Assembly: GCA_001972305.1 (NCBI GenBank)
Contig: BDDD01000902.1
Coordinates: forward strand, 1 to 64,000
DNA length: 64,000 nt
DNA from: Cephalotus follicularis
Taxonomy: Eukaryota; Streptophyta; Magnoliopsida; Oxalidales; Cephalotaceae
Direction: 5' to 3'
In this document: positions 1 to 64,000 of the stretch, one piece after another
How the letters are laid out: each line of letters opens with the position of its first letter
Numbering within the stretch: position 1 is the first letter of the stretch
Program-made: the position numbers and the translations under genes
Notes under the pieces: generated by a model
Seen by the model: only the letters and a program-made list of their open reading frames with translations
What the model was told of the DNA's origin: nothing
Database searches by the model: none

Positions 1-780
1 CTGCATGAACTTTCAGTAACTATTTTTTGAACCCGACGATTGAGAAGTCGACTAATTGGGTATTTTTTATTTATTGATAGTATTGTCTTGTCCAATCAGA
101 GCACGTTAATGCTTAATAAACAATTGTTTGCATCTTGATTCCACGACACTTGTTCCATGCAGAGGCCAAACCAACATGTATTATGGCTAGATATATAAAG
201 TCAATCTTTAAATGTTTGAAATGCCACGTATAACAACCAATTTTTTTTGGCCCTTGAATGATAAATTAACATTAGTGTTATTTTTTGTTTTATCTACAAT
301 ATTGCCATCATAGTGTGCTGTGTGATTGCTCCTGTTGCTTCTTTGGCAATGCCATTTGATGATGCAACCATTTAATTCATAATAAATATAAATGAATACA
401 TGTATAATGCTTAATTCTGTTTATTTTTATGTGTGTAATTTAATATTTATGATATGGCAGAAGAACAATTTTTTAATATTCAAATTCACATATAAGTATG
501 TGAATAAGATATACTCTATAGAGGATATAATATCAACATTTATTTTATATTGATTGTTGTAAGTTAAGAATTGTGGTTAACAATTATATAAAATGTATCT
601 ATAGTTGTATACATTTATTCTAGACAATTATGAAATATATATATTTAATTCACATGTGTGGAAGATGATCACGAGATTTATGCAATTTTTTGATCTTACT
701 GTGTGAAAGAAAAATGTATTTTTCATAATTTGGTCGTTTGAAATAAATAAAAAGAATGAGTAAATTTAATGTCATCATTT
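1..780. other. AT-rich spacer, no gene seen
   Basis: No ORF or domain is recognisable. The sequence is AT-rich with short homopolymer runs. It lies directly upstream of the gag part of the copia fossil and could hold a decayed LTR or leader, but I found no matching copy downstream of that element to prove it. Confidence 0.4.
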
Positions 781-802
781 GTATTCAAAATGCAGTGATA
801 AC

Positions 803-3800
803 ATGGCAAACAAGAACATCATTGCAGACCTTAACAAAGAAAAAAAGTTAACTGGCACAAATTATGAAAAGTGACATAAGAAAATGATTTTTCTTCTTAA
901 TGAGCAAGAGCTTCTTGAGCATCTTACTACCACCATGACCATACCACCGTGACCATACAACCCAGCACCGTTGAGACCTTGAGGCCTTTCAGGCATGGTT
1001 AAAAAATGGATTGTAGTACGCGCTTTACTTTCTTAAGCTGTATGCACGATGATCTTATTGGCGCATATGAAAGTACTACACCACGGCTAAGGAAATGTGG
1101 GACCAACTCATATTCAATTTTGGGGGACTTCTATTACTAGGGTTCGAAGTCTGGTAATCAAGTTTGAGATGTATAAGAAGGAGTCCAAGAACCTGATAAC
1201 TGAGCATCTGAGGATTATGTCTGTTATGATAAGAGATTTGAAGATTGCTAGGAATGCGGTTTCTAATGAGAAGCAAGTCCAGGTTGTAATTAGGTCTTTG
1301 CCTGATTCATGGATCAGCATAAGGCAGATCTTGACTTATAATGAAAACATCAAGAACTTTGTTGATGTGTCTCGCCATGTGCAGCTTGAGGTTGAATGCG
1401 AGGAAGTAACCCGAGATGCTGCTCTTTTTGCCCAAAGGGGCAAACGTCATGGACATTGGTCCAAGAGCAAGGGAAGGGCAAATAAGGTTACAAAGCAAGA
1501 CCTAGCAATCTTGAGCCTAGAGATGGTAAAGTGTCCAAGCGCCATAGGAGCAAGTGTAGTGGGAAGAAGGAAAAGGCCAATGTCAAGTGTTACAACTATT
1601 AGAAATCAGGTCATTTCGCTCGTGAGTGCACTAAGTCGAAGAAGATATCAATTTCTACCTTCTCTAGCATTACTTGTGTATGCTTACATGTATTAGTTAC
1701 TCATTCTATTCCTATGTGGATTGTAGACTCATGAACAACCAGACATGTGGCTAGAGATCGAGGAGGATTTGTAGATTATCATCGGATTCCAGCAGGTTTA
1801 CAAAGAATCTACATGGGAAATGGCACTAGCGATGAAGTATTGGGAGTTGGATGTTATTGACTTCCTTTGCGTACTAGGCGCACCTTGCTATTGCATGATG
1901 TTATGTATGCTCCTGGAGTCTAGCATAATCTGTTATCCGTCTTGTCTCTTTTATCTTTGGGTTATGTGATAAGTTTTTATAATACTAGTTTGACTATTAC
2001 TCTGGATGGTATTACTGTTGGACATGGTACTTTGTGTAATAGTTTATTTATAATAGACTTATTTGATTTTGGTTCTTCATCTTTAATTGTAGATATGAAT
2101 GATGTTGATTCGATTACTTGGCATGCTAGATTAGGTAACATTGGGCAAGATAGGATGACACGATTAGCTAAAGAATGACTATTGGGCCCACTCACTAAGG
2201 TCAATTTACCCAAATGTAAGCCTTGTTTAGTTGGTAAGGCAAGTAGAAAGCTTGTTGGGAAGGATATGAGAGCCACTAAATCGCTTGAATTAGTACACTC
2301 AGATATCTGCGGACCTATGAATGTGAAGGCAAGTCATGATACTATGTATTTCCTAATTTTTATAGAAGATTATTAGCGTTTCGGTTATGTATTTCTGTTA
2401 GCTCACTGTTCTAAAGCTTTAGATTGCTTTAAACTCTTCATAGAAGAGGTTGAGAATCAGAAAGAAAGGACTTTAAAAATCCTTCGAACCTATCGTGGAC
2501 CCGAGTATCTATCAGCTCAATTTAATGAGTTGTGAGAGGAAAAAGGAATACAGAGACATCTTACCATTCCTTACACACCACAGCAAAATGGTGTGACTGA
2601 GAGAAGGAATAAAACTCTGCTAGATATGGTTAGATCGATGATGACGCAAGACAACCTCCTAATATCTTTCTGGGGGAAGCTTTATTGACTGCATCCTACA
2701 TCCTTAACAGAGTGCCATCACAGTCAGTTTCTTCCACCTCATATGAGCTTTGGAATGACCAAAAGCGCAATTTAGATCATTTACATCCATGGGGGGGTAG
2801 TAGGATATGTTTATTTTTCTCATAGATATGAAAAATTAGGCTCTAGAGCTAGAAAGCATATCTTTATTAGATATTCTTATAGCTCAAAGGGGTATGTGAT
2901 GTATGATGAACATCCAGATGGTGGAGGAATGACAAAGATTGAGTCACGTGATATTCATTTCATTAAGAATAAGTACCCAAGTTTGGGTGAGACTAGTGAG
3001 AATCTTGATCTTTTTGAGACAGAGGACAGTGGTAGCATTCTACCATCCTCAGGCGAGGGTGGGGAAAATATTTCTCATCCAGTAATCGCTAATGATAGTA
3101 GGAGTGATCCTCAATTCAGTGGGAGTATACAAGATAATGGGAGTGTACTACCAGGATGTTTAGCATTCTCAAGTGCGTAGGAGCAAACGTGGGAATGTTC
3201 CTCGTCGTCATTTTGAGATTGAAGGGATGAAATTCTTATGTGTGTTGTAGCTAGTGAGGATGAGCCTACTTCTATTAGGGAAGGACTTTCTTCATAAGCT
3301 ACTGATGAGTGGATGCCAGCTTTGCAAGATGAGTTGGATTTTATGGCCAAGAATGATGTTTGGGAGTTAGTTAATATACCACCAGGGCGTAAAGCCATTG
3401 GAAACAAATGGGTCTTAAAAATGAAACGCAAGGTGGATGGATCAATTGATAAGTACAAGGCACGTCTGGTGGCGAAGGGTTATACTCAAATGTAGGGTAT
3501 AGACTATGAAGATACATTATCCCCAGTGGTGAGATATGCTTCTCTTCGTCTAATCCTTGCCATTGTGGCACAGTAGGACTTAGAACTTTACCAAATGAAT
3601 GTTAAAACTATCTTCCTCAATGGAGACCTAGATGAAGAGATCTATATGAATTAACTAGAGGGTTTTGAGGTCAAGGGACAAAAGCGCAAAGTTTGTTGCC
3701 CTAAACATTCCATTTATGGTCTCAAACATCATCTAGATAGTAGAACTTGAGGTTCCATCATTTTATTAATTTCATTGGTTTTGAGATAATTGAGGAAGAC

Positions 3801-4895
3801 CATTGCGTTTATATTACTCAAGATGTGATCACTGAGGATCATTTTGTGTATATAAAACAATCAAATGAGAAAGTTATTATCTTTGCTTTGTATGTAGATG
3901 ACATTCACTTAGCTGCGAATGACATGGATTTGATTATTGCCACTTAGAAATGGTTGTCCTCTACTTTTGAGATAAAGGACATGGGGGAAGCAAGCTATAT
4001 GCTCAGAGTTAAGGTAATTAGAGATCGTTCAAAGAGACTTCTAGGTTTGTCTCAAGAGACTTACATTAAGAAGATCATTGAACGCTTTCACATGCATAAC
4101 TCTAAACCCATTGATACCCCAATGGAAAAAGGATGTGCTTTAAGCTTAGGTCAATGTCCTAAGAATAATGAAGAAAAGAATCGTATGTCTAAAGTACCAT
4201 ATGCAGCTGCTAAAGGGAGTCTGATGTATGATATGATGTGTACACGACCCGACATTTGTTATGCAGTTGGCATGGTTAGCAATTATCAGAGTAATCCTGG
4301 AGAAGCTTATTGGATAGCGTTTAAGAGAATACTCCGATAACTTCGTGGTATAGCTAACCTTGTCTTATGTTATCATGGGGGTGACTTAAAACTGAGAGGT
4401 TACAAAGATGCTGATTGAGCCAGTGATAGAGATGAACGAAAGTCCATATCAGGGTATGCTTTTGTACTTGGTGGTGGTGTTATCTCTTGGTGCAGTCAAA
4501 AGTATAGTTGTGTTGCCCTTTCAACGATGCAGGCAGAGTATATGGCCTATTCAATAACGGTTTAGAGAGCTATGTGGCTGAGGAGATTCTCACAACGGTT
4601 AGAAGTCATAGCTCATTCCAAGGAGCCTGTTCTTATGTATTGTGATAGTACGACTAAACTTGCATATGTTAGGGATTCCAAGTACCATGAGAAGATTAAA
4701 CATATTGATGTTCGTTATCACTTCATTAGAGACATGGTAGCACGTGGTGAGGTGATTATGCATCATATCTCTACTGGCATGATGGTGGCTGATCCCTGGA
4801 CTAAGCCTATTACTAGAGATGTGTTTCTTTTTCATGCTAGAAGCATATGGGGTTATGTAGGATTTGATACGTGTATTTGTGATTACTTTGTTTAA
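803..4895 (+). mobile_element. Ty1/copia LTR-retrotransposon fossil, internal region
   Basis: Domain order gag, protease, integrase, reverse transcriptase, RNase H marks the Ty1/copia superfamily. The gag part lies at about 803-1690 (UBN2-like). The integrase zinc-binding and core region is at about 2100-2800, including the familiar run reading as YTPQQNGV with ERRN close behind. The reverse transcriptase is at about 3310-4000, with the YVDDI active-site motif near 3890. RNase H is at about 4330-4890, ending in a typical copia tail with D-P-W-T-K-P. The element is badly broken, with more than ten breaks, and is not functional. I could not identify a flanking LTR pair, so the ends are those of recognisable coding similarity. 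It appears old. Confidence 0.9.
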
Positions 4896-5679
4896 CTTAT
4901 ATGAATACTTTGGTAAATTATTAAATCATTCATATATGTGACTTGTTATGGAATGATTCTTTTATTGACACATCCTTATAAAGATGCCACCAAGTTTGAT
5001 TCGACTCACTCACCCATTTTCTTGTCATATTTTGCTTACTAGCTAATTGTTTGAGTACCATTTTCTTGTTATTTATAAGATATTCGTGAGTTCTGACCTT
5101 AAAAAACAAGAAAATGATTCAAAACTAAGGTATCTATGGATTTAAAATGTTAATGGAGTATTAGTGTTTTTAAATTGTGTTTGTTTCTCTTTTTGGTTGT
5201 TTGTGGATATGTTAATCTTCACAATCTAAATTCCAAGAAATATCCAATAAATTTTGAGTTGAGAAATAAAGAGGCAGACATCGGTGAAAAAAAGGAAGAG
5301 ATTTGGGGGAAAAGATTGAAGACTAACCCCTTTGATCTATGGATGTCACTGTACTAGAATGCATTGATTATGATTTTTTTTATAAGGATTGGTTAGTTTT
5401 AGAGAGAGAGCGAGAGAAGAGAACATTTTTTTTTTTTTTGAGGATTAAGGTTTGTAAATAATTTTTATATGAGAGTATTAGGAGAAAGTTTAAAAAAAAT
5501 ACAAAAATAAAGGGTAACGAAAAATGAACGAGAGATGGTATTTTTAGGATTAGAAAACTATCCAATTTTATATAATAATAACTATCAGTGTGAACAGAGG
5601 AACTCAATTGAAAAAATTTTAAATGATGAAACTAAATTAAGACAATTAAAATGTAAGAAGTTAAATTGAGATTTTATGC
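4896..5679. other. Spacer downstream of copia fossil
   Basis: AT-rich sequence with a short GA-rich and poly-T patch near 5400-5440. No coding similarity is seen. The first few hundred bases may include the copia element's decayed 3' LTR, but no second copy was found to confirm it. Confidence 0.3.
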
Positions 5680-6011
5680 ATGGTTATTAAATTCAAACTG
5701 GACTGACTGGTCCGATTGGTGAACCGGTGAACCAGTCAGTGAATTGATCTGAGTCAAGTATCAGGTCAGTTCTACAATCAAACAGGGGTTGAATTGATTG
5801 ATCTGGTTGATCCGACCGATCTAATCGGTAACCCAAGGTTGACCCGAGCTGGTCAGACTGATAAACCAACATGGGTCACACCAAACCGATCGGATCAATA
5901 CTTTATTTATTTATTTATTTTAAAATTAATTTACTGGTTAACACATTACTATTGACCCATTGACTCAAAACTTTATCCGATTCAGACACCGATTCGATTT
6001 TGATAACTATA
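5680..6011. mobile_element. MITE, Mutator-like (about 330 bp)
   Basis: The left end, ATGGTTATTAAATTC..., and the inverted right end, ATAGTTATCAAAATC..., match at 16 of the first 22 positions, giving imperfect terminal inverted repeats. The flanks carry attttatgc (5671-5679) and attttatgt (6012-6020), a 9-bp direct duplication with one mismatch, as expected for Mutator-type transposition. The interior is rich in GGTCNGACCGGT-like words. No transposase is encoded, so it is a non-autonomous deletion derivative. A related copy lies at 24796-25173. Confidence 0.6.
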
Positions 6012-6117
6012 ATTTTATGTTTATGAGATAGATTTTCTCCAACCTTAATTGTGGATAATAATATAACTCAAAATTTAAACATTGTTTATCATTTCCCCGG
6101 AGGAAACTCAACACTAA

Positions 6118-6260
6118 GGCTCCGTTTGTTTGGAGGAAAATATTTTTCTGGAAAATATTTTCCTCATTTTCCTGTGTTTGATAACATTTAGAAAATAATT
6201 TAATGGAAAATATTTTCCAGTTAACGGAAAATCTTAATATAAATATAGGTTTCACTGTTT
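6118..6260. mobile_element. Possible small hAT-like/MITE fragment
   Basis: The start ggctccgtttgtttgg resembles the ends of many plant non-autonomous hAT-type elements, and the interior repeats the palindrome GGAAAATATTTTCC. A matching right end and target duplication were not found, so this is only a resemblance. Confidence 0.25.
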
Positions 6261-6299
6261 GCAATCAAATTTACCCAAATATGGCCAGGGTAAGTGATT

Positions 6300-7778
6300 A
6301 GGATAAGTGATTACACGTAATTTGCCTTGAAAGAGAACAACTTAACAAAGTGTTCACTCTTTTTTATGTATACTTTTACTATTTGTAATCCAACTTTACA
6401 AAACTAAAAATACATAAGTAAATGTTGGTTTGGGCGGTGGACGCAATCTTTGGGTTACAGGAATAGCAAAAATCACAAAGAAATGAAAGTAACGCAATCT
6501 CGAAATCTTTATATATTTTACTTCTTCCAAAAAAAGAGAGTACTCTTTTTGGCATATTATGGTTTCATAATCATTGGGTCTAAAAAGAAAATTCAAAAAA
6601 AGAATATGCTTAGTATAACTTACAATAAAACCAGCAAAACTCATGGCTAAACAATGTAGCAGGATATCAAAATGAGGGAAAACATGGGTGGCTTTAAATT
6701 ATAACCACTGGAGTTCAATTTCTGTGATGAATGTTGATAATGTTTTCTGCCAGTACAACTAGCATGGCAACATTCCAGTGCAGATTGGAAAATTTTTCTA
6801 GTTAGAGAAGTAGCTATACATTTTAAGCAATTCACACCCAAATATGGTTCAATACCTCAGTGCACACAACATGAATCGAATATAAATTCGTTTGTGGACG
6901 GTGAAGTGAACGCAATCTTTGGAAATGAAGACCAGATTACTATCATAAGGAGTGATTGATATAGATTTATTGGCCTAGTCGTATTGGTGGGATCCATTGT
7001 GATGCAATTTATTGAACACCATAATGGTTCTGACATTATGGTGTGCCCATTAGCATTCCCAATTTGATGGACATTTAAATTGGTCAAACTACATCAACCT
7101 CCATGTATTTCGATGCATTCACACCTTAAGCTCCCTCCTTATTTCAACATGATATTGAAAGTTGTGTTAAACTGATAACTACTAATTTTAGGGCACCACA
7201 TCGAAAATTGAAATAGAAAAGTCAATCCAAGAAAAGATAAACCAAATAACGGTAAACTAGTTATACTGACCTCATTAAAAAAAAATGTATATATATGAAT
7301 AACTGTTCACTTTCATTTTATGAATAACAACTCGAAAAACTATTTATATAATAATATACAAAACTAATATTTCATTCTTAAGAAACTAATACCTACGATA
7401 TCAAATATATCATAAAAGTTGATATCTAGATCTCAAATAATTATCACATAAATTATACAAAAGCTCTTTGTTTATTATCAAGTATACTAAATTTTAAAGA
7501 CTTAAACTACATTGTTCATCGATTATATTATAATAACTGAAACTTCGTCGTTTTGTCAATTATATTATACGATCAAAATTATGTTTTTATGACATTATAT
7601 ATTTTCGTTTTATGGTTTTAAACTCTAAATAACAAAACTACATCAATTTATCATATTGTTCACTCCTAAAAACTACAATTATGTTTCCTACAACTTATAT
7701 TTACTACAATTTATGTTAATAATTTATAAATTTACAAACATGTGTTGGTAAATTTATTATGAATTATAATTATTATTA
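6300..7778. other. Spacer, no gene seen
   Basis: AT-rich, non-repetitive by eye. Small ORFs on both strands have no recognisable domain and no coding-like composition. Confidence 0.3.
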
Positions 7779-8402
7779 GTATAATTTTAATACACATCAA
7801 TATAATCTCGCGTATAACACAGGTTAGATGCTAGTATGACATAAAGGTGCATCTTCGTTATCAAACACTTTCAAAATTATTTTAGTTGGCAGTCCCACTC
7901 CATACCGTTTGTGTTACACATTAGAGTCGTGTGTGTTATTATTAGGTATCATATTAGATTTTTTTTTATTCGGCAATAGTTGTATGATACCATTTATAGA
8001 TCGTATTAGTTCATGATAACGGCAAATTCAATCTACTAATTATCAAGTAATCCCCAAATTAGGAAGCTTGAAGGAAGCTGATATGAAGAATTTATTATTT
8101 GTATAATTTTAATACGCATTATTATAAATCTTGCTTATAACATTGGTTAGATACTAATATGACATAAAGCCATATCCTCTCGTTATTTGTTATCAAACAC
8201 ATTCAAAATTATTCTCGTCGGCAACAACACTCGATACTGTTTGTGTTACACATTATCATCGTGTGTGCTATTATTAGGTATTATATTAGATAATTTTACG
8301 TTTTTTATTCGTTAATATTTGTATGGTACTATTTATAGATCGTATTAGTTTATAATAAAGGCAAATTCAATCTACTAATTATCGAGTAATCCCAATTTAG
8401 AT
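7779..8402. repeat. Diverged tandem duplication, unit about 320 bp
   Basis: Two direct copies, about 7779-8062 and 8101-8402. Both start gtataattttaatac, both include gtttgtgttacacatta and tttatagatcgtattag in the same order, and both end in aattatc(a/g)agtaatccc. The copies differ at many positions and by small indels, so the duplication is old. No coding content is seen. It could be two decayed copies of an unidentified mobile element inserted side by side or a local duplication. Confidence 0.7.
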
Positions 8403-8439
8403 TTTTTTAATAAGTTCAAATATATATATATATATACAA

Positions 8440-9720
8440 AAATGCATGTAGCGTTCTCCATGAATGATTTGTCAGAGACATACTATTACTCGACAAAGCT
8501 CACTACCTTGACTAAAAAAGACAAGCCCAGAAATCTTAGCTAACACTTAGAACAAACAAATTCTTTTTAATGAATCAATCAAATTCTTTGATAAACTTAT
8601 TAAAATGTGTTAAAACATATTTAAAGGAATGTCATTTGAGTCCTAGAAGATTCCCATAGAAAACCGTTTAAGAAAACAAGCAAAACACACAAAAGCATGA
8701 AAGTGCTGGAGAATAACACTATAGTCGACTAGAGAGTAACATTCCAGTAGACTAGAATGTTACTGGTGTAGAAAAGTGCAATTTGTGTTATAAGCTCGAA
8801 ATGAGCTAACTTTCGATCTCCATAACATTTTTCATATCCATTTGAAACGAAATTTTAGAGACAAGATCTAGATATGCCTACATATGAAGATATCAAGTCA
8901 TTTAGACCGTTAGAATGTCACTAAATCTGAAAAGGGGTAAAATAGATTTAAAAATCTTTTTTTGGTAGAAAATACGTTTTTATTCTTATAATCCGTTCTA
9001 ATTGATCCTAATCACATCCATAAACAAGTGGTCATAAATGCACTACATTTCATGCATATTATAAAGCAATAAATCAAGTCCAAATGCATTTTAGGTAGAG
9101 AAATCCTACCTATAAGCTTGAACTGTTGAAACAATTAGATACAAGAGGGAGAACTCAAGTTCTTAGCTTGTAATCTACCAATAAATCCTTGTTGATTGAT
9201 GATTGGTTGAGGGGGAGGATATTTAGAGGGAGATAGGGGCCGTTTAGAGAGGTTAGAGAGGGGAGAGAGTGTTTTAGAGAGAGTGTGTAATGTGAGTTTT
9301 GAGAGTTAAAAGAATAGAAACGTTCTATTTATAGTGAAGCTCGATTTCTCTCTTTAAGCTTAAAACATTCACATCTTTCATGAGTAAACTAATACGTCCA
9401 TTTTATCCCTCATGCAAATGTACATATATGTATATGAATAGTTCAGTGATTGTAATCATCTATATCCATGAAATGCATAAATACGGACAATTAACGCCCC
9501 ACTTACCATATAAACAGTTCATATAAGCACATAACATTCCATGAGTATTAAATTACCCAATACATACGATCCATAAAACATGCAACCATACATATTATTT
9601 GTGCCATGATAAATATGAATGCTAAATGCAATAAAAGGATCTAATGAATCTGTGTCGTTATATCATTCCCTACTTAAAAGAATTTGGTCCCGAGATTCCT
9701 CCGACCATAATGATACTCTT
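8440..9720 (-). mobile_element. Ty3/gypsy LTR remains, reverse orientation
   Basis: At 9664-9710 the minus strand reads GGAGGAATCTCGGGACC followed by a purine-rich run and then TATAACG. This is the usual junction of pol end, polypurine tract and 3' LTR in Del/Tekay-type chromoviruses. The LTR therefore lies to the left (about 8440-9660), with a CT-rich leader on the minus strand (about 9180-9300) and a TATA-like stretch. A similar LTR in the same orientation is at about 30660-31140. The fossil is old and broken; the left end is not defined. Confidence 0.45.
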
Positions 9721-10499
9721 CCTTCCCTTCAATTTTCTATCTATACCATTTGAAACCTAATTCCTTACTTTCCTTCTTAATGAAACTCTGGTAACCATGC
9801 TAATATTAATTGTCTAATCCTTCTCTTTCAATCCTTGTCAGTGTAACCACTTATCAATTCAATAAATAGAAGCTGTTGTAATTTGTCACCCGTAGAACTC
9901 ATCGACCATCCTTTGAATCCATACCCTTTTAACTCTGACAATTCCCAGCAATTCCCAATCTTCAAAGCAATCTCTAATTACTTCCTTCTTGTCGTTAGAC
10001 CTATGAAATCGCAACAATAATCAAAACACGATCTCTAATCCTTACTGTCATACGTCTTCTTTAACCGTTCATCTGAACAATCAAGTTGCGATATCCCTAT
10101 CGTCGTACCTTACCACTCTATCAATAATCATTCAGTTACTGTTGAAGGTATCCCTCTCTTGACCACTCTTGAGAAGATTCGGCCAACCCCTTATGAAATA
10201 CAAACTGAAATCTCCACTGTCAACTCTAATCATTAACCCTTTATTAAATACTGTCCTTGCATAGAAGCCTTTTAACTCATATACCATCCTTCTCACGCTA
10301 GCCTTTAATACTGTAACCTTTAGCTCGTAGAGAGACCGACCATCACTACTATCATACGATCATCTATCTCTTGTGAAGTCTACCTTGGCCTTAATATTGT
10401 CCACAACTATCTTCAATAAAACAAACTACAAATTGAAAGTCCAAATTCCCCATCAATTCATATAACCAATAGTTAGTGCTTTACTCATCCTAGCAGGCC
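9721..10499. other. Probable decayed retroelement interior
   Basis: Pyrimidine-rich on the plus strand and next to the gypsy LTR junction, so it may be the end of that element's pol region on the minus strand. No domain can be read confidently. Confidence 0.25.
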
Positions 10500-11115
10500 A
10501 ATACATTCACTTTATACATACTCCATTTGTCCATACTTAGCTTCTTAAGAGTGGATGTCTTCATGAAGAAACTCTCTGGCTTCATTGATCAAGATAATCC
10601 ATATTATGTTTGCAAACTTCATAAGTCGATTTATGGTCTTAAGCGAGCACCCCTGGGCATGGTTTCATCGCTTAAGTTCCTACTTAGCATCCTTGTGTTT
10701 TGTTGGTTAAAAAACAAATGCTTCATTGTTTGTATCCAACACCGGTGCTACTTGCATTTATGTTCTCATCTACGTTGATAAAATTTTGGTAACAGGCTCC
10801 GAAGTCTTAGCCAGTCAAAACTTAATTTCTGATTTGTATAAGGTGTTTGATATTCATGATTTTGGCTCCATTTATTATTTCTTGGGCGAGGAAGTTACTC
10901 CGCATCCTTATGGCATCTTGTTATCTCAACAAAGGCATCTCAAGGTTCTGTTAAAGAAAACTGGCATGGATGGTTCTACACCATGAAAAATTTTCTAACT
11001 TCATTGGTCAGAAACTTATTGATCTAAGTACTTATCACAACACGGTTGGGGTTCTTCAACATGCCACCCTCACAAGGCCTGATATTTACTTTTCGGTGAA
11101 CAGAGTATGTCAATT
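10500..11115 (+). mobile_element. Ty1/copia fragment (reverse transcriptase part)
   Basis: Readable reverse-transcriptase similarity includes IYGLKRAP near 10630, YVDKILVTGS near 10770 and a downstream stretch resembling VG.LQHATLTRPDI near 11045-11090. It is a truncated, broken piece of a copia element different from the one at 0.8-4.9 kb. No LTRs are associated with it, and it has several breaks. Confidence 0.8.
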
Positions 11116-11119
11116 TCTT

Positions 11120-14100
11120 TATTTTGTTTTTACTTTTTTTGCTACATGATATCAGCTGTCATTATGTGCCTATAAATGTGATGACTTGCGGCCGGTGTTC
11201 ATGGTCTTCTTGGCTTGTCATTTGATTGCCATTAATTGCCAAAGGAAAATGATGTTCTATCAATCCAATTGGACTCATTATCACACGTCACATGCATCTT
11301 GTGAAACAACTATAAGGGTGCATAGAAATGAAGAAACCTCCTTTCTATCAAGTTTATTTCTTCTTGTTCCTACACACAGAACAGAAGATGCTTCTAAATC
11401 TCCAGCGGTATATTTAAATTAATATAGGAAATATAAATTATCGTCAAATTTCTAAACATATTAAATCTTTGAATGCATACCCATATAGTTTGTGACTTCA
11501 TTCATAAAAGATAAAAAATCGAATAACTCATTGTTTTTACTAGTATCAATCTTGTTTAATGTTTATTAATTCTGCATGAGATAGTCCCGCAAATCCTAAA
11601 ATTTGGTACATTCGATTGGAAAATATTCTAATAATGGAAGATTGGTCATATATGTGCTAACTTACTTGTTTTTATTGTATGTATAACCACGTAATGCCTA
11701 TTAATGCTGTTTTTTTTTTTTAAGTTCAAACGGTTATCAAAGTTTTATTAAGGATAGATTCTTGGCATGGAGATAATTATACACACAATCAATGTAAAAG
11801 CACACATCATATAAAAAATATAACAAAGTAATTGAGAATTGCAACCGTTTATTATTTTATAAAAAAAAATGTAAAGAATGATGTACCAAAATGGGTCTTA
11901 AAGCTGGAAATTGACCATACAACAGAAAAGTCAGCCTGGCTCTGCAAAACCAGGCCCATACAGAGGTATAAATCTGGGTCTCTAATTAATGATTGGACCC
12001 CCCTGGGCCCTGTTGTCACAAAACCAGTTATGATAAGCTTTCTTCATCTGCTACACACACCCTGTTTAGTAGAGGGACTCCATCTTCAACCAGACTATCG
12101 AATTTAAGTTGGTCCACTTCTGTTCTAACACATTTGACAAAACATTCTCGTTGTTTGCTGCAACTGCAACATAGTCAACACTGTTGGGTTATTTTTGTTA
12201 CCCAAGTAACCAAGTTGCAGTTATTGTTCACCTAACAAGGCAGCAATGTTGTAGAGATTCTACCAAACTAGGTGACAAGCATATGATATACTGGAAACTG
12301 AAATCAATCCATAAACAATCAAAATTCCACAAGGCAATTATGTTAATTTAATATACCATAAAATATGAAGCCATTCCTGATCACATTAAGTAAGAAATGA
12401 AGACCAATATCATTTCTATGCTTTAACGAAAACAGCCACTTTACCACATTCATGCCCACACTTTCACACGCTTTTGCACTGACGTGTCTATTAAAAATGG
12501 AATGAACAACACTAGATATTTTATGTTATGATAGATAGGTAACCCCAAGAGCTTAACAATAGATTCCACGAGATGAATATCTGAGTTGGATCTCTGTGGG
12601 TTAGCTTAAATTCTGAAAATTCGTTCTTAGTTTTAAATAAACAAATTTGATCTGTTTTATCTAGTTTTATCCACTTAAATTCTCAACATAGAATCTCATG
12701 ACACTTGATAATCAACTTTAGACGTATATTCTTAATGTACGCATTTGTACCTTTTCAAATATCATAGAGATTAATAGTTTCGTTGATAAAGGGATTGAGA
12801 AAAAAAAAAAAAAGACACCATAGTGTACAACATTTGCATGTGGCATTAACCTTAATTTTTCTAATTGCACTTGCAAGTGTGAAAAAAGCTCTTTTTTTTT
12901 TCTTTTTTTGCAAACCAACTTTTGAAGAATTGATTACGTAATGGAATGTCAGATAGTTTAATATATTGAGAAATATGTATTCTGTAATGTTGATAGCTCG
13001 TGCTTACTTAGTGCTTTTGCTATAAGGAGATGGAAAGGTAATTGAAGGGAAATCGGTGATTGAACACTTTGAGAAAATGAAAACCTGTAACAGAGAATTG
13101 TAAATTATGAGTTATTTTTTATAAAATAAATTTTTAATTGAGATTGAATTTCTTTCATTTATGTAGATTGTGAGATTGGGGAATGTTATTAGCTAAAGCG
13201 ATCTGATATAACAAGTGAGTTGTCTAAATATCATTAGTATTTTTTAAACATCATTAATGATGTTTTGACTTTTAAATATTTTGATAATTCAATTATAATA
13301 CATTTGTGATATCATTTAGCAGTTAATAACATTATTATGTTGGATTCACTTCAATTTATTGACATCATATTAGATATAGTGATTTATCAAAAAAAAAAAA
13401 TTTGTTTATCTATTAAATGAAAGCTGAACCCACTAATTAAACTTCTTGATTATGCCACTGTAATGAATGTGATCGAAGCCACCAAATATCTCTTAACAAA
13501 AAACTTATCATAGGATTTGGTTATAATCATATGTGCCGCTGAATTTTGTTTGAACCCACCGATTTTTTTTTTAAAACTAAAAGTTATGTATAATTTTGTG
13601 GGAAAAAAAGAGATATTTTATTGAATCCATTAATTCAATTTTATCGAGCGCATCATAAAACTGAACTCATTAATCAAGGCTAGCTTTTTGTATACCAATT
13701 TCAATGTTTGGTTGTACCCATTATCTTTTTACCCATGTGACCATGTACCACTTTTTTTTTTTTTTTTTTTTTTTTGGGTGGTCTTTCCTCCCCAAGGCTT
13801 AGTAAATAAGGACGGAACTAAAAATTCAATTACGGTGTCTATCGATGAATAATTAAAATATATGCAACTAAACTTATGACAATCAATAAATATTTTTGAT
13901 AAATTATAATGAAGTAATTGAAATAGCTAAAGGCAATTAAATTTAATAGTTAGTTGCATAAATAAGATTCGTCACTCGCATTATATTAGTCGAGATAGTT
14001 AATTGAGTAAAATAAAAGATGATGTAATAAATTGAACATTTGAGTAAATTTTATATGTTTAATTGAATTGATTTGTTAAATTAAGATAGTTTATTGAGTA

Positions 14101-14580
14101 AAATTAAAGATAGGATATTGAATTGAATATTTGAGTAAATTTCCAATACTAAAAATTACCTTAGGCTCCACCATTGCATTCACGCATAAAAAAAGTCAAT
14201 ATCAGTAACACAATAACAAATATAGACATGGACGGTGTTTACATGGTGCATTTGCTACATAATGGATTGTGGCTATTATCGAGTCCCTATGGCACGCAAT
14301 GTGGCTAACTTAACCGTGCCTTCCCTAATCCCTTGACATGTGCGTTGGCCCGACACAACCTGTTGGGTCATCACGGAGAAAACATGGTAGATAAGCCTTA
14401 GGCATGTTCATGTTCGGCTTGTTTTGATTTAATTGAGTTCGAATTCAAACCAAATTTTTAATAAACTCAAAAATAATATTTTAATGATGAGCTTGAAGGC
14501 TATACGAGGTTATACAAAACATATATAATATTATTCAGGGAATGCAAAATTAAGAAAACAAAAATATATATAAAAACTTT

Positions 14581-14615
<35 letters not shown>

Positions 14616-16921
14616 AACACTTTAAACTGTCTTATCCTTCATCACTGAACTCAACTCATTTAGATTTTATCAAATTTAAATTCAAACTGATTTTTTAAGG
14701 AGCTCAAATCTAATTTAACTTAATAAAAAGTTCAAGAGTTTGAACTTTATTCAAAACAATAGTGCATGAAAAAATCGTTGTATGAAACTCTATTATCTTG
14801 AATCGTGCAGATTACAATTAAAAAACGATATGAGATAGTTACATAAATCACTAAAACTCATATATGATTTGAGTATCGGTTGATATTTAGTAGGCTCAAT
14901 ATAGAACTATTATGTTCCAAAAACATTTTAAAATGGGTAATATCAAACATTTTAATATTTTTATTAACTTTTTCATGAACTGTTACTTTACATGAAAAAT
15001 AATTATGTTGAGAGTAACATATGATAAAAGTGGTTTTAAATAGCACCGTATAAACTATCGGTGCTTAATAACAATTCACGAGCGACGCTGGAAAAGTTCT
15101 GACAAGTATTCGACAAAAACAGATAAAGAGAGCAGGCTAGGTTATAATAGGATCCGTTATTTATTTATTTATTAAAGTCTATCAATTAGTAGCAGAATAA
15201 ATGACAATTAGAGTCTACTCTAATGACTACAAATGTTTGTATAGCATGCTTCTACACAAAATGTTGATCTGAATAATGCTTCAAAGCGAGTAACAGCTTT
15301 TCTTTATGAGAATGCTATTTAGCATACCATAGTTGTAACACTGGCAATGCAATTATGGAACGGGACAATAGTTGTAAAACAAAATGACGAAATTTTAGTT
15401 TGTATATACATATATATAAAATAAATGAAATACAATTTAACAATGAAAATAAATTACTTCCCAATATTTATTCTATTATATTGATGGGTGAGTAATTAGA
15501 AGAAGAATTTAATAAAAGAATTACAAACTAAATATATGCTAAAAATGTAGTACGATAAAGTACAAGAATATAAAAACATGCATGCGGTAACTGGTTAGAG
15601 ATTTTTTTGTTTGGACAGTATTAGTTCGTTAGTTTGTCAAAGCGAGGGGTGTGAGTGCAATATAATTAAGGCGATCCAAATTAAGGGTAACTCACGTTTT
15701 ATTGTGATCACTGGTGAGAATTTAAACATTAGGCCTCTTGGACTGATGTTCGAGGACCCAACCATTATGGTGGGCCTTAATCTTCCCAATTAGAGATTGG
15801 CACGAGAAGTTTTAATAAAACATATGTTATAATATTAGATTATGGCTTCATGTTGGAGAAACCAATTCAGATAAAAGTTCAGCTTTCAAAAGGGAACAAC
15901 TAAAAATGAGCAATATCTTTATTGACAGAGCCTTATTATAGCTAATATAGAGTTGCTCTTTTGAGACTTGAGAGTTGAGAGTCACATCACATAAAAGGCT
16001 CTGAAAAGAAAATTTCCATCCAGATCGACTTAGACTTTCGTTTGGTAGCAAAGATGTGGATAACATACACATGGGGTTCCATTTATGGTCCACAAAATTG
16101 ACAACCTGTCCAAAAGCAAGACAGTTTTCATGGACAAACCCTATTCCTTACTAAAATGGCTAAGCCCATTAATTCCGCTACCCACGTTGGTTAGGACAAG
16201 AGATATTTGGTTGGACAGAGTCATAAGAGTCTATATTAAATAAAATATGATAAACACTCGTAACTATTGATATTAACTTTTATCATTAGTTAACTCAGTA
16301 GATCGTGTCCATATAATTTTTCAGTTAGGACCGCACTGTTAGGCCATGAGTCCCATTCTCGATAACCCGGTTGCCTAAATTCTGTCTCTAGCTCTGGAAT
16401 TTATTAGATATATGCAAAAATACCATAATCTAGTATGATAGAAAACAATGAAGCCTGTCTACTAACTAAGAAATTAGTACTGCCTTCACAGACTAACAAG
16501 AGGACATAGACGGCTAAAGGACAAGAAACTACAAAACCAAACATCATGTATCACTAACTTTTCTGTGCTTTATGTTAAGAGGACTGCCTCTACTCACATG
16601 TTCATCTGGGTTTCCATGTGATCCTCACAAATGCATACAAAAGTCTTATTTTATAATTTCTCCATATCCAACCAAATAATGTGACTTTAATTCATTCTTT
16701 TTGTAAACAGAACATCAGCAGGGGAATCATTAACAACAGCTTCTATTAGGTTACATTAGCAAAAAGCTGCTGCTCCAATGCAGTTTTGACAAAGGGGAAA
16801 CTTAAGGTAGGTGAATGTTAAAAATAAAAGATCTAATATTGAGAAACAAGAAAACAAAAGCTTAGCAAAGAACAACTTACACAAATATACAGTGAAAACA
16901 AAATTATAAGAATAAGTACAT
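11120..16921. other. Long spacer, no supported gene
   Basis: The stretch contains poly-T runs (for example 13750-13777), an (AT)n tract near 14587-14613, and a somewhat more GC-balanced block at 11880-12240 with two overlapping small ORFs and no recognisable domain. The block at 15600-15800 is also less AT-rich and codes for nothing I recognise. The 3' UTR of the ARM-repeat gene should occupy a few hundred bases just below 16922. Confidence 0.3.
14586..14613. repeat. (AT)n microsatellite
   Basis: About 14 consecutive AT dinucleotides in an AT-rich setting. Confidence 0.85.
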
Positions 16922-18643
16922 TCAAGAATGCCAGAGTCCACTCAAGATGCTACGGAATCTGTTGGTAGATAACTTCCTGACAAGTCTTTTTGCATCAGAA
17001 ACTTCTTCTGCAAGTTTCTCTATGTTTTTTAAGTAGCCAGAATTCGCAATCTTTCTTCTTGCTATATTACAACTTGTCAATGACGTTAGTATAGATAGCA
17101 ACAACTTTTTGTTACCTGAATTTCCCTCTTGAGCAAGCAATTGAAGAAGAAAACCAATATTGCGATCATCTTGACCAAACTTTTTTCGATTTGTAGGCAC
17201 CAAAACCATGCTAGAGAGAGCCTCGGCGGCCATTTCGCGTACCTCAAATGATTTTGCTTCAAGGAAGCTAACAAATACCTGCATAAAACCAGCATCTCCC
17301 ATAGCTTTCTTAACCTCCTCTGATGTTCCATTCAGCCTAAATGCCACCTTCAAGGCCAATTCTTGAACCGAAACATCTCCTTTTCGAAGAAAGAATAGTA
17401 AATGTTCCATAAATCCATAATTCAGCAGAATCTTCATACTACTAATTGAAGAGAAACATAAATCCTCAATAACTCTTAGTGCTATCTCTCTAGTTTTCGG
17501 GGAAAATGATGTTTTAGGATCCAAAACACGTACTAAAGCACGAATTCCACCTTCTCTGATAACAATTTGCTTCATTGGCTCATCACCAGACGCTATATTA
17601 TGAAGAAACCCAATTGAAGTTATTTGCACTGCTTCGTCTCTTGATGTTGCAAGCTTGGTAAATGTAGAAATAGCACCCCCTTCAATCATGAACCTCTTGA
17701 TTTCTTCAACGCCAATAAGATTTCTCAAAACCCCACAAGCGGGGGCAACCAATTCACCTCTAGAATCACCACTTGAACATATTTTCAATAGAGCTGTGAC
17801 ACCTCCATGAGAGGAGACTGACCATGCATTATCAGAATTCTCAGTCAAATTCTGCAAGCCCCTTACACTTGCCTCCTTGCCCAAAACACTTCCACTCTCT
17901 AAAACTCGAATCAATGGCCCAATAATCCCTGCTCCAATCAAAACACCCTTGAACATATCAAATCCAGATATCAAAGTAACCACCTTTGCAGCCTCTTCTT
18001 GAATCCCCACATTTATAGAATCAAGAAAATTCACTAGCAAATTCACAATATCACTAATTTCAACGACTGTCTTCACATACCTGTCATCTTCAACCATAAC
18101 TTCATGCAAATTGACCAAAGCTTGTCTCTTCATTTCTGTGTCACCAATCTTCATTCTTGTCAACAAATCACTCACATAGAACCTCATATCATCTTTGCAA
18201 GCACCAACACCAGGTTTGGAGACAACAATAGCAAAACCTTGAGTCAAGAAGCCAGCTGTATAAATCCCAGATAGATTCTTTAAATGTCGATCAAATTTCG
18301 TTGACATTACATCCAAATCACTCTGCATCAAAAGCTTGCCACTATAAGAAAGATCCACACATCTTCTTGCAAGATCATAGCACTCATTGACTGTGACCAA
18401 AATGGCTACTATCAGCCTTGAAAATGATTGGTTTAGACTAGAATCACAGTTTTCAATGGCTGCAAGGCCTGTATTTAGCTCTTCTAGCTTGTTTCTTATC
18501 ACCTGCCATTTCACTGGAAAGACTTTTACTGAATGAGAGAGGAATATCAATGAAGAGATGATCTCTGTGGTTTGTTTGATACTGGATTCTGTAGTAGATG
18601 ATTCTGGTGTGTTGGGGGCTTGCCTGGGATTCTCTTCTCCCAT
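16922..18643 (-). CDS. ARM-repeat (armadillo) superfamily protein, single exon
   Basis: 573 codons plus stop in one uninterrupted exon. ATG at 18643 (MGEENPRQAPNTPE) is preferred because the longer frame to 18718 lacks another upstream ATG-led start of better context; a second in-frame ATG lies only five codons upstream (MRQHK). After a Ser/Thr-rich start, residues about 25-150 form a helical N-terminal region of the kind found in a plant family of ARM proteins (DUF7032-like, as in Arabidopsis At5g50900). From about residue 160 to 545 there are repeated ARM-type helices with GG/GA turns (GAGIIGPLIRVL, GGAISTFTKLA, REGGIRALVRVL, NYGFMEHLLFFL). Length and intron-less structure agree with that family. 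There is no U-box, kinase or membrane segment, so it is probably a scaffold or adaptor. Its molecular function is not established from sequence. It is isolated from other host genes and looks intact. Confidence 0.9.
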   Translation of the reverse strand: MGEENPRQAPNTPESSTTESSIKQTTEIISSLIFLSHSVKVFPVKWQVIRNKLEELNTGLAAIENCDSSLNQSFSRLIVAILVTVNECYDLARRCVDLSYSGKLLMQSDLDVMSTKFDRHLKNLSGIYTAGFLTQGFAIVVSKPGVGACKDDMRFYVSDLLTRMKIGDTEMKRQALVNLHEVMVEDDRYVKTVVEISDIVNLLVNFLDSINVGIQEEAAKVVTLISGFDMFKGVLIGAGIIGPLIRVLESGSVLGKEASVRGLQNLTENSDNAWSVSSHGGVTALLKICSSGDSRGELVAPACGVLRNLIGVEEIKRFMIEGGAISTFTKLATSRDEAVQITSIGFLHNIASGDEPMKQIVIREGGIRALVRVLDPKTSFSPKTREIALRVIEDLCFSSISSMKILLNYGFMEHLLFFLRKGDVSVQELALKVAFRLNGTSEEVKKAMGDAGFMQVFVSFLEAKSFEVREMAAEALSSMVLVPTNRKKFGQDDRNIGFLLQLLAQEGNSGNKKLLLSILTSLTSCNIARRKIANSGYLKNIEKLAEEVSDAKRLVRKLSTNRFRSILSGLWHS

Positions 18644-18729
18644 TTTGTGTTGCCTCATAGGTTTTGCAGCAACCCCATTTTCTCTGTTTGGAGAAAGAAA
18701 AAAAAATCTCTGTTTCAAGAGAGAAATTT

Positions 18730-21700
18730 ATGTACAATCTTTAGAGAGATATACATTTATCGTAACTGCAATATCACAACACCTGTGCTTATCTTTAGTT
18801 GGATTGGAGCTGAAACAGAATGGGAGTTTAACGTTCATTTACAGTTCTGTCCTTTCCGGAATTTATTTATTTTTAATTTATACCATATGTGTTAGAGATA
18901 ACAAAATGGATCTGCACTAGTAGGTATCCGCAACTGTATTTGTATTAATATATGTACTTATGGAACGTGAATACTTTTAAACTTGTAGCCGAAGCACTCG
19001 TACTCCCGACTGAATGTACTCATATGTGCAAGTATTTTATAATCTTATTTTTATTTTTATTTTTGATATATGATAATTTTAAAAAACTCTATATATAAGG
19101 TAAATTATATTAAACATTTAGAGATTTAATTTTGAAAATATGGTTTCATAAGCTGATCAATTGTGACTCACAAAATAACTTATTGAATTTGAATATTTCT
19201 TTTTTAAAAAAAAAACTGAATTTTCAAAAAAAGTTTAGGTACAGTTTTTAATGTACAGGTAAAGGTAGTATATATGTATCATATATCTGTTGAAAATAGT
19301 TACATTTGTTCATGTAACAGGTATGCAATTTTATCTGCCAATATTTAATTATCAGTTCTAATTTATAAGATTAGATGTTAATAAAATAAGAGACTCGTGA
19401 AAAAAGCAACCACAATAATTGCTAAATTAACGTCGCATTAACATAAGGATTTGAACGTTTCAGAGACACACATTGAGAGGTGAGAAGGGTATATTTGTCA
19501 ATATGTTTGATGTAAAAGGTTAAACGAGTTTCATTCGAAGATAGAGAATGTTAAGAGGGAAGTGTGTCTATTTATGTGTGACGGGTGTTTTGATTGGGAT
19601 TTACATATTCAGGCACAAAAGAGGTGGGTCCGTGATCTTCTCTCAATGATTTACTGGTGCTGTGCTCTTCTTTATGTATATAAATATATTTTTGTGCTCT
19701 AGACATTTTGCAAAAACGAATATATGTGTGTGGTAAAAGTAACATTAACATCATCCACTCATATTTAATGTTATATTATATGGTATTATATAGTGGGAGT
19801 TATAAGTTGGCTGGAGTTTTTTTCATAAAACTACGTTGTCAGGTTAACAATCCAAGCAATTGTTATTTCGTAAGGCTGTTTACAAAAGCTATTCATGTGT
19901 GAAGTAATGGGAAAGAATATGAAGACTATAAATCTTAAAGTTTAAGGTCGCATTTTACTATTTGTTAGAATTTTTATTAAATATTTGAGAATTTTTTTTA
20001 AGAACAGAGATATCTTAAATCGTTGATCAAACGCATCTCTTCTTTCTATGATTATTTTTTACCGAAAACACTTTATAAGCGATAAGAATACTAAGATTTA
20101 ATTTTGACACCTTCGGATTTATGTCACGTAGAAAAGACATTTTAGTAAATTCATGCGGGACTACAATGAGATATAAGAAGGCTTGAACATGGGACTTTTT
20201 AGTTAAAAATCTTAAAATTTATCACCTAGCCCATATCTTGTTAATATTTGATATTAATTACACACATTAAAATTTTTCTCCCCTACACATTATTTTATAA
20301 CACTCTAGTGGTAAATTTTCTCAAATTTCTACTAGGGACCGAACCTTGATCTTCTTAATAATAATGCAATGTATTTGTTCTTGGGATGTCCTCTTAGAGA
20401 CATTTTGTAGGTTGGATTTGATCAATAATCAATTGAGATCGGCTTCAGTCATTTTCTCCCATTAATTAGACCAATCATTTTGCCTATAAGAAACATTATT
20501 GCGATTAACATTTTTCAAATTCAATTATTTGATTTAATGTTCTATATGTCTAGACCATGCATGCAAAATTTTAAATTCATAGAATATCACAAACTATTTT
20601 ATTTATATATATAAAATTTAATTGTTTTACATTTTCTTAATTTAGAATAAAATATTAGTTTATTCAATACAATATTTATAGATATATGATTGAATAGAAC
20701 ATTAAATCCAATATGGTTAGATTTGGAACAAATATGTTTTTTCAAGAAAAAACATCAGTCCAATTAATATAGAATAAAAAAAAGATCTAAACCAATCCCT
20801 AATCAAAATGTGTTTCTTGTAAAATTTAAACAATGGTTAGTATACACAAATATATAAATATCGAAGAGCTATTTGGCTATCTGCGATGGAACATGAAAAA
20901 TCCCAACAACTACTATATAGTTAGGCATTGCCCTAGTGTTCATGCAAGACTACAAGAGTATCATTTAGCTTTTGCTTTAAGAGTAAGATTTTATTGCATC
21001 AGCAGTTTCTGAGTTGTGAAAGTTTATCAATCTTTATGTTTGTCACTTTATAATTTCCTTGATAATCGAGAAATGTGTCGAGGGTCACTTGACAAACACA
21101 AACCAGAATGCAGACAAAGCTTGTTAGAGCCAGATGTTGAGAGATAACAGTATCACTATGGACCACCCCTTAAGAGAAGTAGATGAGTAAATGTCGTTTC
21201 CTTCGATTATGTGAAGGGAAAAAAAAAGGTAGCTTTCATTATTTTTTTTGGAGAAGGAGATGAGTAAATGTCACAACCCCCACCCCACCATGTGAAGCCC
21301 TTTGTTTGTTGGATGCCCTTGAGGTAGCAATCACCTTTTGAAGGTGAAGCTACACACCCATTCGAAAGAAAGAGAAAGAAGCTACACAAAAGCCAAAAGC
21401 TGCTCATGTCAAAATAAAAGGCCGCATCTAATACAAAGCACAAAGTCTAATTGACCACCTCTAAAGCCACTTTAAAAAACCTCTTTCAATTAAATTAAAA
21501 ATTAAGGTTTATATTTATTTATATATGGTAATTTTCCACGGAAAATTTGGAAGCAAAGAGCATATAAACCTTAGAAAATCAAGACACCAAGAAAATTAAA
21601 AAATTGGTTGACCCATGATGTTGTTAGGTGACTAATTATTCTACTATTAATTAATACTGCCTTATAAAGACAAAATACCCAATATGAATTGTTACACTCT

Positions 21701-23778
21701 ATCAAAGACTAATGCAAAACATAACTTTTACTAATTATTTTATTTTGAATAACGTGATAATTCTGTAGGAATGACATGTGTTAATTATGTAAGATATTGA
21801 GATCCATAGTTATATTATATTATAAGAAATTATTAGGTAGACACAACCTAGTTAGATACAACGATATCCGTGTTAATAGTTTATACAACTATTTATCATA
21901 TTTTTATATCATGTGTATTTTTATCATTATTTATTTCTATATTGACTGTGTTCACTCGAGAATCTTTCTACTATCATTCATATGTTATTCATAAAAAGTT
22001 ATCATATCTTTTGAGACAAAAAAAAAAAATTGTAAAACTTTTAGACGTTCACGTAATCTTCTCAAAATGAGCATGTCTAACCTAGTATGAAGGATGATCT
22101 GTGATTGATTATTTTGAAAGTAATTCAGCTTTGTTTTTGTTAATAAAGTTTAAACAAGGTGGGGATATTGGTACATTTTGTCTTCGAAACTGAACTTTCT
22201 TATTGTTGGCCAGCGTGGTGGCGGTGCAAATTCCCATCCACAAATTAAATCTATGTGGCATTTTCAATCTGCATGCACATGGCCTCAATTCACTCTTAAT
22301 TAGCGGCCCCATATTCATAAATCTTTCCTACGTTAGCCAAATTTTTTTTTTGGTAGATATATATACAATCAATAATAAGAGTTTAATTAATAATTTATCA
22401 TATTCTTGTATAATATTTACTTTTATTATTGATCATGTCTAATTGATCAGGTAATACTTAAGAGATATAATAATTATCATCTCTCATGTAATAATTGATG
22501 TGGATCGTAGGGGAAACTTTGTTATATTATATGCAACAATTAATTGAAGATGCGTATGGGCTTATGAATTATGGTCAAGATAATTAATAAATTGATCATA
22601 AATATCGCCCATTTTGGTCCGTTAGCGGAAAGATGCATTATTTATCCACATAAATGGCTATGGACAGGCTAGAGTGCATATAGAAGCCACTAAACTATAA
22701 GGTGTCTTAGGTGTTTAATGCCTATAAGGAATTAGGTAGTGTCTGCAAAAGCAAGAAAGTGAGGATCTATAAACTTTTGCGTAGGGAAGAAGGTAAAAAC
22801 TGAAATAAAAAATCTTAATTGCAAAAAACCTTAGCGTAGAAGAGAAATACATAGAACCAGTGTTATTTCACGCTCATCTACTGTCAAGAGAACATGTCCA
22901 AGTCATGGGGAGGAAATTATCGTTAGTAGCTAATTTTAAAATAAAATAAAAAGATAAAAAAAAAACAAATAAAGAAAGAAAGAAATCTTGCATCATGAAG
23001 GTGATATTCGAATTTCTTGTTTTCCTGATATCTAAGCTTCTTTTAGACGAGAAACTCCTCCAAACTATACTTGTTTTAGGTATGTAATGCTCGATGGACT
23101 AATACATGATTCTTTCGATCATGATTTTTCAGGTTATACCTAGTCTAATTACAACTAAACTTGAAACATATGGATCTACCATACTGGTCTCCAATTTACC
23201 CTAATCCTTGGGCTACATGGGTAGGTGGTCGATCAATATCAAGTTGTGACCAAAGAAAAATGTTTATAATCATTGCAAATGTATAAGGTGTGCAAATTTA
23301 GTTGAGCAGAAAACGACTAATTAAACAAAGCCAAATAAAATTTCGGTTCAGCTAGTTTGGTTTCGGGTTCTGAAAATTAAAACTAAAAAAAATTCATTCC
23401 AACAAAAAATTGACTATTTTTTAATTAAATTCAGCTAGTACCGAACTCTAAATTTTGGTTTTGGTTAATAACCAAGTTAAAAAATAACCGACCGATGCAC
23501 ACACCTACAAATATATCTAAGATCGAGTTGGGCACATTAATCAAATTATTTGCTTTTTTTTTTTAATTTAAAAAGTTGATGCTACAGATCGGAAACATTT
23601 GGAGAGAAATTTAAGCGTTTTGGACAACCTAATACCGCAGTGAATTATATTATAGTAAGAGGCAATAGCCATCACATAAAGATTGTTGCTTAAAATGGCA
23701 TATATATAATAATTGCAGCATGTATATATATACAAAGTAATTAAAATATAGACGTGTCTTTTATACATGTTACGTATA
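18730..23778. other. Upstream region of ARM gene and spacer
   Basis: The first few hundred bases should hold the promoter and 5' UTR of the minus-strand ARM gene. The rest is AT-rich spacer. At 21177-21290 the phrase agatgagtaaatgtc occurs twice, a small local duplication. A partial MITE lies at 20515-20740. No coding gene is supported. Confidence 0.3.
20515..20740. mobile_element. Partial copy of long-hairpin MITE family
   Basis: Contains tctagaccatgcatgcaaa followed by an AT-rich arm and, inverted at the far side, gattgaatagaacattaaat. These words occur in the same order in the MITE copies at 23779-24042, 60646-60962 and 61037-61367. The ends are eroded. Confidence 0.45.
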
Positions 23779-24042
23779 TTAACACTTAATTATTATATCA
23801 ATGATTAATATTTTATAAATTCAATCATTATATATAATATAAAATTTATATAAATTGTGTTTATAAAATTTTAAGTCAATTAAATATTCTTAACTAATTT
23901 ATTTTCACAAATTTATTCAATGAAATATCTACAGATACTCGATTGACCTGAAAATTTATATTCATGATCTATTTAAATTGAACATTAAATCTAACAGATA
24001 AATCTTTAAAATATTAATTATAAATATGATAATTAAAGATAT
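23779..24042. mobile_element. Long-hairpin MITE copy
   Basis: The left arm (cttaattattatatcaatg, then attaatatttt) is the approximate inverse of the right arm (attaattataaatatgataa then ttaaagata). The element can fold into one long imperfect hairpin. The family words gattaatattttnnaaatt, tattcaatgaaatatctacaga and atgatctattt are shared with the copies near 61 kb. It has no coding capacity. Confidence 0.55.
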
Positions 24043-24795
24043 CAATACAAATAAATTATACATATTAACAAATATAAAAGATTTTTCATTAAAATATTCA
24101 GACTTGACATTTTGATGTGAAGCATTAGGGATGCAAACATTATCGTTGATAATGACAACCAAAATAATGTGTCGTAATCTTGGCTTTGGCGCCCATTCTA
24201 CTCTAAATTAAGGCAGTGCCTGCCGGCCTTGCAAAATTCTTTGGTTTGGTGTTCAAATTTGTTTCTAAGCAAATAGAATTGGGTTGTTGATGACCAACAA
24301 AACATTAAAGATGTCATGAGCCCAGCAATGGTTCTAAATATCTGAAGTCTACTTTGCCTTTACTATATGGCGTACGAAATTCGCCTGAAACTTTATTAGG
24401 AGCCGTTTGTTGTAGGAAATTAATTTCAACGAAAATTGATACTCCATCATATTCTTGGTACACATTTATGGTTTGAAAACTCTCATAATGAATTGCATTT
24501 CAGTTTTGTTCAATTTATTGTATTTATAAGAAATAACATTTATTCCTATGGTTCACCAGGGATGCTTACTAAAATATTCAAAGAAGTTTAATGTGTTACA
24601 ATTTACAATACCTATGTAAGATATTATTTTAATCCTGATTAGTATACTTCCATTTCTCCACTGTCCATAATATAACAAAATATAAATCCATCCATAATTT
24701 CAATTTATCATGATTTGTACTTTTAATAATATATCAAAAAACATATGCATAACCAAAATCCCATAACATTTTGTCATGGCAATGTTATATTTATC

Positions 24796-25173
24796 AATGT
24801 TTTAATACCTGAACTAGGCCGGCGGGTCCCAAGGGCAAATTTTCATTTTATTTTTATAGATTTTAAACGTTTTAACATATTTGATGTATCGATTTTGTTT
24901 TTATTTTTTGGTATTGCCTTGTCAAATGTCAAGTATTGTTAGAAAATTAAAATGATTATTTTAATTTTTTTGTAAAAAATATTTTTAAAATTCTTTATTA
25001 ACCCGGTCGCCGATCCAACCCAGGTCAATTCGATGAGACCGACATGGTCAACTGAGTTTGATCAGTTTAATCTGAGTCAAAACTCATTGTTAAATTATAG
25101 CATTTTCAGATCCTGTCAAAAGTCTAAGTCATGTCCAAACCGTCGACTAGGCCAATCCGATTTTCAAAACACT
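24796..25173. mobile_element. MITE related to the one at 5680-6011
   Basis: The left end aatgttttaatacctgaact and the inverted right end agtgttttgaaaatcgga match over much of the first 25 positions. The interior carries the same GGTCAA/GACCGAC-rich word content as the 5.7-kb MITE. There is no coding sequence. The target duplication is unclear. Confidence 0.4.
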
Positions 25174-26070
25174 AATACATTGCTACTCCAATAAATAGAT
25201 TGTATGATATCTTTTTGTAACTGTGGCGTAGCATGACTTTTTTGTATCAATATTTGAGGTCAAGGGAACAATTATGTCTGAACTTTTACGTTGAGTTTAT
25301 TTAGTGATGAGACTTTAATTTTGGTCAATCGGGTGTTCAAACACTAAAAATTGAAGTAAATATTTGTTAAGGTGACTGTTAATTGGTCATGCATGTCACA
25401 ATTAAATTAATATATTTTTTAACATTTCAATAATTATAATATCGATGTGGACTAAAGATATACTAAAATTTTAAAAAAGAATGCATCAATTGTATATCAG
25501 GGATGGAAATAGGAAACAAATTGTTAGAATTGGAAAAAAAAAAAAAAAAACTAAGATTGGGGAAACAGATTAAGGCCCTCAATGCCACGGCCATCCTCCA
25601 AACGCCACCACCTTGCCATAAATCACTCCAAAGCAACTCCAAGAAACACTAAAGAACAAAACACCAAAACAAAAGAGTAAATAAGAAAAACAGCGCATAA
25701 ATAAACAAATACATAAAACAAACATATGTCGTGTGCTACCAGGACCACTGGAGGAATTCACCATGCTCCACCACTATTGCCTCCACCAGCAAGCTCTGAT
25801 CCACCACCCATATCTAGATTTGCAATTTCTTTATCCGTCGATTTAATCATTGAATTTTTGTTAAAATAAAAAGGAAGAAAAAAATGTGAAACACCCTGAG
25901 CCAATTTAGTCACTTAATTAATCCAATTGTTGGTACTAGTTAAGTCAAACAATTGCGGAATAATAAAAAACTTTAATAAAAGTTATACAAACATTCTTTT
26001 AGCCTCTTAAAACAATATATGTGCTCATGACAATCCAAAATACAATTCAATCTTAATCAGTTCGATACAA
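25174..26070. other. Spacer with gypsy-like scraps
   Basis: Poly-A run near 25535-25550. The block near 25885-26060 (gaaacaccctgagcc...) resembles the start of a plant gypsy LTR in reverse orientation but is short and degraded. No gene is supported. Confidence 0.3.
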
Positions 26071-26487
26071 TTGTAACACCCCTAGCCCGAGGCATTATCA
26101 ATTCGTTCTATTCGGTCTCTTAGTCCAATGTAGGGTGCTAGATAAAGTAGTCATTATGCAAAAAAATTTTAAACTTTAAATAGTCCATTCAAGATACTTA
26201 ATACAACTGACATAGAAACTCAAATTATCTGATCAAATCCACAAAATCTCTTAAATTACGAATTCTTAACCATAAATGTCCTTACAGAGACATAGTTTAA
26301 ACAAATACATATTCTTTACATAAAACATATGACCACACTTAATGATCCCTCCTTACATCCTTGCCTTAAGTAATTGTCCAATCACTGGCTACTGCTACTA
26401 GATCCTCAACTTGATGTCCAAAATAATAACCCAATCCATCCCAAAAGATGTGTCAGCCATTTATATACCATCGTCCCATACCGACGT

Positions 26488-29389
26488 TGTGACATCCGTG
26501 TCCTTGTACGGTCTATGTCTATGAGCCTACGTGGCATTATGTCTGTATGTCTGGCGGTTGGTCCGTTATCTGGCTTTCATGACATATGCATCACGACATT
26601 AATAAATTTTATGATTTTATTTTAATGGTGTTCCTGCATAATAAATTAATTTTGTTTACTGTAATTGAATGATATTTTTCTGAAATGACTAATTACTCGA
26701 AAAAATAGCCTAAGTGGTATGTCCTAAACATCCGATTTCTGTCAGTATCGGTTAAATTCTGAGTAAAATCCAGTCCGTTTTGAGTTGATTATATATGATA
26801 AATGTTAAAAATCTCTCATTTTATGCCTTTTTCTCTCTCCCCGTTTCTCTCTCATCTCTCCCGTTCTCTCACTCTCTCTCTGCTCCTGCCGCCGGCGTCA
26901 GTGCCGATCTGACGCCGGCGAACGTACCGGCTGAACCGCCATGACCTCCTGAGTCCACCGAGCCCCACCACTGCGTCGGTGAACGGCTCCTACGCGCGCA
27001 CGAAGCTTCTCTCTCCCAACCCCTGTTTTGTGTCATTCCGGCGTCTTCGATGACTGTCACGGCAAGGCGAACCCATATTCGGACTCCCGGCGTCGCGACC
27101 GTTGGAACGGTACCAGCCCCGACACGTGACGACGCCGGCAGCTCATATCGACGGCGAAGTCAACTGCGATCAAACCCGCTCTTTCCGGCCAGACGCGACG
27201 GCGACGTGACCAACACACCCCAGATCGGTGATCTCCGTCCTTCAACGCACCAGGTGCGACCTCTGCGGCTGACCGAGGATCTCGCGTGGCTGTCAAGCGC
27301 TGGCCAGTGGCGGCGGGTGGTCCCACGTGTCGGCAGCCTCTGGCGACATGTTTCTGACAGTTTTCTGACTCCGTCTTCTGTGTAGGCGTGATCCGTTCTG
27401 GTTCGGCTTCGAGATTCTGACTCTGTGCTTCTTCATTCCATTCGATTTCGGTAAACTTTGAACTTTTCTTCGTTAGTTCTGTTTTTTCGTTGAATTCTAT
27501 ATTTCTGTATCTGTATCTGTTATACATATGGGCTAGAAATGTATAATCGATTCGAATTGGATAACTTGGACAACCACTTGGACTAGTTTCAAATGATTTC
27601 GAAAGGGTGTTTAAATTGAACACTTAAACGATGTTTTCAATAATCAGACTTTTGTTTCTATTGACCGTATAGGTCGTTATGGTTTTCTGACATCTACACG
27701 CATTTCATTTCATAACGCTTTTCACGTCTTGGTACGTGTTTGAGTCTGATAGTCTGTTATCTTTCTGTCTGTCTGTTGGTAGGAGATCCTGCTGTTGAGG
27801 TCGGCCATGGAGGCGACCAGTCGTGTGGCTTGCTCGTCTGTTTTATGAGTGGAACGCTTTTCTTTAACCTTTTTACTCTGGAGTTCTTTTAATGGTTTGA
27901 ATGTTTGAAACGTTTTAGTATTTGATTTCCATATCTTAATGAATCTGAATCTGTTTCTGTTCTGAAATCTGTTTAAGTTTTAATGTCTGAAACTTTCATT
28001 TACTGTTTTCAAATGCTCGCACGGTTATAGCCATACTATGACGCTATTTTCTGCTATATCTGTATATGTTAAGGAAAATGATTTCTTTTATCTGTTTAAA
28101 TCTGTTTTAAATCTGTTTTGATGACTCGAATGAGTCTCTGTATCTGTTTAAATGTGTTTAAAGTCTGTTTTGAGGATTCTGTGTTCTGAAATCTGAGATT
28201 CTGCTTTCTGTATGTTGAATCTGTTTAAATATGTTTTGATGCATGGTGATATCGGTATTGTATTTGTTACATATCTGATTGCCCATGAGAGGTTTTGTCT
28301 ACACATGTATGACTTTCTGCTGATGCTTGGACAAAATGGTGTCCTTGCCACTATTTATGCTGGACGTTCGGCCCGAGGGGCCCAGACGTCAACCTTACCT
28401 AGTAGACCCATGGCATCTCTATATATTTATTTCTGTTTAAACTCTGTTACTATTATATGTATCAAAAATCTGAGGATTTGAATCTGTTTGAAAGAAATGA
28501 TCTGGTTTTCTGATCTGGTTTTTCTGCTGATTCCTGGAAATACCGATTTTTAAATCGGTTTTGATTTTATATTTTGTTTTAGTCATTTTATATCTGTTTT
28601 ATAAATCAGATGCTGTATTTTGATTCTGTTTCAGTTGTTTTACATTTTTGTTATATCTTTTCTGCAAAGATATTTATATGCGAGCAAAACCCTGCGGAGT
28701 CTTTTTGTTCCATCTCATTAGTCCTGTGGACTAATCCTTTCCTCTGTTTTCTGTTTTTAGTTCTGACAGGTTAGTCTGTTGAGTTCTGTCAGCTGGAGTC
28801 AGACTGTCTGCTGAGGTGAGACCACAAAGGGCATGCTATCAAAGTCAACACATGCACATCATCATTACATTAGTATTTAAAATTTTGCATTACTTATGTT
28901 TTTATATAACTGTTTTGGTTTTGTTTAAAAAGGGTTGAGCCCTATTCAGGTTTTAAGTTTTGTTAATATGGTTAAGGCAGAGCCCAACCATTTCTTATTT
29001 TCTGCTTTTAAATTGTGATCTGCTGATGGCTGAGCCCATTTTATAAACTGTTTCCTCCTTTAGGAGTATAGTCTGTTGAGGGTTGAGCCCATTACAAACT
29101 GTTTCCTCCTTCGGGAGTGTGATTTTATAAATTGTGTTTTTATTTACAGGGGACATGATCTTATAAACGAATACTACATGCCCGGTTTTAGTAAAATTTT
29201 AAGAGTTAGAATTATTTTCAAGTTTTTCAAGAAACTTTTCTGTTTTCTTTCTGTTTTGAAGAATTTCTCTGTTTTAAAATGTATTTCTGAATCTCTGTTC
29301 TGCTGAACCTACGAGGTGAGTCTCTGATGGAAGGCTTGGCCTCGTAGCGGGCGTGACAGATTCCAGCCGGGCTGGGTCCAGGCGTGTCA
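26488..29389 (+). mobile_element. Probable solo LTR, Ty3/gypsy chromovirus-like, 2.9 kb
   Basis: Begins TGTGACATCC and ends GGCGTGTCA, giving TG...CA ends. It is flanked by gacgt (26483-26487) and ggcgt (29390-29394), a 5-bp duplication with one mismatch. Inside, a TATA-like stretch near 26790 precedes a CT-rich leader (26830-26885) and a GC-rich block (26880-27380). Repeated gttgagccc words occur at 28930-29090. No protein-coding interior accompanies it, so it is best read as a solo LTR left after recombination. An alternative right end exists about 32 bp earlier at GGGCGTGACA. The long ORFs within the GC-rich block have no domain and are not called. Confidence 0.5.
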
Positions 29390-29394
29390 GGCGT

Positions 29395-31140
29395 ATACAA
29401 ATAAGACCTAAGCATACAATCCTATCCATACATCTATCGGACAATCAATGTCACATAATAGCATACGTGCAAGCACGTCCATACCATATAATAATAACCT
29501 ATAGAGCTGGCCTCTCTCATAAAACTTTAATCCAAAACCCTAGGAAGTAAGGCATGCTAGAGCTAGGTTTAGATATCTAATCACCTATGAGTTAGTTCCA
29601 TAGGAGCTTGACCAACCTTCCAGTTGTCGGTGGGTTAGACCCACAGGAGCTCAACTAGCATACATGTACCTTAAGTTATCTAATTGATCTAGTCACCTAT
29701 AAGTTTGACTTACAGGAGCTACACTAAATAACCTAGTTACCGGTGAGTTAGGTCCACGTAAGCTCAACAAAGTCTAGTTGCCAGTGAATTAGACCCACAG
29801 GAGCTCAACTAGCATTGAAATCCTTCAAATAAAACTATGAGGTCACTCTAAAATTTAAATGCACAATTATCACTTAAATCACCTTAACATTCTATTCATT
29901 GCCTTATTATCCTTCAATTCATTTCCTTTCCCTTACTAAACTTTAAAGAAAACCTTTACATTTTTGTTAGAAAATAATCCTTTGTTATGCAAATCGATCT
30001 ATGATCAATCCGTGATTAAAACCATGTTTTAACTTTCTTTTAAAATATATATGGGTCTAAGAAAGGTCTCGGAAGAAAAACCATTTAGAAAACATTCTTG
30101 AAATACAATTAAAAACTACAACAGCCCTTAAGCTTATGCGTCGATGCCTTGTATCTTAACGTCGACTATTAAGTTAAGAGTCATCGTCTAAGGAAGGCAG
30201 TGAGTTAATTTTATTTTCAATTTCACTAAGCGGCGACACTATGGGCTAAGCATCATTGCTTAGCTAAACGTTGCAAAAGTAGCTAAGCATTGGAGGTTGA
30301 AAGGCAATTCATATTTAAAACGACCTCTAAGCAATGACGCCCACGGGTAAGGCATCAATGCTTAGAATTACAGAATCAAGGGTTCTTGATTCAATCTTTT
30401 CCAAAATTGATTATTTCTTCAAATCCTTTAAGTCCAAGTTCAATACAAGTTCTTTTAAACATTTTTAAGCCATTTAAACCAATTTTAGTCCATAGATTCA
30501 TCCTATACCATTTCTAAGTCAAATATCCCCCTTTGACCTAAAAACTCTAACATATCAATTTCATCAAACTCCATTCAATTCGTAACATGTAATCAATTCA
30601 CTATACAATTTATGCATACTTATCATTCCATGAAAGCTATAAAACCATGAATCCATGGCTCATTTTAGGTAGAGAAATTCTACTTTGATTTTGGCCTTTG
30701 ATTCTTGAAGAAAAATCAAGAATAGGGAGAAAGAACTCAGATTCTTAGCTTCAAGGATAAATCTTTGCTCTAATCAGAAAGAAAAACAATCAAAATCCCT
30801 TTCCCTTTTGATCCATGGAGATTTCGATAGTGAAAAGAGAGAAATAGGGTGTTTGCGCGGTGAGAGTTGGGAGAGAATGAGAAAAAGATAGTGTTTAGGG
30901 TAGTTTATATATGTGAAGAGTGATTCAGTGCATTCGGTGTACGGTATGGTTCTATAACTCTCAATTAAACCGTAAAATTGCCCCCCATGCAGTATTAAAA
31001 CTAGTAAAAACATGCATATCAGTCTATATGGGTATTAAATACCCCAATCCATGTAGTCCATAGTTATGTAAACAAGCATATATTTCAGTACAATAATTAA
31101 ACGTGAATGCTAAACGCATTAAATAGGGTCATTGGGGTTT
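29395..31140 (-). repeat. Right part of the split reverse LTR
   Basis: This segment continues the LTR that starts at 26072. Notable are the imperfect repeats of ccacaggagctcaactag (29640-29660 and 29785-29815) and, at 30225-30365, several short palindromic words of the type ctaagcattg/acgc that recur in 62280-62415. No gene is present. Confidence 0.4.
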
Positions 31141-31808
31141 TTTTTCCTTTTGATAATAAATCTACTGACGATCCTTCAGTCCATCATCTACAACCATCAC
31201 TTCACTAACTGCTTCTCCTTACTGTTCATTCTGTACACAATATCAATTCTCCATCCCGAAGAATGAGTTAGCCAAACGATCAAACAAAAGAGTCCCCATG
31301 CACTAAGGAAATGAACAGTTTATACAATAAAGATGCATATCATCGTATATGCACTAATGTCAGTTGTGATATGACTATTCATATACAGTCATCCCATACC
31401 AATATATAAAAATAGGATCTAATCAATCAATTATATCCAATTATCTATAAAACAATCCAGTATAATTGTACAAAAACACTTAAACAAACTATAGAGCTTA
31501 ACGTCCTTCGGTTCCATGGAAGGAAGTCCTTCAAACAGGGTAGGTTAGATGATCTAGTTGTTTAAGGATCATCCCAATAGACACTCGACTAGACGGTACC
31601 TAACTGTCCTGGATCAGCCCAAGGAACACGTAACTAAGTCTCCAAACTGTCTATGAATAAACCTAATAGATATGTAGTTAGGTATAGTCGTGTATGGATC
31701 AGCCCAATAAATATCAAAGTTATATATAATGGAATTAACCAATCAGTAAAAGTCACGAAGGCAATGGCTATCTAATCATAAGGAACTGTTGAACGGAGTT
31801 CAAAGCCT
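31141..31808. other. Spacer between LTR remains
   Basis: Repeated phrases around ggatcagcccaa(g/t)(g/a) at 31560-31700 suggest decayed repeats in retroelement leader sequence. No coding similarity is seen. Confidence 0.3.
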
Positions 31809-32294
31809 AGGATGCCTTGTCACCCCCGTTCCGAGAAGACCCAATGTCTTATTGAGACATGAGTGACTATCACGTGGCAAGCCCCCTATTTGAAGACCTC
31901 CACGTGATTTCTAAATACTTTTTTGAAGAGAAAAGTGAATGTAAATTTTTTATACTTAAATAAGTGAAATATTGTGAACTTCCTTAAAATTAAAAATAAT
32001 TCTAACTTTTAAAATTTTTCAGAATATCGGGCATGCAGTGTCCGTTTATCGAATATATTACCTATGTCACCTGTAGAGAAAACACATTTTTTATATATTA
32101 AGCTCAACCCTCAACAACCACAATCAAGTATTACATATGTAGGAGTTACGCTCAGTCTCAACCATGACATCAATGTACTATCAATTTATGGGCTCGGCCC
32201 TCAGAAAAAATCACAAATAATACACACACATGGATATAAACAAAATATAATCAATTCAATGCAAAATGAGTAATGCTGATGACAATGATACTGA

Positions 32295-32460
32295 CACTAC
32301 AAAAAAAAGGGCCAATTGAAACGGCCGTTTCAAAAGGGTGCCCTTTTGAAACGGCCGCGTTGTCCGTTTCAAAAAGCATGCCTTTTGAAACGGTAACTAT
32401 CTATCCGTTTCAAAAGGATAGCCTTTTGAAACGGATATATTGTTACCGTTTCAAAAGACT
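32295..32460. repeat. CACTA left terminus and subterminal repeats
   Basis: After the 13-bp terminal repeat come five to six alternating copies of CCTTTTGAAACGG and its inverse CCGTTTCAAAAGG in about 150 bp. In CACTA elements such subterminal words bind the TNPA-type protein. This end is much shorter than the right one. Confidence 0.85.
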
Positions 32461-32514
32461 AACAAATCAACTTAAAATAAAAATCAAAATCAAAACTAAG
32501 ACTACAGAAAAAAA

Positions 32515-32789
32515 AAAACGACACAGCTCTCCCTTTCTCTCATCTCAGACTCTCACCATTCTCACCCTTTCTCTCATCTGACTATCTTAGACTCTCACCG
32601 TTCACGGATCACTGGTCTCTGGTCATCGGCAGGCCGATCTCACCATCTCACGCATGTACACGGCACACCTCTCTCTCTCTCTCTCTGTTTATAAATCTTC
32701 GAATCTCAAACCCTAGATCCCCAAATCATTCTTGGTTTCTCTCTTAATCTCTTGTGACTTCTCATCTCTCTCTTCATCTCTTGTGCAAG
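32515..32789 (+). other. CT-rich leader-like segment inside CACTA
   Basis: The segment is a pyrimidine-rich run of ctctc words including a (TC)n tract near 32670-32687, aaaccctagatcccc, and a good donor GCAAG|GTAATC at 32790. This is the look of a plant 5' UTR with a first intron, so it was probably captured together with a host promoter or leader. The parent gene cannot be told. Confidence 0.4.
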
Positions 32790-32989
32790 GTAATCTCTTC
32801 ATCTATTTTTACTTCTTTTTCTTTTTGTTTTATAGAATCACGCCGTTGGATTTTTTTTTTGTTAATTCAGTTTTTAATGTTTTAAATTAATTTGTAACCT
32901 CTATCTGATTGGATTTTTCTGTTCCTTTCATTTTATCAGTTTTGCTATTTTTTTTCCTCTGACATAACTCCGCATGCTCAAAATTCCAG

Positions 32990-33048
32990 ACAATAAGCTA
33001 CATGGTTGAGCGTGTGGTTGGACATGGATCAGTTGGAGTTGTGTCCAG
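32990..33048 (+). pseudogene. Captured exon of GSK3/SHAGGY-like kinase
   Basis: Bases 32990-33048 read TISYMVERVVGHGSVGVV, matching the start of the plant SHAGGY-like (GSK3) kinase domain including the glycine-rich ATP loop (family consensus ISYMAERVVG.GSFG.VF). The exon is bounded by an AG acceptor (32988-32989) and a GT donor (33049), and plant GSK3 genes have an exon boundary at this point. Compared with the family the exon end is one base short, and F of GSFG is V. The rest of the kinase is absent. It is a gene fragment carried by the CACTA element. Confidence 0.7.
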
Positions 33049-33268
33049 GTTGGATGTTATTTTGTTTGTTTTGGAATGACCATGTAATTTGTTATGTAAC
33101 TTTGCCAAATTGTTAAGAAATTTTTTCCCTCTTTCAATTTTTCCAGATTGACAACTCTGATTTGCCAGGATAAGCGTAACCTTATTCTTAATTAGTCTAA
33201 TTGAAAAAAATTAGATATTTCTTTCTTGTGCTCTAGGAGAGGTTTAACAAACCTTTCTCTACGTGTAG

Positions 33269-34785
33269 GTTAATAAGAAATATAGGTGCCTAGAAATTGA
33301 TCTTGATGGATTGTATAAGAGAATGCTGCTTCTCAAGAAGAAGAAATATGCAGCTGCCAAAAACCAATCACACGTTCAAGTGAGTCTGATAAGCAGATCT
33401 TGGTACCATCACTAAGTGAAAATTTATGACCTTATTTATGTGATTCATCCAATTTTTTTCTTCATGAAATTTACTGCTATGATCCATTTCCTAGGTCGCT
33501 CTGCGATTGAAGCAAAGCGGTTACACAACGGGTTGCTCTGTTGGTGATACAGTACCCTATATTATTTGCTGTGAGCAGGTTTGGGATAAAGTGATTCTGT
33601 CTTCAATAAATTAGCAATTAACTCTGAGCACAGGATGTCATCATATGTATTCTTTTCTGCTTGTTTACATTCCTACACAGGGGACTAATCCAGGTAGCTC
33701 AACAGGAATTGCTCAACGTGCAAGACATCCTGATGAATTGAAAAAAGATGATGGGAAATGGATGATTGACATTGATTACTACTTTTCACAGCAGATTCAT
33801 CCTGTCGTTTCTCGTTTATGTGCTTCAATTCAGGGTACAAGCCCCGAACGATTGGCTGATTGTTTAGGGCTTGACTCATCCAAGGTAAAATCATCTCTAG
33901 GGCAGCCTGACTGTTAATGACACTGATTTTGCATCTTGTTTACACCACTTACATTGTGAATGATTTTCAGTTTCAAAGTAACTCTGTTCAAGCTGCCAAC
34001 AAGGACACCTCTAGCCCCCTATTGTTTGCCCTAGATGATGAGAGGTAATTGAGTTTTATGTTCTAATGCTGTGATTTTCCATTTATTCTGTTCCATTGGA
34101 AAAATAAAGCACATATACATGTGATGAATAAATGCAGATACCGGAACTGTGAGCCATTGATCTTGTTATGTCCCAGCTGCTATGGTACTTTTGATTGGCC
34201 AGCTGTCTTCAATTCCATATGCTCATCAATCAATGAGAAGGCAACAAATCCACAAGTAGAGGAATCTACGTCTAATATCTGGAGTAGATTACGTTGCCCT
34301 AAATGTCCAGGGGAAGGAGATTTGGGTAGATTGTCTCCTGCGATGATAGCTAACTAGGTAATGCCATATTATGCCCCCATGTACGGAGATTTCATATAGA
34401 ATAACAGCTTCAGACCTTAGGCCTGTGTGCACGCTTTATTTCTTTTGCACTTCTCCATCTTACAGAGCAGCTTAACGGTCGATATTAAGGACCATCACAG
34501 ATCACACTGGAGTTTGTGTGCAACAAGTAGTCATTGATTAGGTAGATAGATGGATAGGATCATAGGAACATTCACAATGAAATATGTTTTCCCAACTGAA
34601 ATTTCTTAATTGGGACATTTCCAATAATGTGTGGTGGCGTCACTTTTCTCCTTATATTCTTCCACGCACTGATTCTGGATTTATAGCATCAAACATTATT
34701 TGAAAATGTGTGCCATATCTATTGATGTCAGGTCAAGCGACAAGCAGATGGGTTTGTCTCAATGTATTACAAGGGTGTAATGACG
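33269..34785 (+). pseudogene. Captured DNA polymerase alpha catalytic subunit exons
   Basis: Exon-like blocks with correct borders lie at 33269-33379, 33495-33578, 33681-33884, 33971-34044, 34138-34357 and 34732-34785. They read as polymerase alpha (POLA1/ICU2): [20 protein letters not shown], then LRLKQSGYTTG and PYIICCEQ, then GIAQRARHPDELKKDDGKW and IHPVVSRLCASIQGTSPERL, then the zinc-binding part with CPSC and CPKCP, then a block ending GFVSMYYKGVMT. In the first block KKKKYAA is joined directly to AKNQSHVQ, so about a hundred residues of the parent are missing. The fifth block ends in TAG where CAG is expected, next to its donor site. The exonuclease part and most of the C-terminal zinc module are absent. 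It cannot encode a polymerase. Confidence 0.9.
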
Positions 34786-35392
34786 GTAAAAATTGTCTTA
34801 CAGAATATTGTGAAACATTGGGATAAAAATGTGTGCCAACTGAAAATTGAATTTCATTGTTAGTTTATGAAATTTTAATTTCAGTGTTCTTCGCTTGACA
34901 AGTGGAATGGAAACCCCACACTCCCTCATATACATGTCCACATGTAGTGTCCTCCTTCCACCACCAATTCCCTTCCCCATTTTATTGCAAACTATAATAA
35001 ATTATAATATTTCATTGTTTACCTATATTGAAATTTGTATAAGTGGATGATCAGTCTGAAGAGATATTGATATTCTGACCTCAAATTCTTTAGAAAGCTG
35101 AATGAGAAGACTAAGAATTACATGTTTGGCAAAGTTAACGCTTCAATTGAAGTGTAATTCCTGATGTTTAGCATGTATAAAGCTTAATGAAAGGGTGAAG
35201 AGCTCCCCACTGATAATTCTTGCACCTTTTTTTCTGATTGTTTAAAAATATTATTTAATTAATTGCTCTCTACTGCAGTATTATTATTATGGTCCTGCTG
35301 TTTCTCGACTCTACTAAGAGTTCTTACTGCATGTCTTCTTTGGGAAGTTGTCATTTCCTCATTTGATATCCATTTCTTTGTCTTTTCTCCAG

Positions 35393-35600
35393 GTTCAATC
35401 CGTCTTTTAAAGAACAGAGAGATGATGTTGATGGGTTTGAGACAGATATAGATGAAAGTGGCAAGCCTTCCTTTTCTTCAATATCCAAAACAGCTGGTTT
35501 TCTAGACAAGGAACTTGCTGCCAGTGGGTATACAGCAAGGATCAGGATGACGTTGAAATGGTATCGTGGAGCATCTTTTGGTACAATTGGAGTTGTGCGT
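35393..35600 (+). pseudogene. Coding-like exon of unrecognised host gene in CACTA
   Basis: After the acceptor tttctccAG, one frame stays open for about 65 codons and reads like a soluble plant protein: FNPSFKEQRDDVDGFETDI..., ...GFLDKELAASGYTARIRM..., LKWYRGASFGTIGVV. I do not recognise the family. A shorter block at 35090-35155 (KLNEKTKNYMFGKVNASIEV then stop) is also coding-like. These are presumably further captured gene pieces. Neither has a start codon of its own. Confidence 0.45.
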
Positions 35601-35849
35601 AATTATGCTAGCATGAGTAATGTGTGCATTAGTTTTATCTTAGATTTATCCAATTGTAAAACTTTCCTTTTAAACTTGCTGTTCCATTGTTGTTAATTGG
35701 CGTAAATAATATGTCGAGTTGCTTGTACAGATTAGAGACTTTTTTTGGTACAATTGGACTATTTTTGTTATTTTACGACTTGATTTCTTGTTAATAGCTC
35801 GAATTATACATTGAGCAATATAAATGAATTATATTTTTTTTTTATTTTT

Positions 35850-36387
35850 TAAAACCCTTTTGAAACGGTTCGTGTTAACCGTTTCAAAAGGGTATTTTTT
35901 TTTATTTTTTTTAAAACCTTTTGAAACGGATAAACCGTTTCAAAAGGGTGCCCTTTTAAAACGGTTAGAGTCAACCGTTTCAAAAGGGTATTTTTTTTAT
36001 TTTTTTTAAACCCTTTTGAAACGGACAAACCGTTTCAAAAGGGTACCCTTTTGAAACGGTAAGAGACAGCCGTTTCAAAAGGGTCTTATTTTTTTTATTT
36101 TTAAAAACCCTTTTGAAACGGTGAGAGTAACCGTTTCAAAAGGGTACCCTTTTGAAACGGTTTGTCTATCCGTTTCAAAAAGGTACCCTTTTGAAACGGC
36201 AAGTCTCACCGTTTCAAAAGGGTACCCTTTTGAAAAGGTTTGTCCGTTTCAAATGGCTATTGATACGCCACTTTTTTGAAATTCCATTTTTCCGTTTCAA
36301 AACCGTTTCAATTGCCCTTTTGAAACGGAAAAATAGGCCTTTTGAAACGGATTCCATCCGTTTCAAAAGGCCTGTTTTTTTGTAGTG
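35850..36387. repeat. CACTA right subterminal dyad array and terminus
   Basis: About twenty alternating copies of ACCCTTTTGAAACGG and CCGTTTCAAAAGGGT, separated by short variable spacers or poly-T stretches, form a chain of potential hairpins. The array ends in the inverted terminal repeat. It is more than three times as long as the left array. Small ORFs here are by-products of the repeat. Confidence 0.9.
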
Positions 36388-37431
36388 TGAGTGGTCGTGG
36401 TCGAACCTCAAAATAGAATACTGGACTCACTACTACACAACAAGGCTAGCAGGTCTTCCTACTACTATCTGAAAAGTTTAGAAGGGAAGGGGATCAGTTT
36501 CACTGACTAGTGAATAGAACAAATAGCCATGATATTGAATGAATACTCTTTAATGTACAAAATGAATTTTATAAGCATAAAACTTTGCATCAAAACAAAT
36601 AGCTCAACAATAAGAGTTCTGGAGGGAAACTAAAACCATTAAACCTTTCTTTAAGATGGAAAATCGGCAGGAGATCCCTCAGAAGCTAAAATGAACACAT
36701 TTAAAAATATGTCACATCAAAATAACGAGAGATCCTCTATGATCTTTAGTAAAAACAATTCATAATCAGCAGGAACTCCTTAAAATCCAATCTTACAATA
36801 ACTGAAATCAAGAGGAGCTATTAACAATGTAAGTTTAATGTATATATGTGACCTAATATAATATTAAGTACACGAGTAAGTTACCACATGCGATAATAGG
36901 ACTACATGATATCGTAGCATAATGTGTAAACTAGATCATACACGTGTAGATCTGAGGCCTCAAAAGCCTGGCCCCCAAAAGGTAAATTATAGCAATCAAT
37001 TCCACAAGAGGTCATAATATATATACATAAACTATGAAAAATTATTAAAAAACAAAACTTTTCCTTAAAGAAGATAAATTCAATGCTTCACAATTTAAAT
37101 ACTTTTTATGCATATCCAAAACAATCTCGATTTAAGAATAGATAAAAATGTTACTCATATATATAGAAACAAGGATATAAAAGATTTACAAATTATTATA
37201 GCTAAAGTCCTATTCACTGTATAAATCGAGAATGTAAGCTATCTCTGCTCGCCTCCTCCAGGGCCGACCTGACATGCAAGATCCTCGTCTATTAAACATA
37301 AGCAATTATCACGACTCTCAATTAGACTTAATAATATAGTTCATGATGCAAATGAATAATGTGCTATGCATTCATACTAAAAAGTGGCTGGCTTGGCAAA
37401 AAACGCCGATAATCAAAGTAAGTTCATTAAA

Positions 37432-38290
37432 CACTATTAGAAAAAACTATTTTATCAATGGAAATTTTATGTCGGTAATCTTAATTTTCGGTTAGAAACC
37501 TCAATCACCGACAGAATTCCAACACTATTTTTGTGTCAGAAATTTTCGCGTCGGTATCAACGAATATTTTATTTCCGTCAGCAAATTCTGACGGAAATAA
37601 TTCCATTTGTAACTTCTAGACGAAATTCATCCGTTTGCAACTTACAGACGAAAACAATTCCATCAGAAATTAAGTCCTCAACGGAATATTGCCAATGACA
37701 AGATTCCATCTTGGACTTAACTTTCTGATGGAATTTCTGTGGGGAATTTCTTTCTTTTTTTAAATAAAAATCTTGTATTTGATAGTACCAATCTCTTTAA
37801 ATTCAAAAAAAGAATTCATATTATAATCATCCAAATTTCTTAAAAGACAATGTTGCGTGCGTAATCATCCATTCACACAACTCAAAGATCAATATTCACC
37901 GACACAAATTATTCGATCAAAGAAAAATCATTAATCGTTAATCATTATTTAGAGGTGCCATTAACAGTAAAAAATTAATGATGTGCATTCAAACATTAAC
38001 AATCTTAATTCATCAATAGTCAAATATCTACGAACACATACAGTCACCTACGACAGTCAATAGCTGAGTCATGGGATGATGGATCGCTAGCACCAGGCCA
38101 ATCTGAACGCGATGCCATAAAACGTTACATATGTCGTTGAGTCTCCCTCATCTCCCCCATCACTGCCTCCATGCGTCGCCACCTCTGCTGCCTCGCCATC
38201 ATATCATTGGTCTCCTTGTCATATGGGACTCGAGCTCAGCCTCCCTCTGTGTTGCATGACCAGCGGCACGTCTTCTACCGGCAGTGACGG
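37432..38290 (-). mobile_element. Second CACTA element, one end plus transposase remnant
   Basis: At 37432 the sequence CACTATTAGAAAAAAC is a typical CACTA terminus. It is followed by 300 bp rich in tccgtc/gacggaaat words (subterminal repeats). On the minus strand, 38125-38290 reads RAAGHATQREAELESH and, in a neighbouring frame, MMARQQRWRRMEAVMGEMRE followed by a stop. This resembles the glutamine/arginine/methionine-rich C-terminus of plant Ptta/En-Spm (Transposase_24) proteins. The terminus would be the 3' end of the element. At least one frameshift is present, and the other terminus was not found. Confidence 0.6.
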
Positions 38291-38299
38291 GCCCCCCTA

Positions 38300-39250
38300 A
38301 AAGTTTTATGTTGGATCCGTCCGTGTCTACCGGTCTGTCCAACTAGGTCCGACCTCTTCGTCCCTGCCAATCCAGTAACCTGATTCTTTTTCAATGTGTT
38401 GGAATGCTGTATGGACATAAAAACTTGGATCAGATCAAAAACATCTGGCTCAATCGAACTCTCAACCCTAGCACGCTTCTTGTTGATAATTGGTTGGCAT
38501 ATTGTGTTTAATCTGTTAGAACTTTACAGGACATCCTGGTCGATGATCTTGCATGGGACCAAGAAAATTTTGTTATGACGTTTTGTTTGTTTCGATTATG
38601 TTGTTGAAGCTTGACGTGAAAAAGGGCAAAACCTTAGTGGAAGCACACTTAAAAAACAAAAGGAAAATATGAGATTTTTTATTCTCCAGTGAACATACTG
38701 TATAAAGCTTCGAACTCGCGGATATGAGCCACGTGGCCAAACTTCTCATTGATGGAAATTGAGGATTACACGGTGGGCCTGTCTGTTGTAAAGGTTGTTT
38801 GAGAAAATTAATGTTAGAGACAGGCCATTAGATTTCTTTATATATGAGAGTAAATTTTTCTTCCTTGATAAATGTTTCATAGATTATTGGACTCCATAAT
38901 AATCAGGTGCAGGTGATCCGATAATAAAGCAATTATTAAGCGAAATAAAACTTTTTGTGTGTGCCCATGGATCAAAAGAAATTATTTTATATTTTTGATT
39001 TATTTATTTATTATTATTTTTGGATTAAATAAATATTATATTTTTAGTTTATTGTTTTCAGACATAAGTGGTGGGAGTTAATTATCTATTTGAATTCAAA
39101 TCAAACAGTTACTCTTCAACATTCATGTCTGTTGTTGGTTATAAATCACCATTTAACAGAAACTAATATACACCTTTTTTTTTTTCCCTTTTTTTTCTAA
39201 CACAGCCACAATGGAGAAGTTTTCTGAAAAAAAAAACTTAATATTTTGTT
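38300..39250. other. Spacer between CACTA remnant and gag-only element
   Basis: May include more of the second CACTA element (38300-38640). From about 38650 it is AT-rich with poly-T runs near 39175-39200. No gene is supported. Confidence 0.3.
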
Positions 39251-40115
39251 TGATATGGGAAAAAATAATCCTATACCAAGGATGACACGTGTTATCCGCG
39301 GACAAAGCCAAGTGTTCAGGGGTTTTAAAGTTTACATCGATACTGGTCAGAGGAAGCTCATCAAGCCTTGGAAGGAGAAGCAGATAGGGACATCCTCCTC
39401 GGCATCAGTGCCGAGAAACTACCCATTAGTGGTGTTGTAGAATCCACCCTCCTCGGCATAAGTGCCGAGGACCTCCTTTGCAACATCAGTGCCGAGGACC
39501 TAGCCAATGGGCTCCTCCTCAACTGCACTGTAGAAGATCTCTTCCTCGGCAGCTTGGCAGATGACCTAATGCTTCAGGCGACAGCCTTTGAAGAATCTTT
39601 TTAAGTTGAAGACCTCGAAGTGGATAAATAAAAGAGAATCTATCTCTCCTCGTCCTCGGCAGAACAAGAACATAAAATCACCCTACTTTCCAGGGATTCA
39701 CCTATTCCAAATATGGAAGATGAGATATAATAAACTACCTACAAGGAAAGTAACGACAAATCAGATGGAGATAAGGGAAATCCCGAGATCCTCGGCATTT
39801 CCTTAGGGGACAGCTATCACCTCCGTATTTCACGCTCAAACAGTTACAAACCAGCACTATAAATACAAGAATCAAAGACATATCTCAGGTTAGCCATTTT
39901 TACATTTGAAAGAACCTTGTTTTCTCTGTGCAAAGCCTAATTTGAGCGTCGGAGTATCCCCGGGAGAACAACCTCCTGGACCTTCAACGAGTTTGCTACT
40001 TTGTGCAGGGATAATTATCATCATCCTTCATCTCAGAGCATCGGACAGCGTTTCCCTAAACAAATCAAGCCCTTACACGCAGGGTACTGTTGAGGAAAGG
40101 ATTTTTGCATCAACA
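39251..40115 (+). repeat. 5' LTR of younger gag-only element
   Basis: 865 bp, TG...CA. It includes a series of short hairpin-forming words of the type cctcggcatcagtgccgagg (about 39400-39505) and a TATA-like ctataaataca near 39855. It is followed at once by the primer-binding-site-like sequence at 40116-40135. Confidence 0.9.
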
Positions 40116-40159
40116 GTTAGCGCCGTCTGTGGGAAACGCAGCGAAAAGTCATTAACAAT

Positions 40160-41974
40160 CATGCCTCTGAGAAAGAACAACAGCCAGCTTGGAGCCACAG
40201 GCAGTCAACAACAGGAGATCACACATCCTCTCCCAGAAGCAGTTCAAGTTGTGGCCCAAGAGCAAGCTCCCGTCACAGGGGAGCAGTTCCATCAGTTGAT
40301 CCAGGGGATGGAGCACCTCACTGACTTGTTGGTTACTAGTTTAGCCAACCGACAACACGTCGGACCTGCTCTACCAGTAGTCCGAGGAGCATCCGACCCA
40401 AGCAGACCAATGGTGGAGACAGGACACCCCGAGGTGTCAGGCGAAACCAACCAAGGGGGGAAAGACACCCTCCAAGGTGGTCGGAGGTTCAAACACCTCT
40501 GGGAGTTGAGCTAAGGTGAAACCCGCCGAGGGGAAATAGGCGTCCCCCAAGGCGGTCAGAGGATAATATTCCCATGGGGAGGAGACCTGAGATTAATACA
40601 TCTCAGAGGGCAGAGTCCTCAGCTGTCCGGGATCAGCCCAACGATCCTAGGAGGGCGCGCCCTGAACACCAGGCCATGGATGTGGATCATCGGGAGGAAG
40701 CCAGAGGAGTAGAGGAGGCACCAGTGCGCTCCAATGCTCCACACAAAGCTGGTATGGCACAAGGAAGCAGGATCGACCCGCCAGCCACAGTAGCTGGAGG
40801 GTCACATGTTTCTAACAAGGCTAGGAACATAGAGGATGTGGAGCAAGCAATGAACAGAAAGCTTGCTGAGTTGGAAAGAAGGTTCCGAGGAGCAGAACAG
40901 CACAGGGGACATATGTCCGAGGTGCGCAACATCAGCGCCCACCCCTTCACACCCGAGATCATTGCAGAGCGTGTTCCCAGCGGGTTTCGGTTCCCAAGCC
41001 TTGACAAATATGACGGGTCCACGGACCCCATCCAACATGTGCGCTCTTACATCCAAGCCATGTGGATGTACCAAGCCTCGGACGCAACACTTTGCCGAGG
41101 ATTCCCAGTGACCTTAACTGGAGCTGCACAGTCGTGGTATTTCACCTTGACAGAGGATTCGGTGGAGAACTTCGATCAGTTTACAGAACTGTTCGTGACC
41201 AAGTTCCTTAACAGCACCACGCAGAGGAGAAACTCTACCCACCTAATCAACGTGGTGCAGGGTAAAGATGAGTCACTGAGAGATTACCTCACCAGATTCA
41301 ACAGGAAATCTCTCACAGTGAAAGACCTGGAGCCATCCTTCGCACTAGCAGCTTTGAACAGCGGATTGAGAAGCAACTCATCCTTCACCTTCTCTCTTTT
41401 GAAGAGACCCGCGATGGATATGGCAGATCTGCTGAGGAGAGCAGAGAGATATGCCAATGCCGAGGAAGAGATGGCAGCCAGGAAACAAAAGACACCCTGG
41501 TCAGGCCATCAGGAGGAGAAAGGGGAGCATTCACGAAATGCTCCCGAGAAGAAAGAGAAGAGGAAAGAGAGGTCGGAATTGTCCAGGAAAGACCTCAGAC
41601 ATAAACTCTCCAGACGAGAGAGCTCGTTTGGGAGAGGGGGACCTATACCATCCTACAACAACTATGCCCCTCTCCTGGACACACGCACCAGAATACTTGC
41701 AGTGGAGAAGGACAATGTCCCTTTCCAGTGGCCTGAGAAGTTGAGGTCTCCAGCGGAGAAGAGGGACGTAGACAAATTTTTCCGGTACCATCGTGACCAC
41801 GGTCATGATACAGATGAGTGCAGACACTTAAGAAATCAGATTGAGGACCTGATTCGCAGAGGTCATCTTAGGAAGTATGTTAACAGAGATGCCCTAGAAG
41901 GAAGAATAGAACATAGAGAAGAAGCACCTCAACCAGCAGAAGATCAGCAGCATCCCAGAGGACTAATCCACTAA
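40160..41974 (+). pseudogene. Gag region of younger gag-only element
   Basis: The core reads as a retrotransposon gag (capsid-like) domain, with YDGSTDPIQHVRSYIQAMW near 41008 onward, GAAQSWYFTL, LRDYLTRFN and ADLLRRAERY. Its C-terminal zinc-knuckle-like H-G-H-D-T-D-E-C is followed by LRNQIEDLIRRGHLRKYV. The long open part is 40574-41974. It is 60-70% similar by eye to the gag of the element at 52693-56366. The family is Ty3/gypsy, Tat-like. Such a product could only be mobilised by a relative supplying pol. Treated as a fossil with few breaks. Confidence 0.8.
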
Positions 41975-41999
41975 TAGTGGAGAAAGTCTTGAAAACTAG

Positions 42000-42800
42000 A
42001 TGGCATGGTGCCATGACCAGACTATCGGGCAGAAGAAAATTACCTCTTGCCAGAGAACATTCAAACCCTAAACTCTGGAGGGCAGGGAGATTGCCAGAGC
42101 TTGGAATGCCGAGCATCTGAGGAAATAGTACTGAATAAACTTGAATTTTTCAAAATTTGTGTTCAATATCATAGTTCCAAGTTTGTAAGGGACCAGAGGC
42201 CCAATGCTCATGTCCTTAAACCTCTGAACAACTGCCAGTCAACCCCTTTAGCAGAGAACAAATGCCAGCCGAGGTCTCAAACAAACCAAGGGTAAACAAG
42301 ACTCCTTAAGAGGAGCAATCAATATTCCTTCCAAGGAGCCAACAACACTCCTTCCGAGAAGCACCCAAAACCATACGTGCAAAAGACTCCCTCCGAGGAG
42401 CATATCTATACACACTAACAAAGACTTCTTTCGAGGAGCACACCAAAAGACTTCCAAGGAAGCACTAAGACTCCCCAGAGAGCAAACACTGGTCGACAAC
42501 ACCATAGGAACTTGACCAACTAGACCTAAAATCGTGTCTTGAAAGGCGAATCCATGGGAACTCGCAACTATCAAGCTCATCGGACTGAGCACTTTAATAC
42601 AAGTGTCCCTATGCGGACTGCAAGCTTAGCCGGCCTGTCCCAAAACCTAATGGGTCAGACGATACCCTGCTCGGCAAACCCATAGGAACTTGTCTGAGCA
42701 GACCAAGGCCTTAGTCTACGAACACAGAAGAACTCGTAAAGACTAAGTCAAAATTACTCAAGCATTTTTGAAATAAAGTGTCCTACGATGACTATTAAGC
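42000..42800. repeat. Non-coding block with dyads between gag and antisense unit
   Basis: At 42300-42480 there are degenerate repeats of ctccgaggagca-like words, each a small inverted repeat. At 42500-42760 are phrases such as cttgaaaggcga, catgggaactcgcaac and aaacccataggaacttg. The same phrases occur in the same order in the other gag-only element (55013-55672). The block is therefore a conserved structural part of this element family and not random spacer. Confidence 0.6.
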
Positions 42801-42814
42801 CTAAGTGTTTACTT

Positions 42815-43072
42815 CTATGAGAAGTCAGAGATCCAAGTAAAGACAAAATTCCTAAGGGAATTGTAAACATACATATATATATGCAGAGTGCTAACACCAA
42901 AGCAATCCGAAGCTGGGGTGTCAACCTCGGCGATGGGGGCTGCAGGGTCACCCACCGCAGCCCCTAGGCTGCCTTCAGAGGAGAGGGGACTTTCGGCAGT
43001 GGGAACCACCATGGCCAGGGGTTCGACTTCTAAGGGAGGAGATGACCTAGCAGTCTGCTTAGTTCTGGCCAT
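42815..43072 (-). CDS. Antisense ORF with histone H3-like N-terminus
   Basis: Starting at the ATG at 43072, an 85-codon frame begins MARTKQTARSSPPLEVE. The first nine residues equal those of histone H3 (MARTKQTARKS). They are followed by a proline/alanine/acid-rich, low-complexity tail (about residues 12-60) and then poorly coding-like residues, where the real frame may be spliced or eroded. The ORF lies on the strand opposite to gag, between gag and the 3' LTR, the place where Tat-lineage plant retroelements are known to carry extra, sometimes antisense ORFs. It has its own TATA box and a leader intron. K4 and R2/R8 equivalents are kept, and the K9 position is serine. Its function is unknown; mimicry of the H3 tail is an inference. 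Confidence 0.6.
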   Translation of the reverse strand: MARTKQTARSSPPLEVEPLAMVVPTAESPLSSEGSLGAAVGDPAAPIAEVDTPASDCFGVSTLHIYMYVYNSLRNFVFTWISDFS

Positions 43073-43150
43073 CTATGTCAGACGAAAAAATAAGAAACTA
43101 GAGAAATCCTAGATTGAACCTAGAACAATAAGAAGACTGTGGCAACTTAC
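43073..43150 (-). other. Putative 78-nt leader intron of the antisense unit
   Basis: Read on the minus strand, a strong donor GTAAGT (43145-43150) and a pyrimidine-rich stretch ending in ...GACATAG (43073-43079) bound a 78-nt intron. It is placed so that the ATG of the H3-like ORF is the first codon of the next exon. A leader intron directly before the start codon is common in highly expressed plant genes. Confidence 0.5.
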
Positions 43151-43278
43151 CAAAGATCTGGACGAAAGAATGGCAGGAAAATGAAGATTTGAAGGCACTG
43201 TAAATCTCAGTAGCTCTCAACAACAAAACGGAGATTAAAGATTGAAAGGGTAAAAGGTTCTCTTTGAGAAAAAGATAT

Positions 43279-43287
43279 CCTTTTATA
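43279..43287 (-). promoter_or_regulatory. TATA box of antisense unit
   Basis: TATAAAAGG on the minus strand, about 130 bp ahead of the putative leader donor, consistent with transcription starting near 43250. A G-box-like CCACGTG lies further upstream near 43400. No transcript evidence is available here. Confidence 0.5.
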
Positions 43288-43692
43288 GACTCGTAGCTCG
43301 GATCCTGACCCTCCACATCGCACAGATCCAACGACTGAGGAATGAACGGTCAAATCAGACGCGTGAGACGAAGAGACAGAGGCGGGAAACGCACTGTTTA
43401 TGCCACGTGTAAAACGTGTTCAATACACAACTTAAATGCAAATGATTTGGGCTCGCGACACGAGGCCCGTTAGCAGAAATAGGTCCAAACAGAAGGCAAG
43501 CTACAATCCTCTGCTAAGGCGAGCTCAGTTTTTGTCAGAGGATCACCAAAAACTACACCTTCAAACCATAGCTCTTTCGCACGTGGAAAAGCATATGAAA
43601 AGTTTCCCGGAGGAGTTCAGCCCGAGTCACGACTCCCAGCTCTGTTCCTCCTCCTCTGACCACGGTCAGAGAAGAAGGACCAGTGGGGCATA

Positions 43693-44557
43693 TGAAATGG
43701 GGGAAAATAATCATATACCAAGGATGACACGTGTCCTCCGCGGACATAACCAAGTGTCCAGGGGCTTTAAAGTTTACATCGATACTGGTCAGAGGAGGCT
43801 TATCAAGCCCTGAAGGAGAAGCAGATGGGAACATCCTTCTCGGCATCAGTGTCGATGAACTACCCATTAGTGGTGTTGTAGAATCCACCTTCCTTGGCAT
43901 AACTGCCGAGGACCTCATTTCCAACATCAGTGCCGAGGACCTAGCCAATGGGCTCCTCCTCAACTGCACTGTAGAAGATCTCTTCCTCGACAGCTTGGCA
44001 GATGACCTAATGCTTCAGGCGACAGCCTTTGAAGAAGCTTTTTAAGTTGAAGACCTCGTAGTGGATAAATAACAAGAGAATCTATCTCTCCTCATCCTCG
44101 GCAGGACAAGATCATAAAATCAGCCTACTTTTCAGGGATTCACCTCTTCCAAATATGGAAGATGAGATATAATAAACTACCTACAAGGAAAGTAGCGACA
44201 AATCAGGTGGAGATAAGGGAAACTCCGAGATCCTCGGCATTTCCTTAGGGGACAGCTATCACTTCCGTATTTCACGCTCAAACAGTTACAAACCAGCACT
44301 ATAAATACAAGAATCAAAGACATATCTCAGGTCAACCATTTTTACATTTGAAAGAACCTTGTTTTCTCTGTGCAAAGCCTAATTTGAGCGTCGGAGTGTC
44401 CCCGGGAGAACAACCTCCTGGACCTTCAACGAGTTTGCTACTTTGTGCAGGGATAATCATCATCATCCTTCATCTCGGAGCATCGGATAGCGTTTTTCTA
44501 AACAAATCAAGTCCTTATACGCAGAGTACTGTTGAGAGAAGGATTTTTGCATTAACA
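43693..44557 (+). repeat. 3' LTR of younger gag-only element
   Basis: 865 bp, the partner of 39251-40115, with about 52 hand-counted substitutions and two single-base length differences. It is preceded by the purine-rich tract and followed by the ttatt target duplication. Confidence 0.9.
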
Positions 44558-44562
44558 TTATT

Positions 44563-46424
44563 AAATGCTGTATTTTAAGAGACTTGATGTATATTAGAGA
44601 ATTATTTGTGGAAACCAATTAATAAACTATTCGAATTGGACAAGTAAATTCTTAAGGAAAATAGTTCACACCTCAAATCAAATCTGATTTACACTATCAA
44701 ATCACATGCATAGTCACGGGAGTAAGACCAGCTACCGGAAGATGTCTAATTGAACCAGAATGATGAATAGTAGTAAAAAAGTAAGTAGTTTGTGAGTTGT
44801 GACCCAGTGAAAGTGAAATCTTAGAAGTAACTGAAAAATTCAAACAAAAAGGATAACTTAATCTGACGTGTGAGTCCATGTGATGGCCATTCTTGGGGAC
44901 TACAGGTGCCCAACCTCAAGTGCTACTTTTGGTAATGGTGTATGTAACTCCGTGAGGGCATTCATTTGGGGCATGTGACTGACTGGTCTGACTCTATGCT
45001 ATGCACTAGCTATAAAGGTATTTTTCCTATTACTTAAAAAAGAATATCGAAACTGCTAATTAGGAAACATATGAAACAAACAAATGCAAAAAAACGTCCG
45101 TAGAAAGTAAAATTAATTGCTAACGTAAAGGGGTGAAAATAATTCATTAGAAGACAAATCAAGTTTGAAGAATAATAGGGTCAGTAAAATTTTCATCCAT
45201 AAAAAGCTTGTTTCATTCAAACATGTGTCATTGTGTGCTTACTTCATCTATATTCCTCAAAGGCAAGAGGAAGGAAAAAATTGGTTCGCTTTGGGCGTCC
45301 TACAAAATTCAGTTTTACCCTGCATATATGGATTGGGTTTATGGTCTTTTTGCTGGGGCCAAATAGAGGGCTCTTGATAAACCCACTTTAATGGCCTAAT
45401 GGCTTAGTTTGCGTGTTTTGACTTAAGGTTGGGAGGATAAGCTGCTCTCACTTTGCATTGGTATGAGGACCCAATATTTTGATTATTATTTAGCTCCAAG
45501 ACATATACTCTTCGTATTCATTGATTTGCTATATTTATATATTGACGCATTGAAATCGTATGGACTGTATAAAACTTTTCAAAAATTTCATGAGAAATAA
45601 TGCTATTTTAATACTTGTCATAATGTGGCTATATCACGTGAAAAGATTATTCCACATTAATGTCGAGATAACTGGGCATTAATCGATGCCAACTCCCTAT
45701 ATTGAGACTCGAGAGAACCGGATTCCTCCTTTGAAGGTATAAATGTCATTATGAGTGCCTTAATGATATTGCAGTACCTCAATCGTATAAACTATATGGT
45801 GGGTGTTTTAGGGAAAACGAAGGTACGATAGGATTCTGACAAAGAGAAGGGAAAGTAAATAATGAAGACTTTTGAAAAGTATTCCCAGTCATTTTAGATG
45901 CAATAATAGCCCAAAGATTCCACAATTCAGAGGAAGAGACCAGCTGTCAATCAGAAACAAAGTATCTAAGCAGTGTTCGGGATTCAGATCAGAAGTACTG
46001 TAAACAACTAAACAAGTCCTCCAATAAAATATCCAATTTGAACAAAACATGGGCAAGAAGACAATTCATTAACAACCTTACAACATTCACCAGGAGTGCC
46101 ACAACATCCCACAAGCATCCCACATCTCAAAGGATAATGTGGACCCATTACCATTTATCCCCTTTGCATTCACTCACTTGTCGAGTTAAGCAAAGCTTGA
46201 TAGTGCATCAATCACCTTTGATCAAAGGGTCCCAGAAGCTTCACTCTGTCCAGCAACCACTTGGCTCCCAGTGCATTAGTAGAATTGATAGCCATAGAAC
46301 CCAGCAAGCACACATTTAATCAGGCTCATATATGATCTCCACAACCACTAATGCCTTAAAATCCCCACTGCTTTCCGCTTTCAACGTTTTTTTCACCATC
46401 CTCAGAACATATCATTTTTTTGCC
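44563..46424. other. Spacer and upstream region of the dynein light chain locus
   Basis: No gene is seen. The part 45850-46400 is less AT-rich and may hold promoter, leader or an upstream exon of the plus-strand light chain locus. The 93-codon frame at 46038-46319 has no recognisable domain. Confidence 0.3.
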
Positions 46425-46910
46425 ATGTTAAAAAGCACTTGTCGGTGAGACTGACATGCCTCCAAAGATGCCGCAGGATGCAATTCACACCGCTGCAAAG
46501 GCACTATATTTCTTTGAAGCTACCAAGTCAACTGATATAGCCAAATTTATAAAGGAGGTGGTCTCCCAAACTCATACCATGCTGATACTCAATATTCAGT
46601 TCTCATATAGAACCTGTTATATCATAAATTCATAATGCAGAATTTTGACAGGGCAAACGGATCTGGATGGCAATGCATTGTGGGGACAGATTTTGGTTCA
46701 TTTGTAACCCACTTCCATGGCTGCTTCATCCACTTCTGCATCGACAACCTTGCAATCTTGCTTTTCAGGGTTGCGGTAAATCAAGCACATGAAGCTCACT
46801 TGTTCCCAACTTTGAAGACTCTTAACTGTATAAAGCTTTGTTTTAGCTATTATCAAATTTTGGCTTTTTTCTTTTTCCTGGATTTTCTGTATCAAATAAA
46901 CAGTGATTGA
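46425..46910 (+). pseudogene. LC8-type dynein light chain gene, probably damaged at start
   Basis: Two blocks, 46441-46557 and 46641-46910, read as a plant LC8-family dynein light chain: VGETDMPPKMPQDAIHTAAK, then ATKSTDIAKFIKE, an 83-nt GT-AG intron in phase 0, then NFDRANGSGWQCIVGTDFGS and HFHGCFIHFCIDNLAILLFR. LC8 proteins are small dimeric hub proteins; land plants keep them without axonemal dynein. The expected start (family form MLEGKAVVGETDMP) can be traced to the ATG at 46425, but about five bases are missing just after it and the frame is lost. Either translation starts at the internal ATG at 46453, an upstream exon is used, or the copy is dead. The C-terminus runs about 45 residues past the usual LLF(R/K) end (HEAHLFPTLKTLN), a tail seen in some plant members. 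It converges on the auxin-receptor gene. Confidence 0.65.
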
Positions 46911-47435
46911 AGAACTATAAGGTTCATATCATTCAGCTGTTTCATCCCCAGCATCTGTGTAGGTAAATTTCCTCTGCGAAACCTTCGAGGCCGGACAAAT
47001 AAAGTTTATGACTAGAGGAATAAAAAAAATGTAACCATGGAACACAACAATATATGTAGGAGAATCTAGCAAATGATAGCTTTATTAAATATTTAATGTC
47101 ATAGAAAAATTTAAAAGTTATAGAACATTGGTATGAAGATAAACAACAGTACAGTCAAAGTCAAGCACCTACATATCAATGTGCATCCTGTAACTTACAG
47201 TGAGGATTCACAGCAATATTTACCAGGTGACATATTTTGCATAACCTGGCTGCATTTAAATCTAAACTAATGGAGACCCACTATTCCATGTCTCAATTTG
47301 ATCAGATGGAATGAAATAACCATGTCATGCCAATCCAGTTATGAAGTGGACTTGTTAAAAAATTACAGGCACTCCTGTGTGGCTGTGTGTGTTATCAGAG
47401 AGAGATGAGAGAGGTTACCAAGAATTTTGTTGGCT

Positions 47436-48188
47436 CTACAGAGTGAGCACGGAAGGTGGGGCATCCGTTCTTGGACCTGCAAGAGAACGGTAGACATAAA
47501 CTTTATAGGCATGACTGTCATCCCTCAGATCATCCTTCATAACCTCCACATTCAACCTGGGCATCTTCCTTGCCAAGTGCCTACAGCCATTCATTGTCAC
47601 CTTACAGGATGACATCCAGAGTGACCTCATAGACTCGTACTTCTCCAAACCCGAGAGCAGAGCTGCATTCCCAAATGGGCAATCCCTTATCTCAAGTTTC
47701 CTCAACTTTGGACAACCACCCAGTACACACTGCATCCCCCAATCACTGCTGCCAGCAAAAGCCACTGATAGGGTTTCCAGGTTTTTAGCATACTTTCCAA
47801 TATACTCAAATGTCAAGTCGCTCAGGAGACCAGAAACCGAGAGCCTCTGGAGTTTAGTGCAAGTTTTTACCACTGAACCAAAAGCCTCATCCATTGGCTC
47901 ATTAGTCAGGTAATCTGGTTGGCCTGGGTTCATTATGCAGAGACGAAAGTGGGTGAAATCTGGACAATTCTGCACAATGGTTGCTACAGCAGCATTAGTC
48001 ATTTGCCGGCAAAAGAAGAGAACATAGTGGAGTCTCCGGCAACCATAGGATACAGCGACAAAACCAGCTTCAGTCACCCCATGGATATCTTCATCAAATG
48101 GATCAGCAGGAAAAACACGGAGTTCCTCAAGCAAAGGACAATTTGCTCCAATAGACTCCAGGCCTTTATCTTCCACTGTGTCCATGAC
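47436..48188 (-). CDS. AFB-like gene, exon 3 (residues 336-585)
   Basis: Starts VMDTVEDKG after the acceptor ttgttgcAG and ends VLTL then TAG. It holds the C-terminal leucine-rich repeats, including FRLCIMNPGQPDYL (R417, auxin pocket), LQRLSVSGLLSDL (R450, S452) and IRDCPFGNAALLSGLEKY. The segment 47615-47636 is the position of the miR393 target site in TIR1/AFB2/AFB3 genes; here it does not match well. Confidence 0.93.
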   Translation of the reverse strand, partial: VMDTVEDKGLESIGANCPLLEELRVFPADPFDEDIHGVTEAGFVAVSYGCRRLHYVLFFCRQMTNAAVATIVQNCPDFTHFRLCIMNPGQPDYLTNEPMDEAFGSVVKTCTKLQRLSVSGLLSDLTFEYIGKYAKNLETLSVAFAGSSDWGMQCVLGGCPKLRKLEIRDCPFGNAALLSGLEKYESMRSLWMSSCKVTMNGCRHLARKMPRLNVEVMKDDLRDDSHAYKVYVYRSLAGPRTDAPPSVLTL

Positions 48189-51100
48189 CTGCAACAAGGA
48201 TACAATGAAGTTACAACCTCCAGAATATGAAGTTAGAACCTCCAGAATATCAATTTTATGAATAGTAGGTGATGTCAAACATAATCAATAACTTATGTAT
48301 GAATAGTTCTATACATGTTGGGCTTGCTTGCATCTGTATTTCTCTGAAATTATTAAATGAAACAATAAAGCAGTGAAAAAGTCTTCATTTGATCACATGG
48401 TGTCCAAAGCAACAGGGAGAGATTTTGCTTGTTGCTGAAATGACTACCAGTAAATAACATACAACAAAGATAATTGTGTCTGAGATCACTCGGAAGGACA
48501 AAGAGAAAGAGGGGGAAGGGTGATAGACGCTTACATCATACTGGAGGCATAGGAAAATAATTTTGTTAGTAAGCCTAGGACTGTGACTCAAAGAGTGAAA
48601 AACAATCTCAACCACAAATAATTGGAGGTTTTATAATATCGATAACACTTTCAGGGAAAATACATCATGTCTCTTCAGTTCAAATTTCAAACATTCATAA
48701 AAAGTTCAGTATTTAGTGAGGACATCCGATCTTTAGGTTAAATGAGTCAAGGTCTCCACCACAATGATTAATATCCTGCCGACAATTGTCTCAATATAAA
48801 GAAACTAGATTATTATAAGATAAAGAAAGAAATCAGAACCATTTTCTCATGCCTCGTCCATGCATCTGACACACATAAGGGGAAGGGATCCATTGGCTGA
48901 ATATTTAAAAGGATATTAAACAAGAAGAAAAAAAGGTTCATGGTTGCTTTCTGCAGCATTCATGATGACATGTACAAAACAACTACGATTACCGTCTCCT
49001 AGATCAGATGGTGAATTTATCAAGAATAAACTTGGTTTTATGGTTGCTTCCTCCAGTATTCCTCCTAGAAACTAAAGAATCATCTTCAAGAAGGTATAAT
49101 AAATGGCAAAGGTTATAAACAAAAGTTTCTTACCCAGAGGCGTCGAAGAAGCGGACAGTGTGCAAGAAGCTTAGAAAATTCACCACTTTGCAAAGTTGCA
49201 TAGCTCAAATTTAAAAAGGTCAAATTTGCACACGCAGGGAAAAGAGCTGGAAGATAAGCAGCTGTTGCATCCCATAGACCAGAGAGGGTATGAAGACTTT
49301 TGCAATTGTTAAATGCACTCCCTAATTCTCCATTCTGGCCAGCCATGAGCTCTTGTGAGAATGATCCAGTACCGAGTTCCATCAATTGCGGAGCACAGAC
49401 TAGAAGCTCTAGTAATTGTTCTAATGAAATACCTTTGTTAATTTTCAAAACCTTCAGCGACTTGCACCTACTTACAAGTCTTTGAAGAGCATCAAAGTTA
49501 ACATCATTGCTCAAGTTAGCAAAATTCAATACTTCCAAAGTTGTGAAATTTTCAGGAAAGCAGCTCAACCAACTGCCACTTTTATCATCCACATCGTTCT
49601 CATGTATATCGAGCTCAGTCAAATTCCTGTAACAAAATAACATGAGAACTGAAAAACTGACAAGAACCACAAAGACAACTCATTTTAATAATCCGATCAT
49701 TTATTTTCTATGAAAAATCTGCTACATATCTCTGAATTATGGAACTGGGGATCCAAAAACTGTAGGACAGACCATAAATGGGGAATTAGGGTTCTACTAT
49801 TGAAAAAGTGCCTTAGAGTCAAAATATTAAAGTTTAAATAAACAGAGATAAATCTTAGAACCTAGATGAGGGATTTCTAGGAGTCAGTCTCGCCATTAGA
49901 AGGTTGCAGATAGCCTCTTTATTCTGAATACTCGTTTATTCAAGATTTGCTTATAAATTAAAAAACCTAAGAACTTAACTAATATAATTACAGATCTCCC
50001 CCTTGACTGCGAAATTATAAAAACACCATCGGATAAATAATGGATTTGTTATTATCAATCCCTAGAACGCATGCATCAAAAACTCTTAACAAAATGAGGG
50101 AAAATTGAAACACGATCATAGATGCATGTCAATTACTCAAGAGTTAATAGTTTTTAATTAGTTCTGTTTCATTGCTCAGAATGTTATGTTTAGGTGATCA
50201 AACATTCAAAGCAGGTTACCAGTCTCAAAAAGCAAGAGCATGTCCATTCCTTCTAAGGTATCAACTGAAGATCCAACTAATTAAACAGATAGCATAGTTA
50301 CAAGTTACAGTCCTGTCCCGATACCTTATGTGCATCGCCTGGGATGGCAAGTTGTGGACGTATAGTGCTCTATCTCAAAACGAGATTGGCACTAATTAGA
50401 AAATAAAGAACAATACTATACCAAACAAATGTGGGGCAACTTCTTCTTACTCGCTGATTGAGGCCTACATCTTATGTCAATTATTGAAGCCATGTGCATT
50501 TCATGTGATATTTTGCATTTCACAGACTTAATTAAAGATTTACGAACAACATACATGTCTGTAATTTGTGGCAATCTATATATAAACATGCAGGATTGGT
50601 GAGTAAGAAGTTGTTCATACTGGTGCGATGCTAAGTATTATCTTAATATAAATAGCAAACTGAAAAGATACTAAACTACAATGGGAACTCAGAGAGAAAT
50701 AAGGAATTCATTTTTTCAGATGAAATTAATGCTACTAAATGTTACCATGTCGCAAGTAACGACCAGGATATGGTGAAGTATAAAGAATATAATTCCCTGG
50801 TCTCTTAAAACTACATCAATGAGAATAGAAACAACTCCCAAGCAACATGCTCTGACAGATCCTCAACCTCACATATCTATAACATGCAACACGTGGACTA
50901 ACAGTGGGGTTCTGATTTTCACACCATGCTCATCCTAATTTTTCAAGCATGTACACAATCAAATCCTCAACTCTATCTGCTTAATAACGAAAGCATCTAA
51001 ATCACATGGCATGCACAACGAAGATTTCATAAATAATGACAGCCAGAGGACTAGATAAACACTCCCAAATTTTCTTTCCCATAATGGCAGGCATTCCACG

Positions 51101-54100
51101 GCATGATTCAATCACGTAAATTTTCAAACTATTTCTTTAAGGCTTCTTAGGATGTAAATAATCTAACAAATAAATAAAAGGCTTTGCTAGCATGGAGACT
51201 GACATCAATGATATGCTATCCAATAAATGCATATTAATAAGTCAAAGATCACATCAAAAAGAGGAAAGTAACACATAAGAGAAAAGAAATGAAAAGTAGG
51301 AGCACTTCTATATCTGCTAAACCCCCTTCTTTCTCAAAACAAATAGAAAATTAAGACGATCCACCTCTAATTAAATACAAATAATACAAATCAACCCTAA
51401 TTAAAAATCAGGGCACCATACAACTACATTGAAACACATATTACTCAACAGCCATCACCATTTTAAAGTAACATTCTGACTATTTTTGCACTTCATGTCC
51501 AGATGAAACTATGTTTCGGATACTTTACATTCAAAGAAACATAAACACCACAGATCACAAAGAGTTGATCACAATCAAAAGTCAATAATTAAAGTGTAAC
51601 AACTTGCAACCTAAAGCCCAAAAAATAAGTGGCTAACTCAACTTTACGACAGCGACTAATTTGCAGTCCAACTCCTATTAACATTTGAGACCTGCATGCT
51701 ACTGGGCCATTCACATAATAGCAAATCAGGAAATTCCAATGTTGATTTATCACAAGAACTTTCCTAGCCAAGGGATAAATTCTTTTTTATGGTTTTTTAA
51801 AAAAAAAAAAAGCATACAATGAACATTAGAATATTGATATCTTCGTCCAAGAATTTAGAAATTTTGCATTCCTGACATTTCTTGGAAAATACTAACTTGA
51901 TGTAGAGATGGCAAAGGATAGGTGACCTGTGAAATTAACCCTACCTGTTCAGCTGTTCCTGAGATCATTTAATTACCTCATTTATATATCCATCCCAAAC
52001 TCGTCCCAAACCCGTAAGAGCATGAACCCACTATACCCATTAACTACACGTAATGTCCTGAACCCACTATATTTGCTAACTACCTATCTTATCCGATTAT
52101 TCATTAATTGAGTAGGATACAGGTCTCATTCTGAACCCAAGCCCAGAACTGTTAAACTCCTTACCGAAACTTTTGAACTACTTCCAAAAACTGGTGGATG
52201 CCACTTTTGGCAACAAGTAAACGACGAAAGAATAATTACCGCATAGCTCTGTGACTTCGGGAGAATTGAGGGCTTCATCATAGAAAATGAAAATGTATGG
52301 TGTTTGCTTCTTTTTAAAGGAAACACAATCTTGTAATTTAGGAAATAGAATATCCCTAATTAATTGAATGTGTGGGGACCGAGTAAACTAGCCCCTATTA
52401 ATATATGTACCAAAACTCTTTCAATATATGAAAAACTATCTTGATTATTATCTATGATAGCATTGGGTCTTTCACTGATATCATTGTTTCTCCAATCTTC
52501 ACACTCTATCTAAAAGAACTACAGGCCAACACTGCTACTCAATCTATATTTGTAATCCTTAGACAATGCTTTACCCCTTAGAGAACTGACCAGCAAATCC
52601 TTTACTTTGTCAACCAAAGTTTGGAGAAGAGCACCTCCTCTAGTGCTTTTGATAGATTCTTCATACTGAAGTCTAAACTAAGAATTTGGAACTGATGTGA
52701 AAAAAATTATGTATTATTAAGGCACTGACACGTGTCATTAAAACCCACAAATACGGGCAAAACGACCAGGTTTGTGGTCATAATGGGGGAGGAAACGTCT
52801 CCATCCCATAATGAAGAAATGGTATGGAATCTCGGCTATTTCTAAGAGACTCATAATTATCTCCTCAATGCTAACAGTTCAGAGATGTTACAGTCAGGTA
52901 AGACTATAAATACCCCAAAAAAAGATAGTGAAGAGGGCGAACAATTTGCCATACAAGCTTACCATTTTCTCTGCATAACAACCGATTTAAGCATTGGAGT
53001 GTCTCCGGGAGTAAAACCTCCTGGACTATCGATTATTTGCTTTCTTTGTGTGTAGGGAAGACGAAAGAATAAAAAACCAAACACAATCTTTGGACCGTCA
53101 TGCATTTCCTTCAACAAATCAAACCTCTACACATTGAGGAATATTGTGAAGTTGATTTACGCATCAACAGTTGGCACCGTCTGTGGGAAACGCGACATAA
53201 GATTATTCGACGATGCCTCCGAAGAGAACCACCAACCCTGCGGCCGTTCCTGGTCAAGCTCCTCTCACTGATGAGCAATTTAACCAGCTACTTCAAGAGA
53301 TGGGGAGGCTCACTACCTTGCTAGCAAACAACTTGGCCAACCCCCCAGAATCAGGCTGGACCAAGCCGACCAGCCCCACAGAATCAGGCCGAACCTAACC
53401 GACCAGCCCCAGAACTACAACAGCCTCAAGAGGTTAGGCAAAACTCGCCAAGGGGGGCCAAGCGCCCTCCAAGGTGGTCAGAGATTGATACATCTCTGAG
53501 AGCAGAGTCCTCCAGTGCAAAGGGATTATAATTATAACCCCGCGTAGGACCTCCCAGAGCAAGATCCAATGGAGGAAGACTACTCAGATTATTATGTAGT
53601 TGAAGAGGAATCCCATGCACGTCCCTACACATCTCGTAGGACTGAATCAGGACGGAGGAGCAGGTCAGACTACTTGGTCAGACCAACCGGAGGACAATCC
53701 CAGGTCTCTAGCAAGTCTAGGGACCAAAAAGGTATCGAGCAGACGATCAACAGAAGGTTTGCAGAGATAGAGAAAAAGGCTCAGAGGAGCCGAGCAGACG
53801 AGGGGATACTTGTCAGAGGTGTGGAACTTAAACTGCACCCCCTTCATTCAAGAGATATTGAGGGAGCCTGTGCCAAGAGGGTTCCCAACGTTCAGAGATT
53901 ATGACAGGTCCCTGACCCAATGCGGTACTACACTCAGATCATGCTGGTGCATCAAGCTTCAGACGCTATCCTTTGCCGAGGACTTCCAACGACCTTCACA
54001 GGTGCAGCACAGATGTGGTATGCCACGTTGCCCCCCAAGTCGGTGGCAAACTTCGAGCAATTCAGCGAGATGTTTGTCACCAAATTCCTTAACAGCATTA

Positions 54101-57100
54101 CCCAAAGAAAGAATTCTAGTCATCTAATCAACGTGGTGCAAAAAAAAAATGAATCCCTCAGAGATTACCTGACTCGGTTCAACAAGGAGTCACTGATGGT
54201 AAAGGACATGGAGCCTTCTTTTGCTCTTGCAGCCCTGAACAGCGGGTTGACAGACAACTCAGCTTTCACTTTCTCCCTGATGAAGAAGCCTGCCCTTGAC
54301 ATGGCAGACCTCCTTAGAAGAACTGAAAAGTATATAAATGCAGAGGAGGCTCTACAGGCCAGAAAGCAAAAGACCTCCTTGTCTGACCATCAGAAGAGGA
54401 AAGTGGGGCCAAAGTTGACAGAAGATGACTTGAGGCACAAACTCTCAAAGAGGGAGAATTCACCAAAAAAGGGATCACCAATCCCCAATTACAAAAGCTT
54501 CGCCCCTTTTCTCGGGACAAAGACCAGAATCCTTGCAGTGGAGAAGGAAAAAGTCCCAATCCAATGGCCACATCCGTTGAAAACCCCAGCAGACAAGAGG
54601 GATTTGAGCAAATACTGCCGATACAATCGCGATCATGGGCGCGATACGGAGGACTGTAGGCAGTTAAAAAATCAGATAGAGGACTTAATCCACAAAGGTC
54701 ATCTGAGGAAGTATGTGAATAGAGATGCTCCCCAGGAAAGAAGAGAGCGCAGAGAAGAAGCTCCATAACAGGGTCAGGAGCACCAACCTAGAGGGGTGAT
54801 ACACAACATTTTTTGACTAAGAATGGTCCTCGGCTGAGAGAGAGGCGAAGAAAGAGGAACTGATTACGTTCCTCAAAAATAATAGAGATGTATTTATCTA
54901 GTCTGCAAAAACGAAAGATTATTAGTTAAGTATAAAAAATGTGTACAAATGCTCAGTTCATTCAATAAAGATGATTTTCTTTAAAAATCTGTTCCAGTTT
55001 TACAATAAAAATACTCCCACGGGAGCAATCAGAGAAGACTCCCACGGGAGCACTCAGAGAAGACTCCTAAGGGAGCAATTAGAGAAGACCCCTACGGGAG
55101 CAGCCAGAGAAGACTCCTAGGAGAGCAATCAGAGAAGACTCACACGGGAGCAGTCAGAGAAGACTCGTAAGGGAGCAGTCAGAGAAGACTCCTAAGAGAG
55201 TAATCCTAGAATACTCCTAAGGGAGCAATCAGAGCAAGTCTCGAGCAGACTAAAGCTTTAATACAAACTTATTCAAAGACTCCCAAGGGAGCAATTCAAA
55301 GACTCCTAAGAGAGCAAATGCTGGTCTGCAAACCCATAAGAACTTGCCAGACCAGACCTGTATCGTATCTTGAAAGGCGAACACATAAGAACTTGCAACG
55401 ATCAAGTTTGTTGGACTGAACGCTTTGATACAAATGCCCCCACAGGGGGATAAAAAGTTCAAACGACCTGGTCTGAAAAATATCAGACCAGTACGAAATC
55501 CTGGTCTACAAACCCATAAGAGCTTGTCAGACCAGAAACACATCTTGATCTGCGAACACATAAGAACTCGCAAAGATCAAGTCTCGTTAGCTAAGCGCTT
55601 TGATACAAGTGCCCTATGTGGGCTAAAAAGCTCAAGCGACCTGGTCTGAAAAATATCAGACCAGTAAAAAAGTCGTCTACGAATACGATAGACTAAGATA
55701 AATATTCCTAAGGGAAATGCAAAGCTTCGTCCTGCCACGCATCAATTAAAGCCGGAGCTGGGCCAAAAAGCAAAGCCCATAAGCTAAAACAGGCCAAATT
55801 ACGCGTCAAAGGTCTGCTCAAAGCAAGACTACCTCACTAATGCTCCTCCTCCTCTGCTAAGCACAGAAAAGGAAGACCAGGGGGGCATATGATGTGAAAA
55901 AAATTCATGTATTATTAAGGTACTGACATGTGTCATTAAAACCCACAAATACAGGCAAAACGTCCAGGTTCGTGGTCATGATGGGGGAGGAAACGCCTCC
56001 ATTCCATAATGAAGAAATGGCATGGAATCTCAGCCATTTCTGAGGGACTCATAATTATCCCCTCAATGCTAGCAGTTCAGAGACGTTACAGCCAGGTAAG
56101 ACTATAAATACCCCCAAAAAAGACAATGGAGAGGGTGACCAATCTACCATACAAGCTTACCATTTTCTCTGTATAACAACTGACTTAAGCATCGGAGTGT
56201 CCCCGGGAGTAAAACCTCCTGGACTTTCGATTATTTGCTTTCTTTGTGTGCAGGGAAGACGAAAGAATAAAAAACAAACACAATCTTCATACCGTCCTAC
56301 GTTTCCTTCAACAAATCAAACCTCTATACGTGGAAGACTGTTGTGAAACTGATTTACGCATCAACAGGAACTATGAGTTGTATTGTGCTCTTAGTCAAGT
56401 TTATTGTTGATAGTTATTAGACTATTGACCTTTGATGGAGTGACATACAAAATTTTGTAGATAGACACAATCCATTTATTTTGGAAATCAAAGCTTTATG
56501 GTAATCTATGTGTATGTGTGTGTGTGTGTGTTCTGGCAATCAATGCTTTCTGGCTAAAGAACTTTCTTTTATACATGTAAATTTTGGCTTAAAGAGTCCC
56601 ATTCTGTCTAATTCAAAATTTGAGACTTCAAAAATTCAAAGGATATAGTGTTTTTTTTTTTTCATTTTCTCTTTTTCAAATGACATGAAATTGCAAAAAT
56701 GGTTGCTGTCAGAGATGTTGTTCGCAGTTGACATGAATAAAATTCATTAAAAATTCACATATGCCATCAATTAAATGCTCATTTTAAAAGCTCATTACTG
56801 GCCAAACATCACACCAATAATGAACAGACAAAAAAGCAGAAATGAAACCAAAATTAGGTTTCTTTTTGTGTAAAGCACAGTAGAATAATTACCCATATAT
56901 GGACAGCTCAAAATTATTATCCACTTGAGTACAGCTTCAAAAGTTTTAGAGTCAAGGGTACAAAGTGTTAAATTTTATTTGTTCACTCTCTCTCCTACAA
57001 ATGAGACTCATGCTATCATGCACCATCTCCATCAGCTCTTCCTATCTTACTGCATCTTTAATTTTATACCTTCTCTTATTATCCTCGGTGTTCTCCATAT

Positions 57101-60100
57101 TCTTACTTTTGTTGTTGTTGGTCTGTATTGCCAAACATATCTATAGACTATAGCTAAATATTTAGCTTGATGTTCTAGATACAACTTGTTGTTTCTGTAG
57201 TGCCACAATGGGCATACAATGGGCATACACTCTATTCAACCTGTAAACAAAAGCGTGCATGATCGATGCCGCAACTTATAGACATGAGCTTTGTGATATA
57301 AGGTGTCTAGCATTAGAGAATGTGGTTGAATCACTTAGCTTCCTTGCAAGTACATGGCGCTTGGTGTTCATAGATCTTCCATTATTACAATAAACTCAAC
57401 CATGAGACGTGTAACTCCAAATATCCCATATTACATTTCACTCTTAAAAGAATATAAAATATATGTAGACAAAAAAGATAACTTAAAAGAGTAAGATTGA
57501 AAGAGAGTGAGGGGGCTAGCATTTATATTGGGTTATGAACTTTCCTAATGTATAGGTGGTGTTTGTCATTAAAGGCATCTTAGATTCATGTTTGTTTTTT
57601 TTATCATTGTGCATGAATTTTTGGTTTTGTTGTAGACAACATAAGTTTGTTGTTTATTGAAGCTAAAGAAGTTTGATAAAAAAATCGTTGTGTAAGCAAT
57701 GACAAATCATGAGCAGAAGTGTACAATATGTCTTATTCATTGTTCATTTGATGCATGTATACTGTACTTTCTTTAGAGATGAGGTGTACAATATAATGGA
57801 GTGTTCATTATTTCAGATGTTCCTACTGAAGTAGAGAGGTACTCAGTTGCCCTAGCTACAAGACAAGCTAGGGAACAATGAAAAGAGCACGAAGACATAG
57901 TCGCAAGCGAAGCGAGACGAGAGGAGATTCGCCACCGTCAGTCCTACCAAGGGAAGAAGAACGAAATAGAAAAGAAAGGAAATGTGTTATGGCCAAACAC
58001 ATATGGTAATTATTGTGATGAAGTGTATATTAAGTCTTATAAGATGTATAATGTGTTATACAGAACTTACTTTATTCAAAGATAATGCGTACAGTATATC
58101 CAATAATGGTTTCTGATTAAACATATTGTTTAAATGCATTGCCAAATCACACACAAAGGTGTACAATATGAGTTATATAGTGTACATTTTATGTACGTAG
58201 AATGTACGTTCTTAGGAGATAAGATGCACAATATTATGGAGTGTTAATTATTTTGCATATGTATATGTTTAAGGTGAACAATGCGTTTGTGGGATATACT
58301 TTATTCAGAGATAGGTCGTACAATATATATAATGATGTTTTCCAATTAAATACAGACTGCCCAATCACACACAGAGGTGTACAATATGTGTTATATACAG
58401 TATACATTCTATGTACGTAGGATGTACGTTCTTAAGAGATGAGATGTACAATTTAACATGTTATGCATTTTAGGCTGTCTCCCTTCGTCCTCAATGACCC
58501 CTCTTATCCAAAGAGACTTTTCCACTTATAGTGGCTGATGCTACAGAGCTTTACCAAAAGAGAAAGGTTATCTCTTTTCCTAGGCGTAAATGCATGGCAG
58601 TAGTACAAGGGCAGCAGTGTTATGGTATGAAAAGTAGGGAGAATCATTTCCAGTAATGTTATGGATATGCATTGACACTTATCTTTCTTTTCCATATCGT
58701 AATAATTAAACTAGTAAATATAATGGCCAATTTTTATTACATATAATGGCCTTGGCGACTGAAAAATAATAAATAACAATACTATATATATAAGTACAAC
58801 TGGTGAGCTCAACAACAATGGTTTTCGAATGCCTTCAGGTGATTGGATCTGCAAGGATCCGTCATTTATGATGGTTTCTCCTTTTCAGCGACAGGGGGAG
58901 TGGCTCATGTTGGATGTCATTACGCTATGGAAATGGTTGGATTGTGTGAATCTCAGTAATTTAAAGGTATCTATTTTGTTGGTTTATAATAACTACCACT
59001 TTAAAGACATACCACATGCTATTTTTATTAATTATTTGCTATTGAGTGTAGTTTTCTATTTGGCTTGCTTATCTTTGTTTACTAGTGATGTAGAGCACAA
59101 GTGGTCAGTATTTGATACAGAGGGTCAAGAAGAAGAACCAAAACACAGAAGGGGTGTGGATTTCCCACCTCTTATACCTCTGGGAAAAGTGCTGTTAGCT
59201 TTCAGACATAGACATTCAATAGAAAAAAAATAAGTAGATAAAAAAAAAGGAAATCTAACATTTTGTACACTTAACTATAAAATATTTGAAGCTGTACACA
59301 AGTGGTTAATAAGTTTTGAGCAGTACACATACTGGTAATTACAAAGGCAACGCAATTAATTCACAGTAACATGTGCAAATATTCGCTTAAGGAATGCAAC
59401 AAAAAAAAAAATCATATTTTCTTATTTTTGCCTGAATGAAACTCACTCAGATCTCTAAATATAAGCTAAAAATAACTTATTCAACTCTCACGTGAACTAC
59501 AGTTGCATCGATTTAGGAATATTTCTCATATAAATTTAATTAACAAAAAAACAAAACAAAACGTAACAAAACAAAACAAATCGAAGCTAAGGATTAACTG
59601 AAATGGAGTAATACTTACTTGCAATGAGTAGCAATGGCAGCAAGTCCATTAGTACTAAACCCATCACAGCTCACGAGCGATAGAGCCTTGAAATTAAGAA
59701 AGTTAAGAGACAAAAACTCTAAGCTCTCATCACTCACACTCATTCTCTTGAGCCTCAGCTCCTCCAAAAACGGATATTTCAAAGCAAACACAACCAACCA
59801 ACAGTGAATATCGGCTCCCCAATCATCGGGCACCAAACTGAAGTCCGAGAATCTTGGTTTCCCCTTCAAAGTCACGCTCCGGATTCTTGGGAACCGCCTC
59901 GCCACCATCCCCGGCGACACGGCGTAACAGTTGCCGATGAACACGTGAGTGCGTGACCATCGCTCCGCGTTGTACCAGTCCCTGCAAACGAGAGAAACTG
60001 AGCTCCGATCTTTGCGGGATTCAAGGATAGAGAGTACTCGCTCGAGTACTTCGTCGGGGAAAGGTGAGCTCCGAGTCGACTCGGCCGAGTGAACAACCGT

Positions 60101-60130
60101 TCCTTTCGTTCGCCTTGAATCCGAATCCAT
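47436..60130 (-). CDS. TIR1/AFB auxin-receptor F-box protein, AFB6-like
   Basis: Three exons on the minus strand: 60130-59619 (512 bp), 49626-49134 (493 bp) and 48188-47436 (753 bp). They join in frame to 585 residues, and all borders are GT-AG. An F-box occupies residues about 22-66 (FPDEVLERVLSILESRKDRS, SLVCRDWYNAERWS) and is followed by leucine-rich repeats to the end. The family is the substrate-receptor part of SCF ubiquitin ligases that binds auxin together with Aux/IAA proteins. Auxin and inositol-hexakisphosphate contacts of TIR1 can be matched: K74 to K89, R403 to R417, R436 to R450, S438 to S452. H78 is replaced by R93, as in AFB5. The sequence fits neither TIR1, AFB2 nor AFB5 closely, and AFB6 is the best guess. 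Intron 1 is about 10 kb and intron 2 is 945 bp. The gene looks intact. Confidence 0.93.
49134..49626 (-). CDS. AFB-like gene, exon 2 (residues 171-335)
   Basis: Starts after tttgttacAG within codon K171 (NLTELDIHEN) and ends in LRRLW with donor GTAAGA. It encodes the middle leucine-rich repeats (LEVLNFANLSNDVNFDAL, RCKSLKVLKINKGISLEQL, SGLWDATAAYLPALFPACANL). Both borders agree with the conserved exon pattern of the TIR1/AFB family. Confidence 0.93.
52693..53169 (+). repeat. 5' LTR of older gag-only element
   Basis: 477 bp. It has a TATA-like ctataaataccc near 52905 and the phrase gtgtctccgggagtaaaacc (near 52999), also found in the LTR of the younger element in altered form (gtatccccgggagaaca), which shows a distant shared origin of the transcribed part of both LTRs. 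Confidence 0.9.
53213..54768 (+). pseudogene. Gag region of older gag-only element
   Basis: Opens MPPKRTTNPAAVPGQAPLT and carries the same domain as the younger element: GAAQMWYATLPP, FVTKFLNSITQRKN, LRDYLTRFNKESL, PSFALAALNSGL and the knuckle-like HGRDTEDC then LKNQIEDLIHKGHLRKYV. The long open part is 53920-54768. It is a fossil with a few breaks. Confidence 0.8.
55013..55235. repeat. 25-bp tandem repeat, about 9 copies
   Basis: Unit actcccacgggagcaatcag followed by agaag, with slightly varying copies. Each unit contains the small inverted repeat CTCCCACGGGAG. It lies between gag and the 3' LTR of the older gag-only element. There are no spacers of unique sequence, so it is not a CRISPR-like array. 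Confidence 0.9.
55321..55672. repeat. Tandem duplication of 180 bp in gag-only element
   Basis: Two copies starting ctggtct(g/a)caaacccataag at 55321 and 55501 and ending atatcagaccagta. Each copy carries the complementary words ctggtctg and cagaccag at several places, so multiple stems are possible. A single diverged relative is present in the younger element at about 42500-42760. Confidence 0.85.
55890..56366 (+). repeat. 3' LTR of older gag-only element
   Basis: 477 bp, the partner of 52693-53169, followed at once by the ggaac target duplication. Confidence 0.92.
57701..58456. repeat. Diverged tandem repeats, unit roughly 220-350 bp
   Basis: The words caaatcacacacaaaggtgt (58143) and aatcacacacagaggtgt (58363), each followed by acaatatg, then ttatat, atgtacgta, gatgtacgttctta and gagatgagatg/gagataagatg, define two close copies. 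A third, more diverged copy starts near 57701. In between, ttactttattcaaagata and atactttattcagagata also alternate. The origin is unknown; it lies within intron 1 of the AFB-like gene. Confidence 0.6.
59619..60130 (-). CDS. AFB-like gene, exon 1 (start and F-box)
   Basis: ATG at 60130 (MDSDSRRTKG). A frame with a GTG codon continues one residue upstream, but GTG is not a likely plant start. The exon carries the F-box, the VFIGNCYAVSP repeat and LKGKPRFSDF with the R93 substitution, and ends in the codon for K171 with donor GTAAGT. Sequence around 60131-60250 is GA/CT-rich leader. Confidence 0.93.
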
Positions 60131-60645
60131 CACAAAAGAGAGGAATTGAGGATCCGAAAATGAGATCCGGAGAGAGGAGGAGGTTAATTAAAAAGAAGAA
60201 ATGAGAGCTGTCTCAGTTGTGACTGTGTGTGGCCACTTGCGTATTGAAAAGCAGAGTAGATAAATAAAGTAGTTAATTAATGAGTATAGAGCTTTTAATT
60301 ATATTTTATTACAATCAATTATTATTGGGAATTACAATAATTATTGGGAGTATTCTGTTTGTTTATTTCTTGGAGTTGAAAATGACAGAGAGAGGAAAAC
60401 GACATTTGGAGAAGGCTATATAGCCCACCACCACCACGACTCTGTGCCGGGATGCGTATTATGCACACAGTCTAATCTTATGACACGTGTAAGGATTTCT
60501 TCCCAGTTGAGGCTAGGAAGAAATACAACCAATGCTAATTATGACACTGTCTAATCGGATGGATTTGTGAGTAATTACTCGTATATACAAAACACACAGC
60601 ATTTTTATGAGTCATAAATAGAGTGATATTGTATCCGGTTTGCGT

Positions 60646-60962
60646 TTATAGTCATCATAATTATTGTACTTATAAATAGTATTTTTTTAAATTTAACCGA
60701 TATATTTGACGATGTCAAATCATATATATAAATTTTCAACTCAATTGAATATTTTTAACTATTTCATTTTGAGATGAAAAGTTTAATCATTTTATAACTT
60801 ACTCATAAACAATAAAATATTATCCTATTCAATATAATATCTACAGATTTTCGATTAACTTGAATTGCATGAGTGATCTATATTAATAGAATATTAAATT
60901 CAACAGTTAGATTTAAAAAATATTAATCTCAAATCAACTAATTATGGTGACTATGTACCTAA
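60646..60962. mobile_element. Long-hairpin MITE copy upstream of AFB-like gene
   Basis: The left arm (tatagtcatcataattattg ... aaatttaaccg) is the approximate inverse of the right arm (gttagatttaaaaaatatt ... taattatggtgactatg). Central words tattcaatataatatctacaga and gtgatctatat identify the same family as 23779-24042. Non-coding. About 0.5 kb upstream of the start codon. Confidence 0.6.
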
Positions 60963-61036
60963 GTTGACTACAATATCACATTATAATAGATATTCCTTAC
61001 ATATATATGAAAAATGATTTGTGCATACAAGTAATT

Positions 61037-61367
61037 AGTGCATGGTCACATTTAATTATTATATTTGTGATTAATATTTTCAAATTTAATCGTTGGATTT
61101 GATGGTTTATCAATATAGACGAGTCATGAAATTTTTTAATTCAATCGAATATCTATAGATATTTCATTGAATATGCTAATATTTTATTATATATGAATAA
61201 ATTATAGAACGATCAAACTTTTTATATATAAATGAAATAGTTGAAGATATTCAATTAACTTAAAAATTTACATGCATGATCTAGATATATTGAACATCAA
61301 ATCCAACGATTAGATTTCAAAAAAATTAATCACAAGTATGGTAATTAAAGATGAACATGCGCAAGTC
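61037..61367. mobile_element. Long-hairpin MITE copy, best preserved
   Basis: The left arm gattaatattttcaaatttaatcg continues ttggatttgatg and is mirrored by the right arm catcaaatccaacg, then attagatttcaaaaaaatta and atcacaa. The arms pair over more than 80 bp. The outer ends gtgcatggtcac and gatgaacatgcgc extend the inverted repeat. Only about 75 bp separates it from the copy at 60646-60962. Confidence 0.65.
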
Positions 61368-61371
61368 ATAT

Positions 61372-61391
61372 TGTGTGTGTGTGTGTGTGTA
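61372..61391. repeat. (GT)n microsatellite
   Basis: About nine GT dinucleotides directly at the edge of the MITE. A similar tract is at 56513-56530. Confidence 0.7.
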
Positions 61392-62270
61392 TCAGGAAAG
61401 TGAATATGATTGTCAAATCATACAAGTTATATACTTATCACTTTAATTATTAAACATACGGATCATATTTCATTAATCCAACTGTTGCCCATTGGAGTAT
61501 ATGTTCTACTTGTTGGGAATGGTATTCCATCCCAGGACCCGGAATCGGACCAAAGGGTGTTAAAAGTGCAAACAAAAATTTTATAAACAATATGGCAGCA
61601 GAAGATAAAACCTCTAACACCAAAAACGTGGTCCAATTCTGGGAATGCACAAGCCACAAGAATCACCACATCATATCATAATTGAATGATCAACACACAT
61701 ACATGCTTGTGTGATGAAACTAACATGGCAACACAGAGAAGGACAATGAGTCATTTACCGTATGGTGATGGCTCCTTCGTCTTTGCTGCTTCAAGCTTGA
61801 GTAGACTCACGTTGGTTCTCCAAGCTTTGAGTTCCCCCAAGTCAAATGGTTCCAAACCGGCAGCAATGGAACCCACAAGAGAAACAGACCACTATTTTCT
61901 CTCTCTCGCAATGCTCACAAAGAGAATATTAGGATTGACAAAGATTGTCAATAATAATCCACCCTAGGTTAGCTTCAAAACTTGGTGAACTAATCTATGA
62001 AAGAATCTGCTATGTGTATGGCAAGTCCGACTCTTTTCCCAGTAATTTCAGACACCTCAAATCCCCTTGTATACTCTGGTTTATGCCAGCAGCTTAGCGC
62101 ACGATGTTGCACGCACCAGTGCATGCACAAGACACATCCCCCACATCGCATCTTCTAAGGAAACCACTTCCTATATGGCCGACGTGCTTCCCACATGTTT
62201 TCTGATAAGAGAGATTCGCTGAGAGTGGGAGTGAGATCGTGCGCACGTTGCCTGCCCACTTAGGGCACCA
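61392..62270. other. Spacer, no supported gene
   Basis: Overlapping small ORFs on both strands at 61450-61970 have no recognisable domain. Composition is more balanced than nearby MITEs and may belong to the retroelement sequence to the right. Confidence 0.25.
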
Positions 62271-64000
62271 ACATTAACACAATAAGCGTCGTCGCTTTTC
62301 CAAAAGCGCTAACGCTTAGTCGGGCTAAGCGTTGACGCCTTTACAAAAAAAAGGTGTTGACGCTTAGATGGGGTTAAGCATTGACGCTTTTCCAAAAAGC
62401 GTCGACGCTTAAATAGGCTGGTCAAAGATTTGAGTCCAACTCTTACTTAAATGAGTCATACACATTTTAGTGATGCCACATATCCCTTCGAATATTAATT
62501 AAGTAAAATCAAACAAATGTGTGACCACAAATTGTAAGATCCACCTAACCAATATTTGATTTTATAATTTTTACCAAGACTTAAATATGTCCAACATATT
62601 TATGAAGAAATCATTATCGGGCAGGGACCCTTTAAAATCCCTGTTAGTATCGGTGGTGTTCGTAAATTACCAAAATACCCTTAGGGTTCGGTTAAGCCAT
62701 CTTAAATAGTCCAAGACCTATTTAAAATGCTCCCGAAATAATATCCAATATTATCCAGATGAAAAATTAATCAATTAATTTTTTCATAATTTATTACACA
62801 CCGCCGTAACGCGAGACTTTCTAAGTTATCGGTTCACGTGTACTATAATCCTTTGTCATACTTTGCCCCGATTGAGGTCTAGGGTAAGGATATGTGTCAA
62901 CCCTAGATAATACCTCAATGCCTAAAATTTCTGATCATTACTAGGACCTTTGGTAGACTCTCTAGAAATCTAATTTCCAATCCACCTCAACCTTAGCCAA
63001 GGATTTCATAAGTCCAAAGTACAATCAGATCATAATAGGGCCGATCACCTTCGTTCAGGTGTGACAATCCCATATTGCGCAGTCACTTATATTCGTATAG
63101 ATTCGATCATACCCAAAGATCACCTAATTTCCAGCTCTGTGCAAGAACTAGGTAAGGTGGAGATCAAAGCATAACCATCTCCATAAAATATAGAGCAGTC
63201 GCTCAGGTCTAAGGATCATACGAGTTCGAAAACTCGCTAAGTGACTAACACTTATACACAACCGCAACAAGTAGGAATCAGTACTGACACGAGAATAGCG
63301 ACTATCCAAATAGTGTCTACTACGCGGGTCATATTTAGTGTACACGCTCCCAGCGTGCACCCCATATGTCATGCCCCGAACCGTGGAATGGGCCCCAAGA
63401 TTCGACACATGGCAATCCGTACAATAATCATCATTATTAATCATAAAAATTTAAAACTTAATTAATTCATAAACATAATCCTTAATTTAATGTGTGGATA
63501 TACAAACCCAGTTCGATACATCATAAATGCACTGCTATAAACCAACAGAAAATAAAATAAAATAAAATAAATTCATAATTTATTCTTCGAGAATCCAACC
63601 ATAAAGCGTACTACCGAGGAAGAGGAACTTACTGCACTCTTTATCCTTGTCGCTGTTGCAGTGTGTCACCACTACCTGTTCTTGTACCTGGCCCATTCAA
63701 AGGAATGGGTTAGCAATCCTGAGGGTTGTGTAGGTTACCACATATACGGGCACATACCAAAGGAACAAACAATACAAGCAGAGGAGAAAATAAATATGCA
63801 TGTCTACATGAATGCAGATCACAATCCATGTCATAGCCATTATCATCTTTTGTCCTCGGACTGCTATACTCAAATCATACATATCAATCATATTACAGAG
63901 GAGTGTAGTCCGGTCATCCTATGGTCTGGTCAATATATAAGGTTCACCTTTAGGCTCACCAGCCCGCGGAATTCTCCTCCAGGTTCACCTGCTGAGCGGA
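62270..64000 (-). mobile_element. Probable LTR-retroelement remains at window edge
   Basis: Palindromic ctaagcgttgacgc-type words lie at 62280-62415. A boundary of the inverted gypsy-LTR type (tgtcatgccccgaaccg) lies at 63368, followed by text similar in style to the reverse LTRs at 26.1 and 31.8 kb. No coding domain is visible, and the element continues beyond the window. Fossil; family assignment is tentative. Confidence 0.35.

Follow-up and report, generated by a model that had tools for sequence, protein, structure and literature searches.

The main result of this analysis is a gene-like unit, found within the 64-kb stretch of DNA under study (the window), which lies on the reverse strand of a gag-only LTR retroelement (element 1, 39251–44557, 5.3 kb), between gag and the 3' LTR, and whose open reading frame (ORF) starts like the tail of histone H3. 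Residues 1–11 of the product are those of H3 at 10 of 11 positions, the exception being K9, which is replaced by serine, and S10 of H3 is kept after this replacement. The unbroken identical run, MARTKQTAR, comprises nine residues with the methionine and eight in the mature protein and retains R2, K4 and R8, in agreement with the initial annotation of this DNA, which had pointed out nine N-terminal residues in a row equal to H3. We tentatively read the unit, with a probability of about 0.4, as the 5' remnant of a Tat/Retand accessory gene in a TR-GAG-like element, the H3-like start of which would serve as a decoy in intact relatives. We prefer this reading since an exact start of this kind would arise too seldom by chance, and since the position and orientation of the unit match those of reported Retand antisense ORFs. 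The remnant would have a promoter of its own, a leader that is spliced and some 56 codons of the N-terminus, and beyond the break the frame would enter ordinary element sequence. That the unit is transcribed, spliced and truncated, that the element belongs to this family, and the whole chain of the mimicry are what we infer from the sequence.

Reading the minus strand directly, a putative TATA box (TATAAAAGG, 43279–43287) is followed by a putative 5' untranslated exon (43151–43255), whose transcription start is placed from the TATA box and which is free of ATG. Then comes a putative leader intron, GTAAGT...TAG, of 78 nt and 46% T (43073–43150), predicted to be spliced from the donor GTAAGT at 43150 to the acceptor TAG ending at 43073. 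The ATG follows directly at 43072; the minus strand holds no ATG between the TATA box and 43073, this one being the first with the leader either spliced or unspliced. It opens a minus-strand ORF (42815–43072, the stop codon ending at 42815) that translates into 85 residues, MARTKQTARSSPPLEVE..., beginning MARTKQTARSS. The antisense TATA box, the 78-nt GTAAGT...AG leader intron and the ATG-MARTKQTARSS frame had been described in the initial annotation, and direct reading confirmed all of them.

It had also been argued that a spliced leader placed before this ATG makes a chance ORF unlikely, a claim which stands in a weaker form and is not decisive. The arrangement of GTAAGT 70–150 nt before AG|ATG is found 3 times in the window, against 4.97 expected from 100 simulated order-2 windows, and with TATAAA added the figures are 2 and 0.66. 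When an ORF of at least 60 aa is required together with TATAAA, donor and AG|ATG, the window has one case against 0.06 per simulated window, a number flattered by the fact that the distances were picked after seeing the case. A chance origin, in which an ATG came by accident to stand before codons for ARTKQTAR in a decayed antisense region, would be served by the gene layout alone being a 0.06-per-window event, by an ORF that is short and domain-free, and by the many motifs that could have been noticed when scanning many windows. Nevertheless, that the H3-like start arose by chance is very unlikely: an order-3 Markov model of the window predicts only 5.5e-8 starts of the ATG plus ARTKQTAR kind per window, and both a TATA box and an intron would also have had to precede such a start. 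A degenerate pattern for the start gave 10 exact matches in 257 Gb of prokaryotic genome contigs. Seven are H3 on translation (L003, L004 and L006–L010; L004 parts from H3 after 15 residues, and the contig stops within L009), presumably from contaminating eukaryotic DNA, two (L002 and L005) begin MARTKQTARK and then diverge from H3, and one (L001) reads MASTKQTAR; an exact scan of viral contigs returned no match. This amounts to 2 to 3 non-H3 cases in the 257 Gb, or fewer than 1e-6 per 64 kb, a rate that serves only as a guide as the collections are prokaryotic and viral, not plant. The match to the H3 tail asks for descent or selection instead of luck, and a single copy fits either.

The element in which the unit is found has two LTRs of 865 bp on the plus strand (5' LTR, 39251–40115, starting with TG and ending with CA; 3' LTR, 43693–44557, with a polypurine-like tract ending GGGGCATA just before it), which are 93.8% identical and differ by 38 transitions and 13 transversions over 864 aligned sites (K 0.062). 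The flanking 5-mers, TTGTT and TTATT, have one mismatch and are read as a decayed target site duplication. On the same strand, the primer binding site region (40116–40140) is followed by a gag ORF of 466 aa (40574–41974; Pfam Retrotrans_gag, E 5.3e-15) and, between gag and the antisense unit, by a tandem repeat with 3.4 copies of a 23-nt unit (42286–42363). No Pfam match and no pol were found after gag in the longest 10 of 21 plus-strand stop-to-stop peptides up to the 3' LTR, nor in the ORF before gag (39906–40514). A related gag-only element of 3.7 kb (element 2, 52693–56366, plus strand) has a perfect GGAAC target site duplication, a higher LTR divergence (K 0.106), a primer binding site region identical to that of element 1 at 22 of 25 bases, and a gag ORF of 282 aa that matches Retrotrans_gag and is 68% identical to the gag of element 1. 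Both therefore have the TG/CA LTRs, primer binding site and polypurine tract regions, target site duplication and Retrotrans_gag of an LTR retrotransposon with a gypsy-type gag, the latter model being one that we take to be typical of Ty3-gypsy. Element 1 has a gag and lacks pol, as TR-GAG elements do, and is probably a non-autonomous TR-GAG-like derivative of a Tat/Retand-type Ty3-gypsy element; the Tat label is our assumption from the layout, as placement in this lineage goes by RT, RH, INT and the additional RNase H domain and no pol was found in either element. As presented in the available part of PMC10025401, TR-GAG elements consist of LTRs and gag only, as here, with a median length of 4.8 kb, compared with 5.3 kb and 3.7 kb for the two elements; the definition given there is without an antisense unit, whereas element 1 has one.

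Antisense accessory ORFs are already known; what is unusual here is that one begins like the H3 tail. In the accessible portions of PMC7264820 and PMC11963269, the antisense ORFs of Retand/Tat elements (aORF-3R; Grande gene23, RIRE2 and Silene Retand ORF4) have the same reverse orientation, lie between gag(-pol) and the 3' LTR, and have tandem repeats nearby, as in element 1, which supports the earlier statement that extra antisense ORFs occur in the Tat lineage. For Grande gene23 the same portions report an antisense promoter of its own, comparable to the TATA box seen in element 1, and a nuclear product. Like the Retand accessory genes, the ORF under study is antisense and sits between the coding region and the 3' LTR. 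It differs from them in the lack of TRP28 and in having only about 56 plausible codons, within an element that has no pol; as far as the available text of PMC11963269 goes, TRP28 (PF04195) is present in 97% of clusters and the ORFs counted are of 600 bp, longer than this one. Neither TRP28 nor any other Pfam domain reached the cut-off in any of the 21 minus-strand stop-to-stop peptides of at least 25 aa that lie between gag and the 3' LTR of element 1, and the idea of plant-mobile-domain or TRP28 relics was rejected on this result. Matches to DUF6405 (E 0.15), CD225 (E 0.092) and Rtt106_N (E 0.14) were far under the cut-offs and taken as chance. Since TRP28 is missing, the antisense ORF can be at most a remnant of a Retand accessory gene. 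Its product matches nothing in NCBIfam up to E 0.1 and no PDB sequence up to E 10. A minus-strand ORF of 114 aa (42248–42592), considered as a later exon, is domain-free, overlaps the 23-nt tandem repeat and is probably incidental.

The composition of the ORF is uneven, with a GC content of 0.55–0.68 in the 60-nt steps starting from 43072 to 42952 and of 0.32–0.42 in those starting at 42922 and later. The GC-rich first part (42905–43072, minus strand) is likely the true coding remnant, of about 56 codons. The AT-rich end (42840–42867, minus strand) resembles element 2 at 55723–55695, with a local alignment score of 36 that none of 200 shuffles reached (shuffle maximum 26), and this end of the ORF is probably non-coding. 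The unit is taken to be truncated because the GC content drops near 42905 and because the ORF end matches an element which has no such gene. The 50 bp adjoining the 3' LTR of element 1 on the gag side also match element 2 (score 48, reached by 0 of 200 shuffles), and neither the GC-rich exon (52 of 200 shuffles reach its score) nor the leader (158 of 200) matches element 2 above shuffles. When 42700–43700 of element 1 was aligned with element 2 by MAFFT, nearly all of the element 2 stretch was set against 43422–43700, the match at 42867–42840 coming from the local alignment and not from MAFFT. In these alignments the antisense unit is absent from element 2, and a segment of about 770 bp with the unit is present in element 1 and absent from element 2. 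Loss in element 2 together with truncation in element 1 is a simpler story than insertion into element 1, given that antisense genes are general at that place in Retand elements, according to the available text of PMC11963269. Between gag and the 3' LTR of element 2 we also note 9.2 copies of a 25-nt tandem repeat (55013–55242), of a kind reported in Retand elements.

The open frame by itself carries little information, because a neutral ORF would stay open with P 0.87 after the substitutions implied by the LTRs, and MARTKQTAR would survive neutrally with P 0.54; an intact antisense frame was accordingly rejected as a sign of selection, neutral survival being likely at this LTR age. The corresponding value for gag staying open, under substitutions alone, is P 0.28. 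A single-sequence AlphaFold model of the product has a mean pLDDT of 68.7, with block means of 46–72 in residues 1–60 and of 60–92 in a helix at residues 55–84, from which no function is read, as the helix is the AT-rich ORF end. The lack of domains, the match of the ORF end to sequence of the gene-less element 2 and the lack of the unit there argue against a working protein in the element 1 copy. The domain-free ORF and its probably non-coding end would suit a function at the RNA level, in which an incidental ORF sits on an antisense transcript that acts by base-pairing with the RNA of the element and so adjusts silencing or the control of copy number; PMC7264820 discusses a regulatory role of antisense transcripts in plant LTR elements. 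We regard this as rather improbable, as it leaves unexplained both the H3-like start and the leader intron directly before it.

With respect to how far the likeness to H3 extends, tblastn with H3 over the region found no convincing similarity past residue 11 (next best E 0.59), and neither Pfam nor a PDB sequence search up to E 10 found a histone fold after the tail of the antisense ORF product. The idea of a whole-gene H3 pseudogene was rejected, since the similarity ends at residue 11, and the reading as a short mimic is based on the fact that only the tail matches H3. The tblastn output also contained FQKGTLLKR-like peptides from repeats on both strands at 35850–36340.

A serious rival to the mimic reading, though one we consider somewhat unlikely, is that the element captured the front of a plant gene of the H3.3 type, whose promoter, leader, leader intron and about nine codons would have been fused to unrelated sequence, the tail being inherited by descent and possibly doing nothing. 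Plant H3.3 genes are described as having a 5' leader intron near the ATG, and capture of such an end would account at once for the promoter, the leader intron and the H3 start. A 7/8 match to the histone octamer at 43304 and an 8/9 match to the nonamer at 43333 lie upstream of the TATA box (0.07 and 0.08 expected, respectively, in 620 nt for the given orientation). However, six motifs were sought in both orientations, and two of them, the hexamer and CCAAT (1.6 expected for the latter), did not occur, which makes the motif support thin. The Type-II histone motif with up to 3 mismatches (3 upstream of the ATG against 0.62 expected) and the AACGG core (3 against 0.74) were set aside as too loose. 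The near-matches to octamer and nonamer and an AACGG core fall within 43297–43349 on the minus strand, just upstream of the TATA box.

Some extra ORFs of chromoviruses reportedly have partial similarity to H3 (Steinbauerova 2011), which speaks for capture; these are said to be 5' ORFs of grass chromoviruses, credited to gene capture. H3 pieces in gypsy extra ORFs would then have a precedent, an H3 likeness in an extra ORF of plant Ty3-gypsy elements being common to both cases, whereas the ORF of element 1 is antisense, 3' and resembles the tail only. Retroelements are known to capture genes, although captured genes are usually in the orientation of gag-pol, according to the accessible part of PMC7264820. 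Capture is also disfavoured by the loss of H3 similarity past residue 11 and by the lack of clear inverted repeats of a carrier: in 42700–43700, two of three inverted pairs are local palindromes and the third (16 nt, 81%, arms 653 nt apart) has one arm within the ORF, so that no convincing carrier-transposon signature was found there. The two readings would be reconciled if a captured end was later put to use as a mimic.

In the preferred reading, the unit is a remnant whose intact relatives would encode a decoy. Removal of methionine is usual before alanine, and the protein would then present a free H3 end in which R2, T3, K4, Q5 and R8 are kept and serine stands for K9. With K4, R2 and R8 retained and K9 lost, proteins that bind the free end and K4 are more plausible partners than the H3K9 machinery; a decoy without K9 could not itself carry the H3K9 mark. 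The most likely use in intact relatives would be that of a decoy or hook for proteins that bind residues 1–8 of H3, around K4, with LSD1-like demethylases (LDL family) as the favoured target. In animals, SNAG domains resemble H3 only loosely, whereas the first eight mature residues encoded here are H3-identical. According to PMC12612597, the SNAG domain imitates the tail of H3 and brings in LSD1; these are animal transcription factors for which we claim no homology, the likeness being one of working only, through an N-terminal H3-tail-like peptide. By analogy, a SNAG-type hook would repress via LSD1 and by itself would not relieve silencing. In Arabidopsis genes, LDL2 removes H3K4me1 downstream of H3K9me2 (PMC13157976, available part); as read, this work concerns genes, not transposons, a limit that counts against the mimic reading, as do the single copy from which the H3-tail start is known and the lack of the unit in element 2. 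We hold it unlikely, if conceivable, that a plant gypsy lineage encodes, in an antisense spliced gene of its own, an accessory protein with the H3 tail as its free N-terminus, K4 being retained and K9 lost, which titrates K4-directed chromatin proteins such as LSD1-like demethylases and so defeats, at the element, the silencing that acts downstream of H3K9me2.

Retand antisense accessory genes are widespread and of unknown function, as stated in the accessible text of PMC11963269, the main text of which, as available, makes no mention of an H3-like start ('histone' and 'n-terminal' occur 0 times each). If some of them start as H3-tail mimics, a target class is named, the H3K4 readers and erasers, and if this is true the role of antisense accessory genes against host silencing becomes directly testable. 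Judging from titles and the starts of abstracts among the matches listed in the open-access literature, no retroelement protein with an H3-tail start was found; among these, MARTKQTAR is used as an antibody test peptide in one paper, and ARTKQTAR occurs once in a mouse retrotransposon paper (PMC2861705). Searches for relatives in viral contigs gave 1 and 9 pattern stretches with gag and the antisense ORF and 139 with an alignment of the two gags, none of which was confirmed, and the alignment gave 87 stretches in prokaryotic genome contigs, likewise with none confirmed; these collections are viral and prokaryotic, and the results have no bearing on plants.

Elsewhere in the window, fragments of a copia-type element are found on the plus strand (1097–4340), of which 1097–1693 matches Retrotran_gag_2 just over the cut-off and 3954–4337 matches RVT_2 under it. 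An intact minus-strand ORF of 598 aa (16922–18718) has DUF7032 and armadillo repeats. A TIR1/AFB-type auxin receptor gene occupies 47436–60133 on the minus strand, where 59618–60133 has F-box_5 and Transp_inhibit, the exon at 47439–48278 matches TIR1 in PDB (E 1.3e-91), and an LRR stretch (49113–49670) was assigned to the same gene by eye. Element 2 would then lie in the large intron of this gene.
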